Under the pieces are notes generated by a model, which did not search any database, was not told the origin of the DNA, and saw only the letters and a list, made by a program, of their open reading frames with translations. The position numbers and the translations under genes are program-made. From NCBI GenBank assembly GCA_015069495.1, contig SVIN01000012.1, positions 1 through 50,261 on the forward strand: a DNA stretch of 50,261 nucleotides, in the 5' to 3' direction. This document shows, one piece after another, positions 1 through 50,261 of this stretch; the first letter of the stretch is position 1, and each line of letters begins with the position of its first letter. This DNA is from Clostridiales bacterium. Lineage in GTDB: Bacteria > Bacillota > Clostridia > Christensenellales > Borkfalkiaceae.

Positions 1-284
1 TTTTGAATATGGATATCATTACAAAGGTGCGTGAATTAACCGATTTGCCCCTTGTAATGCACGGCGGCAGCGGTATTTCCCACGAGGAATATAAAGAGGT
101 TATTCGTCGCGGAATCGGTAAAATCAATTACTATTCGTATATGTCCTATGCAGGCTATGCCGAGGCGAAAAAAACAGTGGAAAGCAAGGAGGCTGATTTC
201 TTCCATAACTTGGCGTTAAACGCGCAAAATGCGATGAAGGAAAATGCTTTGGCGACACTCAAAGTATTCAGCAATATGGAGTAA
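1..284 (+). CDS. Class II fructose/ketose-bisphosphate aldolase, C-terminal fragment
   Basis: This is the 3' end of a gene that begins before the window; about 93 residues are visible. The fragment shows the class II aldolase C-terminal core: LVMHGGSG, whose histidine is a usual zinc ligand and whose GGSG loop binds the substrate phosphate, then GIGKINYYSYM, the counterpart of the KINxxT segment that closes the active site. Members of the family cleave or form ketose-1,6-bisphosphates in the cytoplasm. The next gene starts 3 bases after the stop, so the two are cotranscribed. The exact substrate (fructose, tagatose or another ketose phosphate) cannot be read from this piece. Class II assignment is confident. 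Confidence 0.85.
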   Translation, partial: LNMDIITKVRELTDLPLVMHGGSGISHEEYKEVIRRGIGKINYYSYMSYAGYAEAKKTVESKEADFFHNLALNAQNAMKENALATLKVFSNME

Positions 285-287
285 AAA

Positions 288-1199
288 ATGGACGGCAGAA
301 TTTCTAATTTTCAGCAGGTAGCAAGTATTCGCAGATATACTTTGACGGAGGGAAGAGGAAAAGGACTGGACGTTCTTGATTGTGATAATGGGAAGATTCG
401 TTTTCTTCTTAACGTCAGCAAAGCGTGCGATATTATGCAGCTTTACCACGAAGGACAAAATATGTCTTTCGTGTCCAAGAATGGTTTTACCAAACGTGAA
501 ATTCCCTTTTTAAGACGTTTTGAGGGCGGAATGTTATACACTTGCGGTTTGGATAGCGTAGGCGGTAGAGATGGGTATGAATTACACGGAACACTTCATA
601 ATATTCCTGCGGAGATTGTTCGTGCGGAATGTAATGAAAGCGGTATCGTTGTAGAATCGATTATCCGTGATACTGCGTTGTTTGGGAAAAATCTTGTGTT
701 GAAACGTAAGATTTTCACGGAAATAAGTGGTGATAGTATAACGCTTGAAGATACACTTTGTAATATTGGATATAAAGAGGAAGAATATTGTCTTTTATAT
801 CATATCAACGTAGGATATCCTATGCTTGACAACGGTGCAAAAGTAATTTCAGACGTAGAAAGCTACACACCGAGAACAGCTTGGGCAAAGCAAAATGAGG
901 CTACCATGTATGCGATGAACGATGCAGTACCCAATCAAGAAGAAGCTTGTTATTTTTTGAAGTTAAGCAAGCCTGAAATAGCACTTGTCAATGAGAAAAT
1001 CGGTAAGAAATTTACGGTTTCTTATTCGGGGGATACGCTTCCGCATTTTGTAGAATGGAAGAGTATGGCAAGTGGCGATTACGCGTTGGGGCTTGAGCCT
1101 TGTACGACGGAATTAGACGATCGCTTTACGTATAAAACGATAGAAGTAGGAGAGGAAATAAAATTTTTTGTAAAAATTTTGATTACTAAAAAGTCCTAG
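288..1199 (+). CDS. DUF4432 / aldose 1-epimerase-like protein
   Basis: A 303-residue cytoplasmic protein with no signal peptide. It reads as a galactose mutarotase-like beta-sandwich of the DUF4432 group: the N-terminal part has a GKGLDVLDCDNGKIRF segment, the middle has GGMLYTCGLDSVG followed by ELHGTLHNIPAE, and a later segment reads LLYHINVGYPMLD. The histidines in the HG and YHIN segments are where related epimerases hold substrate. It starts 3 bases after the aldolase stop, with a GGAG-type site inside the aldolase end, so it is the last gene of a sugar-utilisation operon. It probably handles a sugar anomer or binds a sugar; the substrate is unknown. A terminator follows at 1309. Confidence 0.75.
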   Translation: MDGRISNFQQVASIRRYTLTEGRGKGLDVLDCDNGKIRFLLNVSKACDIMQLYHEGQNMSFVSKNGFTKREIPFLRRFEGGMLYTCGLDSVGGRDGYELHGTLHNIPAEIVRAECNESGIVVESIIRDTALFGKNLVLKRKIFTEISGDSITLEDTLCNIGYKEEEYCLLYHINVGYPMLDNGAKVISDVESYTPRTAWAKQNEATMYAMNDAVPNQEEACYFLKLSKPEIALVNEKIGKKFTVSYSGDTLPHFVEWKSMASGDYALGLEPCTTELDDRFTYKTIEVGEEIKFFVKILITKKS

Positions 1200-1308
1200 C
1201 TTAAATTTCTAAAAAGTATAAATATATTTTAAAGGTTGTAGATATTTTGAAAATTTAAAAGGGCTGTTGAACTTTACGCATAAATTGGTTTTCTAAGAAA
1301 CAAGAAAA

Positions 1309-1359
1309 ACGAGCAGTTTTAGTGCAGAAATCGCTAAAGGTGCTCGTTGTTACTTTTTT
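1309..1359 (+). terminator. Rho-independent terminator after the sugar operon
   Basis: ACGAGCA at 1309-1315 pairs with TGCTCGT at 1341-1347. The stem extends inward through TTTTAGTG and CGCTAAAG with G-U pairs, and a T-rich tract follows. It sits 110 bases after the DUF4432 stop and ends the aldolase operon. The stretch from 1200 to this hairpin, and from 1360 to about 1560, is AT-rich with no gene that I can support. Confidence 0.75.
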
Positions 1360-1585
1360 GTTTTACTTTTCTTGATTAGTATACGCTGCATGGGGGCTTT
1401 TGTGGAAAGCTATTCATTTTTTGTGGGGGTTTTTGTGATTTATCTTATTTAAATGTTTGTGGTTTTTGTGAAAAAGTATATTTACCGTATTATGATGTTT
1501 CGTTGGAAAATAATAACTAAGGCGAAAGGAATACATTTTAAAAGTAAACAAACAAAATCCTACACGGCAATCTACGTGTAAAGTA

Positions 1586-1614
1586 TTGATTTTTCCCAAA
1601 AATGGTGTTATAAT
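1586..1614 (+). promoter_or_regulatory. Predicted sigma-A promoter for the AraC-family gene
   Basis: TTGATT (1586-1591), 17 bases, then TATAAT (1609-1614). Start of transcription is expected near 1621. A perfect inverted repeat TACACG-N8-CGTGTA lies just upstream at 1561-1580 and could be a regulator site. The leader before the AraC-family gene would be over 100 bases and contains a short hairpin (ACGGC 1684-1688 with GCCGT 1695-1699). Confidence 0.6.
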
Positions 1615-1746
1615 ATATTTCGTGGCGGAAGGGTCAGATTGCTGAACGCACGAATTAAAAAAGAAAACCGAGGTTGGCAAAATACGGCAGAAAAGCCGTT
1701 GGGAAGACGATAGGGGCGCACTGTCTCCATCTTGAAAAATGGGAAA

Positions 1747-2628
1747 ATGGAAAAATTAGATTTACAGAAAATAGGAAAAACAACGTATTTGGTGGAAAAG
1801 TTTGATGAAAGCATCATCAAAAACAATCCTTACGCCGCCGTATGGTTTGTTCCGCCGAGAATTCCACATAAGTCCACCTTTTTCAAGATAACCTATATAG
1901 AGGAAGGTGAGGCGGAGATTGATTTCTTTTCGCGCAACGGAGGATCAATTAAAAAGGTCGCGGTAAAATCGAAGGATGCCTTTATCATAACCCCAGACGA
2001 TATACACTGTTACCACGTAAACCCAAAGATGCGATACAGCCATAAAGATCTTTATATTTCGCAAAATCTTATGCGCCAATGCTGCGAGATGGTAAGCGAA
2101 CAATTGTACGAGGAGCTCACTTGTGAGGAATATCCCATCATTTTCAGATTGTCAACAGCGGCGCTTTCGTCTATATCGGAGATGATGACCCCGATTATGT
2201 TCGAGCCTATCTCGAACGTCAATTCGTCGATTCACAAAAGTATCGTCATATATATATTAGGACAATACGTCGCCTTAAAAGAGTGTTTTAACCATTATCC
2301 AAAGTGGATAAAAAAACTTTTAAGGAATCTCGATAAAGAATCCTTTTTAACTTTACCGATAGAAGAAATGGTAAAGGAAACAGGTTTTTCGCATAGTTAC
2401 GTGTGCTCGCGTTTTAAGCAATACATGGGTATGTCCTTGAAAAAATACGTAAATAAATCCAAATTGCTCATCGCGTCGGCAATGCTTTCTTCGACCGACT
2501 ACACCATAGAGGACATAGTGGAACGGTTGGATTTTAATACGCCTAGTAATTTCATAAATTTATTTAAGGCGGAATTTGGCGAGACGCCGGGTAAGTATAG
2601 AAAATCCCGAAAAAGTCAGACAGAGTAA
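1747..2628 (+). CDS. AraC-family transcriptional regulator
   Basis: About 293 residues. The N-terminal half looks like the cupin sensor of AraC regulators, with a PHKSTFFKITYIEEGEAEI-type strand and an FIITPDDIHCY segment. The C-terminal 95 residues carry the two AraC helix-turn-helix units: one near residues 202-227 (IEEMVKETGFSHSYVCSRFK) and one near 252-287 (YTIEDIVERLDF ... FGETPGKYRKS), the latter being the family signature. It should bind DNA and respond to a small ligand, plausibly a sugar given the operon to its left; that link is inferred. The start is uncertain: an in-frame TTG lies at 1732 and the ATG at 1747 has only a weak ribosome site. A terminator follows at 2648. Confidence 0.85.
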   Translation: MEKLDLQKIGKTTYLVEKFDESIIKNNPYAAVWFVPPRIPHKSTFFKITYIEEGEAEIDFFSRNGGSIKKVAVKSKDAFIITPDDIHCYHVNPKMRYSHKDLYISQNLMRQCCEMVSEQLYEELTCEEYPIIFRLSTAALSSISEMMTPIMFEPISNVNSSIHKSIVIYILGQYVALKECFNHYPKWIKKLLRNLDKESFLTLPIEEMVKETGFSHSYVCSRFKQYMGMSLKKYVNKSKLLIASAMLSSTDYTIEDIVERLDFNTPSNFINLFKAEFGETPGKYRKSRKSQTE

Positions 2629-2647
2629 TTAAAATTTAAGAAAAATT

Positions 2648-2684
2648 GAAGCGTTGAATTCTTAGGAATTTGACGCTTTTTTTT
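2648..2684 (+). terminator. Rho-independent terminator after the AraC-family gene
   Basis: GAAGCGTTGAATTC pairs across a short TTA loop with GGAATTTGACGCTTT, and a run of eight T residues follows. It ends the AraC transcript 20 bases after its stop. Confidence 0.85.
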
Positions 2685-2738
2685 GTGTGTGCAAAAAGTG
2701 GTAGTGTAAAAATCTGCAATTTTGGTCAATTTTTTATA

Positions 2739-2767
2739 TTGACATATTAAGTGATATATCATAGAAT
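2739..2767 (+). promoter_or_regulatory. Predicted sigma-A promoter for the small peptide and giant secreted protein
   Basis: TTGACA (2739-2744), 17 bases, then TAGAAT (2762-2767). The spacer holds a perfect 10-base palindrome TGATATATCA at 2752-2761, a possible operator. Transcription should start near 2774, about 34 bases before the small peptide gene. Confidence 0.7.
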
Positions 2768-2807
2768 AAAATTGCAAAAAATAAAAATTTTATATAGGGG
2801 ACACTAT

Positions 2808-2942
2808 ATGGAACACAAAAACGCACAGTATGAAAAACCTGATTTAGAGATTTTTTACGTAAGCAATCAGGACGTGCTGACTCAATCTCAAGAGTCTGGG
2901 TACGGCGACGGATGGGTAAAAGACCCGTTTGTTGAGGAATAA
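2808..2942 (+). CDS. Small acidic peptide of 44 residues, unknown function
   Basis: A short gene with a clear ribosome site (AGGGG at 2796-2800, 7 bases before ATG). The product is hydrophilic and acidic, begins MEHKNAQYEKPDLEIFY, has a DVLTQSQ segment in the middle and ends in an aromatic, glycine-containing acidic tail. It has no signal peptide and no membrane segment. The YEKP-x-LE ... DVL pattern resembles tiny peptides often seen in gut Clostridia beside large secreted proteins; that is recollection, not a search. It lies 19 bases before the start of the 1974-residue secreted protein and shares its promoter. It could be a translated leader, a peptide substrate or a partner of the secreted protein. 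Confidence 0.6.
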   Translation: MEHKNAQYEKPDLEIFYVSNQDVLTQSQESGYGDGWVKDPFVEE

Positions 2943-2961
2943 GAGTAGGGAGGTGGCAAAC

Positions 2962-5900
2962 ATGGTAAAGACGAAAAGAATAATGCTTAGCATCCTGATG
3001 TCCATTATGTTGGCTTGCGCTTTGATTTTGGGTATCATGCACGTAAACGTTCATCCTACAAGTGTATCGGCGGCGGCACCGACGGTAACTTGTCAAGGTA
3101 TTGCGAACGACGTCAACAACAATATCCTTGAAGCTGGTACGCCTGCAAAATACAGAACGTTGCTTGCGTACAATACGGCTTTGGGCAATGCGGCGAATAC
3201 GACGAACGTAGTCTCTACGACGGGCGCAGGAATCAAGTTGAACGGCGTTCAATTGAGCACGATTTCGGGTGCATCCATTGATTACGGACACGGAAGCAGA
3301 TACATTCAAATCAAAATTCCCCAAAGCTACCAAGACGCGCTTACGGGTGAGATTGTTTTGGAAGTCGTTGCGGGTACGGCGTTTGAAAACCAAGTGCTTG
3401 ATGCATCGAAATTTATTTTAAGAAACGGAAAGTGGGTTACCTACGTAGAACCTACTGCTGTTGCATTTACGAAAATTCAGTGGAATGACCTCGATTACGA
3501 TCAATACGGCGGTAAGAAAGGCGTATTGCTTGCGTTCAGCGCAAACTTGTCTTCGATTGCAAGCGAAATCAACGGCGGTGTGAAGTCTGAAAACTTGGCA
3601 TCCACCGTTGGGGAACATATTTATTTGGGCGGTAAAAAGCTGTCCGCCTTACCCGGCGCGTTGGTTTCCTACCATTCGCAAAACTTCTTGTTCGTATACG
3701 CGGACAACATGTCTATGTATAGAACGCTTACGATAGAGGCAGGGACGGTTGTATTTGATTCCCTCCTGCCCGAAATCAATTTGTATTACGGTGCAAGCAA
3801 ATGGTCTGCGACCCCGACGAACAGTACGCCCGTAACCTTCTCGACCATTCAATGGAATAATATCGGTTACGGCATTTGGGAAGGTAAAAACGGTTTGCTC
3901 CTTACTTATTCTGCAAACCTCTCGGTTGTTCCGAACGAATATAACGGCGGGGCGCAATCTGCAAACCTTGTACAAGCGGAAATCGGTGCAAAGGTAAAAC
4001 TTGGCGGTGTTGCGTTCAAGGATATTAACGGTGCAGAAATTAGTTATCACTCTTTGGGACATTTATGGCTTTACGCGCCGAATATGACGGATAGGGGCAT
4101 GCTTGTCATTGAGGATGCGACTTTCCTTGACGTAACTTTGCCTAAGATGGGTCTAGAATTTAACGGCTCGGTGTGGGCTGTTTGTGAATTGCCCTCCGAC
4201 CCGACCGTAATCATCCAAGGCATTGCAAATGATATGAACAACAATATCGCAGAAGGCGTGGAGTTGGGCAACGTCGTTCCCATTTATAGAACGTTGTTGA
4301 AATACGATATTGCATTGGGTGTGTCGGCAAATACGACGAACGTAGTATCGACGACGGGGAAAGGGATTCAATTGAACGGCGTTAGCTTGAGCGATATCCC
4401 GAACGCTTCGGTGGATTATGCGCACGGGAGTAAATATTTGCAAATCCGTATTCCTCAAAGCTATCAAGACGCGCTCACGGGCAACGTTATTTTGGAAGTA
4501 ATTGCAGGTACGAAGTTTGAAAATCAAGTGCTTGACGCTTCAAAATTTATTTTAAGAAACGGCATGTGGGTCGTTTATGAAGAACCAAAGACGATTGCAT
4601 TTACGGGTATTCAATGGAACGATATCGGCTATGGGTTGTTTGAAGGTAAGAATGGTGTGTTGCTTGCGTTTGATAAGAATTTATCCGCAACGCAAAGCGA
4701 AGTTGACGGCGGTTTGATGTCTACCAACTTGGCTTCGAGTGTTGGCGAACACATCTACTTGGGCGGGGCAAAATTGTCCGCCTTACCAGGCGCGTTGGTT
4801 GCTTACCATTCGCAAAACTTTATGTTCGTTTACGCAGACAACATGTCTTCGTATAGAACGCTTACGATTGAAAAGGGCGCGCAAATTTGCGATTCCTTCC
4901 TTCCGAGCGTAGAACTCTATTACGGGGCGAGCAAGTGGTCGACCGCTCCTATTACCTACACGGCTGTTGAGTTTGTAAGAATTCAATGGAACAATATCGG
5001 CTATGGCGCGTGGGAAGGGAAGAACGGCGTGCTTCTTGATTATTCGGCAAACCTTTCTCTTATCCCGAATGAATACAACGGCGGGGTGCAAAGCGTAAAC
5101 TTTGCGCAAACGGCGATTGGGGCAAAGATAAAACTTGGCGGTACTGCCTTGAAGGATATCGACGGGGCGGAAATTGCTTACCACTCCCAAAGCAAGCTGT
5201 GGATTTACGCGCCGAATATGACGGCGCTTGGTAAACTTACTATGGAAGCGACTAATTTCCTTGATGCGAGCTTACCCAGCCTTGAATTGTCATTTAACGG
5301 TTCGGAATGGGGAATTTACACCGAACCTGCTGGTGTAACCGTTGTTTGCCAAGGTATCGCAAACGACGTAAATAACAATATTCTTGAAACGGTAGCGCAA
5401 GGCAATCCCGTACCTAGATATCGTACCTTGTTGAAATATGATATTGCGTTGGGCGGTGAAAGAAACAGCACTAACGTCGTATCGACGACAGGGCAGGGGA
5501 TTTTGTTGAACGGTGTGAAACTTAGCGATATTCCCAACACTTCCATCGATTACGGACACGGAAGTAAGTATATCCAAATCAAAATTCCTCAAAGCTACCA
5601 AGATGCACTCACGGGTGATATCATTTTGGAGGTTTTGGAAGGTACAACCTTTGAAAGTCAAGTGCTTGACTACGCGAAATTTGTTTTAAGAAACGGACAA
5701 TGGGCTACGTATAAAGCGCCTGAGGCGGTAGAATTTGACGCCATCATGTGGAATAACTACGGCGCGGATATTTTCGAAGGTAAAAACGGCTTATTGCTGT
5801 CCTATTCGAAATACCTTTCCAACGTACCCAACGAAGTGAACGGGGACACAAAAGAGGTTAACTATGTAAATACGGCAATCGGTGGCAAAATTAAGTTGGA

Positions 5901-8886
5901 CGGCACGGCGATGCAAGATATTGCGGGTGCGGAAATCATGTATTTCGGTACGTCGCTTTTGTGGATTTACGTTCCCAATATGGATACTTATCGAGAATTG
6001 ACGATTGAATCCGTTGAATTCTTGGTGGCAGTTTTACCCGAAACGCACTTTGCCTTCTTTGGTTCGGAGTGGGCGGAAAGCTTCAAAATTACCCATACTG
6101 TAAACGGTGTTGAAAAAGTAGCGTATGCGAGAAAGAACGGTAAAACGGTTCTTGGTGCGAAATACTATGCTTCGTTGTTTGCAGATGAAGATTTGGCGGT
6201 GAAATTGATTTCCTTCCAAGTAGGCGATACTATTTATAGTGCGGAAGATACGTTCACTGTGAATGGCGATGTTGCGGTTACGGCAACGGTGGTAGGCTAT
6301 CAGACGACGGACGGCGCGGCGGTAAGATTGGTGATGCCGACGGGTATTCGTTACGAAACCAAGATTGACAAGGCAAACTATGACTATCTTGTAACTCTTT
6401 ACGGCGCAGATAATATCGAAACAGGTACGTACATCCTTCCTAGAAAATATTTAGGACTTACGGCATTTGACGCGTATTTTGCAGATGCGTCCAACGTGGA
6501 TGGCGAAGATTACGTGAGAATCGTAAACGAGGGCTTCTACAATGCAACCACCGCGGCTGCGGACGGCTTCTATACCTATTACGGTTCGTTGGTGGATATT
6601 TTACCTCATAACTATTGTACGGATTTCTTCGGTATCGGTTATATCAAGTTCTTCGATGGTACAAATGAATATATCGTATACGGCGGAAATGCACTTGAAA
6701 ATTATACGAGATCGATTTACGAAGTGTCGCAATGTGCGTATAAAGATTATGCCGTTGGTACGTCGGAAAAGAACGCTTTGAAAGGTTATATCGATGGTGT
6801 AGTTTCCCTCGTAAGCGGTGCGCAGGGTATCGAAATCGAAACTTTGGCGGAAGGTTACGTTTCTCCCTATTCGATTAGCTATGACAATGCAAGCGGCAAA
6901 TACACCGTAAGCGGGGCGGCGGAAATTAAATCGGTGATGGTGAACGGTGTGAAAGTTACCAATGGAGCAAACCTTATCAACGTGGGTGAAGCACTTTATC
7001 AATTGACCGATTACAGTGTGGTGGCAACGGCTGCATTGTCGACGCTTACTTTTAAGCTTTCGCCTACGGCGCAAGCGGAAGAGTTGGTTGACTTTACGGT
7101 AGAAATGCCAACGGATAGAGAGTTGAAAATTTTGCAACTTACCGATACGCAAATTATCGATGCATCGCAAATGAGATCGCCCGATCGCTTGAATGCTTCC
7201 ATGATACAAAATTGGACGAGGGCGAATATTGATAAGCTTTGCTTTAACTATATTGCGGAACTTATCGAAAGTGAACGCCCCGATTTGATTCTTTTGACGG
7301 GTGACATCGTTTACGGTGAATTTGACGACAGTGGTGTGATTTGGACGAGAATTATCGATTTCATGGATTCTTTCGATATCCCTTGGGCGCCTATTTTCGG
7401 TAACCACGACAATGAAAGCACGAAGGGTGTAGAATGGCAATGCGAACAATTGGAAAATGCAGAAAACTGCTTATTCAAGAAAGGCAGCGTTACCGGTAAC
7501 GGCAATTACTCCATCGGTATTGTTGATGAAAATGGTAAAATCAGACGAGTGATTTATATGCTTGACAGCCACGGTTGTTTGAGAGGCTCTGGCTTGGCGG
7601 CAGATCAATTGAACTGGATGAAGAGCGTGTCCAATGCAGTGGATACGGCATACGGTGAAGAAGTTCCCGCGTTTGCTTGTTATCATATCGCTTCGTTGGA
7701 TTTCCAAACGGCATTTGAGAATAAGTACGGCTACACCGCAGATTCGACCTTTAACCTTGATGAAACGGGCGTAGACGGCGACTTTGGTCAGAAGAATGAG
7801 AGCGTAGCGCATTTCCACGTTGCAATTGCCTCCGACCTTAAGGATGCAAACGTAGAAGGCGTGTTTGTCGGTCACGACCACGTTAACAATTATTCGATTG
7901 AATACGACGGAATCCGTTATACTTACGGTACGAAGACGGGTGTATACGATTATCACAACGGCGGGCTTCTTGGCGGAACGATGATAAGAATGACCTCGGA
8001 CGGTCACTTTGACGTTGCGCATAAGTACCTTGATCAAAATGAAATGACGAACAGACAATCGGCTTCGATGACCGTAACGTTTATGTCGGATTTACACTTC
8101 GATTCCAACGACTATGGTGATTTTTACTGCACGAAAGCGGAAACGAAATTCAATCAAATCGTGAGTGAAACGCAGGGCAGTGATTTCTATATCAACTTGG
8201 GCGATACTGTAAACTCCTTGCCGAACGCGCAGTTGAACAACTTCTACGACGCAATGAGCGCGATGAAGCAAAACAACCTCAACGTATTCAATTCCGAAGG
8301 GAAAGGATATACGGAAGGCAATCGAATGATTTACAACCTTGTAGGGAATCACGAAGCGGCTTACGTGGATAAGAGCGTTCTTAAGGATTATATCCCTTAC
8401 GTTGAAGGCGTAGGAAGCGCGGCGGTATTCAAACAAGGCGACATCATGTTTGTGGCGGTAGACGCAAACTTTACGAGAGATGGTTCTGACGCTCCCGATG
8501 ATATCTTGCCTTGCCGTGAATTCACCATTCCGGACGCGCAGATTGATTGGTTGAAGGCGGAAGTGGCAAAACAAATGGATAGCACGGTCAAAGGCATCGT
8601 ATGGATTAGCCACATTGCATTGCAGGATATTGATACGGAATCGCAGGGTAAGTTGCTTGGCGAATTGAAAGGCTACGGCTTGCCTATGACGGTGTTTGAA
8701 GGTCATACGCACGTGGAAGCATACAAGGAATTGGTTGACGAAACAACGGGGGAAGTATATTGTAAGGTATACACGATGCCCGCGGTTACGATTACCAACG
8801 GCTATCCTTACTACACGGTAACGTTTGTCAACGGTGAAGTATGGAATCTTGATAAACATACCACGCAAACGATTAACGCAAACTAA
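2962..8886 (+). CDS. Giant secreted repeat protein with two metallophosphoesterase domains
   Basis: A protein of 1974 residues. The ATG at 2962 has GGAGG 8 bases upstream; frame-open codons before it lack this. Residues 1-37 form a Sec signal peptide (basic start, hydrophobic core, SVSAAA end). Residues about 40-1030 are tandem repeats: an A module (QGIANDVNNNI, starting near 41, 415 and 792) followed by B modules (IQWNDIGYG-like), arranged A-B-B, A-B-B, A-B. Next comes a beta domain common in clostridial surface proteins (VRLVMPTGIRYETKI). Two calcineurin-like phosphoesterase domains follow. The first has LTDTQ near 1394, LTGDIV 1447, GNHDNE 1480 and GHDH 1637; the second has SDLH near 1708, LGDTVN 1746, GNHE 1795, SHIA 1882 and GHTH 1914. 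Both metal sites look complete, with Gln replacing the usual first His in domain one. No sortase motif, so it is probably secreted. The substrate is unknown. Confidence 0.8.
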   Translation: MVKTKRIMLSILMSIMLACALILGIMHVNVHPTSVSAAAPTVTCQGIANDVNNNILEAGTPAKYRTLLAYNTALGNAANTTNVVSTTGAGIKLNGVQLSTISGASIDYGHGSRYIQIKIPQSYQDALTGEIVLEVVAGTAFENQVLDASKFILRNGKWVTYVEPTAVAFTKIQWNDLDYDQYGGKKGVLLAFSANLSSIASEINGGVKSENLASTVGEHIYLGGKKLSALPGALVSYHSQNFLFVYADNMSMYRTLTIEAGTVVFDSLLPEINLYYGASKWSATPTNSTPVTFSTIQWNNIGYGIWEGKNGLLLTYSANLSVVPNEYNGGAQSANLVQAEIGAKVKLGGVAFKDINGAEISYHSLGHLWLYAPNMTDRGMLVIEDATFLDVTLPKMGLEFNGSVWAVCELPSDPTVIIQGIANDMNNNIAEGVELGNVVPIYRTLLKYDIALGVSANTTNVVSTTGKGIQLNGVSLSDIPNASVDYAHGSKYLQIRIPQSYQDALTGNVILEVIAGTKFENQVLDASKFILRNGMWVVYEEPKTIAFTGIQWNDIGYGLFEGKNGVLLAFDKNLSATQSEVDGGLMSTNLASSVGEHIYLGGAKLSALPGALVAYHSQNFMFVYADNMSSYRTLTIEKGAQICDSFLPSVELYYGASKWSTAPITYTAVEFVRIQWNNIGYGAWEGKNGVLLDYSANLSLIPNEYNGGVQSVNFAQTAIGAKIKLGGTALKDIDGAEIAYHSQSKLWIYAPNMTALGKLTMEATNFLDASLPSLELSFNGSEWGIYTEPAGVTVVCQGIANDVNNNILETVAQGNPVPRYRTLLKYDIALGGERNSTNVVSTTGQGILLNGVKLSDIPNTSIDYGHGSKYIQIKIPQSYQDALTGDIILEVLEGTTFESQVLDYAKFVLRNGQWATYKAPEAVEFDAIMWNNYGADIFEGKNGLLLSYSKYLSNVPNEVNGDTKEVNYVNTAIGGKIKLDGTAMQDIAGAEIMYFGTSLLWIYVPNMDTYRELTIESVEFLVAVLPETHFAFFGSEWAESFKITHTVNGVEKVAYARKNGKTVLGAKYYASLFADEDLAVKLISFQVGDTIYSAEDTFTVNGDVAVTATVVGYQTTDGAAVRLVMPTGIRYETKIDKANYDYLVTLYGADNIETGTYILPRKYLGLTAFDAYFADASNVDGEDYVRIVNEGFYNATTAAADGFYTYYGSLVDILPHNYCTDFFGIGYIKFFDGTNEYIVYGGNALENYTRSIYEVSQCAYKDYAVGTSEKNALKGYIDGVVSLVSGAQGIEIETLAEGYVSPYSISYDNASGKYTVSGAAEIKSVMVNGVKVTNGANLINVGEALYQLTDYSVVATAALSTLTFKLSPTAQAEELVDFTVEMPTDRELKILQLTDTQIIDASQMRSPDRLNASMIQNWTRANIDKLCFNYIAELIESERPDLILLTGDIVYGEFDDSGVIWTRIIDFMDSFDIPWAPIFGNHDNESTKGVEWQCEQLENAENCLFKKGSVTGNGNYSIGIVDENGKIRRVIYMLDSHGCLRGSGLAADQLNWMKSVSNAVDTAYGEEVPAFACYHIASLDFQTAFENKYGYTADSTFNLDETGVDGDFGQKNESVAHFHVAIASDLKDANVEGVFVGHDHVNNYSIEYDGIRYTYGTKTGVYDYHNGGLLGGTMIRMTSDGHFDVAHKYLDQNEMTNRQSASMTVTFMSDLHFDSNDYGDFYCTKAETKFNQIVSETQGSDFYINLGDTVNSLPNAQLNNFYDAMSAMKQNNLNVFNSEGKGYTEGNRMIYNLVGNHEAAYVDKSVLKDYIPYVEGVGSAAVFKQGDIMFVAVDANFTRDGSDAPDDILPCREFTIPDAQIDWLKAEVAKQMDSTVKGIVWISHIALQDIDTESQGKLLGELKGYGLPMTVFEGHTHVEAYKELVDETTGEVYCKVYTMPAVTITNGYPYYTVTFVNGEVWNLDKHTTQTINAN

Positions 8887-8910
8887 AATGATAAAAACGC
8901 AAAGAGAAAG

Positions 8911-8941
8911 CAGGGAGATAAAGGATTTCTTCCTGTTTTTT
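8911..8941 (+). terminator. Rho-independent terminator after the giant secreted protein
   Basis: CAGGGAG (8911-8917) pairs with CTTCCTG (8929-8935), including one G-U pair, and six T residues follow. It lies 24 bases after the stop. Confidence 0.7.
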
Positions 8942-8986
8942 CTTGTATGCGGTCTGCGGAATAACGTCAATATGGGTGTAGATTAT

Positions 8987-9015
8987 TTGACAAGCACAAT
9001 CAAAGATGTTATAAT
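8987..9015 (+). promoter_or_regulatory. Consensus sigma-A promoter of the TIR gene
   Basis: A perfect TTGACA (8987-8992), exactly 17 bases, then a perfect TATAAT (9010-9015). Transcription should start near 9022, about 23 bases before the ATG at 9045. A short AT-rich inverted repeat (AAATTA-N5-TAATTT) lies just after the -10 box. Such a promoter suggests steady expression unless repressed. Confidence 0.85.
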
Positions 9016-9044
9016 AAATTATAAACTAATTTTACGAGGGGATC

Positions 9045-10637
9045 ATGGCATACAAGGTATTACGCTGTCCTTATTGCGGGGCAGGGGAAGTGGAACAAAA
9101 CGGAGACCAGTATCATTGTCAGTATTGTAGCTGTGTCTTTACGGATGACAGCGCGGACCAGGCGTATAAAAAAATATGTGCGGGATTAAACGTGCAAATG
9201 CGCGGTGTAATTGACGAAGCGCTTTTACGTGAGCATGAAGAAAAATATTACAATTTGCGCACCTTGCTTTGGGAAAAAGCGCATGCGAAGTATATCGACA
9301 GCGAAGCGATTGTTTCTATCTGCAGAGAAATCAAAAAACTTGCACCGCAGGATTTTTTGGCATCTTTTTTCGAGGTTGCCAATACGGGTACGCACGATGA
9401 AGTGGAACGCTTCCTCAATGATATTTCTGTTAAGGAAAACGAATTATTTATTGACGTAGTGTTGGATTTTATGCTGAAATCGATGAATAGTAAGTATATT
9501 ATGCCTACGGCGTATTTAATCGAGCGCGCGTATAAAAATTCTGATTTGAAGAAATTTGAAGAATATACCACGCGTTTGGAAAGCGAAGCTACAAAAGTAG
9601 AATCGGGGATTTATTCCACCTTGATGCCTCGCGACGTCTTTATCGCGTATTCCAGCCGCGATATCGAAAAGGTGATGGAGCTGATGAAACTTTTAGAGGC
9701 GAATGGGTTGTCTTGCTTTGTTGCTATGCGAAATTTACAACACGGCAGAGGGGCTGTTGCGAATTATGCTTCGGCATTGCGCGCGGCGATTGATAACTCC
9801 AAATGTCTTGTGTTTGTGTCATCGAAAAACTCAAGAAGTTTTTCTTGCGATGCATTGACGCAGGAATTAAAATATATTCGCGAAAAGGAACTTTCCGACG
9901 CTCCGCCCGAATATAAAAACAATTACGTGGAATTGCCTTACAAGTATAAAAAGATGCGCGTGGAGTATCGTTTGGACAACGCTTCTTCGCCGACCGACCG
10001 TTTCGTGTCAGAGTTTTTTGCAGGGCTTGATTATTGCGAAACACCTGAAAAAGTGTTGTCTCGTATCACGGATTATAACTTGTTCGGCATGGAGGAGAAA
10101 AAGGCTGTCGCTGAGCAACCTGCTGTAAAGGTAACAACCCCGATAAAGGAAGCACCGATTGCACCTAAGACGGAAACGAAACAGGTGGAAGCGAAACCTG
10201 CGCCCGCGGCGAAACCGAAAACCAGTACGAAAGTACCGCCGATGAAAACGGAAAGAACGAAAAAAGTAAGTTGGATATTCTTCATTTTTATGGCGTTGGC
10301 GGTGGCGTTAGGTGCAGTGGAAATGAACTATGCAACGCAACACATGGGCGGCTGGGGGATTTTCCTGCTTGGTGTTTTGGCACCGCTTATTCCAACCGTG
10401 ATTTTGGCGCTCATATATCAAAAGCGTCTTAAGGGGTATGAAAAGGGGGAGCGGAATGAAATTACCACCAACGGGTGCTTGTTTGTGGCATTGGCATTTC
10501 TTACTTCGGTAATTTTGGATTGTTTCTATATACATAGCACAAGATTTGTCATTTTGAAAATCTTGATTTCTCTTGGTATCAACGTGCTTTCGTATATGAT
10601 CTCTTTGATTATTATGGCATGTATGGATTCTGATTGA
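9045..10637 (+). CDS. Zinc ribbon - TIR domain - four-helix membrane protein
   Basis: 530 residues. A zinc ribbon opens the protein (C8, C11, C25, C28). A helical region of about 160 residues follows. Residues 197 to about 345 form a TIR domain: DVFIAYSSRD starts it, CFVAMRNL and SKCLVFVSSKNS follow, and E274 in LTQELKYI sits where TIR NADases keep their catalytic glutamate. A Pro/Ala/Lys-rich linker runs to about 405, then four hydrophobic helices (about 410-430, 437-461, 478-497, 501-527), so the TIR should face the cytoplasm from the membrane. TIR proteins in bacteria often degrade or remodel NAD in immune or suicide responses; whether this one does is inferred from the glutamate. It is a single-gene unit with its own promoter and terminator, beside an SPFH gene. 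Confidence 0.8.
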   Translation: MAYKVLRCPYCGAGEVEQNGDQYHCQYCSCVFTDDSADQAYKKICAGLNVQMRGVIDEALLREHEEKYYNLRTLLWEKAHAKYIDSEAIVSICREIKKLAPQDFLASFFEVANTGTHDEVERFLNDISVKENELFIDVVLDFMLKSMNSKYIMPTAYLIERAYKNSDLKKFEEYTTRLESEATKVESGIYSTLMPRDVFIAYSSRDIEKVMELMKLLEANGLSCFVAMRNLQHGRGAVANYASALRAAIDNSKCLVFVSSKNSRSFSCDALTQELKYIREKELSDAPPEYKNNYVELPYKYKKMRVEYRLDNASSPTDRFVSEFFAGLDYCETPEKVLSRITDYNLFGMEEKKAVAEQPAVKVTTPIKEAPIAPKTETKQVEAKPAPAAKPKTSTKVPPMKTERTKKVSWIFFIFMALAVALGAVEMNYATQHMGGWGIFLLGVLAPLIPTVILALIYQKRLKGYEKGERNEITTNGCLFVALAFLTSVILDCFYIHSTRFVILKILISLGINVLSYMISLIIMACMDSD

Positions 10638-10663
10638 TTATTATTGGGCTGTTGAAATATGAT

Positions 10664-10705
10664 GCGCCTCAAAGGTTGGGTAAACTTTTGAGGCGCGTAC
10701 TTTTT
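10664..10705 (+). terminator. Rho-independent terminator after the TIR gene
   Basis: GCGCCTCAAA (from 10664) pairs over ten bases with TTTGAGGCGC (to 10696), followed shortly by TTTTT at 10701. The stem is GC-rich and perfect. The following 100 bases are AT-rich and hold no supported gene before the next promoter. Confidence 0.85.
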
Positions 10706-10815
10706 AAGTAAGACGCAGTTTGTGGGAAAGGGATACGTTTTACCATTTTTCGACAACTTTTTCCTCACGTTTTTTGTGATACTATAAAAAAATGTAAAAA
10801 TTTCCCACAGCGGTC

Positions 10816-10844
10816 TTGACAATATTGAAAATATATGTTATAGT
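10816..10844 (+). promoter_or_regulatory. Predicted sigma-A promoter of the first SPFH gene
   Basis: TTGACA (10816-10821), 17 bases, TATAGT (10839-10844). Transcription should start near 10851. Confidence 0.75.
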
Positions 10845-10856
10845 TATTGTAGTCAC

Positions 10857-10877
10857 TTAAACGAGGAAAACGTTTAA
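10857..10877. promoter_or_regulatory. Inverted repeat TTAAACG-N7-CGTTTAA, candidate operator
   Basis: Perfect 7-base arms (10857-10863 and 10871-10877) separated by 7 bases, lying about +7 to +27 from the predicted transcript start of the SPFH gene. The position suits a repressor site; a 5' leader hairpin is the alternative. No regulator gene is adjacent. Confidence 0.4.
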
Positions 10878-10911
10878 ATTTGTTTGTGATAAGATAAGGA
10901 GCAATTATAAA

Positions 10912-11790
10912 ATGTGTTTTGGCGGAAAGAAAATTAAAAGTTTAACGATAAACGTCAATGATAAGTATATTATTTGGGAAGAAAATATCGAAAAAATTGC
11001 GAGAAATGCAGAGTTGGTTGTATCCGCAGGTTGCGTCGGTATATATGTGGTTGACGGTGTATTGAAAAACGTTTGCCCTGCTGGGAAATGGTTGCTGAAA
11101 TCGAAAGATGAAGAAAAGAAAAAATGTGCGTTGCGCTTAATCGGTGTAAACATGGAAAAAGTATTTGAAATCCGTTGCGGTGCAGGGAATATTCCTTTCA
11201 AAGATACGGAGATTAATGCTGAAACGCTCGTTGGGGCACACGGGTCTTGCAAAATTAAAATTTCGCAACCCTGGGTATTGTTTACAACCATGGGTAAGGC
11301 GAATGTTACCGCGGAAGAAATTGACCAATATATGAAGTTGAAGTTGGGCGAAATCATGACGACCACCTTGGCGGAAGTGTTGCAAGATTACAATTACAGT
11401 ACGATTTCTACACAGCAATCGGATATCGCAAATACACTCGCAAAGAGATGCTCTGTAAAATTGAACGATATTGGCGTGCAGGTGGAAGATTTTGTTTTGG
11501 CGGGTATCAAATTCAGCGATGAGTTCAAAGGTCAACGCGCGGCATTCTTCGAAGAAGAAAATCGCAAAAAGGACGAAAAGACTGCAAGAAGAGAAAAGGA
11601 AAGAGAACAGCGTGCGGAAGTGGATATGATTGCTTCCATCGCAAAAGCAACGCAACCCTCTAACGCTGGTGCTATGCCCACTCCGTTTACACAAAACGAG
11701 ACGAATCAATCCATCAAATATTGTACAAAGTGCGGTGTGAAGCTGCCTGGTGACGCGGCATTCTGTTCGGTTTGCGGGTATAAATTTTGA
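10912..11790 (+). CDS. SPFH domain protein with C-terminal zinc ribbon (YdjI-like)
   Basis: 292 residues. The SPFH/band-7 core spans about residues 15-210 (IIWEENIEKI, LVVSAGCVGIYVVDG, FKDTEINAETLVGAHGSCKI, QPWVLFTTM). A charged helical region follows (KKDEKTARREKEREQRAE, about 218-240), then a linker and a zinc ribbon with C271, C274, C285 and C288. There is no clear membrane helix, so attachment to the membrane would be peripheral. Proteins of this build include B. subtilis YdjI, which belongs to a PspA-containing membrane-stress operon. A close paralogue with the same layout lies at 42595-43488 inside the ESCRT-like operon. AAGGAG lies 10 bases before the ATG. It is a single-gene unit ended by a terminator at 11843. 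Confidence 0.85.
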   Translation: MCFGGKKIKSLTINVNDKYIIWEENIEKIARNAELVVSAGCVGIYVVDGVLKNVCPAGKWLLKSKDEEKKKCALRLIGVNMEKVFEIRCGAGNIPFKDTEINAETLVGAHGSCKIKISQPWVLFTTMGKANVTAEEIDQYMKLKLGEIMTTTLAEVLQDYNYSTISTQQSDIANTLAKRCSVKLNDIGVQVEDFVLAGIKFSDEFKGQRAAFFEEENRKKDEKTARREKEREQRAEVDMIASIAKATQPSNAGAMPTPFTQNETNQSIKYCTKCGVKLPGDAAFCSVCGYKF

Positions 11791-11842
11791 GAAATGGTTC
11801 CTTCTAAAGAATAACCCTTTGGCATAAAAACCTAAATTTACG

Positions 11843-11880
11843 AAACAAGTTCGGTGTTTTACCGGGCTTGTTTTTTGTTT
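11843..11880 (+). terminator. Rho-independent terminator after the SPFH gene
   Basis: AAACAAGTTCGGT (11843-11855) pairs with ACCGGGCTTGTTT (from 11861) with two G-U pairs, followed by a T-rich tail. The gap from 11791 to 12266 holds this terminator, four direct repeats, a promoter and a palindrome, and no supported gene. Confidence 0.85.
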
Positions 11881-11942
11881 TATTTCTTCTTGCGCATTAT
11901 TTTAAAAATTGAAAAATATAGATTGAATTTAAGGGTATAGAT

Positions 11943-12084
11943 GGGTACCATGTACGCGTTGAAAATAAAAGGTGGGTACCATGTACGCATTGAAAAAATA
12001 AAGAATATCTATTCTTGTGTAAACAAATAGGTGGGTACCATGTATGCGTTGAAAATAAAAGGCGGGTACCATGTACGCGTTGAA
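11943..12084. repeat. Four direct repeats, core GGGTACCATGTACGCGTTGA
   Basis: Cores of 20-21 bases start at 11943, 11974, 12033 and 12064. They differ at only one base each or not at all (GCG/GCA, TAC/TAT). The first two and last two are spaced 31 bases apart, and the pairs 59 bases apart. AAAATAAAAGG follows three of them, making a 31-base unit. The core contains the palindromes GGTACC and ACGCGT and the near-palindrome GTACCATGTAC. They lie 100-240 bases upstream of the promoter of the 25-kb operon. They could be binding sites for a protein acting on that operon or an intergenic repeat family of this genome. Confidence 0.8.
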
Positions 12085-12185
12085 GATGTGTTTTGTCGAC
12101 GCTTTGGACGGTTTTGCGATGTATTTTACGATGGTCTTGCTGAGAAAAAATATGTAAAAAAATGTGTTGTTTTGTCGAATTTCCT

Positions 12186-12214
12186 TTGACATATCTGTGA
12201 AAATATATTATTAT
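12186..12214 (+). promoter_or_regulatory. Predicted sigma-A promoter of the 25-kb operon
   Basis: TTGACA (12186-12191), 17 bases, TATTAT (12209-12214). Transcription should start near 12221, inside a 20-base palindrome. No terminator is seen between here and 37648, so eight genes appear to depend on it. Confidence 0.75.
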
Positions 12215-12232
12215 ATATTTAGCTAAATATAT
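12213..12232. promoter_or_regulatory. 20-base perfect palindrome ATATATTTAGCTAAATATAT, candidate operator
   Basis: The palindrome overlaps the end of the -10 box and the predicted start of transcription, a classic repressor position. Its half ATATATTTA recurs as an inverted pair at 37810-37831 downstream of the promoter of the ESCRT-like operon, and the 12-mer TATATATTTAGC is identical at 12212-12223 and 37822-37833. AT-rich palindromes arise easily, so a regulatory role is inferred. Confidence 0.45.
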
Positions 12233-12266
12233 TAAGATGGGATAAATACCACAAACGCAACGAATT

Positions 12267-13184
12267 ATGGAAATTATAAAAGACTTTTACAAGAGAAAAC
12301 AACCAAATAAAATTTTCTACGCGAAGACGATGAAAATACGTTCAGCCGCTTATGGAGAAGACGTTCGCCAAGAGTTCATCAATTGGCTGTCCTACTATTC
12401 TGACAAGCGGGAAATGCTTGGAGATAAATTTGTTTTATCCGAGTTGGAAAATCCCTTCGGAAACGAATGGGATGGCGAGACGGCTTTGGACAAAGCGTTG
12501 GCACCGTTGGCAATGGACGGATATCGCTTTGAACTACACGCGGACGGCTATGTGTATGCGAACGGCAGACGGACCTCGTTGTACGTAGGGAAGGAGATAA
12601 AAGCGGGGGCGCTTTTTTATATCCCGCGGGAGCGCGACGTGGTAAGTGGTTTGGCGGTCATCGGGAAACCCAGCGGTACGGAAGAAATGCGTTTAAGTGT
12701 TTACCTTTGGAAGCGAGGGGATTTTGAAAAGCAGAGTTTTGATTTTGCGCCCCTTGCATCAACGTGGGAAGCAAGCAGTCACTTGTTTTGTTTGGGACGG
12801 CACGTTTTCCTGATTCATAACGCGGTGTTGGATTATTATTACCTCAACGTGGAAGACGGGCGGTTGGAAAGGGTTGCCATCGGTGAGGACGTAAACAATG
12901 ACGAAACCCCTTGGTGCAAGTTTGCCAAACCTTGTTTCGTGACCAATGGTTTGGGCGACGTTTTTTGGGTAGCCGACCAAGAAGTTTACACCTTCCCCAT
13001 TGGATATCCAAGAAAATTGGCGAATATAAAGACCAACAAAATGGAAGAACTTGTCCATTTGATGGGGTCGCAGGACGGCGTGATGATGTATAAAAAGCAA
13101 CGCAGCACGAATATGGTGAATTGCGTACAATATCGCAAGGTCGCATCCGGTCGATATCTGGTGCAAAGCGGCGCAGAGGACTAA
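12267..13184 (+). CDS. Unknown protein of 305 residues, first gene of the 25-kb operon
   Basis: I do not recognise a family. The first 90 residues are charged and mixed helical; from about residue 90 the sequence is strand-rich, with repeated aromatic-ended strands (YVYANGRRTSLYVG, VFLIHNAVLDYYYLNV, GDVFWVADQEVYTFPIG) that suggest a beta-propeller-like or other all-beta fold. There is no signal peptide, membrane helix or cysteine cluster. The ATG at 12267 has no good ribosome site, unlike the other genes here, so translation may be weak or rely on a different signal. It is followed 45 bases later by the helicase gene with a strong AAGGAG site. Position suggests an accessory or specificity subunit of the helicase unit; that is a guess. 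Confidence 0.6.
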   Translation: MEIIKDFYKRKQPNKIFYAKTMKIRSAAYGEDVRQEFINWLSYYSDKREMLGDKFVLSELENPFGNEWDGETALDKALAPLAMDGYRFELHADGYVYANGRRTSLYVGKEIKAGALFYIPRERDVVSGLAVIGKPSGTEEMRLSVYLWKRGDFEKQSFDFAPLASTWEASSHLFCLGRHVFLIHNAVLDYYYLNVEDGRLERVAIGEDVNNDETPWCKFAKPCFVTNGLGDVFWVADQEVYTFPIGYPRKLANIKTNKMEELVHLMGSQDGVMMYKKQRSTNMVNCVQYRKVASGRYLVQSGAED

Positions 13185-13229
13185 GCGCCAAATAATAACG
13201 AAAAAATGAAGAGTTAAGGAGTAAGAGCT

Positions 13230-16200
13230 ATGATTGATAAAAACGACGTCAAAATGCCCGTGCAAAAAGGGAACATGAAAAATCTTTTGGCGGACAATTC
13301 AAAAAGAATGCAGGTGGAAAAACTGCTTGAGTTGGTAAACGATGCAGAAAATAGACAAGAATTGCGTTTGAAATCCGATTATTATTCTCGTTTCCACTGG
13401 TTTGGGAACAGCGCGACAAAGTCGTCCAGCAGTTATTTCTCATATCAAGAAGAAGCCGTTTACGACTTTATTTTCAATTTGAACAAAAGTGGTATTTTGT
13501 CCGACCAAGTAGGTATGGGTAAAACGATTGAAGCGGGCATGATCATCAGTGAACTTGCCAGCCGTAACGAATTGCGTTCGTTGTTGATTATCGTTCCCAA
13601 CGAAATCATGGCACAAAAGTGGGAATACGAGTTAAAAGAAAAATTCGGGGTAAAAGAACACGTTATCGAAGCAACGGCGGATAATGAAGTGGAACAAGTG
13701 TATCCTGCGGTAAAAACGCTGAAGCATTACGATGATTTTTGCCGTTGCGTTTACGATTGTATCGCTTACGAAAACTTTGGTGATTTAAACGATGAAAAAT
13801 TTGAACACTTCTATGCCCCCGAAGACGGCGTGGAAGAACCGTTGGAAGACATCGTCAAAAGGTTTATTAAAGAGGATATCAACAAAGCCGTGGACATGGT
13901 CAATGAAGGGCTCGCCGACGAATACGACGTTACCCTCTCCTTCGACGGAAAACAATTCACCATTGTTGGTACGAAGTTTAAGCGTGCATACGAATACGAC
14001 CAAAGCGGCGCGATTGCGAAGTTCTTGAACGGCAGACAAAATCAGCGTCAGTTGGAAACTTATGTCAACGCAGCGAGATTTAAATCGCAATATACCAAGC
14101 TTATTAAAGGGGAATTAAACGCGTTCTACACCCTTTTGGGTGATTATTTCACGACCATTCCCGAAATCATTTCTACGATTTCCAGCTCAATGACGGAGAA
14201 ATATCCTATTTTGGTCGCCCCCATTGCTTACTCCAAATACGACGGGGAAAAGGTGGAATTGGAACAATTCTTAAATCGTTCCTTGTTGCCTAAAATTGAA
14301 AATTATGCCCACAAGTACAACGTCAAAGAAATGGAAGACGGGAAAGAAAAAATTGCCGTTAAATACGAAGGCTACCGTATCATCGACTTCTTTATCGACG
14401 TAGCGTATCAAACGATTATCGTAGACGAAGTGCACGATTATATCGACGTTTGCGCAAAGATGGAAAGAAAAACCTATCACGCGCACGCTGGTTATAACGC
14501 TTATCCTTCCAGCGTTTACGACCGTTATGAATTGTTCGATGATTATTATTTCATCAAAAAGAGCAGTTTGTATAAAAAGTTAAAAGACCTTGCCGATAAA
14601 GCAAACAGAAAGATATTCCTTACGGCAACGCCCATCAAGTCGGATATGGTCGACTTTTACTTGCTGACCTTGCTTGCAAGTAACAAGGACGCTGAAGCGT
14701 ATGAGAAAACCAGAAAAAATTTGATGCAAGGATTTACGGATGGTGAATCGCGCGAAAGAGCGATTGAAGATTTGTACCGCGCGTTCTTGGATTGTATCGA
14801 CGACGCGGAAGGTACCGCACATTTCTTCGCGGGGTTCAGCAGCCGATTCTTTGTTTTTGAAAAGGACGACAATGGTGAAGACATTAAAGGCAGATATCGT
14901 TATCCCTATTTCAACAATTCTTTCTTAAAAGAAAATTTCCACAACGAAAAATTGATCAAGGATTACTTGGAAAGCCAAATCAGCTACATGTCCGTGGAAG
15001 AAGTTATCATGGAATTGATTTTGTCGTATTCGGCGGAAATGATTGCGGAAGGAAGGTCCTTGCCCGGTATCGTAAACTTGATGAAAAACTTGCAGGTTTT
15101 GATGGAAAAACAAGCAAGCGAATTCCAGACCCGCGTTATCTTCAGGGCGTTGTTCGAAAACAACTTGAAACTCCGTTTCGAAGAAGACTTCACCAAGAAT
15201 GGCAAACCCATTAAGAGAATCCGTGAATTGCTCGAATCGGAAGACGGCGCAAGAATGTGGCATAAGATGTATGGCAAATACGGTATTCGTCATACCCGTC
15301 ACCAAACTTATAATTTAAGCAAGTGCGCGCAGCTTGACAAGTTGAGTGCAAATAAAATGGAAAGATATCAAAATCTTCCCATCTGGCCCCGCCGTGACGG
15401 TAAAGTGATTTTCTTGATGCGCGACGACATTTTCTTCGATTGCTTCTTGAACGTGCGCCGTGAACGTCAAAGCTGGAGCAACGGGGATATTCGCGTGGAA
15501 GATTTGCCTAACTACGAGTTGCTTAGCGGCAGCAAGGAAGACAAGCAAGAACGTTTCGACAACGCACTTGCCATCTTTAACTATATCAACAACTCGATGA
15601 GCGGCGGCGACGAGGTATATCACGAACCCAAGGGGATTAAATATGATTCCGTTGACCTTGACGACTCGAAGGTAATCGATTATAAATTGGCGCTTGTAAA
15701 CAAGCTGATGACGGGTGAAGACCGTGCGCTTGGCGCGGTAAGCAGAAAGGTCTTGCTCTTTGTTGAAGAAGGACGTGAAAAGATTGCGGAATGGTTCCGT
15801 TATCAACGGTGTAAACCTCTTTACAAGGGTGAGGAATTGGATAAGGAAAAACTCTTCGAATATGAAAGAAAGTGGGCGAATTACGACGTTCGTGATATCG
15901 CAGGCGATTGGAAGGTCTCCGAAGACGCCGAAGCGCTCAGTAGCGAAGAGGGCAACGTGTTGATTATCATCGACCCGAAGAGATATGAAAAGGGTGTTGA
16001 CTTGCAGAAAGCAGATACCATCATTAACTTTGACATCAACTACTGTCCGTTGAAGATGGAACAGCGTATCGGCCGTATCGACCGTATCCGTCCCAGCAGT
16101 CAAAACCAACAAATCAATATTATCTCCTTCGTTCTTTTGAACGACATGAGCGGGTTTATCATCAACTTCTTCGCAAACGAATTGAAGATGTTTACCCAGT

Positions 16201-17081
16201 GGATGGGTGAAACGACGGGTATCGTTTCCGTTCCTGAAGAAGAAGGTTTTATAAACGCGCAACAAGGCGAAGACGTATCTTTCGAAGGGAAAGTATACGA
16301 ATTGGAAAAATATTACAAAGCCATTTACAACCTTTGCAATCAAGATATGTCGGATGCCGAAGTGAAAGAGATGGCGAAAGCGTTCAAGAACCGTTTTGGC
16401 GCATCCGAAGTTTCTGAAATAGAAGCGCAATTAGACTTTGCATTCTTGAAAGAATTGCGCGAGTCCTTTGATACCGCCTTTAAAAACTCGGTATCCCCTC
16501 AAAGATCGGGATATAACGTTATCGGACACAACACGACGAAGGTAATGCGTTTTAACAGTACGCTCAGCCCTTTCCAACCTTGTGCAGCAACGACGTGTGC
16601 CAACTGTAGCAACAAGGCGACGTGTAAGGTTAGCAATAAGAAAGTAAGAAACGTATACCCCGAATTCGTCAACGCGGTAAATAATTTCTTTGAAAAAGGC
16701 GCGGCGTATTACGAAAAGGAACGTATCAATTATCAACATGGCGACAGTATTTTGAGTGCGGCGGGCAACGATAAGGGTAAGCTTTCTGCAATGCTTATCG
16801 AGCGTGAAGAATTCTTCAAGCAAAAATATAAAGAAGTGCAGGCGTTGTTGCCTAAAGTATCCGAACAAGCCTTTACCATTCCTTATGACACCTATCGCCG
16901 TATTTTCTTGCCGATGAAGAGATTGTATTGGGATGCGGTTGTAAGCAAATACATCAACTTGATTTTGCGACAATATTACAAACAATGCGACAGCGTTTTG
17001 CAAGGCGCGGCTTTATTCGAAAGATTTATTAAAACGCTTTCGATCGCTGATTTTATGAACAACATGGAAGGAACGTTATAA
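13230..17081 (+). CDS. Large SF2/SNF2-type helicase (RapA/DrmD-like) with cysteine cluster
   Basis: 1283 residues. Motif I is SDQVGMGKTIEAG (K98, T99), close to RapA-like SNF2 ATPases. Motif II is VDEVH (D399, E400). Motif III is FLTATP (463-468). The C-terminal RecA lobe has GVDLQKADTIINFD and motif VI QRIGRIDR (945-952). All key ATPase residues are present, so it should be an active DNA or RNA translocase. About 300 residues separate motifs I and II, so a large insertion sits in lobe one. Near the end, C1118, C1123, C1126 and C1132 form a cluster with CX2CX5C spacing that could hold zinc or an Fe-S cluster. The stop overlaps the next ATG by one base (TAATG), so the two products are coupled. 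Related helicases occur in DISARM and other defence operons, but the usual DISARM partners are absent. Confidence 0.8.
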   Translation: MIDKNDVKMPVQKGNMKNLLADNSKRMQVEKLLELVNDAENRQELRLKSDYYSRFHWFGNSATKSSSSYFSYQEEAVYDFIFNLNKSGILSDQVGMGKTIEAGMIISELASRNELRSLLIIVPNEIMAQKWEYELKEKFGVKEHVIEATADNEVEQVYPAVKTLKHYDDFCRCVYDCIAYENFGDLNDEKFEHFYAPEDGVEEPLEDIVKRFIKEDINKAVDMVNEGLADEYDVTLSFDGKQFTIVGTKFKRAYEYDQSGAIAKFLNGRQNQRQLETYVNAARFKSQYTKLIKGELNAFYTLLGDYFTTIPEIISTISSSMTEKYPILVAPIAYSKYDGEKVELEQFLNRSLLPKIENYAHKYNVKEMEDGKEKIAVKYEGYRIIDFFIDVAYQTIIVDEVHDYIDVCAKMERKTYHAHAGYNAYPSSVYDRYELFDDYYFIKKSSLYKKLKDLADKANRKIFLTATPIKSDMVDFYLLTLLASNKDAEAYEKTRKNLMQGFTDGESRERAIEDLYRAFLDCIDDAEGTAHFFAGFSSRFFVFEKDDNGEDIKGRYRYPYFNNSFLKENFHNEKLIKDYLESQISYMSVEEVIMELILSYSAEMIAEGRSLPGIVNLMKNLQVLMEKQASEFQTRVIFRALFENNLKLRFEEDFTKNGKPIKRIRELLESEDGARMWHKMYGKYGIRHTRHQTYNLSKCAQLDKLSANKMERYQNLPIWPRRDGKVIFLMRDDIFFDCFLNVRRERQSWSNGDIRVEDLPNYELLSGSKEDKQERFDNALAIFNYINNSMSGGDEVYHEPKGIKYDSVDLDDSKVIDYKLALVNKLMTGEDRALGAVSRKVLLFVEEGREKIAEWFRYQRCKPLYKGEELDKEKLFEYERKWANYDVRDIAGDWKVSEDAEALSSEEGNVLIIIDPKRYEKGVDLQKADTIINFDINYCPLKMEQRIGRIDRIRPSSQNQQINIISFVLLNDMSGFIINFFANELKMFTQWMGETTGIVSVPEEEGFINAQQGEDVSFEGKVYELEKYYKAIYNLCNQDMSDAEVKEMAKAFKNRFGASEVSEIEAQLDFAFLKELRESFDTAFKNSVSPQRSGYNVIGHNTTKVMRFNSTLSPFQPCAATTCANCSNKATCKVSNKKVRNVYPEFVNAVNNFFEKGAAYYEKERINYQHGDSILSAAGNDKGKLSAMLIEREEFFKQKYKEVQALLPKVSEQAFTIPYDTYRRIFLPMKRLYWDAVVSKYINLILRQYYKQCDSVLQGAALFERFIKTLSIADFMNNMEGTL

Positions 17082-19765
17082 TGTCTTATTCAACGGCCTC
17101 AGCGGAAATTTTTTCCGCAAATATAAAAGCTCAATTAAGCAAAGACGAGGTCAAAGCTTTCTTTGTAGACTATTCGAAAGCCTGTACGTTGAAAGCTTTG
17201 ATATCGGAATTATCGCCTAAGGAAAGTCAGCTGTTTTTGGTGGAAAACCGTGTGGTTGCCAATGATTTGCTGACCTTGTTACAACCCACCCTCGGCACGT
17301 TTGAGGTGGTGGATTCGATGGCGAAATTCAAGGAAATTTTGCACTCTTCAAACTTGGATATCGATAGTGCGCAAGAACAGTTTATCTCGGAAGCACAAAC
17401 CTTAAAAACGCGTTTCCCGCGCCTTATATTCACCTTTCAAGACGAGGAAATAGGCGGGGAGTTATTTCATGCCGTTCTGTGTAAAGACAGTACGAAAAAC
17501 GGCGTTTACGTAGGCGAAAGCAAAAAGGGTGATTTCTGCGTATCCGATTTATTGTCTTTATGTGCGTATGAGTGCGTGATTATAGATGGTGTATATAAAT
17601 ATCTTTCGTTTGAAAAACCGAAAGCCTACGATAAAAAGCAGTTTTCCTGCGGGGAATATGAACGGACGGACTTCTTAGGCGAAACCTATTACACGCACCG
17701 CTCGTATTCGTATAAGCGTTTGAAAAATATTGCAAGCGTTGCGAAAAAATGCGTACTGATATCGGACGTAATCGTTCACAGCGAAGCTGTAGAATTATAC
17801 ACGGTTTTGGATATCCTGCACGACAACTTCTCTTTGCAAAAAGCGAAGGAGCAAGTGTTAAAGTTGACGGATAATTATGAAGCGGATTGTGAAGAATTGG
17901 TGGCAAACCTTTCCTTTATCGAAACGGATCAATCGGTGCTTAGCGCGTGGCTTCGTGCTTTGAAAAACGTTGAGCAAACCGTACCTGGGGACATGGAAAG
18001 CATTGCGAAATACCTGAGTGATAGCTTTATATATATGTCCTATGAAGAACGTTTCCTGCGCGCAGTGACGGCGACAATCCACGCAAATCTCGGCGGGCAT
18101 TGTTCTTCGTTGAATAAGGTATTAAACAGTTTGGAAAATTCGCAATCTATTGTCAATATGCTTAAGCAAATGTTCTTTAGCAACGTTGTAAAGGGTGAAT
18201 TTGAACGTGTGTTAAACCATGGCCGAATCAATCAAATGACGGAAAGCGAAATCGCAGGGCTGTACGAGGTATTTTCTCGTTACGGCTTATGCAACGGTTG
18301 CGGAGAATCGGATAAAAACGCGGTAAAGATATTGCGTTTTAAACGTGAGGATTGCGGTTTTGAATATTTCACTTCGAGCATGACGCCAAGACGAAAGGAT
18401 GACGACTTTACCTATTCAATCCTTCGCGACGGAAGCGTAACCCTGTATAAGGCGATTGCGTTGCAGAAGATGTTGGACGGCAGAGATAACGTGTGCTCGG
18501 CAAAACTGCCCGTCTTGATCGTGACGAGAGAGAACGTTGCGGAAGTATGTCAGGCGGTTGAGAAAATTTTAACGGACTGCGTTACGGCGGACGTACGCGT
18601 TTTAACGCAAGAGTCGCAAAATACGGCGGCGGTGATTTCGTATAAGGAGTATTTGGAACTCCCGCTTCACTTGCACGTGAATACTGTCGTCTTCTTTGAC
18701 GTATTGCCCGATGTCGTGGGGATGAGAAACGCGGTAGACAAAGCGTTTTATTTCGGCAGTAAATATACCTACGTGCTTGCGGATTATGCAAACATGAGCG
18801 GATATTTTATGGATGAATGGCAGGACGCTCTATTTGGCAATACACCGACCTTGCCTATCAACGGTGAGCAAATCAACCTGAAAGAAAGTCAGGAAATGGA
18901 ATATTGCGATATCGTACGTCAATTGGATACCACCTATCAAGCGTTGAATACGTTGACGCATTGCGGCGGGAAAGAATGTGTACAAACTTGTATTGAAAAT
19001 TACAATAAAGTGATTACGGATTATACCTTGCGTATGACGTCGAGAATGAGAATTTTGCAACGAGATTTTGCGTACTTGGCTTCATTGACCAAAGAATATC
19101 AAGCCATCTTTGAAAATTCCGTCACGGTCGGCGGCGAAGGGGAAAAAGTTCTTTCGGAAATACGCTTGCAGGAAAAGGTTAGCAAAGCGGGTGCAAAGAA
19201 GAAATCCAAGGCAAAAGAAGAGGAATATACCGAGAAAACCGAGGTTTCGGAAAGACGGTACGTATTCTTCAACGCTTGCGCAAGTATGCTTTTCCGCAAT
19301 TGTGATTGGCGATTGAAAAATTGCAACGGCTGCGATGGCTATCAAAAATTCTTCATGAATAATTTTGACCGTTTTAAAACGAGTGTCGAGTCGTTATTTG
19401 CGAAGACGAAAGACTTTATAGAAAAAGCGGAAAAATATGAATGGATTCACGAAAGCGATGAAGTAATTAAGGGTGACCCCGAGGAAGAAAAAGATCGCTT
19501 AGTGATGGATGAAATCGTAGAATATGAAACTTCGGCGATGGCGATTATGGCGAAGATGAAATCAAAACGCGCGGAAGAAACTCTGTTTTGGGTGGACTAT
19601 GAAAGCGTGCGCGAAATTCAAAACATCGTCTGCCAAGCGTATGGCAAATTGCTTCAAAAATACTATTCCACAATCATAGACATTTACAAAACGGCAACGG
19701 AAAAAGCGAAGGCAAGCTTTGGCGTTATCAACAGTAAACAAGTCATTGCAGCGAGCAAGGCATAG
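17081..19765 (+). CDS. Degenerate helicase-like partner protein, 894 residues
   Basis: No family is obvious, but the order of hydrophobic strands follows an SF2 helicase with its catalytic residues lost. Near residue 25 a strand leads to KACTLKALISEL where motif I should be, with no GKT. YECVIIDGVY (D169, G170) replaces the DExH box. KKCVLISDV replaces LTATP. The second half has LPVLIVTRENVAEV and a later NTVVFFDVLPD strand, as in a helicase C lobe without the arginines. A cysteine cluster (C733, C741, C748, C751) precedes a coiled region, echoing the C-terminal cluster of the 1283-residue helicase. A Lys-rich stretch lies near 700-712. The start overlaps the helicase stop by one base. I infer an inactive paralogue that pairs with the active helicase. 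Confidence 0.6.
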   Translation: MSYSTASAEIFSANIKAQLSKDEVKAFFVDYSKACTLKALISELSPKESQLFLVENRVVANDLLTLLQPTLGTFEVVDSMAKFKEILHSSNLDIDSAQEQFISEAQTLKTRFPRLIFTFQDEEIGGELFHAVLCKDSTKNGVYVGESKKGDFCVSDLLSLCAYECVIIDGVYKYLSFEKPKAYDKKQFSCGEYERTDFLGETYYTHRSYSYKRLKNIASVAKKCVLISDVIVHSEAVELYTVLDILHDNFSLQKAKEQVLKLTDNYEADCEELVANLSFIETDQSVLSAWLRALKNVEQTVPGDMESIAKYLSDSFIYMSYEERFLRAVTATIHANLGGHCSSLNKVLNSLENSQSIVNMLKQMFFSNVVKGEFERVLNHGRINQMTESEIAGLYEVFSRYGLCNGCGESDKNAVKILRFKREDCGFEYFTSSMTPRRKDDDFTYSILRDGSVTLYKAIALQKMLDGRDNVCSAKLPVLIVTRENVAEVCQAVEKILTDCVTADVRVLTQESQNTAAVISYKEYLELPLHLHVNTVVFFDVLPDVVGMRNAVDKAFYFGSKYTYVLADYANMSGYFMDEWQDALFGNTPTLPINGEQINLKESQEMEYCDIVRQLDTTYQALNTLTHCGGKECVQTCIENYNKVITDYTLRMTSRMRILQRDFAYLASLTKEYQAIFENSVTVGGEGEKVLSEIRLQEKVSKAGAKKKSKAKEEEYTEKTEVSERRYVFFNACASMLFRNCDWRLKNCNGCDGYQKFFMNNFDRFKTSVESLFAKTKDFIEKAEKYEWIHESDEVIKGDPEEEKDRLVMDEIVEYETSAMAIMAKMKSKRAEETLFWVDYESVREIQNIVCQAYGKLLQKYYSTIIDIYKTATEKAKASFGVINSKQVIAASKA

Positions 19766-19773
19766 GAGGAAAT

Positions 19774-21507
19774 ATGGCTTTAACGGATATAGCAAGACAA
19801 CTAAAGGAAACATTTGACGGCTTTGGAGTATCCGACCATCAAGCGGACGTAGAGCGTTTCCGCCGAATTTACGGCGATGCAGAATGTATCCATATCGGTG
19901 AAATGGATTACATCGTTATCAACCAAGCGTATGATACGGAAGAAAATGCGGACGTACCCGAAAACGTCAGTCCGCTCTTCTTCAGCAGTCTTAATCAAAA
20001 ATTTGCAATCATTGACGCACAAACCTCATCCACGTTGATTGATGAGGTGTATTCGCGTATTACTTACATGCAAAGGGTTTGCAACATCGACGCTCTTCCT
20101 CAAGAAAACGAGATTCAGCAAAACTTAAGCTGCATCCTCGGCGATGACGTCAGCATGAACAACGTTATCATTAGAAGAGACGGCGAAGACGGCGCTACGC
20201 ACCGCGCGAATATTTTCCAGTGTCAATTGATTAAGGATACGGGTGTATCCGCATCCCCCGACGTATACAGCTTCATGCTCAAGAACGGCGACATCAAGGA
20301 AGTTTCTGAAAAAGTCGTTAGACAAATCCGTCACATGGGCGAAGTGAATATCTTGGAAGAATGTGAGGATTTGGAACAAAATAACGCGGCAATTCAGCAG
20401 GCGGTATACAACAAGTATATCAAGGCGGATATGGATATTCAAAGCATTACGGTTAAATCCATCTTTGAAATCACGATGCCATTCGTCAACATTATGTTGC
20501 TCGTCCGCGACAACTTAAAACACAACGGTGTTTTCCGAACGGTATATTTGGCGAGCGAAAACAACGAATTCGAAGCGTTGAACACAGGTATTCAATCTTG
20601 TAATATTTGTGAAAATGATTTGACGGATATCAAAGACCCGAACAAACTGAACAGATTGCATATCAATATGGACGCGTACGACGAAATGAGTGAAACGTCG
20701 GATGGCGTTAAGCAAGGCAATTTAACCTATGCAGTGGGCTGTGAAGACTGTTTGGAACAATGTCCCAATTGCGGCGGTTGGCATTTCAACTATAAAAAAT
20801 TCATCGGTTCCCGTATTTATGAAAAGGTACATTTGGTGCCTGGGAGAAACTTTATCCGCGGTCTTAGAGACGTGGACGTGAACTATTGTACCTGCCGTGA
20901 AGGGAGCGAATGGATTTACGACGAAGAATCGGGTACGGAAACGGAACACGACGTTATCAAGATGGAAAACATTGCCTTCTTGAATTGCGCCAATGAAATG
21001 ATCGCATCCTATGCCGATTATGCAAAATTCCGCGAACAGGAAGAAAAAACGGTTGCGGATAAGAGCCAACTTAACACGCGTGACTTTGCAATGAAAACGC
21101 TTGCGAAATTCAAAAAGAGTTTGGCAACCAAATTCGAAATGGATTCGAAAGAAATCAAAATTTCCTCTTTGGATAATTGCTGCCGTTGTACCATTTGTGC
21201 AGGCAAATATTATAAGGGAAATATAGGTAACGAGTATGATTATCGTTGTAGCGTTTGTGATGAAATGCTTACGGAAAAACGACGCATGGTTGTTCGTGTA
21301 GACGGTATGATTTTCATGTATCGAAAGGTAGATAAGAAGTATCTTGTAAACAAGTACGTTATGACAAAGTTTGGCAACTTGAAACACGTTTCGTCCAATG
21401 CCGACGCATTGGCGCAAGCGGAGAAAGAGACGAGAATACCAACGGTTGCACAAGCGGAAAAAGCAGAAGCGCCGACGGTCGCGGAAGCTTCAGTGGAAAA
21501 TAAGTGA
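19774..21507 (+). CDS. Cysteine-cluster (multiple zinc-site) protein, 577 residues
   Basis: Family not recognised. The N-terminal 270 residues have no cysteine motif beyond isolated residues. Then come several CXXC groups: C276/C279; C323/C326 followed by C330/C333 with GGWH; CTC near 370; C469/C470/C472/C475; and C492/C495. This looks like two or three structural zinc sites in the second half. The last 45 residues are Ala/Glu-rich and repetitive (QAEK, TVAQAEKAEAPTVAE), probably disordered. There is no signal peptide or membrane helix. The ribosome site AGGAGG is ideal and lies directly after the degenerate helicase gene. It is likely a cytoplasmic scaffold or nucleic-acid-binding subunit of the helicase group; inferred from context only. 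Confidence 0.65.
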   Translation: MALTDIARQLKETFDGFGVSDHQADVERFRRIYGDAECIHIGEMDYIVINQAYDTEENADVPENVSPLFFSSLNQKFAIIDAQTSSTLIDEVYSRITYMQRVCNIDALPQENEIQQNLSCILGDDVSMNNVIIRRDGEDGATHRANIFQCQLIKDTGVSASPDVYSFMLKNGDIKEVSEKVVRQIRHMGEVNILEECEDLEQNNAAIQQAVYNKYIKADMDIQSITVKSIFEITMPFVNIMLLVRDNLKHNGVFRTVYLASENNEFEALNTGIQSCNICENDLTDIKDPNKLNRLHINMDAYDEMSETSDGVKQGNLTYAVGCEDCLEQCPNCGGWHFNYKKFIGSRIYEKVHLVPGRNFIRGLRDVDVNYCTCREGSEWIYDEESGTETEHDVIKMENIAFLNCANEMIASYADYAKFREQEEKTVADKSQLNTRDFAMKTLAKFKKSLATKFEMDSKEIKISSLDNCCRCTICAGKYYKGNIGNEYDYRCSVCDEMLTEKRRMVVRVDGMIFMYRKVDKKYLVNKYVMTKFGNLKHVSSNADALAQAEKETRIPTVAQAEKAEAPTVAEASVENK

Positions 21508-21517
21508 GGTATAAACA

Positions 21518-24500
21518 ATGGCGAATCAAGAAGTAAATAATACGATTCTTACAGAGCACCGTCGAATTGTCGGTTCGAGACATTTCCTTGCGCTTATTAA
21601 CTTTTTAGCAATTTTGTTGGGGACGGGTATCACGCTGTTTTTCGTGATCAAGCGCGGCAGCCCGCCCATTATGCAAACGTATTTGTATATCCTTATCGGT
21701 ATCAACTTGGCGCAAATCGGGCTTTGCCTTGCGGATTATATCTTAAAAACGAAATGCGGTATATATAGAAAAGAATTGCCCATCATTTCTTACGCAGTCG
21801 GCGGGCTTTGGCTGGTACTCCTGATTGTGGAATTGATCACGGGTACGCTGGAATACAACGTCTTGAGAGTTGACTTTTTGTTGTTGACTTGTATTCAGGT
21901 AGTGGTTGCGCTCATCGCATACCTGGTATGGCCGAATATGGATCGCCGTGCCATTGACGCGATGATTCAATCAAAGGTAAAATCCAACCCTGCAAAGCGT
22001 AACAGCATATCTAAACGCTTTGTATTGTTGTACGCCTTGCTCTCCTTGTTTGTGGTCATGGCGCAAGCGGGTTCGTTGCTCGTTTATAAGGTATCTCCTC
22101 GTTTGTACGATTTGTTTGCGGAATCCAGAGCGGTGAAATACGAACTGACCGAAGACGGGGAAGGGTACGTTGTAGCGTACGTATACGTAGGTACTTCACC
22201 TTACGTTAACATCCCTGCAATGTATAACAATAAACCCGTTGTAGGCTTAAAGAAAGGCGCGTTGGTTGACGACGGCTTGTTGGCAAAAAACAAAATTGCA
22301 ACCATTACGTTTGGTACGCCTTCGGGAGACGGCTCCGTTGTCAGCAATTTGAAATTTATTGAAAACGGCGCAATTTCCAACAATAACATTCAAACGTTGA
22401 GCATTCCTGAAACGGTTTCAAGAATCGAAGCAGGGGCAATTGTCAGCACCTCTTTGCAGAATATTGAATACGCCGCAAAGGCGGAATTTAACGCACAATG
22501 CATCGCAGGTTGTACGGCGTTGGAAAACATCCTCATGTCGGGGGATAAAGTCGGTGCGATTGTATCGCTTGACGGCTTAAACGAAAATACGACGATTAAG
22601 GTTGCGCAGGAGGATTACAATACCTATCGTAAGGCAAACTTTAATTATGCCAGCAATTTCAGCCCTGTTTTGGAAGAGGGGCAAATTTGCTTAGATTTTT
22701 ACTCGGATTGCGATTATTACATCGACAGTATTATCAAACCCTCAGGGGAAAGCATTTCGCTTAGCTTGACCGATTTTGAAACGGTGGGTATCGCGAAAGA
22801 TATGAAGGCTTATATTGCCGATGAACACGAAGTAGGTACGGAAGGTGCGAAAGCTGCAAGCGCGTTCCGCGGTTGGTATTACGATGCTGCATTTACCAAT
22901 CCATGTGTGTTTACGGAAGATGGTGCGGTTTCCATTGCGAAGAGCGCGACTTTGTACGCGAAGTGGATTACGGAATATACGGGTACGCTCAATTGGGGTA
23001 CGTATCAACCCGAGGGGACGGATTCGTATGCATATTGGACCGAGGAAGACGTTGTTGCAACCTTCCCGCTTTACACCGACCTTCGTGACGGGTACGCAGG
23101 CGGGGTACAATGGCGCATTTCCGGCAACGAAGACGTAGTGTACAATTCGGAAGGTTGTGTAAGCGATATCACGTTGGATGCAACGTGGATTTTGGATAAA
23201 CCCGTGATTGATATCACAAGCAATCTCAACGGCGAAGTTTTGCAAGAACTCGAAGGTAAAGACATGGTAAGCTTTACCTACGATGAAAATAATACGCTTT
23301 GGTTGAATGCTTCCCATACCCATGATTTAGATGGTAAAACGTATGAGGGCAACACCTTCAGCTACGCATACTACTGGACGAAAGTAGATAGCACCAGAAC
23401 GAGTGAAGTTGACAGAATCGATTTGGATAGAGTTTCCGATTCGGGTACCTATCAATTGCAGGTGACTGCGAATTCTCCTTACGGTGAAACGTCATCCGCT
23501 ACGACAACGATTGACGTAACCGTTCACAAAAAAGCCATCCCCATGGATGACACCCCTCTTGCGGACGCGACCAAAGAATATAACGGTCAGGCGCAAACGG
23601 TGGCTTACGCGGATTCGATTGAAACGAAGAAAGTTCAGGTTACCTATACTTATGCCGATATGAACGGCGTTGTTTTAAGTACGAACAGCGGTGTAATGCC
23701 CGTGGGCGAATATGTGGTAACGGCGTTGGTTGAAAAGGAAAACGCAACGGATGCGGAAAACTATAAAACTCATACGGAAGAAGCGATTCTTACCATTACG
23801 AAGAGATCCTTGACCTGGGAAGGTTGGGCAGGCAACGGAACGGGTTGGACGGACAATACCATCGTATACGACGGACAAACCAAGAGCTATACTATGCAGG
23901 TCGGCGGTATTTTGGCGGGGGATACGGTAGAGCTTGTCTATGCCGATGACAGCCAATATATGGGGTTAAAAAATGCAGGTACATATACGGCCAAGGTAAC
24001 GGGGATTACAAACCCGAACTATAAATTTGCCGATGACCTCACGACGGATAAACTTGAGGCAACGTGGGAAATTACGCCCAAAGAAGTTTTCGTGAACAAG
24101 TGGCAGGTAAACGGCAGTGATTGGATAGATAAGACGATCGTTTACGACGGCGCAGAACATAGCATTTATGCTGTGCTTGACGGCTACGTGAGCGGCGACA
24201 CGGTAGGGTTTAATTATGACCCTACGTCTGACTTCTCCAACAAAGCAACGAACGCTGGGCAATACAAAGCGAAAATTATCGGCGTAAATAACCCGAATTA
24301 TACGTTTGATACGAGCGAAGAAAATGCGAGCGCTACGTGCGAGTGGTCGATTACTCCGCGTGCATTAAAGGTGGAATTTGATAATCCCACTTTAACCTAT
24401 AATGGTGCAGATCAAGGCGTAACCGCAACGATTAGCAATTTCGCTGCGAAGGATTTTGATTCGTTCAAGCAGGAAATGTTTGCTTTTGCTAAGTCTGCTG

Positions 24501-27500
24501 ATGTAGCAGTAGGATATAATGCGTTGCCCGCAGGTATTCAGGTTACTTATAAGGCGGTGAATGCGGGGGACTATAGCGCAAGTGTTGACGGCTTAAACAC
24601 CTCGGTAAACGCAGCCCTTTTGCAGAACTATACGTTGACGGAAACGACGAAGGACTTTACGATTGCACAAAGAGAATTGCTTGTGCAAAAAGTGAATGCT
24701 TCCTACACCTACAACGGTGCGGAACAAGCTTTCAAGGTAAACGTGACGCAAATTTTATCGAAAGACTTGAGCGGTTTCGAACTTGGTCAATTTGGCATTA
24801 GCGCTTCTCCGAACACAAGTGAAACAATCGAAGGTAAGGGTTCGGGCGTGAACTATGAATTGGTATTCAAGGGTAAAAACGCGGGGGATTACAATCTTTC
24901 CATTGCGTCGTTCAATTCGACGAACGATACCACGAAGAATTACAAATTAAAGGAAAGTTATACGACCACTTTCACGATTGCGAAAAAGGCGCTTAGCATC
25001 GATAAATGGCAATTGACGGATAAAAAGAATGATACGTCAAAGGAATTTGGGTTGTTGGCAGAATTAACGCACGAGTATAACTATTTCGGTTATACCGTAA
25101 CGCCAATCTTCAGCGGTGTTATCACGGGTGAAACGGTTGCATTGACGTTGGAAAACAGCAAACAAACGCAAGCTGGCACGTACACCACGAAAGCATCGCT
25201 TGATGAAACAGCTTATCCTAACTATAGCTTGACGGAAACGACCACCAAGTGGCACATTAAACCGCTTGAAATTGACGTTGTTTGGACGGTTGACGGCGAA
25301 GCCATTACCGCTGACACCAATTTGATTTACGACGGTCACGAATGGACGGTTGTACCGACTTATCAGTTGTTGGAAGATGATACGCTCACGCTCACCTATA
25401 ACAATACAGCGAATTTAAAGCAAACGAATAAAGGTGATTACGCGCTTAAAATTACGAATACCGAAAACGTTAACTACACGTTAAAGAATCCTGAGTGTAC
25501 ATGGAAGATTAACGCCAAGGACGTTACGCTTACGTGGAAACCTCTTGATTCTTATACCTATACGGGGGGATACCAAGGTCCTCAATTCACATTGAACGGT
25601 GTGGCAGAAGCCGACGTTGATAAGATTGCATTAACGGCATATACACGGTATAATGGCGGAGCCGCTGCACGTACGCAAAGCGTAGCGATTACTTCGCATG
25701 AAGCGACGCAAGTTTACAAGTTTGCGGTAGATGCAAACAGCGGTTTTGCACTTGATGCGGGTACGCATAAGATTGAAGGTTTAAAATTCTATAAAAATGG
25801 CGTAGCTGATAACAATTATAACATTAGCAATACTTACGAGTATACGATTGCGAAGAAAACCCTTACTCTTACGGGTGTATGGAATTATACGAACACATTG
25901 GGGAACGGCGAATATAACGAGTTCACGGCAGACCAAGTCGTTTATAATAAAAACAACTACACGCTTACAACGGCGATTGCAGACGGTATTGTTGACCGTT
26001 TGAACGACGGTGTTGCGGATGAAGTTGAGCTTGGCTATTCGAATAATAGAAAGTCGGGCGCAGGTGATTACACCGCAAAAGTTACGAGCTTAACGGGTGC
26101 GCAAGCGAAGAATTATCAATTGCCTACTGTAAACGTAGAATGTGATTGGTCGATTGCGCCTAAGGTGCTTGTACTTTCCTGGTCGGATGCCGATAAGGTA
26201 TATTCGGGCTTTGAACAAACGCAAAACGCAACGATTACGAATGCATGCGATGGTGATATCATCAAGTTGACATATGCGCAAAATCATAAAGCAACGGATG
26301 CGGGCAATTATACCGTAAACGTTACCGCTATCGATAACACCAACTATACCATTACCGGCACGGCAAACTTGACCTTCAATTGGACGATTAAACCCATGCC
26401 TATTGCTTTGACTTGGAATACGGATAACTTCACGTATAACAAGACGGCGCAATATCCCACGGCGTATTATATGTCGGATAAGGATGGCAAAATCTCCGTT
26501 ACCGAATATGCAAATACGAACGCGGTTGCCGTAACGCAAAATATCAACGCAGGTACGTATACGGTACAAGCGAAGAAGTTGGATAATGCGAACTATATCA
26601 TCGATGAAAGCGCTGATAAGCATTTGAAAGAATATACGATTAAGCCTTTCGAACTTACCCTTACGTGGTTTGCAGACGGCTTTGCGGATTTTGATTTGAC
26701 TTATAACCGTCAAGAAAGAACGATTACCGCGACGGCAAATACCTTCGGTGATGACGTTGTAACCTTGGTTTACGCAAACAATAAATTCACCAATGCGGGC
26801 ACGTATACGGTAACGGTCGGTACGGCGCTTGAGAACGATAACTACGTATTGATTCATAATACAAAGTCGGTAACGGTCAACCCGAAACTTGTCACCTTTG
26901 CTTGGACTTGGGATGATGAAGGCATGCAAGGCGGCAACGTGCCTACGTTCACGTATGACGGCAATCCTCACACCTTGGAAGCAAGCGCGGTCGGCGTTAT
27001 CGCGGGCGATACCGTCACGGTAAATTACGCACAAGCAACGACCAGCTTTACCAACAAGGGTACGCATACGGTAACGGTAAATTGGATTAGCAATAACAAC
27101 TATACGTTTGTAGAAGAATCGAACACTTTGACGATTCATCCTCAAAAGGTAAAGGTTACTTGGACTGGCGAAACGGCTCTTACGTATGACGGCAATGAGC
27201 ACACGTTGACAGCAAGCATCGTTGGCGCAGACGACGGTAAAACGTTAGCATTCTCGTATGATACGAATGGATATACGTTTAAAAAGGCGGATACGCATAC
27301 GGTTACGATTTCCAAGCTGACGGATACCAACTACACGTTGGACGGTGCCGTCGGCGGGATTAGCAAAGATTTGGTAATCGCTAAGAAAGTCGTTGAGATT
27401 TCTTGGTCTGGCTTAGAAAATACTTATTACAAGAATGGCACTTATACCGCAAAGCCTACAATTACAAACGTTTGCCTTGGCGACACGGTGACGGTAAATA

Positions 27501-29575
27501 GTTATTCGGCTGAGAAAGAGTCTGCATACGGTGCTATTACGAATAACTCCAACTCGACGACGTCTGCAGGTGAATACAAGATTACGGCAACGGGCTTATC
27601 CAATGCAAACTACACCTTGGAAGGCGCAACGGATACGGAAGTAACCTTATCGGTAGCAAAACAAAAGGTAACGATTGAATGGAACAGTAATGCCGACTTG
27701 GTATATAACGGCAATACACGCACGCTTACAGCGGTTGTTAAGGGCGCGGATGATAGCGTGAACATTTCAACTTCGGTAAATTACGAAGTAACGAAAGACG
27801 ATGCGGAAGCAACTTGTAAAACGGTTGGTACGTACAAGTTTACGATTACTGGCTTGCAAAACGATAACTATACGTTTGAGGGTACGGGCGAACAGCTTTG
27901 GGAAACCTTAACGATTACCCCGAGAGTGGTAACGTTGAATTGGTCTACATATACGGGTTATTACAATGGTGAAAATCACACGGCAACGGCGACGGTTACC
28001 AATCGTGTGACCAGCGATACGGTGAACTTAACGTACAGCGGTGAACGCACGTTTAAGGACGCAGGTACGTATACGGTAAGCGTAGTGGCTCTTGATAACG
28101 ACAATTACACGTTGACGGGCGGTACAAACCTTTCGACGGATTTAATCATTAATCAACGCCCCGTAACGTTGAATTGGACCACCTATTCGGGTATTTATGA
28201 CGGCGCAGAACATACCGCAACGGCGGGTATTACCAATCTTGTTGCAGGCGATGTGGTTAGCTTAAAGTATAGCACCAATACCTATAAAAATAAGGGTACG
28301 TACACGGTAAGCGTAGAAGCTCTGGAAGGTCTTGACAATAGCAACTACACGTTGACGGGCGGTACAAACCTTTCGACGAATCTCATCATTAATCAACGCC
28401 CTGTAACGCTTAGTTGGAGCACCTATTCGGGTGTTTACGACGGCGCAGAACACACGGCTACGGCAGGGATTACCAATCTCGTTGGCGGTGATACGGTGAA
28501 CTTGACCTACAACGGTGAACGCACGCTTAAGAACGTAGGCGAACGTACGGTAAGCGTAGTGGCTCTTGACAACGACAACTACACGTTGACTGATGTTACA
28601 AACACTTCGACAACCTTAAAGATTACGCAAAGAGCGGTAACGTTGAATTGGACTACCTATTTGGATATTTACGACGGTGCAGAACACACAGCGACGGCGA
28701 CGGTTGCGAATCTTGTTGAAGGCGATACGGTGAACTTAACGTATAGTGAAAACACGTTGAAGAACGTGGGCGAACTTACGGTAAACGTAGTAGCTCTTGA
28801 CAACGGCAACTACACGTTGACGGGCGGTACAAACCTTTCGACGAACTTAAAGATTACGCAAAGAGCGGTAACGTTAACTTGGACGACCGAGTCGGGCGAA
28901 TACGATGGAGAGCAGCATTCGGCAACGGCAACGCTTGGCAATGTTGTGGACGGCGATACGGTGAATTTGACGTATGACGGTCAAAATACGTTTACAAACG
29001 CGGGTGTATATACGGTAAAGGCGGATTCGCTCGGCAATACAAACTATACGTTGGCAGGCGTAGCAAATCTTGAAGCAACGCTTATCATCACCCCTCAAAA
29101 GGTAAAGATTACGTGGGGCACAAACGAATTTGTTTACGATGGAAACGCGAAGAATCTTACGGCAACCGTTAAGGGTGCAAACGATGGTCAACCCGTTGGA
29201 TTTACCCTTGCAAACAATGGACAAACGAACGCTGGTTCTTATGTTGTGACGGTAGTTTTGAATAACAGCAACTACACGTTGGACGGTGTAACAAATGCGA
29301 CCGAAACGCTTACCATCAACAAAGCTGTGGCTACGATTGCATGGTCGAATACCGAATGCGTATATGACGGCAATGCGCACCTTCCTACCGTAACGGTAAC
29401 GGGTGTGAACGGCGAAACGTTGAATTATGTACTTTCCGCAACTGGTTTTACGGCAGTTGATACGTATACGGTTGAGGTAGTATCTCTTGCCAACGCAAAC
29501 TACACCTTGGATGGTGCAAATAAAAGAGCTACGTTCACGATTACAGCACCTGTTGAGCCCCCTGTTCAAGCATAA
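21518..29575 (+). CDS. Giant membrane-anchored surface protein with about 23 MBG-type repeats
   Basis: 2685 residues. Five hydrophobic helices lie near residues 24-44, 54-75, 88-108, 117-140 and 168-190, giving a cytoplasmic N-terminus and an outside C-terminus. From about 200 there is a BspA-type leucine-rich segment (IPAMYNNKPVVGLKKGAL, IQTLSIPETVSRIEAGAI), then a Listeria-Bacteroides-type repeat (AFRGWYYDAAF ... ATLYAKW). From about residue 670 to the end I count about 23 MBG-like repeats of 70-90 residues, each with a YDG/YNG strand, an NAGTYT segment and a NYTL end. The repeats between about 27.9 and 29.1 kb are nearly identical and recent. The protein ends PVEPPVQA with no sortase signal. 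It probably forms a long stalk or adhesin outside the cell. A hairpin follows the stop. Confidence 0.8.
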   Translation: MANQEVNNTILTEHRRIVGSRHFLALINFLAILLGTGITLFFVIKRGSPPIMQTYLYILIGINLAQIGLCLADYILKTKCGIYRKELPIISYAVGGLWLVLLIVELITGTLEYNVLRVDFLLLTCIQVVVALIAYLVWPNMDRRAIDAMIQSKVKSNPAKRNSISKRFVLLYALLSLFVVMAQAGSLLVYKVSPRLYDLFAESRAVKYELTEDGEGYVVAYVYVGTSPYVNIPAMYNNKPVVGLKKGALVDDGLLAKNKIATITFGTPSGDGSVVSNLKFIENGAISNNNIQTLSIPETVSRIEAGAIVSTSLQNIEYAAKAEFNAQCIAGCTALENILMSGDKVGAIVSLDGLNENTTIKVAQEDYNTYRKANFNYASNFSPVLEEGQICLDFYSDCDYYIDSIIKPSGESISLSLTDFETVGIAKDMKAYIADEHEVGTEGAKAASAFRGWYYDAAFTNPCVFTEDGAVSIAKSATLYAKWITEYTGTLNWGTYQPEGTDSYAYWTEEDVVATFPLYTDLRDGYAGGVQWRISGNEDVVYNSEGCVSDITLDATWILDKPVIDITSNLNGEVLQELEGKDMVSFTYDENNTLWLNASHTHDLDGKTYEGNTFSYAYYWTKVDSTRTSEVDRIDLDRVSDSGTYQLQVTANSPYGETSSATTTIDVTVHKKAIPMDDTPLADATKEYNGQAQTVAYADSIETKKVQVTYTYADMNGVVLSTNSGVMPVGEYVVTALVEKENATDAENYKTHTEEAILTITKRSLTWEGWAGNGTGWTDNTIVYDGQTKSYTMQVGGILAGDTVELVYADDSQYMGLKNAGTYTAKVTGITNPNYKFADDLTTDKLEATWEITPKEVFVNKWQVNGSDWIDKTIVYDGAEHSIYAVLDGYVSGDTVGFNYDPTSDFSNKATNAGQYKAKIIGVNNPNYTFDTSEENASATCEWSITPRALKVEFDNPTLTYNGADQGVTATISNFAAKDFDSFKQEMFAFAKSADVAVGYNALPAGIQVTYKAVNAGDYSASVDGLNTSVNAALLQNYTLTETTKDFTIAQRELLVQKVNASYTYNGAEQAFKVNVTQILSKDLSGFELGQFGISASPNTSETIEGKGSGVNYELVFKGKNAGDYNLSIASFNSTNDTTKNYKLKESYTTTFTIAKKALSIDKWQLTDKKNDTSKEFGLLAELTHEYNYFGYTVTPIFSGVITGETVALTLENSKQTQAGTYTTKASLDETAYPNYSLTETTTKWHIKPLEIDVVWTVDGEAITADTNLIYDGHEWTVVPTYQLLEDDTLTLTYNNTANLKQTNKGDYALKITNTENVNYTLKNPECTWKINAKDVTLTWKPLDSYTYTGGYQGPQFTLNGVAEADVDKIALTAYTRYNGGAAARTQSVAITSHEATQVYKFAVDANSGFALDAGTHKIEGLKFYKNGVADNNYNISNTYEYTIAKKTLTLTGVWNYTNTLGNGEYNEFTADQVVYNKNNYTLTTAIADGIVDRLNDGVADEVELGYSNNRKSGAGDYTAKVTSLTGAQAKNYQLPTVNVECDWSIAPKVLVLSWSDADKVYSGFEQTQNATITNACDGDIIKLTYAQNHKATDAGNYTVNVTAIDNTNYTITGTANLTFNWTIKPMPIALTWNTDNFTYNKTAQYPTAYYMSDKDGKISVTEYANTNAVAVTQNINAGTYTVQAKKLDNANYIIDESADKHLKEYTIKPFELTLTWFADGFADFDLTYNRQERTITATANTFGDDVVTLVYANNKFTNAGTYTVTVGTALENDNYVLIHNTKSVTVNPKLVTFAWTWDDEGMQGGNVPTFTYDGNPHTLEASAVGVIAGDTVTVNYAQATTSFTNKGTHTVTVNWISNNNYTFVEESNTLTIHPQKVKVTWTGETALTYDGNEHTLTASIVGADDGKTLAFSYDTNGYTFKKADTHTVTISKLTDTNYTLDGAVGGISKDLVIAKKVVEISWSGLENTYYKNGTYTAKPTITNVCLGDTVTVNSYSAEKESAYGAITNNSNSTTSAGEYKITATGLSNANYTLEGATDTEVTLSVAKQKVTIEWNSNADLVYNGNTRTLTAVVKGADDSVNISTSVNYEVTKDDAEATCKTVGTYKFTITGLQNDNYTFEGTGEQLWETLTITPRVVTLNWSTYTGYYNGENHTATATVTNRVTSDTVNLTYSGERTFKDAGTYTVSVVALDNDNYTLTGGTNLSTDLIINQRPVTLNWTTYSGIYDGAEHTATAGITNLVAGDVVSLKYSTNTYKNKGTYTVSVEALEGLDNSNYTLTGGTNLSTNLIINQRPVTLSWSTYSGVYDGAEHTATAGITNLVGGDTVNLTYNGERTLKNVGERTVSVVALDNDNYTLTDVTNTSTTLKITQRAVTLNWTTYLDIYDGAEHTATATVANLVEGDTVNLTYSENTLKNVGELTVNVVALDNGNYTLTGGTNLSTNLKITQRAVTLTWTTESGEYDGEQHSATATLGNVVDGDTVNLTYDGQNTFTNAGVYTVKADSLGNTNYTLAGVANLEATLIITPQKVKITWGTNEFVYDGNAKNLTATVKGANDGQPVGFTLANNGQTNAGSYVVTVVLNNSNYTLDGVTNATETLTINKAVATIAWSNTECVYDGNAHLPTVTVTGVNGETLNYVLSATGFTAVDTYTVEVVSLANANYTLDGANKRATFTITAPVEPPVQA
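27930..29100 (+). repeat. Near-identical tandem MBG repeats within the giant surface gene
   Basis: Five consecutive repeat units recur with periods of about 240, 234 and 231 bases. The marker GTTGACGGGCGGTACAAACC begins at 28111 and 28351 and recurs at 28816, with a variant at 28585. The protein units share VTLNW, YDGAEHTATA and DNDNYTLTGGTN. Low divergence here, against high divergence among earlier repeats, shows recent tandem duplication or gene conversion. Confidence 0.8.
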
Positions 29576-29605
29576 CCCCAAAGGTTAAAATTAATACAAT
29601 CATCC

Positions 29606-29644
29606 AAGAGTAATGCTTGGCATGCAGATGCCAAGCTTGCTCTT
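29606..29644 (+). other. Intra-operon hairpin without a T tract
   Basis: GCTTGGCAT (29615-29623) pairs perfectly with ATGCCAAGC (29628-29636) around a four-base loop, and AAGAG (29606) can close against CTCTT (29640). No T run follows, so it is not a standard terminator. It sits between the 2685-residue gene and the next start and could protect or process the mRNA. Confidence 0.65.
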
Positions 29645-29662
29645 GAAGGTATAAGGATTTAT

Positions 29663-30442
29663 ATGGCATTTAATAAAAAAGACGCGGGAAGCGATTTAAT
29701 TGTAAACAGTATAGGTATCTGCTTGGCAGAACCTAACGATAAAAAGAAACCTTCTAAAATTGTAATCGCATACAAGCTTGGCGATGACGTTGACAGTGTA
29801 AAATTCTTGTTCATAAAACCGCCCGCAAAAGGGTACGCGGACAGAACCAGTCTTTTGGTCGCAATTGCAAAAGCAGAAGACGTGGGCAACGTAACGTACG
29901 TAAGTTATGACGGGCAAGCGAAAGATATCTACGTATGCCGTGAGGAAAAAGGTCGGGTAACGGACGTGATTGAAAGAGATTACGAACGCAACGCCTATCC
30001 CCAAGGTTATACCGAGGTATTCTCCTCTGCATTGAAATTTTCCGTCAAGCAAGGGTGCGATTACGCAAAATCTTTGGATAAATGTGAAAAGTTGGAAATT
30101 TCCGCGGAAGGTGTGGACGCAGGCTATGAAAAGACTTCGTATGAATATGCGGTCATTAACGCATATAACGCTTGTCTTTTAGGGAGTATTTTCGAATGCG
30201 AGGAACTGCAGATTGAAACCCGAAGCGGTGAAAAGGTAAAATTCGAGTTTAGAAAATCGAATTCGACGTTTGTCGTACAAGATAGATTGTATATTTATCC
30301 GATATTTAAAGGATTAAGCGAGTGTGTGGATTATTACGTCACGGAAGAATTTAGATACGTGGACGGAACGGACGCGCAAAAAATCGTTTATAAGATTATA
30401 TATACAAACCGTGTGAATAATTATAAAATAGTGAGAGAATAA
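29663..30442 (+). CDS. Unknown cytoplasmic protein, 259 residues
   Basis: No family recognised. It is a soluble, charged, mixed alpha/beta protein without a signal peptide, membrane helix or cysteine motif. Strand-like segments such as SKIVIAYKLGDDVDSVKFLFIK and VTYVSYDGQAKDIYV dominate the first half, and EKVKFEFRKSN and FVVQDRLYIYPIFKGL the second. AAGGA lies 5 bases before the ATG. It is placed between two giant surface-protein genes and 26 bases before the second, so it may be a cytoplasmic partner of their N-terminal regions. That role is inferred from position only. Confidence 0.6.
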   Translation: MAFNKKDAGSDLIVNSIGICLAEPNDKKKPSKIVIAYKLGDDVDSVKFLFIKPPAKGYADRTSLLVAIAKAEDVGNVTYVSYDGQAKDIYVCREEKGRVTDVIERDYERNAYPQGYTEVFSSALKFSVKQGCDYAKSLDKCEKLEISAEGVDAGYEKTSYEYAVINAYNACLLGSIFECEELQIETRSGEKVKFEFRKSNSTFVVQDRLYIYPIFKGLSECVDYYVTEEFRYVDGTDAQKIVYKIIYTNRVNNYKIVRE

Positions 30443-30468
30443 CTCGATAAAGGCATTTGGAGTAGAAA

Positions 30469-33400
30469 ATGGCTAAAACAGAGAAGAAAAACAAGAAGAA
30501 AAAGGGCGCGGGGAAAAACAGCCCCGCACCCCAAAATCTCGAAAAAGGCCAAGGTGTGGCAAAGATAAAAAATGAAAACGTCGATGCGAAAAAGAAAGCG
30601 ATTTCCATAGAAGAAAAAATGGCGACTATGGATGAGGCTGATTTTTGGGGATCGTTTGTTGAGTATAACCCTCCGAAAGCCGATACGGCTTATTCGGTAA
30701 GCGAACAAAATCAATTTTTGGGTCGCAGAGCGGAAAGACCTTTTTCAAACAGTATCCTTTTATACGATAGATTTCATTATAAAAGAGCGGCGGTTGTACG
30801 TGAAGCACTTTGCACCGCTTTATTAGAGAAAGACACGGGAAAGTCGGTTGGGCTTTTACCGCGTTTTCCCTTGACCTTTGTATGGCGTACAGCGCACACG
30901 GCTACGCGGGGTAACGTTGAACAAACATTCGGTATCACGGGTAGAGAATGGCTGCATTGCGTAGACGCTCTTACAAAATATATCGAAAAAACGGAAGCCT
31001 TCCAAAAGAACGCAAAAGGCGGACAGCCTGTCCTCGTCCAAGATTTGTTTGACTTGACGGAGTCGGAATACGAGGAACTCTTTTTACCGAAAGGTAAAGA
31101 GGCAATCGACGTTGTGAAGGCGGCGGTCGAACAAGACATTGCCGAATCCGTTTGCATTGAACAGAAATGGAAAAAAATATGGCGGTATCCCTATAAAGTA
31201 TCCTTGTTAAAAACCAAAGGCGGTCTGTTTTCAAAAAACGACGCGGCAATTTTGAGAAGGGCGGGGATTCGCTATTTAAACGATATTCGTAAATCCAATA
31301 TTTACAAATTAAAAAATTTATTCCTGGATCACTATTTACAGAATATAGTAGAGGAAATCAACGCGGCGTTTAAAGAAGATCACGAGCGGAGATTGGACAC
31401 TCGTTTGAAAGTATACCCGTTTGTTTTTGGCGGGGCAGCGATGCTGACGTCGGCGGCGGTAGGGTATATTTATCAGTATAGGCTGTTAAAAAACACCCCC
31501 ATGACGGTGTTGATTTTCGCCATGCTTGGCGTATGGTTAGCCTGCGTCGGTATGGTGATTTGGGCGGGCAAGCGAACGAAGTATAGAAAACTCAAACGTC
31601 CTGAGTATGTGTATTATACGCGTGATATCCGCCGTGTTATTTTAGCGTTGTCGATATTTTCGTTGTTCTCAATCGGTTCGGTGTCTTTCTTCTACGAACG
31701 CTATGACGGTTACAACGATTTGCTGTTCTACCGCAATCTTAAGGGCGGCAATATCGCCGTTGCGGGCTTGGCGGACAAGTCTGCGGACGTGATTTCTATC
31801 CCAGAAACAATCGACGGGAAAACGGTTGTGGAAATTGACCGAGGTGCATTCTTCCATGATAAAATGGCCGAGGTAATTATTCCTGAAACGGTCGAAAAAA
31901 TAGATGCGCACGTGTTTGTAAATTGCCGTGCGTTGCAGAAAATCACGCTTCCGAAAAGCATTTCCAAAATCAACAAGAGAACGTTTGTTAATTGTGAAAG
32001 CTTGAAGAGTATTCAATTGCCCGAAGGGCTTACGAAAATCAGCAAGCGCGCGTTTAAAAATTGTACGGCGTTGACCGAAGTGCAAATGCCTGAGACTATT
32101 GAGGTGATTGAAGACAAAGCTTTCTCCAAGTGTTTAGGTCTCTACACAGTTGAAAATCTTTCGTATGTAAAATCAATCGGTAAAAAAGCGTTTTTGGATT
32201 GTCCTTTGAGTCAGGAAGTGGACTTATCCAACGCAGTCTATATCGGTAAAAATGCCTTTAAAGGCGTTTGGGGTATGAGCGCGGTAACCTTAAACCCTGC
32301 GTTGAAGACCATTGAGAAAGGCGCGTTTGCAAAATGCGTGACAATGCTCAAGGTCAATGGCTTGGAAGGCGTGACGCATATTGAAAAGAATGCGTTTAAG
32401 GATTGTATCCGTTTGGTGAGCATTTCTTCGTTGGATAGCGTCAAGCAAATCGACAAAAAAGCGTTCAGCGGTTGTGCGAAACTTGCAAACGTAACGTTTG
32501 GTTCTTCTTTACAAGTCATGAAAGGCAAAGCCTTTGAATCATGTACGGCATTGACGAAAGTAACCGTGCCGAACAGCGTGCAAAAGATGGGCAGACGGGT
32601 GTTTGACGATTGTGAAAACTTAAACGATTTAACCTTGCCGTTTATCGGAAAAACAAGAAAATCTAGTAAATTGTATTCCTTGCATTATACAATTAAAAGC
32701 CGTAAAGTTGACAGCCGTTTGGCGGTTACTTTGACGGATATGGAGAAAATTTACAGCGCATCGTTCAAGGATTGCGATATTGTAAAAAGCGTAGCTTTTG
32801 ACGAAGGTGTAACGGAAATTCAAGCGGGCGCATTTGAAGGTTGCGGGTTGAACACCCTTACCTTGCCGAGCACTTTACAGGAAATTAAAAAAGAGACGTT
32901 TAAAGATTGCACCAATTTGGTGTCAATCACGGGCGGGGATGGCATTACTTCCATTGCCAAAAATGCGTTCCAAAACTGTGAAAACCTTACGGGCGTGAAC
33001 TTCCAGAAGGTGACAAAGATTGGACAATCGGCGTTTGCTGGTTGCAGTGCTTTGGCGGACTTGGGTAATATTTCCAACTTGGAACATATCGCTGAAAACG
33101 CCTTTGCAGGCTGTGCAAGCTTGAAAGCGGTTACCTTACCGAAGAGTGTGACGACCATTTTGCCCAACGTGTTTACAAACAGCGGGTTGCAAACGATTAC
33201 ACTGTCGGGTGTGACGAAAATTTCGAACAATGCATTCAACGGCTGTGCCTCGCTGACTTCGGTAGAAGGCTTGCAGAACGTTGAGGAAATTGACCGAAAA
33301 GCCTTCAGCGGTTGTACCAAACTGACCAACGTAACGTTTGGGTCTGCTTTGAAAGAAATTCGCGCGAAAGCGTTTGAAAATTGTACGTCTTTGACGCAGG

Positions 33401-35640
33401 TAACGATACCGAACAGCGTGGAAAAAATGGGCAGACGCGTGTTCAAATCTTGTGAAAGCTTGAACTCGTTAAGCTTGCCGTTTATCGGAAAAACGCGCGC
33501 GTTGAGCAGATTTTACTCCCTCAGTTATACAATTCAAAGCCGAAAAGCCGACAATCATTTGGCGATTACGCTGACGGATATGGATAAGGTTTACAGATCT
33601 CTGTTCAGGGGCTGTGATATTGTAAAAAGCGTAACCTTTGGCAAAGACGTGACGGAAATTCAATCGGGCGCGTTTGCGGGCAGCGGGTTGACGACGATTC
33701 AATTGCCTGGCTCGTTAAAGGAAATTAAAAATAATACCTTTAAGAATTGTAAAAAATTGGTGTCGGTAACGGGTGGCGAAAACGTTACGACGATTGGTAA
33801 AAAGGCATTCTTGCACTGTGCAAACTTAAACACCGCAAGCTTTACCAAGCTGACGGAAGTGGAAAAATCGGCGTTTAAGGGTTGCCGTACTTTAAGTACA
33901 CTTGGCGATATTCCCAACTTGCAACGCATCGGAGTGAGCGCGTTTGAGGGGTGTAAGGGATTGACGGCTATTACGTTGTCCGACTCTTTGAAGACAATTG
34001 AGAAAAACGTGTTTAAAAACAGCGGTTTAACGTCCGTAAAGTTTACAAGCGGATTGGAAAAAATTGAGAAGAATGCATTCAACAACTGTGATTCGTTGAC
34101 GGAAGCAGATTTGTCGAATACGGCCGTCACGAACATCGGTGTAGGCGCGTTTAGCAAATGTAACGTATTGGCGTCCTTGAAATTGCCGAATGGTTTGAAT
34201 AAAATCCCTCGTAAATTGGCGCAAAATTGCGGTAAATTGACGGCGGTGCAGATTGGACAAAATACGCAGACTATCGGCAAAAAAGCCTTTGCAAATACGG
34301 CGATAGCAGAATTAATTATCCCTGAGCAGATAGAACAAATTGGCGCCAAGGCATTCTATGGATGCGATAAGTTGACGACCTTGAATATTCCTTCTACTAT
34401 GAAGAGAATCGGGCGTCATGCGTTTGCAAACACAGATAACTTAGTGCACGTAAAAACACCTTTCTTAGGGAATAAAAAGAACAGCCTTATGCGTGGTTTC
34501 TCGTACGTATTTGGGCGTGAAAAGAGTTTAAAATCTTTGGAAGTTACCGACTTGCGTGTGGCGAAATCTTCCACGTTCAAAGGCGCGAAAAACGTTACAA
34601 AAATCATTTTAAACGAAGGGGTTGAAACAATCAAGGCGGGCGCGTTTAAGGGATGCTCGCTTGAGGAGATGGTTCTGCCGAGTACGCTGAAAACCATTGG
34701 TAATAAGGCGTTTGCAAAATCTCAAGTAAAACAACTTGATTTAAGCGTCACGTCCGTATCAAAAATCGGTAAAGGCGCGTTTAAAGATTGTGTTAAGCTG
34801 ACCACCTTAACGTTGCCTGAAGGGCTGGAAACAATTCCCGCAAGAATGGCGCAAGGTTGTAAAGCATTGACGGACGTTTCTATACCGAACAGCGTGAAAG
34901 AAATTGGGAAATTTGCCTTTGAAAATTGTAGCAAGTTGCAAGCTCTGAACCTTTCGAATAACGTGCAAACGATCGGGAAGGGCATGGCTTCGTATTGTTA
35001 TAATCTTTCCGAGGTAACCCTCTCGTCGGCTTTGACGGAAATTTCCCAAGGCGCGTTTAAACACTGCACCTCGTTGAAGGAAATTTCTATCCCTGATTCC
35101 ATTACGAAAATTGCGAAAAATGCATTCAACAGTTGCAGTGCATTAAAAGAAGTTCATTGGGGTACAGGCTTAAAAGAAATAGACAGAAAAGCTTTCAACG
35201 GCTGTGCGCTTACTTCGCTTGCACTGAACGACGGTGTGGAAAAAATCGGCGGTAAAGCATTTGCCAATAACAAATCGTTGGCAAAGGTTGTCTTGCCCTC
35301 GTCGTTGGAAACAATCGGGATGGACATTTTAAAAGGCTGTTCTGTGGAAAGCTTAACCCTTCCCCATATTGGTTGGAAACGTATTTTACCCCTTCAAATA
35401 TCCTACGTGACGGATAGCAAGCATATTTCTTCGCTTACGATTACAAACGCGAAGAGATTGGCAAATAATTTCTTGGAAGAGCTGGGGAACTTAAGAGAAT
35501 TGACGATTACGTGTTCTCTTGATAAGGTAACGGAAGATACGTTTGCAGGCAGTGAAAAGCTTACAACCGTACGCTTGAATCCTGCCTTGGAAGCATACGA
35601 ATCCTTCTTCCCTGAAGGTGTAGTGACCTATATTAATTAA
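30469..35640 (+). CDS. Giant membrane-anchored BspA-like leucine-rich-repeat protein
   Basis: 1723 residues. The N-terminal 315 residues are cytoplasmic, starting with a Lys-rich tail, then a globular part with no recognised family. Three membrane helices follow (about 318-338, 345-367, 391-411), placing the rest outside. From about residue 420 to the end runs a long series of LRR_5/BspA-type units of about 23 residues (IxxxAFxxCxxLxxVxLPxxL). A 280-residue block with an unusual insert (PFIGKTR ... LTDMEK) starts near nucleotide 32458 and repeats at 33298. A third diverged insert copy appears near 34460 (TPFLGNKKNS) and a fourth near 35360 (PHIGWKR). Such repeats bind proteins or host surfaces. 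Its topology (cytoplasmic N-terminus, outside repeats) matches that of the 2685-residue protein, so the two may work as a pair of sensors or adhesins. Confidence 0.8.
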   Translation: MAKTEKKNKKKKGAGKNSPAPQNLEKGQGVAKIKNENVDAKKKAISIEEKMATMDEADFWGSFVEYNPPKADTAYSVSEQNQFLGRRAERPFSNSILLYDRFHYKRAAVVREALCTALLEKDTGKSVGLLPRFPLTFVWRTAHTATRGNVEQTFGITGREWLHCVDALTKYIEKTEAFQKNAKGGQPVLVQDLFDLTESEYEELFLPKGKEAIDVVKAAVEQDIAESVCIEQKWKKIWRYPYKVSLLKTKGGLFSKNDAAILRRAGIRYLNDIRKSNIYKLKNLFLDHYLQNIVEEINAAFKEDHERRLDTRLKVYPFVFGGAAMLTSAAVGYIYQYRLLKNTPMTVLIFAMLGVWLACVGMVIWAGKRTKYRKLKRPEYVYYTRDIRRVILALSIFSLFSIGSVSFFYERYDGYNDLLFYRNLKGGNIAVAGLADKSADVISIPETIDGKTVVEIDRGAFFHDKMAEVIIPETVEKIDAHVFVNCRALQKITLPKSISKINKRTFVNCESLKSIQLPEGLTKISKRAFKNCTALTEVQMPETIEVIEDKAFSKCLGLYTVENLSYVKSIGKKAFLDCPLSQEVDLSNAVYIGKNAFKGVWGMSAVTLNPALKTIEKGAFAKCVTMLKVNGLEGVTHIEKNAFKDCIRLVSISSLDSVKQIDKKAFSGCAKLANVTFGSSLQVMKGKAFESCTALTKVTVPNSVQKMGRRVFDDCENLNDLTLPFIGKTRKSSKLYSLHYTIKSRKVDSRLAVTLTDMEKIYSASFKDCDIVKSVAFDEGVTEIQAGAFEGCGLNTLTLPSTLQEIKKETFKDCTNLVSITGGDGITSIAKNAFQNCENLTGVNFQKVTKIGQSAFAGCSALADLGNISNLEHIAENAFAGCASLKAVTLPKSVTTILPNVFTNSGLQTITLSGVTKISNNAFNGCASLTSVEGLQNVEEIDRKAFSGCTKLTNVTFGSALKEIRAKAFENCTSLTQVTIPNSVEKMGRRVFKSCESLNSLSLPFIGKTRALSRFYSLSYTIQSRKADNHLAITLTDMDKVYRSLFRGCDIVKSVTFGKDVTEIQSGAFAGSGLTTIQLPGSLKEIKNNTFKNCKKLVSVTGGENVTTIGKKAFLHCANLNTASFTKLTEVEKSAFKGCRTLSTLGDIPNLQRIGVSAFEGCKGLTAITLSDSLKTIEKNVFKNSGLTSVKFTSGLEKIEKNAFNNCDSLTEADLSNTAVTNIGVGAFSKCNVLASLKLPNGLNKIPRKLAQNCGKLTAVQIGQNTQTIGKKAFANTAIAELIIPEQIEQIGAKAFYGCDKLTTLNIPSTMKRIGRHAFANTDNLVHVKTPFLGNKKNSLMRGFSYVFGREKSLKSLEVTDLRVAKSSTFKGAKNVTKIILNEGVETIKAGAFKGCSLEEMVLPSTLKTIGNKAFAKSQVKQLDLSVTSVSKIGKGAFKDCVKLTTLTLPEGLETIPARMAQGCKALTDVSIPNSVKEIGKFAFENCSKLQALNLSNNVQTIGKGMASYCYNLSEVTLSSALTEISQGAFKHCTSLKEISIPDSITKIAKNAFNSCSALKEVHWGTGLKEIDRKAFNGCALTSLALNDGVEKIGGKAFANNKSLAKVVLPSSLETIGMDILKGCSVESLTLPHIGWKRILPLQISYVTDSKHISSLTITNAKRLANNFLEELGNLRELTITCSLDKVTEDTFAGSEKLTTVRLNPALEAYESFFPEGVVTYIN
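32458..34137 (+). repeat. 840-base internal duplication in the leucine-rich-repeat gene
   Basis: The block beginning AAAGCGTTCAGCGGTTGT at 32458 recurs in frame at 33298 as AAAGCCTTCAGCGGTTGT, a period of exactly 840 bases or 280 codons. Both copies encode AFSGC, NVTFGS, NSVxKMGRRVF, LPFIGKTR and LTDM in the same order, with clear divergence between copies. Confidence 0.8.
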
Positions 35641-35646
35641 ACAAAA

Positions 35647-35671
35647 GTGGGATGGCGATAAGCCGTCCCAC
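35647..35671 (+). other. Intra-operon hairpin after the leucine-rich-repeat gene
   Basis: GTGGGATGGC (35647-35656) pairs with GCCGTCCCAC (35662-35671) around GATAA, with one G-U pair. An A-rich run, not a T run, follows on the plus strand, so full termination is unlikely. It may be an mRNA-stabilising or processing structure before the zinc ribbon/TIR-like gene. Confidence 0.65.
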
Positions 35672-35705
35672 GAAAAAGTATGAATAAATAACTGGAGCAT
35701 AGAAA

Positions 35706-37628
35706 ATGATATATTCTTGTCAACATTGCGGCGCATGGTTCACCTCTGAAGAAATCAACAAAGCGTCGAAAAATTGCGACGCGGTAATTTCCTGTTCGTT
35801 TTGCGGTTCAAACAACGAATTTTTAAACCCGAACGCTTCTCGTTTAACGAGAGGGTACAGTGCGCTGGAAGAAGGCCGTTTCGCGGATGCCATCAACATC
35901 TTTACCATGGAAATCGAGGAGAGTGAAAAGAAACGTAAAACGCCCTCCCCCGACGCCTTTTTAGGCTTGGCGTTGGCTCGATTCGGCGTGCGTGTTATTT
36001 ATGACAGCACGGATGCAAAGAGAATGGGAGATCCGTTGGTGAGCTGTTGGGATTGCAACGATAACTATTTTGCCGATGACGATAACTTTATCAGGGCGCT
36101 GAAAAGCTTTGATCAATACAGTTCGTCGTCCGATTTTAGCGATTCGACGTCCGACCGTCAGCAGATTCAAACAAGCGATAGCCTTAGAGAAAAACGTAAA
36201 CTTACGAAGATTCAAGACCATATTGATACCATCAAGGATTACTATTTAGAAATTAAAAACAGTAAAAAGAAAGGGTTCCAATACGGTGCGTTTATTGCCT
36301 TTGAAGACAACGACGGAAACGGCGCTCAATGGGAAACGGTTGCAACGAAAATGAAAAATGCGTTGCCGAAATTGCCCGTGTTTATGCCGCCTGATAAAAG
36401 CATGTGCGATTCCGATTTGCAATACGAAGCAAGATTGTTGTATGCATTGCACAATTCGAGAACCATGTTGGTGTTGATTGGCGACAACCCGAGTACGCGT
36501 TTGAGAGATATGTACACGTGGTATTACAACAAGGGGCATGAAATCAATCAATTGGCAAGTTCGAAAGGGGAAAACCTTGGGTTTGTTTTACATAACATCA
36601 ATATCCCCATTCGCGTCAACAATAAAACGGTAGATAACGTATTCGACACGAGAACGTCGGAAAAGTATTCTAAATTCGTTGCTCGTTGGAACGGGATTAT
36701 CACCGAGGGGATACAGCCTAAGGAAAAGGAAAAAGAACCCGAAGTTGCTATGGTAACCCCGACCGCGCCTACTTCACAGACGGAAGATTTGTACAAGATT
36801 TTGGACGAACATCATTTGGCGTTTGGGCATTATCCGCAAACGATTGAAAAGTCATTTGCTGTGACAAATCATTTCCAACAGTACGAGAAACCTGACAAGA
36901 TGGATAGCCATGGTTGGAAGGTTTTGTTTAGAACGCACGAAGGCATCCCGTATACGTGGTATCGTGACGAAGAAGTAAACGGCGAAAAATACCGCGCGGT
37001 ATATTTCATTAAATTCCGTGAAAAATGCTCGGTTAGAGAATCGAAAGAAAAAAACGTTTTACAGAGAGATCACGGTTACGTGCTTAGAAAAATCTATTGT
37101 TTCAAATTTAACCCGATTATTTGGGACGTGGAAAAAATTCATCCCAATACCTCCATGGCGGTGCTTGTTTCTGATCGCGGTATAGACTGCCAGGAATATA
37201 ATAATCTTCAAATGGACAACGATTGGGATTCCTGCAGTATTCATTCCTGGTTGAATCACGAGTTCTATGACAACGCATTTGAGGGGCAAGAAAAGAAAAT
37301 CGTATGTACTTATGAAAGTGCTTCGGATGATAGAGTCTTCTTGATGGACAAAGAAGAAGATCGTATGTTTGTCGATAGACATAACTACATATCAGGGAGT
37401 GATTATTACAAGTGCATTGGCGGTATGGGAGACGGCTGTATTGAAGATTGTTGGGTAACCGACAAGAGTCTTTCACACAATGGCGAAGCTTCGGTTATGC
37501 ATCATACGACGAAATACAGCTTGGACAGAGTAATGGTAGACAATACGTCGGTAGCCGTATTGCCGAAAATTGTTATCGCACTCAAGAGCGGTGATGCAAA
37601 ACGCTTTACAACAGATGATAAACACTGA
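35706..37628 (+). CDS. Zinc ribbon - TIR-like - DUF6273 protein
   Basis: 640 residues. A zinc ribbon opens it (C5, C8, C30, C33). A helical region with TPR-like character follows (RLTRGYSALEEGRFADAINIF, about 50-75). Residues about 191-285 resemble a TIR domain: FQYGAFIAFED strand, LPVFMPPDKS, then LHNSRTMLVLIGDNPS. Where the active TIR protein at 9045 has its glutamate, this one has MYTWYYNKG, so it is probably not an NADase. From about 375 the protein matches the DUF6273 pattern: FGHYPQT, CSIHSWLNHEFYDNAF and a C-terminal strand region; that domain is often fused to bacterial zinc-ribbon or surface proteins. No membrane helix. It is the last gene of the 25-kb operon, with GGAG before the ATG and a strong terminator after. 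The TIR call is tentative. Confidence 0.65.
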   Translation: MIYSCQHCGAWFTSEEINKASKNCDAVISCSFCGSNNEFLNPNASRLTRGYSALEEGRFADAINIFTMEIEESEKKRKTPSPDAFLGLALARFGVRVIYDSTDAKRMGDPLVSCWDCNDNYFADDDNFIRALKSFDQYSSSSDFSDSTSDRQQIQTSDSLREKRKLTKIQDHIDTIKDYYLEIKNSKKKGFQYGAFIAFEDNDGNGAQWETVATKMKNALPKLPVFMPPDKSMCDSDLQYEARLLYALHNSRTMLVLIGDNPSTRLRDMYTWYYNKGHEINQLASSKGENLGFVLHNINIPIRVNNKTVDNVFDTRTSEKYSKFVARWNGIITEGIQPKEKEKEPEVAMVTPTAPTSQTEDLYKILDEHHLAFGHYPQTIEKSFAVTNHFQQYEKPDKMDSHGWKVLFRTHEGIPYTWYRDEEVNGEKYRAVYFIKFREKCSVRESKEKNVLQRDHGYVLRKIYCFKFNPIIWDVEKIHPNTSMAVLVSDRGIDCQEYNNLQMDNDWDSCSIHSWLNHEFYDNAFEGQEKKIVCTYESASDDRVFLMDKEEDRMFVDRHNYISGSDYYKCIGGMGDGCIEDCWVTDKSLSHNGEASVMHHTTKYSLDRVMVDNTSVAVLPKIVIALKSGDAKRFTTDDKH

Positions 37629-37647
37629 TTATTGACAACAGAAAACA

Positions 37648-37686
37648 ACCCGACGGATTGTATGCATAGCCGTCGGGTCGTTTTTT
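37648..37686 (+). terminator. Strong terminator closing the 25-kb operon
   Basis: ACCCGACGG (37648-37656) pairs perfectly with CCGTCGGGT (37670-37678), followed by CG and a run of T residues. It lies 20 bases after the stop of the DUF6273 gene and separates that operon from the ESCRT-like one. Confidence 0.9.
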
Positions 37687-37772
37687 GCGCGGTTAACAGT
37701 GGGAAAATATACGCAAAAACATGGTTATTGTGGCTTTTTCGGTAAACCAAAAAAGAAAAATGACGAAAAGTC

Positions 37773-37801
37773 TTGACATGATAAGAAAATAGGAGTATAA
37801 T
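37773..37801 (+). promoter_or_regulatory. Consensus sigma-A promoter of the ESCRT-like operon
   Basis: Perfect TTGACA (37773-37778), 17 bases, perfect TATAAT (37796-37801). Transcription should start near 37808 and give a leader of about 63 bases. Seven genes follow with short gaps and no terminator until 46539. Confidence 0.85.
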
Positions 37802-37809
37802 AAAAATAA

Positions 37810-37831
37810 TAAATATATGAATATATATTTA
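37810..37831. promoter_or_regulatory. Inverted repeat TAAATATAT-GAAT-ATATATTTA, candidate operator
   Basis: Nine-base arms at 37810-37818 and 37823-37831 lie right at the predicted transcript start. The same half-site forms the palindrome at 12213-12232 in the promoter of the 25-kb operon, there in the opposite arrangement. The 12-mer TATATATTTAGC is shared exactly. A common regulator is possible, with the caution that the sequence is almost all A and T. Confidence 0.4.
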
Positions 37832-37870
37832 GCAACACAGAAAAAGCAAATAAAGCAAAAGGAGTTGCCT

Positions 37871-38458
37871 ATGTCCATATTTCAAAAGAAACCCAAGAAG
37901 AGCCCTGAAGAACTTAGAAAAGAGGCGGAAGCAAAAATAGCGGAAACGTCGAACAAGATGCGTGTTCAAATCGCCTTGTTGGAAAAGAAAAAAGAAACTT
38001 TATTACGCAAAATGGCAGAGGCGCGCCAAAAAGGCTTAAAACAACAAGAAGCGCAAGCAAGAACGTTATTGCAACAAACCATGAAATCTTTGCAAAGACA
38101 AAACGGAATGTTTTTGCAGTTGGAACTTGCCGTTGAATCCCGTGATTTGGTGCGTATGAATGCAGAGTTTTACGATTGCATTGGGAACTTGGCGGATGAT
38201 ATCCTGAACACCAGCGTGGAAAATAAAGAATCGAAAACAAAGCGCGTGAACGAAAAATATAAAAGAGCAATTTTCGAATCGAACAATCAAAAAGAACAAA
38301 TGGATCGTTTCCTTGCGGAAGGCGACGCCGCTTCGGCGATTGGGATGGAAGGAAGCACGTATGCTGAATTTGACGAGGAAATCGACGCTATGTTGGACGA
38401 TATGCAATTTTCTACGGCAGACTACGTAAATAATACGCCGAATAAAACTCGTTTTTAA
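37871..38458 (+). CDS. ESCRT-III (Snf7/CHMP)-like membrane-remodelling protein
   Basis: 195 residues from the ATG at 37871, which has AAAGGAG 6 bases upstream; an earlier in-frame ATG at 37817 lacks a site. The layout is that of ESCRT-III: a short hydrophobic start (MSIF), a basic tail, a long basic helix (about 13-52), a glycine turn at 55, a second helix (about 57-113) with regularly placed small residues, then shorter helices and an acidic C-terminal helix at about 164-179 (YAEFDEEIDAMLDDMQ) like the ESCRT-III alpha5/MIT-binding tail. The piece KMAEARQKGLKQQEAQAR resembles the hairpin tip of CHMP2 proteins. It heads an operon with two Vps4-like ATPases. The N-terminal domain of the next gene is related to it. 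PspA/Vipp1, the known bacterial branch of the superfamily, is the alternative. Assignment is by pattern, not by search. Confidence 0.6.
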   Translation: MSIFQKKPKKSPEELRKEAEAKIAETSNKMRVQIALLEKKKETLLRKMAEARQKGLKQQEAQARTLLQQTMKSLQRQNGMFLQLELAVESRDLVRMNAEFYDCIGNLADDILNTSVENKESKTKRVNEKYKRAIFESNNQKEQMDRFLAEGDAASAIGMEGSTYAEFDEEIDAMLDDMQFSTADYVNNTPNKTRF

Positions 38459-38478
38459 TAGACGTGGGGGATGTATAG

Positions 38479-40194
38479 ATGAACTTTCGTGAATTTAAGA
38501 AAGAAGTAGCAAGAAAGCAGGCGGAAGACGAAACCAAACGCGAATTAACCAATGCGATTACGGCGCTTACCAGAAAACGTGATACGTACACGAAGGAAGC
38601 AAAGGACGCATTGCGCGAAGGAAATACGTCTTTGTATAAGGCAAAGGTTGCCGCGCTTAAATTTGCACTTTTCAATTTAAAGCAGGCGCAGGATATGCAT
38701 GCAAATCTTATGATTGCAATCGATATGCGCGAAATGCAAGGTTTGAGCAAAAAGTTTGTGAAATCATTGGATTCAATCATGGAAAGCGTTTGCAAAACGT
38801 GTAAATCGATTAACCTTGAAAAGAGTCAAAATATTTCGCAACAAGCGATTTTTCAAAACGAAAAAACCTCGCGCGCGTTGCAACAAGTGTTAGAATCCAA
38901 CAATATGGTATTCGAAAGCAGCGTTTCGAGACTTTCCGACGTGAGCGATGACGAGATAAAAGAATTGCTGCAAGACCAAATCACGTCTGATGAAATGGGT
39001 ATGGACAGCAGACTTGACGATTTAGAGCGTGCGTTGTTGGGGGATAGTCCAATGCTCTCGACCAATTCGACTCCTAAAGAAGTTGTCAAAGATGCAGTGC
39101 AATCGGGCTTTGCAATGCCCGCACCTACGATGCCCGCGCCTAAGGCGGAAACCCCGACTTTCCCGTCGGTGGATGATTTACCGCCTCCGAATCTCGCGGC
39201 AAAAGCACCCGAGATTCCTTCCGAGCAAAAACCGAATCCTTATCAGCCGAGCGTGTCTCAAAAACCGAGCGCGCTTGAAGAAGAACATAAAAAGAGCCCC
39301 GAAGACGAGCTTCTTGGCGGGGACGGGGCTGACGGCGGATTTATTTGGGATAACATTCCAAGCATTGGTTTTGAGGATATTGCAGGGCTTGAAGACGTGA
39401 AAGAAGTCGTGCAAATCAAGGTGTTGCTTCCTTTGAAGAACCCCGAAGCTTTTGCGGGTTATGAAAAGAAAAACGGCGGCGGTCTGTGTTTGTATGGCCC
39501 TCCGGGAACGGGTAAGACGATGATTGCGGCGGCAATCGCGAAAGAAATCGGCGCGAAATTCTGTTCGGTAAAACCCTCCGACTTGTTACAACAAGGCGCA
39601 GGTAACACGGAACGCGCGGTAAGAACCTTGTTTAAACAAGCAAGAAAATTCCCTTGCGCGGTTATCTATTTCGACGAAATGGATTCCATTTCTCCGAAGT
39701 CGACCAAATCGCAATACGCGAAACAATTGAGGTCGGAATTCCTTGCGCAGTTGCAAGGTATTGAAAGTTACGGCAAAGATACAGGTAATATCTTATTCCT
39801 AATCTGCGCAACGAATAAGCCTTGGGATATCGACAGCGCATTCCTTCGCCCTGGCCGTTTTGGTACGAAGATATACGTTGGATTGCCCGACGACGGCGCA
39901 AGAGAATATATGATCAACAAACGCCTTACGAAGCTGATCAATCGCGGCGTGGTAGACGTTCATGGGGATATCGACGTAAGCAAAGTGGTAGACTCGACCA
40001 GTGGTTTCAACGGCGCGGATATTACCAACTTCTTGGATAAGATTGAGGAAATTTCTATTATCCGCGGTATTCGTACGGGTGAGAAATTTATCTCCAACGC
40101 AGATTTTGAAAAAGCGTTAGAGGAAGTGCATTCTTCTGTACAGACGGAAGATTTAATCAAGCTCAAAGAATGGCGTGCTGAAAACGATTCGTAA
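38479..40194 (+). CDS. ESCRT-III-like domain fused to a Vps4-like AAA ATPase
   Basis: 571 residues. Residues 1 to about 190 are all-helical and align by eye with the 195-residue protein before it (I-x2-L-x2-K-x2-T, then A-x3-G, then A-x4-L), ending in acidic segments (VSDDEIKELLQDQ, RLDDLERALLGD) like ESCRT-III tails. A Pro/Ala-rich linker runs from about 200 to 285. The AAA domain begins FEDIAGLEDVKE, as in Vps4, katanin and spastin. It has Walker A GPPGTGKT (340-347), Walker B YFDEMDS (D399, E400), sensor ATNKPWD and the FLRPGRF arginine finger (R457, R460), so it should be an active hexameric unfoldase. A substrate-like domain joined to its remodelling motor is unusual. The start is at 38479 after GGGGG, 20 bases from the previous stop. 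Confidence 0.75.
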   Translation: MNFREFKKEVARKQAEDETKRELTNAITALTRKRDTYTKEAKDALREGNTSLYKAKVAALKFALFNLKQAQDMHANLMIAIDMREMQGLSKKFVKSLDSIMESVCKTCKSINLEKSQNISQQAIFQNEKTSRALQQVLESNNMVFESSVSRLSDVSDDEIKELLQDQITSDEMGMDSRLDDLERALLGDSPMLSTNSTPKEVVKDAVQSGFAMPAPTMPAPKAETPTFPSVDDLPPPNLAAKAPEIPSEQKPNPYQPSVSQKPSALEEEHKKSPEDELLGGDGADGGFIWDNIPSIGFEDIAGLEDVKEVVQIKVLLPLKNPEAFAGYEKKNGGGLCLYGPPGTGKTMIAAAIAKEIGAKFCSVKPSDLLQQGAGNTERAVRTLFKQARKFPCAVIYFDEMDSISPKSTKSQYAKQLRSEFLAQLQGIESYGKDTGNILFLICATNKPWDIDSAFLRPGRFGTKIYVGLPDDGAREYMINKRLTKLINRGVVDVHGDIDVSKVVDSTSGFNGADITNFLDKIEEISIIRGIRTGEKFISNADFEKALEEVHSSVQTEDLIKLKEWRAENDS

Positions 40195-40204
40195 GAGGTA
40201 GGAT

Positions 40205-41338
40205 ATGAATTACCAAGTAGATTTTTATCATAGACTTTACGAAAAGAATTACAACGACGCGATTCGCGCCAATGATAGCGGAAACTATGCGTTGGCGTAT
40301 AAAAAGTTTTTAGAAGCAGTGGATTGTTTGCGTAAATTGTCGGTATTAGACCCTGCGAAGGAATACGTGTATTCGCAACGCGCAGAAAAAATGTTACGTA
40401 TCGCAGGCGCAATTCAGGCGAAAGCGGCAACTCAAAACACTCCGCAACGCCCCGCCAATGCGAACGTTTCGTCCAGCTCTATCAACCCGACGTTGGGTTA
40501 TACGGATAATACGCAAATGCAACAAACGCAGACGGGCGAGGATATGAGCCAGTATTACACTTTCTACAGTGCGAGTGATCTTGTGGATGGGTTTGACCGT
40601 GTTATCGGGCTTCAGGAAGCGAAAGAGGCGATTACCGAATACGTTATCAATCCGATTCGATACCCGCAAGCGTATAGCTATAACTTCCTTAGCAGTAAAT
40701 GTATACTGTTAGAAGGCCCCCCGGGAACAGGGAAAACGACCTTTGCAAAAGCGGTTGCAAAAGAGATTGAACAGCCTTTCGTTTTGGTAAACGTGGCGGC
40801 GATGGTAAATTGCTACGTGGGGGAAACGGGGAAAATTATCGACAAGGTGTTTTCTTCCTTGCGTGACTACGTAGAGAAATATAATTGCGGTATCACGATA
40901 TTCTTCGATGAATTTGACGAAATTGCAAAGAGCAGAAGCGGGGACGACAAAGCGTCGCAAACAGCCGTGCCTGCATTGCTTCGTAACTTGGACGGTGTAA
41001 AGGAAAACAAAAACTTCCTCGTCCTTGCAAATACGAACTGTAAAGAATCGTTAGACAGCGGTATTTTAAGTAGATTCCGCCAAAGAATTTACATTCCTTT
41101 ACCCGACAAAAACATGCGTGTACAGTTCTTTAAAAATAAACTTGCGCAGTTAGAACCGCTTTATTTTGAGCAGTTGGATTTAGAGGTATTGGCGGAACAA
41201 TCGGAAGGATTAAGCGGGCGCGCCATTACGCAGGTATGCGATGACTTTTTATACGTTGTCGGCGGTATCAAAGCGGGGATACGTGCGTGTGAAAATTTGA
41301 ATGAAGCTTTGCTGGATATCATCCGCAAACAAAAGTAG
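40205..41338 (+). CDS. MIT-like domain plus Vps4-like AAA ATPase
   Basis: 377 residues. Residues about 7-70 look like a MIT three-helix bundle: [20 protein letters not shown], then [19 protein letters not shown], then a third helix around [16 protein letters not shown]. Vps4 uses such a domain to grip ESCRT-III tails. A polar Gln/Asn/Ser-rich linker follows to about 125. The AAA domain begins [11 protein letters not shown] and has Walker A GPPGTGKT (171-178), Walker B FFDEFDE (D235, E236), sensor ANTN and arginines in SRFRQR (289-294). The whole domain order and length are close to Vps4 (about 430 residues), lacking only an obvious beta insertion. It is expected to form a hexamer that disassembles the ESCRT-III-like proteins encoded around it. 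AGAGG lies just before the ATG. The MIT call is by pattern. Confidence 0.75.
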
Positions 41339-41347
41339 GTAATGATT

Positions 41348-42574
41348 ATGAAACAATGTAAAAACTGTAAGGCAACGTTGGAAGAGGATGCTGTATTTTG
41401 CCCCGCCTGCGGAACGAAATACGGTGATGAAACGCAATCGCAAGAAGAAAAATCTCTATTTTTAAAGTATGCCAACTATTTGGATGCCGAAGCGTTATAC
41501 AAGGTTGCTTGGGCGAAAGAACAAGGCATCGTAAAAAGCGAAATTCCCAACGAAGCGGAAATATTATACAAGATGTTGGCAATGAAGGGACACCACGGCA
41601 GTATGTTTAGATACGCGATGTTGTTGATTCAAAAATCGGAAATGGAAGAAGCAAAGAGATGGTTGCAATTGTCAGCATCGCAAGGTTACGTGGAAAGTAT
41701 CAACTACTTAAAGACGATGATGCCTGAGGTTCAGCTTGAAACGAATGCGGGCAAGCGTGAAGCGGTAGTGGTAGAACGTGCGCCTACACCTGCACCTGCG
41801 CCTGTTACCGTTCCATTGGGCAATGCGCTTTCGGGTGAAGCGGTCTTTGAAAAGATGGATAAATCGGTGGTTGAAATTTATGCAACGGAAGCAAAACAAA
41901 CGGCTTATTCGTCTGGTTTTATCGTATCAAGCAAAGGGTTTGTGCTTACGAACGCGCATGCTATCACAAACAATAGGGGCGAACCTTATCAGAAGATTGT
42001 CGTACAATATAAAGGCGAAGCGTATGACGCGCAAATCGTAGCGTTCGGTAAACCTGCGGACGGCAAACATGACAACCTCGACCTTGCGTTGTTGTTTATT
42101 CCTGGGCTAAACGATGCTTCGGCTGTTGATTTCGGTCAGGATAATTCGTACAGAAACGGTAACAAGGTATACTTAATCGGTAACTCGTTGGGGAATGGTA
42201 CTTGTATTACGTCGGGGATTATCAGCGATGCAACGAGGGCAATGCCAGGGCTTTCCTATCCGTATATCATGACGGATGCGGCGGCAAATCACGGCAACTC
42301 AGGCGGTCCGTTGGTAAATGAAAACGGAGAAGTCATCGGCGTGTTGGTTGCAGGCGTTCAAAACGCGGAAGGGATGAATTATGCGATTCCCGTAGATATG
42401 GCAAAGGAATTCCTTGCGCACGTTATTACCTCTATGAAACTTCCTCAACAAGCATTGGGCGAGTTGAGCGAGCAAACCTTCACCAGTTTATCAGTGAAAG
42501 AAAAGATAAGCGCTTGTATTGAAATTGTCATTGACACCTTGTCGGTTATTTTGAAAGTGCTTGCAATTATTTAA
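41348..42574 (+). CDS. Zinc ribbon - Sel1-like - trypsin-fold serine protease, cytoplasmic
   Basis: About 408 residues. A zinc ribbon comes first (CKNC ... CPAC). A Sel1/TPR-like helical part follows to about residue 115 (SMFRYAMLLIQKSEMEEAKRWLQLSASQGYVES). A Pro/Ala linker leads to an HtrA-like protease domain with a full triad: H204 in LTNAHAI, D245 in NLDLALL and S318 in GNSGGPL. There is no PDZ domain and no signal peptide, so, unlike most HtrA proteins, it should act inside the cell. The last 20 residues (IEIVIDTLSVILKVLAII) are hydrophobic and may touch the membrane. Two ATGs, at 41342 and 41348, are possible; AGGT fits the second better. Such proteases activate effectors in several bacterial immune systems; that role here is inferred. 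Confidence 0.8.
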   Translation: MKQCKNCKATLEEDAVFCPACGTKYGDETQSQEEKSLFLKYANYLDAEALYKVAWAKEQGIVKSEIPNEAEILYKMLAMKGHHGSMFRYAMLLIQKSEMEEAKRWLQLSASQGYVESINYLKTMMPEVQLETNAGKREAVVVERAPTPAPAPVTVPLGNALSGEAVFEKMDKSVVEIYATEAKQTAYSSGFIVSSKGFVLTNAHAITNNRGEPYQKIVVQYKGEAYDAQIVAFGKPADGKHDNLDLALLFIPGLNDASAVDFGQDNSYRNGNKVYLIGNSLGNGTCITSGIISDATRAMPGLSYPYIMTDAAANHGNSGGPLVNENGEVIGVLVAGVQNAEGMNYAIPVDMAKEFLAHVITSMKLPQQALGELSEQTFTSLSVKEKISACIEIVIDTLSVILKVLAII

Positions 42575-42594
42575 CATATAAAGGAGAAAATCTG

Positions 42595-43488
42595 ATGAAA
42601 GAAAAAATTAAAAACATAATGGTTGCGCCTAATGCGGACTACGTTGTTTGGGCAGAAGACCTCAGCAATATCGTTCGTGATACGACGTTGATGGTTAGTT
42701 CTGGTTGTGTCGCGCTTTACATTGTTAACGGTGTTTTGAAGAGTATCAACATCCCTGGCCGTTCGCTTATTAAGTCGAAGGCAGAAGAAAAAGACAACAG
42801 CAAGCTCGATTTGATTTGCGTAAACGTAGATAAAGTATTCGAAATGACCTGCGAAGTGTCGGGGATTCCTTTTAAAGATTCCGAGCTGAATTATGAAACG
42901 ACTGTAGGCGGACGCGGAGAATGTAAAATCAGAATTGCACAGCCTTGGCCTTTGTATGCGGCGTTTGGCCGTGTGCCTCTTACAGCCGATGACATCGCGG
43001 CGAACGTTAAGTTGAAACTTAATGAAATTATGACAAGCAGACTTGCCGAAGTGTTACAGAATTACGATTATGGCAGTGTAATGACGCAACAATCGGCGAT
43101 CGCTGCGGATATTGAAAAGAGATTTACGCAATCGCTTGGCGATATTGGGTTGGAAGTTGTAAGCTTTGCTTTGGCGGGTATTTCATTCAGTGAAGAATAC
43201 CAAGAAAAGAGAAAAGAATTTTTTGAAATGGAAAATTTGCGCAAAGAACAAAAACAACAACGCAGAGAAAAAGAACGCGAACAACGCGCGGAAATCGACA
43301 ATATTATTGCGATTGCAAACGCAACGAAGGACTTGAATCCCTCGCAGGCAATGCCCGTAACACCGCAAACGCCTACGATGTATAACACGTCGGCGAATGT
43401 AAATCAAGGTGTAAAATATTGCCCTAGCTGCGGTACAAAAATGGATCAATCGGCTGCATTCTGTTCGGGTTGCGGCAAGAAACTTTAA
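42595..43488 (+). CDS. SPFH domain protein with C-terminal zinc ribbon, second paralogue
   Basis: 297 residues, the same build as the protein at 10912: SPFH core (YVVWAEDLSNIV, LMVSSGCVALYIVNG, FKDSELNYETTVGGRGECKI, QPWPLYAAF), charged helix (KEQKQQRREKEREQRAE), linker and zinc ribbon (C276, C279, C290, C293). The two paralogues share most motifs but differ across the length, so they are old copies. SPFH proteins form large rings or scaffolds on membranes, and the B. subtilis YdjI relative works with a PspA protein, itself an ESCRT-III relative; its place inside an ESCRT-like operon fits that pairing. AAGGAG lies 8 bases before the ATG and the next gene starts 15 bases after the stop. Confidence 0.85.
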   Translation: MKEKIKNIMVAPNADYVVWAEDLSNIVRDTTLMVSSGCVALYIVNGVLKSINIPGRSLIKSKAEEKDNSKLDLICVNVDKVFEMTCEVSGIPFKDSELNYETTVGGRGECKIRIAQPWPLYAAFGRVPLTADDIAANVKLKLNEIMTSRLAEVLQNYDYGSVMTQQSAIAADIEKRFTQSLGDIGLEVVSFALAGISFSEEYQEKRKEFFEMENLRKEQKQQRREKEREQRAEIDNIIAIANATKDLNPSQAMPVTPQTPTMYNTSANVNQGVKYCPSCGTKMDQSAAFCSGCGKKL

Positions 43489-43503
43489 TTGGAGGATAAA
43501 ACA

Positions 43504-44976
43504 ATGGGATTATTTGATATTTTTAACAAGGATAAAAAGAATACGGAAATCAACAACGCAAACAAGCAAAACCTTATCTCTACGCTTACGCAAATCGGTA
43601 TGTCGTGTAAAAACGTAGACGCGCAAAAGCTTATCAGAGATATTACAAGCAGGCTTTCCTCGCAAAGCGAATCCTCGAATACGGGGCTTTTGGACGTAGA
43701 CAGCAAAATCAACAACTTGTTGGCAAGCGCAAATACCGCGGTATTGAAAGGTCAATATGCGACGGCAATCATCAAATTGTATGAAGCAAACGAAATTGCC
43801 ATTGAAAGAATGCAGCTTTGTCCTATCGGCGGCAGACAGGTTTCCAGTAGTAAAAAGGCTTCTTTTGCGAAGGTAGAAGAAACAAGAGAAGAACAGCTTC
43901 AAAAGAAGGTGGAAGAACTTTCCGCGAAACTTACCAGCTATCAAGAAGAAAAAGAAGTTCTTAAGAAGTTGAATGCAGAAACGCCTAACAACGCGGTAAT
44001 CTTAAGCAGAGCGAACAGCATTAACACCAAAATTTCGGCTACTTTAAATCAAATTAACGCTGTAAACGTTGAAATTCAAAGAGAAGGCTTGGCGGTTGCA
44101 ACGATTGAAACTTCTGGTTTTGCAGATACGCTTGTATCGGATAGAAAGATTTCGGATACCGAAATGCAGGTAAACCAAGACAAGCTTATCGCACAGAATC
44201 AAGAAAGAGCAGAAACGCAGGCAAACAATGCGGCGGCTATGGCAGCGTTGAATCAAGGTGCGGTAGGGCTTTTCGGTAGCGATCCTTTTGCGGAAACCAA
44301 TCAAGGGGCGTTTGCGGCTACTGACCCTTTCGGTAACGTGGTAGGTGCAACGGCAGACCAAGCAACGGACGCGAAATATGGTTCTTTCAATGGCAATGAA
44401 ATGACAAGCACTTCTATGCTCAATGACGTTAAGAAGGCTCTTGAGGAACTTGAACGTTGCCAAGATATGTACGATGATAAAATTCAGGATTCTAACGATG
44501 AATTGTTGGATTTGAATTCGCAGCTTCGTCCTTTGTTGGAACGCAGACGCAACGCATCGCCTTCCGAATGCTTGATGTTGGACAGTCAAATCGATAGACT
44601 CAACGCAAAGAGAACGGCTGTTATGAGCGCGATTTCGTCCTACTCGCAAGCAAGTTCGGCTCTTAGCGATAAGGCGGCTATGGTTGAACAATTGAAGACG
44701 CAGCAAGACCTTATGCTTACCAATGAAAAAGTTGACAAGCTTACGGGCGGTAGATTTGCGGATATCCAGGGTATGGCTATGTTCATCAATGATGCCATTG
44801 AACAAGGTAATCAAAAATTGGAAGAAATCAGAATGGCAAAAGCAGTTGCGGATTCTACGGATATCGAAACGGGTTCTGCATCTGCAGCGTCGGCTGTCTT
44901 TGCGGATATGGGCGGTATGACTAAGGATGAAAATAAATACGCTATGCTTGAAGCATCCGTAGGTTTGACAAGATAA
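43504..44976 (+). CDS. Coiled-coil protein with two ESCRT-III-like helical hairpins
   Basis: 490 residues from the ATG at 43504 (GGAGG 8 bases upstream). It opens with a short amphipathic piece, MGLFDIFNKDKK, like the membrane-inserting start of Snf7. Residues about 65-105 resemble a MIT or TPR helix pair (NNLLASANTAVLKGQYATAI). A first long hairpin spans about 125-200 (EELSAKLTSYQEEKEVLKKL, then NSINTKISATLNQINAV). A Gly/Ala/Asn-rich linker with AETNQGAFAATDPFG follows. A second hairpin lies at about 305-400 (ALEELERCQDMYDDKIQDSN, then MLDSQIDRLNAKRTAVMSAI), ending in a mixed acidic tail. I do not recognise a named family. Two linked ESCRT-III-like units or plain coiled coil are both possible. 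Its position before the last AAA gene suggests it is a substrate of the ATPases. Confidence 0.6.
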   Translation: MGLFDIFNKDKKNTEINNANKQNLISTLTQIGMSCKNVDAQKLIRDITSRLSSQSESSNTGLLDVDSKINNLLASANTAVLKGQYATAIIKLYEANEIAIERMQLCPIGGRQVSSSKKASFAKVEETREEQLQKKVEELSAKLTSYQEEKEVLKKLNAETPNNAVILSRANSINTKISATLNQINAVNVEIQREGLAVATIETSGFADTLVSDRKISDTEMQVNQDKLIAQNQERAETQANNAAAMAALNQGAVGLFGSDPFAETNQGAFAATDPFGNVVGATADQATDAKYGSFNGNEMTSTSMLNDVKKALEELERCQDMYDDKIQDSNDELLDLNSQLRPLLERRRNASPSECLMLDSQIDRLNAKRTAVMSAISSYSQASSALSDKAAMVEQLKTQQDLMLTNEKVDKLTGGRFADIQGMAMFINDAIEQGNQKLEEIRMAKAVADSTDIETGSASAASAVFADMGGMTKDENKYAMLEASVGLTR

Positions 44977-44997
44977 TTTAAAAAAAGAGGTTCGGAT

Positions 44998-46533
44998 ATG
45001 AACGTACAATTTATGTTAAAGTCAGCGGAAGCGATGGCTGCAAAAGGTGAAAAGGAGCTTGCTTTTGGTATGCCGAGCGGTAGACAAAAATTGCTTACCG
45101 CGGCAAATCAATACCGTCAAATTGCTCAAAATGATGCGGAAAACAGCGAGATGTATCTTCAGCTTGCGCAAAATTGCGAAAATAAGGCGAATAACATGGC
45201 GGCTGCCGCACCTGCCAATGCAAACGGTAACGTAGGCGCGAGTAATTATTCCGCGAATAATAACACGCCCCCGCCTTCCGCAAGCCAAAATGCCGCCGAA
45301 CAAAAGAAACAAGAGGTTACCGCGGTAATCAATGAAGAAGAAGTTTCGATGGAGGAAGCGTTGGAACGCTTGAATTCGCTTACTGGTTTGGCAGGGGTGA
45401 AGAACAGCGTGCAAGATTGGATTTCGCAAATTCGTGTTTTTAAATTTAGAGAAGACCGCGGACTTCCCGTGCCTGATGACTTTTCCTATCACCTTGCGTT
45501 TACTGGTAACCCTGGTACGGGTAAAACGACGGTTGCAAGATTCATGGGGCATATTTACAAGGGCCTTGGGATCTTGGAAAAAGGGCACTTGGTCGAAGCG
45601 TCAAGCAGTGACATGGTTGCTGGTTACGTGGGGCAAACTGCACCTAAAACAAGGGCGCTTGTTGAAACGGCGTTGGACGGCGTATTGTTTATCGACGAAG
45701 CATATACGCTTAGCGCATCGAAAGGGAACGACTTTGGTCAACAAGCGATTGACGAGCTTTTGAAATGTATGGAAGACTACCGCCGCAGATTGGTGGTCAT
45801 TGTTGCGGGTTATACCGATTTGATGAAAGAATTCATTGAAAGTAACCCTGGGCTTCCTTCCCGTTTTGCAAACGTAATTGAGTTTGACGATTATACGGGC
45901 GAAGAGTTGATGAAGATTTTCGATGGCCGTTGTAAGAAGATGAAATACGATCTTACGCCAGTGGCAAGACAAATGCTTGTTTCGCACTTTGATAAACTCT
46001 ACGAGAAACGCGATAAAAACTTCGGTAACGGGCGTACCGTACGTAACGTTTTCCAACAGGTAGTCAACAAGCAGGCAAAGAGAATAGACAAAATCATTCA
46101 AACCTTGCCCCCCGATCAAATTTCAAATGAAGTTTTGACGACGATTACGGACGCGGATTTGGTAGGTATTGTTGGTGATGAATGCATCAGCAAGATGATT
46201 GAATATGACCGCACGAAGGCAGAACTCAACGATGGTATCATCATGGGGCACGTTGCGCAGAATAATCTTCCCGCTGCGGCTACGGCATTCTGTTCGCGTT
46301 TGGAAAGCTTGCTTAGATACGCATACGGTTTTGCAGGGGATCTTTGTACGATGATCAACGAATTGCGTTCGTCCAATCATGAAAAGGCAAAGCTTTTGAA
46401 TCGTAGTCACTATGATTGCATTTATCGTGTTCGCGTATATCGCAACGCGCATATTCATGCATCTGTTCCCGAATCGGAAATCACCCCTCAAGACATTATG
46501 GATTGCTTGAAGATTATTTCTATTCTTGAATAA
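44998..46533 (+). CDS. MIT-like - CbxX/SpoVK-type AAA+ ATPase - HEPN-like C-terminus
   Basis: 511 residues. Residues 1-65 form three helices resembling a MIT domain ([19 protein letters not shown], then [16 protein letters not shown], then [18 protein letters not shown]). An Asn/Ala/Pro linker follows to about 115. The AAA+ domain is of the CbxX/CfxQ/SpoVK type: [15 protein letters not shown], Walker A GNPGTGKT (170-177), pore-like [10 protein letters not shown], Walker [10 protein letters not shown] (D233, E234), [10 protein letters not shown] and a GNGRTVRN segment. After about residue 400 a helical region ends in [11 protein letters not shown] with R482 and H487, an RX4H motif preceded by the helix pattern of HEPN domains. 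HEPN domains with this motif are often RNases. A MIT-like start on a CbxX ATPase is unusual. It ends the ESCRT-like operon, directly before two terminators. Confidence 0.7.
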
Positions 46534-46538
46534 TATGC

Positions 46539-46566
46539 AAAAAAACACCCGAAAGGGTGTTTTTTG
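46539..46566. terminator. Bidirectional terminator after the ESCRT-like operon
   Basis: AAAAAACACCC and GGGTGTTTTTT form a stem around GAAA with an A run before and a T run after, so it can end transcripts from both strands. It lies just after the stop of the last AAA gene. Confidence 0.85.
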
Positions 46567-46590
46567 TTGGGACGTACAAAGCATCGTATG

Positions 46591-46620
46591 AAAAAAGGTA
46601 CCTGAAAAGGTGCCTTTTTT
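46591..46620. terminator. Second bidirectional terminator between convergent operons
   Basis: AAAAAAGGTACC (46591-46602) pairs with GGTGCCTTTTTT (46609-46620) around TGAAAA, with one G-U pair. It lies 34 bases before the end of the minus-strand ABC permease gene and would also end that transcript. Confidence 0.85.
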
Positions 46621-46654
46621 CGTGAAGTATGAACAGCGAAAGCTGAACAACTCG

Positions 46655-47899
46655 TTACTGCTTTTTAAATACAGTTTTCAATATTGTGCCAATCTTGGGC
46701 GGAGTACCGTAAAGCAAAACGCCCACGCGGTAGATTTTTGCGGAAAGTATGCCGATTCCGATGGTAGAGCCAATGAGGATGGCAATCGAAGCGGCAATCT
46801 CATACCAAGCCACCGTACTCATACAAATTCTTGTAAACATAGCCATTGGCGAGGTGAAGGGAATATATGAGCAAACAAGCATAGCAACGTTGTCAATTTC
46901 TCCGCTGCTCATAGAGAACATAACCACCATAAATGCGATGATAAAGAGGAAGGTGATGGGCATTACCGAGGTGTTGATATCTTCAAGTTTGGATGCGGTT
47001 GAGCCGATTGCACCGTAAAGGAATGCGTAGATAAGGAAACCAAGGATGAAGAACACGATAAGGTAGATGAACAATTCAATGGGAATGTCGAAGATGGAAG
47101 CAATCAGCGGATTGGAGAGTGCTTCTTTATTCACATTGTAAAGTAAAATTGCCGTACCGAATACGAGGACAAGCTGTGTAAAGCCTGCGATGCAAGAGGC
47201 AAGCACTTTACCGAACATCATTGCGGTAGGCTTTGCGCTGGTTACAAGGACTTCCATGGCGCGGGAACTTTTTTCGGTCGCAACGTTGGTGGCAACCATT
47301 TGTCCGTAAAGAAGAATGACCATATAGAGTGCAAAAATCATTATGTAGGTATAGAAGAAGTTTTGCATTTGGTCTTTGCCGAGTGTTTGGGTGTTGCTTT
47401 CGATTTGTACGGACATAATTTCGCCTGCTTGTTCGAGGGAAAGTCCGTTTTGTATCATAGCGTTGATACGATATACCTCTTGCAATACGGTGTCTGCAAT
47501 GGCGGTATTGCTATCGTACATCGAAAGATTATTTACATAATAGGTATAGGAAGATGCGCTGTCCATAACAAAGGCGCATTCCGCGTTCCCCGCTACGATT
47601 TCTTCCTTCAATTGATCAACGTTGCCTTCTGCGAGCTTTACGTTGTAATCCACGAAGGTGGTTTCAAAATACTCCTTTACGATGGATGCGAGGTCTTCGT
47701 CTTCGGCGTACACGAGCATGGTCGGAATGTCGGTGGGGGCGGGGTCTGTGACTTCATCCGATTCAAATGCCGATATGATATTGGGGATGAACATGACAAT
47801 GGCAATCAATGCAACTAAGAAGATGGTGAATCCAACGAAGATTTTATTTCTTAAATAGCCTTTCAACTCAAATTTTAGTATTTTTTTAAACTGTTTCAT
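46655..47899 (-). CDS. ABC-2 type transporter permease (NatB-like)
   Basis: 414 residues. A first membrane helix lies at about 20-40 (FVGFTIFLVALIAIVMFIPN), followed by an extracellular domain of about 140 residues, then five more helices from about 185 to the end, including VILLYGQMVATNVATEKSSRAMEVL, the conserved ABC-2 segment. This is the layout of NatB-type exporters, which with an ATPase export sodium or, in relatives, peptides and antibiotics. It lies 12 bases after the ATPase gene and has AAGGAG before its start. The substrate cannot be read from the sequence. Confidence 0.85.
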   Translation of the reverse strand: MKQFKKILKFELKGYLRNKIFVGFTIFLVALIAIVMFIPNIISAFESDEVTDPAPTDIPTMLVYAEDEDLASIVKEYFETTFVDYNVKLAEGNVDQLKEEIVAGNAECAFVMDSASSYTYYVNNLSMYDSNTAIADTVLQEVYRINAMIQNGLSLEQAGEIMSVQIESNTQTLGKDQMQNFFYTYIMIFALYMVILLYGQMVATNVATEKSSRAMEVLVTSAKPTAMMFGKVLASCIAGFTQLVLVFGTAILLYNVNKEALSNPLIASIFDIPIELFIYLIVFFILGFLIYAFLYGAIGSTASKLEDINTSVMPITFLFIIAFMVVMFSMSSGEIDNVAMLVCSYIPFTSPMAMFTRICMSTVAWYEIAASIAILIGSTIGIGILSAKIYRVGVLLYGTPPKIGTILKTVFKKQ

Positions 47900-47911
47900 T
47901 GTCTCATCTCC

Positions 47912-48802
47912 TTACACCTGCGCGCCTGCGTATTCTACAAAAATATCGTTGAGCGAAGGCTCAAACACTTTGACCTCGTCCACGTCGTAGTTTTCTACAA
48001 GTCGCTTCATCATGGCTTGCTTTTCATTGGGGGTTGCGAGGTGAATAAGTAAGGTGCCATCCTCGCGCTTCGTGCAAACGTTTCCAAAATCAGCTTGTAT
48101 TTTTTCGGGCGTCTGGGTGCTTACCACGATTTTGTCGCGCGGATAGGTTCTTTTAATTTCGTGCAGATCTCCGCTAACGGCTACTTTACCCGCATTGATG
48201 ATTGCAATGCTGTCGCAAAATTCTTCTATGTAACTCATCTGATGGCTTGAAAAGAGAACGATTTTACCCTTGGCGATTTGTTCCTTTACAACGTCTTTAA
48301 GGAGCATGGCGTTTACGGGGTCAAGTCCAGAGAACGGCTCGTCAAGGATGACGATATCGGGGTTGTGCGCAAGCGCGGTGATAAGCTGAATCTTCTGCTG
48401 ATTCCCTTTGGAAAGCGTATCAAGCTTCTTGTTGCGGTACTCGCTCATGCCGAGTCTTGCAAGCCAATAATCCACAGCTTTTACGGCATCTTTTGCGCTC
48501 ATACCTTTCAACTCGGCGAAATAGACAAGCTGGTCGATGATGAGTTTCTTGGGGTAGAGTCCTCGTTCTTCGGGAAGATAACCGATGCCGATTTTATCAT
48601 AGTCAATGGGGGCACCGTCAATCAGTACCTCACCGCTGTTTGCGGGGAATACGTTCATCAGGATGCGGATAGAGGTTGTTTTGCCTGCGCCGTTTCTGCC
48701 GAGAAGCCCAAACGCCTTTCCGCCTTCAGCGATAAAAGATACATCTTTCAGGACTTGCTTTTCGCCAAAAGATTTGTTGATGTTTCTTAGTTCAAGTTTC
48801 AT
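47912..48802 (-). CDS. ABC transporter ATP-binding protein (NatA-like)
   Basis: 296 residues. Walker A is GRNGAGKTT near residue 40, the signature LSKGNQQKIQL near 130, Walker B PDIVILDEPFSGLDP, and the switch histidine is in LFSSHQMSY. The C-terminal 70 residues are the extension found in NatA/BcrA-type ATPases. It powers the permease encoded next. Its ATG overlaps the stop of the DUF4097 gene by four bases (ATGA), so the two are translationally coupled. Confidence 0.9.
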   Translation of the reverse strand: MKLELRNINKSFGEKQVLKDVSFIAEGGKAFGLLGRNGAGKTTSIRILMNVFPANSGEVLIDGAPIDYDKIGIGYLPEERGLYPKKLIIDQLVYFAELKGMSAKDAVKAVDYWLARLGMSEYRNKKLDTLSKGNQQKIQLITALAHNPDIVILDEPFSGLDPVNAMLLKDVVKEQIAKGKIVLFSSHQMSYIEEFCDSIAIINAGKVAVSGDLHEIKRTYPRDKIVVSTQTPEKIQADFGNVCTKREDGTLLIHLATPNEKQAMMKRLVENYDVDEVKVFEPSLNDIFVEYAGAQV

Positions 48803-49626
48803 TCTGTTTTTTCCTCCTCAAATCTTATGTTGATAGCGCCTATTCCACCGCTAATGTCAACTTTGTTTGTTCCATTTCCGCTACTGCCGAAATCGGACAC
48901 ATCCTTTCCGTCAATAGTAATACTTCCAAGACCTTTTTCAAGGTCTAATTTATAGTCATCCTTCATTCCAATTAAGGTAATATTGGATTCACCGATGCCC
49001 ATATCCAAGTTGCATTCGCCACTGAATGCCGAGGTAAGATTAAGTTCTCCTACACCCATATCTATATCAAGATTTTTGAGTGCGCCGCCTGATACGGTAA
49101 TACGACCTGCGCCACCCTCAATATCGGCAGATTTTGTAGCAATAAGCGAACCTATTGATACTTCGCCCGCGCCGAGTTCAAAATCAATCGTTTCGGCAGA
49201 TAGATTATCAACCGTCAATCTTCCTGCTCCAGTAGTAAGGTTAACATTTTCAAATACAGTCCCTACGGGAACGTATATTGTAAGTACGGCATTTTCGTAT
49301 GAGTCTCCGCCAAAGAGTTTATTTTTTGTCAAATCTTTTATCGTAAGACATTCGTCCTTATCATATACTTTAAGATTCTTTAAATTGCTTTCTGCCGAAA
49401 ATGCCTCTCCTTCTTTAATGTAAAGATTGGCAGCGTTGATTTCGATATCAAGATTACGGATTTCTGTATTTACGGAATATGTCTGCATACCTTCGGTAAC
49501 AGCATTACCCGTAAGGAAACCGCCCAACAAGCCTATTGCGCTAAGTATCCCACCGATAATTGTAACGGTAAGAAATATCGCAAGCGCCATGGCAAGATAT
49601 TTGATTACTTTCTGAAATGTTGTCAT
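48799..49626 (-). CDS. DUF4097-family beta-helix membrane protein
   Basis: About 275 residues from the ATG at 49626, which has GGAG 5 bases upstream. A single membrane helix lies near 12-35 (AMALAIFLTVTIIGGILSAIG). The rest is repetitive beta structure of the DUF4097/DUF4098 type, with recurring GAGRLTV, GAGEVSI, GAGRITV, GVGELNL and GIGESNI strands, likely outside the membrane. Such proteins accompany LiaF-like and PadR/ABC genes in Firmicute cell-envelope stress operons. It overlaps both neighbours by four bases. Confidence 0.8.
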   Translation of the reverse strand: MTTFQKVIKYLAMALAIFLTVTIIGGILSAIGLLGGFLTGNAVTEGMQTYSVNTEIRNLDIEINAANLYIKEGEAFSAESNLKNLKVYDKDECLTIKDLTKNKLFGGDSYENAVLTIYVPVGTVFENVNLTTGAGRLTVDNLSAETIDFELGAGEVSIGSLIATKSADIEGGAGRITVSGGALKNLDIDMGVGELNLTSAFSGECNLDMGIGESNITLIGMKDDYKLDLEKGLGSITIDGKDVSDFGSSGNGTNKVDISGGIGAINIRFEEEKTE

Positions 49627-50261
49627 TTGATCTCCATGCCTCCAAACATACAAGTACCGCTTATGTAAATTGTGGGGGCGTTTGCATTTACAGCCGTTTT
49701 GTTAGAAACGCCGCCAAAGATGCTATTGGAATTTACTTTGACGTTCACATTAGTTGGAACTAAAATATCAATTCCGCCGAAGATAGCAGAAGCTTGAATA
49801 GCACAATCTTTTTCGATTATGGCATTCCTTAAATCGCATTTTACACCGCCAAAGATTGCGGAAAGCTCTGCCCCCTCAAAAACCTCGCTGTCATAATTCA
49901 AATTACAGCTTGAGAAGGTAGCCCATCCCGCCTTCGGTTCTTTGCCTTGCGATTTCAGCTTTTTCATTATTTCATTTGCTTTGTTACCAAACAATCCCGT
50001 AAGCACCATTTTTAAACCGATAACGACAATAATGGCAGGGATGAGCAGTTTCCATAGCATGGAGAAATTCAAAATATCTTGACAACATAAGAGTAAAAAT
50101 ACTCCGACGGCTATGCCGATGATATTTCCGATTTTTTCATGCTCTGTAAATAAGCCTATCGCACACGGTATGATGATAAATAGTGTCCACCATCCATCAA
50201 AGAATAAATCAATATCTGTTATGTTAAAGGCATTGAGCGCAAAGATTACTCCTGTTGCCAC
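49623..50261 (-). CDS. LiaF-like membrane protein, N-terminus beyond the window
   Basis: 212 residues are visible and the gene runs off the window edge. Three or four membrane helices fill the first 90 residues (WTLFIIIPCAIGLF, IIGIAVGVFLLLCC, LLIPAIIVVIGLKMVLTGLFG). The C-terminal half is the LiaF/cell wall-active antibiotic response beta domain, with repeated AIFGGVKCDLRNA, AIFGGIDILVP and SIFGGVSN turns. LiaF restrains the LiaRS response to antibiotics acting at the membrane in Bacillus; the family role is known, the role here is inferred. The stop overlaps the DUF4097 start (ATGA). Confidence 0.8.
   Translation of the reverse strand: MATGVIFALNAFNITDIDLFFDGWWTLFIIIPCAIGLFTEHEKIGNIIGIAVGVFLLLCCQDILNFSMLWKLLIPAIIVVIGLKMVLTGLFGNKANEIMKKLKSQGKEPKAGWATFSSCNLNYDSEVFEGAELSAIFGGVKCDLRNAIIEKDCAIQASAIFGGIDILVPTNVNVKVNSNSIFGGVSNKTAVNANAPTIYISGTCMFGGMEIK

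Follow-up and report, generated by a model that had tools for sequence, protein, structure and literature searches.

Positions 37871-46533 of the window carry seven genes that, together with a gene just upstream, probably encode (at a probability of roughly 0.64) a bacterial membrane-remodelling module of the ESCRT-III/Vps4 type, which would work with TIR and protease effectors on the inner side of the cell membrane. The window is the whole stretch of DNA that was analysed: 50,261 nucleotides of a Clostridiales bacterium (Borkfalkiaceae; assembly GCA_015069495.1, contig SVIN01000012.1, positions 1 to 50,261, forward strand). The comparisons described below support a conserved operon that appears to pair ESCRT-III relatives with Vps4-like ATPases in some uncultured Clostridia. 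Reviews call this pairing absent from bacteria, and a conserved bacterial operon of an ESCRT-III-like protein (ESC), a MIT-type AAA ATPase and an SPFH protein would alter that view. It would also offer a simple test bed for the joint working of ESCRT-III, Vps4 and flotillin-type platforms, and it bears on the origin of ESCRT, either by transfer from archaea to bacteria or before the two split. In addition, with TIR and protease as partners, membrane repair may be connected with immunity. To our knowledge, an ESCRT-III/Vps4 pair in a bacterium would be without precedent.

Gene set, promoter and upstream neighbourhood

All seven ORFs listed in the earlier note are present, co-directional and tightly packed, with intergenic gaps of 3 to 21 bases. 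The features of the operon and its surroundings are as follows.

30469..35640, + strand: BspA-type leucine-rich-repeat protein, possible part of the neighbourhood
35706..37628, + strand: Zn-ribbon/TPR/TIR-family gene with DUF6273, just upstream and outside the promoter unit
37648..37686, + strand: intrinsic-terminator-like hairpin with U run, 3' of the TIR-family gene and 5' of the operon promoter (z -2.76)
37773..37801, + strand: sigma-70 promoter, TTGACA-17-TATAAT, 12/12 consensus positions
37871..38458, + strand: gene 1, free-standing ESC (ESCRT-III-like) protein, 195 aa
38479..40194, + strand: gene 2, ESC domain (about aa 1-190) and classical AAA ATPase with Vps4 C-terminal helix
40205..41338, + strand: gene 3, MIT-like N-domain (aa 1-76) and classical AAA ATPase, Vps4-like length
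41342..42574, + strand: gene 4, HtrA-like trypsin domain (GNSGG) together with a Zn ribbon and a Sel1-like stretch
42595..43488, + strand: gene 5, SPFH/Band_7 protein with Zn ribbon at the C-terminus
43504..44976, + strand: gene 6, 490-aa protein, helical/coiled by eye, adjoining the SPFH gene; placed by position only
44998..46533, + strand: gene 7, SpoVK/CbbX-type AAA ATPase with sub-threshold DUF4145
46540..46565, + strand: intrinsic-terminator-like hairpin 3' of gene 7 (z -3.55)

A scan of 37500-46800 gives 21 sigma-70 sites in total, close to the average for shuffled sequence (15.6, sd 3.7), and the 20 sites other than the perfect one each have 9/12 positions. The two hairpins are absent from the output of the pattern scan of the same interval. 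The perfect sigma-70 site, together with hairpins 5' of the promoter and 3' of gene 7, makes it likely that genes 1-7 form a single promoter unit, as had been proposed.

The set proposed earlier was nevertheless too narrow, in that it missed the TIR-family gene at 35706-37628. This gene is placed in the family by phmmer (2e-12 to the member in locus L113) and by the family profile (8e-10); a Pfam scan of this copy gave no TIR match. TIR_2 is above cut-off in 4/5 scanned members of the family, the member in L088 having none. A Glu at a position that we take to be catalytic is found in 72/73 rows of the family alignment and is kept in the window's copy. Genes of this family stand beside 56/66 ESC operons, and we assign the window's copy to the same conserved neighbourhood as the operon. 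The leucine-rich-repeat protein may also belong to this neighbourhood, since L109 and L113 each carry a TIR gene with LRR_5 fused to it.

The ESC family and its archaeal relative

Gene 1 is related, as the earlier note had considered, to the N-terminus of gene 2, and the two belong to one family of about 190 residues that we name ESC. Each of them, searched singly against a small neighbour-ORF set, finds ESC proteins from other genomes, gene 1 at best with 1e-16 and the gene 2 N-terminus with 7e-18; both also match the ESC profile, of which they are themselves rows. ESCRT-III proteins have a basic core and an acidic C-terminal tail. In ESC, the front carries a charge of +5 to +11 and the tail -9 to -16 in 20/20 rows, including a Thermococcus protein and both window copies. 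As regards the C-terminal MIT-interacting motif of ESCRT-III, most rows of profile A8 close with a similar charged segment, which gene 1 lacks. ESCRT-III is described in passages of PMC8281802 as a helical hairpin (alpha1-alpha2/3) plus helices alpha4-alpha5, a fold that ESC may share.

The Thermococcus protein was found by comparing the ESC protein of L041 with all PLSDB plasmids (72,556 records; tblastn, E 0.01). Only one record matches, at a Thermococcus peptonophilus gene (5e-4) on plasmid NZ_CP014751.1, whose neighbours are a PP2C phosphatase, Vps4 (Vps4_C 7.7e-9) and a kinase. This layout fits the 'Main' archaeal ESCRT system as outlined in part of PMC10936438. When the ESC profile is searched against eight records, it matches the Thermococcus gene at 8.8e-20 over nearly its whole length and gives no other match at E 10; it has no match in any of the six haloarchaeal records. 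In hhalign comparisons, ESC and the Thermococcus protein score 96.9% without and 98.1% with the window rows. The 62 comparison sequences, of which two are PspA, stay at or below 3.8%, and controls made up of 20 shuffles and 30 helical background ORFs at or below 2.3%.

Among Pfam families, Snf7 is matched by the largest number of ESC members (9/35, best 1.7e-5), followed by PcRGLX_3rd (8/35, best 0.012) and DUF6854 (4/35, best 4.9e-5). Gene 1 alone has no Snf7 match in Pfam, a search of the window's genome with PF03357 gave no match, and the Thermococcus protein is sub-threshold against Snf7 (20.5 bits; cut-off 27.3). No ESCRT-III chain was matched in PDB searches with profiles A1 and A8 or with the Thermococcus protein alone. 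The PspA/Vipp1 model PF04012 has no match in the window's genome, and an assignment of ESC as a PspA-like protein was rejected, its hhalign scores to two PspA being just 1.3% and 0.4%. By its sequence, ESC appears homologous to a protein of a known archaeal ESCRT locus, which is the criterion used here for ESCRT-III, and it is this match near a Vps4 gene that supports, on sequence alone, the ESCRT-III/Vps4-type reading of the earlier note.

ATPases and other operon proteins

The domains proposed for the remaining genes are found: AAA in genes 2, 3 and 7, a trypsin fold in gene 4 and SPFH in gene 5. In the window, the Vps4 features are split between two proteins: gene 3 has the MIT-like domain and gene 2 the C-terminal helix of Vps4 (PF09336, 24.5 bits; cut-off 21.3). 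Vps4_C is also above cut-off in 2/3 relatives, compared with 0/3 Cdc48 and 0/1 FtsH controls, and in 5/7 in a separate scan of relatives; gene 3, when scanned, is without it.

At the N-terminus of gene 3, MIT is the sole Pfam match (E 0.0029, 18.1 bits, below the cut-off of 30), and it is the Pfam family matched by most N-domains of the family (9/38, best 2e-7). The MIT-like profile matches the N-terminus of an archaeal Vps4-like AAA gene in 4/8 records, mostly from near the first residues, these records having been pre-selected because gene 3 matched them; it also matches 80/82 AAA ORFs of 80 loci, many of which are its own rows. MIT-like starts had been claimed for both genes 3 and 7. The claim holds for gene 3, below cut-off as noted, and fails for gene 7, whose start is not reached by the family profile. 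Other loci have a domain related to the DUF4145 of gene 7 in fusion with MIT and a Vps4-like AAA domain. According to a section of PMC10936438, Vps4 is recognised by (i) an N-terminal MIT domain and (ii) ESCRT genes nearby; gene 3 appears to have the former, and the latter would also be present, provided that ESC is ESCRT-III.

Walker A and Walker B are both present in gene 3, and among AAA ORFs of more than 340 aa they occur in 77/77 and 76/77, respectively. The best NCBIfam scores, all far below cut-offs, are CDC48 (160.4 bits), PAN (159) and CdvC (150.3) for gene 2, and CdvC (136.4 bits) and anti-phage IteA/IetA (134.6) for gene 3; the IteA/IetA cut-off is 510 bits, and gene 2 has 91.1 bits on that model. 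In PADLOC, the IetA models give 2e-40 with gene 3 and 2.4e-28 with gene 2. In the AAA tree, the ATPases of the operon group in a separate clade (99/97) outside archaeal Vps4, with an unresolved backbone, and gene 3 shares a long branch with L040.

The trypsin catalytic motif GxSGG is intact in 22/22 cases. Where gene 6 stands, relatives have S110 and B200, or a protein of 335-350 aa, and single-sequence and family-profile comparisons with other loci detected no relative of gene 6. B200 matches the archaeal ESCRT locus weakly (E 0.13; hhalign 41%).

Conservation, mechanism and alternative readings

In 80 fetched loci, counted outward from ESC genes, an AAA ATPase is found in 76/76 ESC loci whose downstream sequence extends for 1.3 kb or more, SPFH in 63/64, S110 in 70/74, B200 in 76/78 and trypsin in 20/66. 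The earlier note had named conservation of the AAA genes without the helical proteins as the contrary case; counted from ESC, the ATPase is always present. The operon is found in the window's order only, save one partial match, and its spread there is patchy (44/396 genomes of the order and 0/3 other genomes of the genus).

In the mechanism that we propose, the SPFH protein would be a platform on the membrane. Gene 1 and the gene 2 front, as the ESC proteins, would polymerise on or near it via their basic helical front, and the second helical protein would probably join in. The gene 3 ATPase would be recruited to the polymer by its MIT-like domain, perhaps in contact with the ESC tail, and the gene 2 ATPase by its own ESC domain; the ATPases would pull subunits from the polymer, so that it is remodelled at the cost of ATP. 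Coupled to this platform, the TIR protein and the Zn-ribbon trypsin may act as effectors, a link to immunity that the gene neighbourhood suggests, and the likeliest trigger would be membrane damage, e.g. phage entry or lysis. We tentatively consider an extended version, which has perhaps one chance in three: an ESCRT-based immune system in which a full ESCRT-III/MIT-Vps4 polymer cycle on the SPFH platform senses membrane attack and gates TIR and trypsin. Membrane repair and cell suicide would then be run by one machine, encoded by a patchy accessory operon of gut Clostridia.

It is rather unlikely that the set is instead an immune signalling filament, in which cytosolic ESC/B200 sensor polymers are restrained by ATPases and phage sensing frees TIR and protease with no membrane cutting. 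Such a filament would suit the TIR-family genes adjoining most operons with their putative catalytic Glu, the protease genes, the BrxL gene in the L041 locus, the patchy spread, and the good matches of genes 2 and 3 to IetA/IteA models, though far below cut-off. IetAS, an AAA ATPase plus a serine protease, would be a distant functional parallel, and IetA/IteA is a classical AAA close to gene 3, with, as far as we know, no ESC, MIT or SPFH partner. TIR and trypsin act as effectors in conflict systems. Both domains occur in the conflict systems of PMC7159879, as they do around the operon, and the main text of that paper does not mention ESCRT, Vps4, MIT domain or Snf7. However, SPFH beside 63/64 ESC loci points to the membrane, the sole archaeal match sits in an ESCRT locus, and PADLOC has no multi-gene anti-phage system matching this set, its hits being mainly single AAA (IetA, TRIP13), TIR and protease models.

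An improbable alternative is a PspA-type envelope-stress system, in which the polymer shields a leaky membrane and the ATPases have some other role. The precedent is B. subtilis PspA, a member of the ESCRT-III superfamily, which is tied to the membrane by the SPFH protein YdjI, much as proposed here for ESC (YdjG/H/I; PMC8581546, whose abstract names no Vps4-type ATPase). PspA is rare in the order (2/121 genomes above cut-off, 6/121 at E 1e-3) and was found nowhere in the window's genome, so ESC could take its place. Yet ESC has no detectable profile-level kinship to PspA, resembles the archaeal ESCRT-III-type protein, and is accompanied by ATPases with MIT-like domains. Still less probable is a generic AAA unfoldase/protease complex that serves protein quality control and has coiled-coil adaptors, the ESCRT likeness being shared helical composition; the HtrA-like protease, CDC48 and PAN as top models of gene 2, the unresolved classical AAA clade and the negative PDB searches all agree with it, but the helical background and shuffled controls stay at or below 2.3% and the single archaeal match lies near Vps4.

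As to other systems with which the membrane-remodelling reading can be compared, PMC11237479 in part describes some bacteria in which Snf7 or PspA genes adjoin AAA genes, a pairing like that in the window. In contrast to the window, the bacterial VPS4-like genes described there are without snf7, and the Snf7 homologs carry a TM segment and are partnered by ABC/OmpA; its main text mentions neither SPFH nor trypsin. The archaeal 'Main' system (Vps4, ESCRT-III, STK, PP2C) has an ESCRT-III-like protein that ESC resembles, and shares with the window a MIT-like ATPase front and the Vps4 C-terminal helix. It has a kinase and a phosphatase, whereas the window has SPFH, trypsin, TIR and a SpoVK-type AAA; moreover, the window's host is bacterial and its ATPases fall in their own clade. 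The archaeal 'Meth_adaptin' system, compared by its description in part of PMC10936438 only, has adaptin-appendage and GOLD proteins, and its SPFH protein, with a coiled coil, carries a Zn ribbon, as does the SPFH protein of the window.

The operon and its relatives

Genes 1-7 are encoded in the same direction, with intergenic gaps of 3-21 bases. The close-packed seven-gene set proposed in the earlier note thus holds, although the note overlooked the adjoining TIR-family gene (a family of Zn-ribbon/TPR/TIR proteins) upstream. The features concerned are:

35706..37628, TIR-family gene
5' of the sigma-70 site, hairpin with a U-run
37773..37801, sigma-70 site, perfect match
37871..46533, plus strand, genes 1-7
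3' of gene 7, hairpin with a U-run

By Pfam and NCBIfam, gene 3 is an AAA protein, gene 4 an HtrA-like trypsin with a Zn ribbon, gene 5 a Zn-ribbon SPFH protein, and gene 7 a SpoVK-type AAA protein with a sub-threshold DUF4145 match; the SPFH protein and the trypsin-fold protease had already been recognized from the sequence in the note. Pfam assigns AAA and Vps4_C (22.5 bits; cut-off 21.3) to gene 2, and neither collection gives a family above cut-off for gene 1 or gene 6.

Gene 1 and the N-terminus of gene 2 represent the ESC family. A scan of genome contigs yielded 86 relatives, and 80 loci were retained, titled Christensenella, Christensenellaceae, Coproplasma, Caccovivens, Clostridia, Clostridiales, Eubacteriales or uncultured bacterium. 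Since the loci were fetched via ESC, it is present in all 80 by construction; its neighbours were counted gene by gene, using only loci with sufficient flank. Typically SPFH comes first, then the small protein S110, B200 (another protein of ~200 residues), ESC and AAA, with trypsin and TIR-family genes close by. AAA is found in 76/76 loci, SPFH in 63/64, B200 in 76/78 and S110 in 70/74; a TIR-family gene is found in 56 of 66, a trypsin in 20 of 66, and either of them in 61 of 66. The AAA proteins are ~370, ~490 or ~700 aa long, the longest consisting of a SpoVK-type AAA followed by a Vps4-like AAA. Those of ~490 aa, such as L041 10608-12071, have an added C-terminal region that looks beta-rich by eye; adaptin-like domains are carried by archaeal ESCRT loci.

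The window distributes these pieces differently from the usual loci: gene 2 joins an ESC domain to a Vps4-like AAA with a C-terminal helix, gene 3 bears the MIT-like domain, and gene 7 supplies the SpoVK-type AAA. An S110-B200 fusion in gene 6 is backed by no profile, so that equating gene 6 with S110 plus B200 is a guess from its position. Gene order is nearer to that of the window in L038, L040 and L181: long ESC fusion, ESC, trypsin, SPFH, 345-348-aa protein, ESC, gene-3-like AAA and TIR-family gene. The fusion at L038 9506-11419 (minus strand) joins ESC to an FtsK/SpoIIIE-type ATPase (PF01580, 1.6e-45); ESC domains are therefore also borne by a DNA-pump type ATPase. The fusions of L040 and L181 are similar in size, the PF01580 scan covering L038 only. 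L175, L176, L177 and L178 hold the same kind of operon with a divergent branch of ESC (profile 2e-8 to 1e-10): SPFH, a ~335-348-aa protein, ESC and AAA are present in all four, a trypsin in three, and a TIR-family gene in four (weak in L177).

The family is patchy even within the order. Relatives of gene 1 occur in 28 of 297 genomes of the order, the window's own included, and a 35-protein ESC profile matches 44 of 396 (23 of 142 genera) and none of the three other listed genomes of the genus. At class level it matches 4 of 391 genomes, every one in the same order; at phylum level it matches 2 of 398, namely the window's own and a partial match of 71 positions within an 821-aa frame. None of 137 stretches from viral contigs proved to be a relative.

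ESC and archaeal ESCRT-III

A tblastn search of 72,556 plasmid records with the L041 ESC at E 0.01 returned one record, a Thermococcus peptonophilus plasmid (E 5e-4). A separate search with gene 3, ranked by coverage times identity, put at the top of its list an AAA gene of the Thermococcus plasmid, lying one gene away from the ESC-matching gene. The locus is annotated as hypothetical protein, PP2C, AAA, protein kinase and more hypothetical genes, which is the layout that PMC10936438 describes for kinase- and phosphatase-containing ESCRT systems of the archaeal 'Main' type. In Pfam, its AAA protein hits Vps4_C (7.7e-9); for the 188-aa protein, the Snf7 match is sub-threshold (20.5 bits).

We scanned eight plasmid records picked from the matches of gene 3, which also served for the MIT-like and B200 comparisons. 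The ESC profile detects the Thermococcus protein at 8.8e-20 and nothing else in these records, missing all six haloarchaeal ones; the haloarchaeal Vps4 neighbours, being out of its reach, were discarded as ESCRT-III references. In hhalign, an ESC profile without window rows gives 96.9% with the Thermococcus protein. Among the matches listed, neither ESC profile exceeds 3.8% with any of 62 comparison sequences, made up of 30 helical background ORFs, 20 shuffles, two PspA proteins, haloarchaeal genes and further Thermococcus genes; in a rerun, all 50 background and shuffled rows stay at or below 2.3%.

Snf7 is the Pfam family matched by most ESC members (9/35, best 1.7e-5), followed by PcRGLX_3rd (8/35, best 0.012) and DUF6854 (4/35, best 4.9e-5), and in 20 of 20 proteins the front is basic and the tail acidic. 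Searching the window's genome for the Snf7 family gave no matches, and no ESCRT-III chain in PDB was matched by the ESC profiles or by the Thermococcus protein alone. B200 gives E 0.13 as a second ESCRT-III, with hhalign values of 41% to Tp_RS10195 and 26% to ESC, which is no more than suggestive of such a role.

For the alignments, ESC rows more than ~93% alike were removed (80 to 63). The A5 alignment consists of 35 hand-picked rows, of which 29 come from these 63 and four from L026, L038 and L040, the last two being the window copies, so that scores of the window against A5 are circular; A2 has no window row. For B200 and S110, 29 of the 47 and 21 of the 61 retained rows were used, respectively.

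The operon ATPases

The MIT-like N-terminus that the earlier note saw in gene 3 is borne out: MIT is the sole Pfam family matched by the N-terminal 80 residues, at a score below cut-off (E 0.0029; 18.1 bits against 30). Among 38 gene-3-type N-domains, MIT is matched most often (9, best 2e-7), with DUF1771 (7, best 0.012) and TPR_8 (5, best 0.002) next. A MIT-like profile (78 rows reduced to 61, 37 of which were aligned with the window) matches 80 of the 82 AAA ORFs of the 80 loci, many being profile rows; it fails on a 148-aa fragment and, in L046, on a second AAA gene. It also matches four of the eight plasmid records, where it always falls on the N-terminal end of a Vps4-like AAA gene. In PDB its matches are weak, namely 2jpu (0.0044) and a chitin synthase 1 chain (0.0084), which we take to be a MIT domain, with SKD1 (0.5) and Vps4A (0.74) lower.

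Vps4_C is above cut-off in gene 2 and most scanned relatives: five of seven in one scan, with L057 slightly below and L105 absent among the matches listed, and two of three in another, with L105 above and L094 below. It is seen in none of four Cdc48 and FtsH controls. NCBIfam scores, all far below cut-offs, are 136.4 bits for CdvC, 134.6 for the anti-phage ATPase IteA (a near-tie) and 123.4 for CDC48 with gene 3, and 160.4 for CDC48, 159 for PAN and 150.3 for CdvC with gene 2. Two-domain Cdc48/p97 chains head the PDB list of gene 3 because the scores of two domains are summed; among the matches listed, CdvC, a single-domain chain, reaches 124.3 bits, against 106.5 for the better yeast Cdc48 domain.

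Walker A is present in 77/77 and Walker B in 76/77 AAA ORFs longer than 340 aa, using loose patterns. The Walker A count was made without pre-selecting ATPases by motif, as had been done by Walker A for an earlier motif count; the one ORF of 82 without it is the 148-aa fragment. The AAA tree groups 21 AAA domains of the operons in a single clade (99/97), with archaeal Vps4, Cdc48 and FtsH in clades of their own and gene 3 and L040 apart on long branches. The branching order among clades is indecisive, and the tree was rejected as proof of Vps4 descent. Criteria for Vps4 in PMC10936438 include a MIT domain or ESCRT neighbours. Judged from sequence, the operon ATPases would work like Vps4, with two of its hallmarks split over two proteins, a statement that the indecisive tree keeps weaker than proven Vps4.

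Proposed working and partner proteins

The best explanation of the operon, to which we give a probability of roughly 0.64, is a bacterial ESCRT-III/Vps4-type membrane-remodelling module with TIR and protease effectors. The SPFH protein would serve as a platform at the membrane, on which ESC, and perhaps B200, would polymerise; the ATPases would be drawn in via MIT or their own ESC domain and remodel the polymer, and the trypsin and TIR proteins would be effectors bound to the same assembly. A precedent for SPFH anchoring an ESCRT-III-superfamily protein to the membrane is YdjI with PspA in B. subtilis (PMC8581546), and an SPFH protein with a Zn ribbon is common to the window operon and the archaeal Meth_adaptin ESCRT loci (PMC10936438). 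PspA itself is rare in the window's order (above cut-off in 2/121 genomes).

The nearly equal scores of gene 3 with CdvC and IteA weigh slightly against this module and towards an immune filament, a rival that we consider unlikely. A putative trigger and a putative immune role for the remodelling module are read from the TIR and protease, the patchy spread, the IetA likeness and the BrxL gene of a single locus. No defined multi-gene system in PADLOC fits the operon. The BREX-type BrxL gene lies within the ESC operon at L041 12081-13523 (PF13337, 5.8e-115); the fetched loci contain seven members of its cluster, 470-484 aa long, the PF13337 scan covering the L041 copy alone.

The operon rests on known families. 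Bacteria are without a clear Vps4 homologue according to PMC7615534, and PMC11237479 describes other bacteria in which AAA genes neighbour Snf7 or PspA, as well as VPS4-like genes that have no snf7 with them. In the literature searched, judged by titles and abstract openings of the papers listed, we found no description of the ESC operon, and none joining Christensenellales with ESCRT; the earlier note knew of none in Clostridia.

The TIR family, a cluster built by blastp linkage that includes members without Pfam TIR, is present in 64 of the 80 loci. TIR_2 is above cut-off in four of five scanned members, two of which also have BspA-type repeats. The window gene 35706-37628, in which Pfam alone sees no TIR, is a member by its match to L113 (2e-12) and by profile (8e-10). 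We place the putative catalytic glutamate column by analogy with other TIR enzymes; E stands there in 72 of 73 rows, this gene included. The trypsins have GxSGG and an N-terminal Zn ribbon in 22/22 and the histidine motif in 16/22.

The sole exception at the glutamate column, with Ala, is a second Zn-ribbon TIR gene in the window (9045-10637), followed by a second SPFH/Zn-ribbon gene (10912-11790); the two may be left over from the ESC system or form an outlying arm of it. Paired ABC-exporter-like genes, named by eye (57 cluster members), often follow the TIR gene in loci such as L081, and may reflect synteny rather than function. At 13230-21507, a SNF2-type helicase, matched best by DrmD and also by BrxH in PADLOC, is followed by two large proteins with no Pfam match at E 0.001; the group looks like a separate defence-type cluster.
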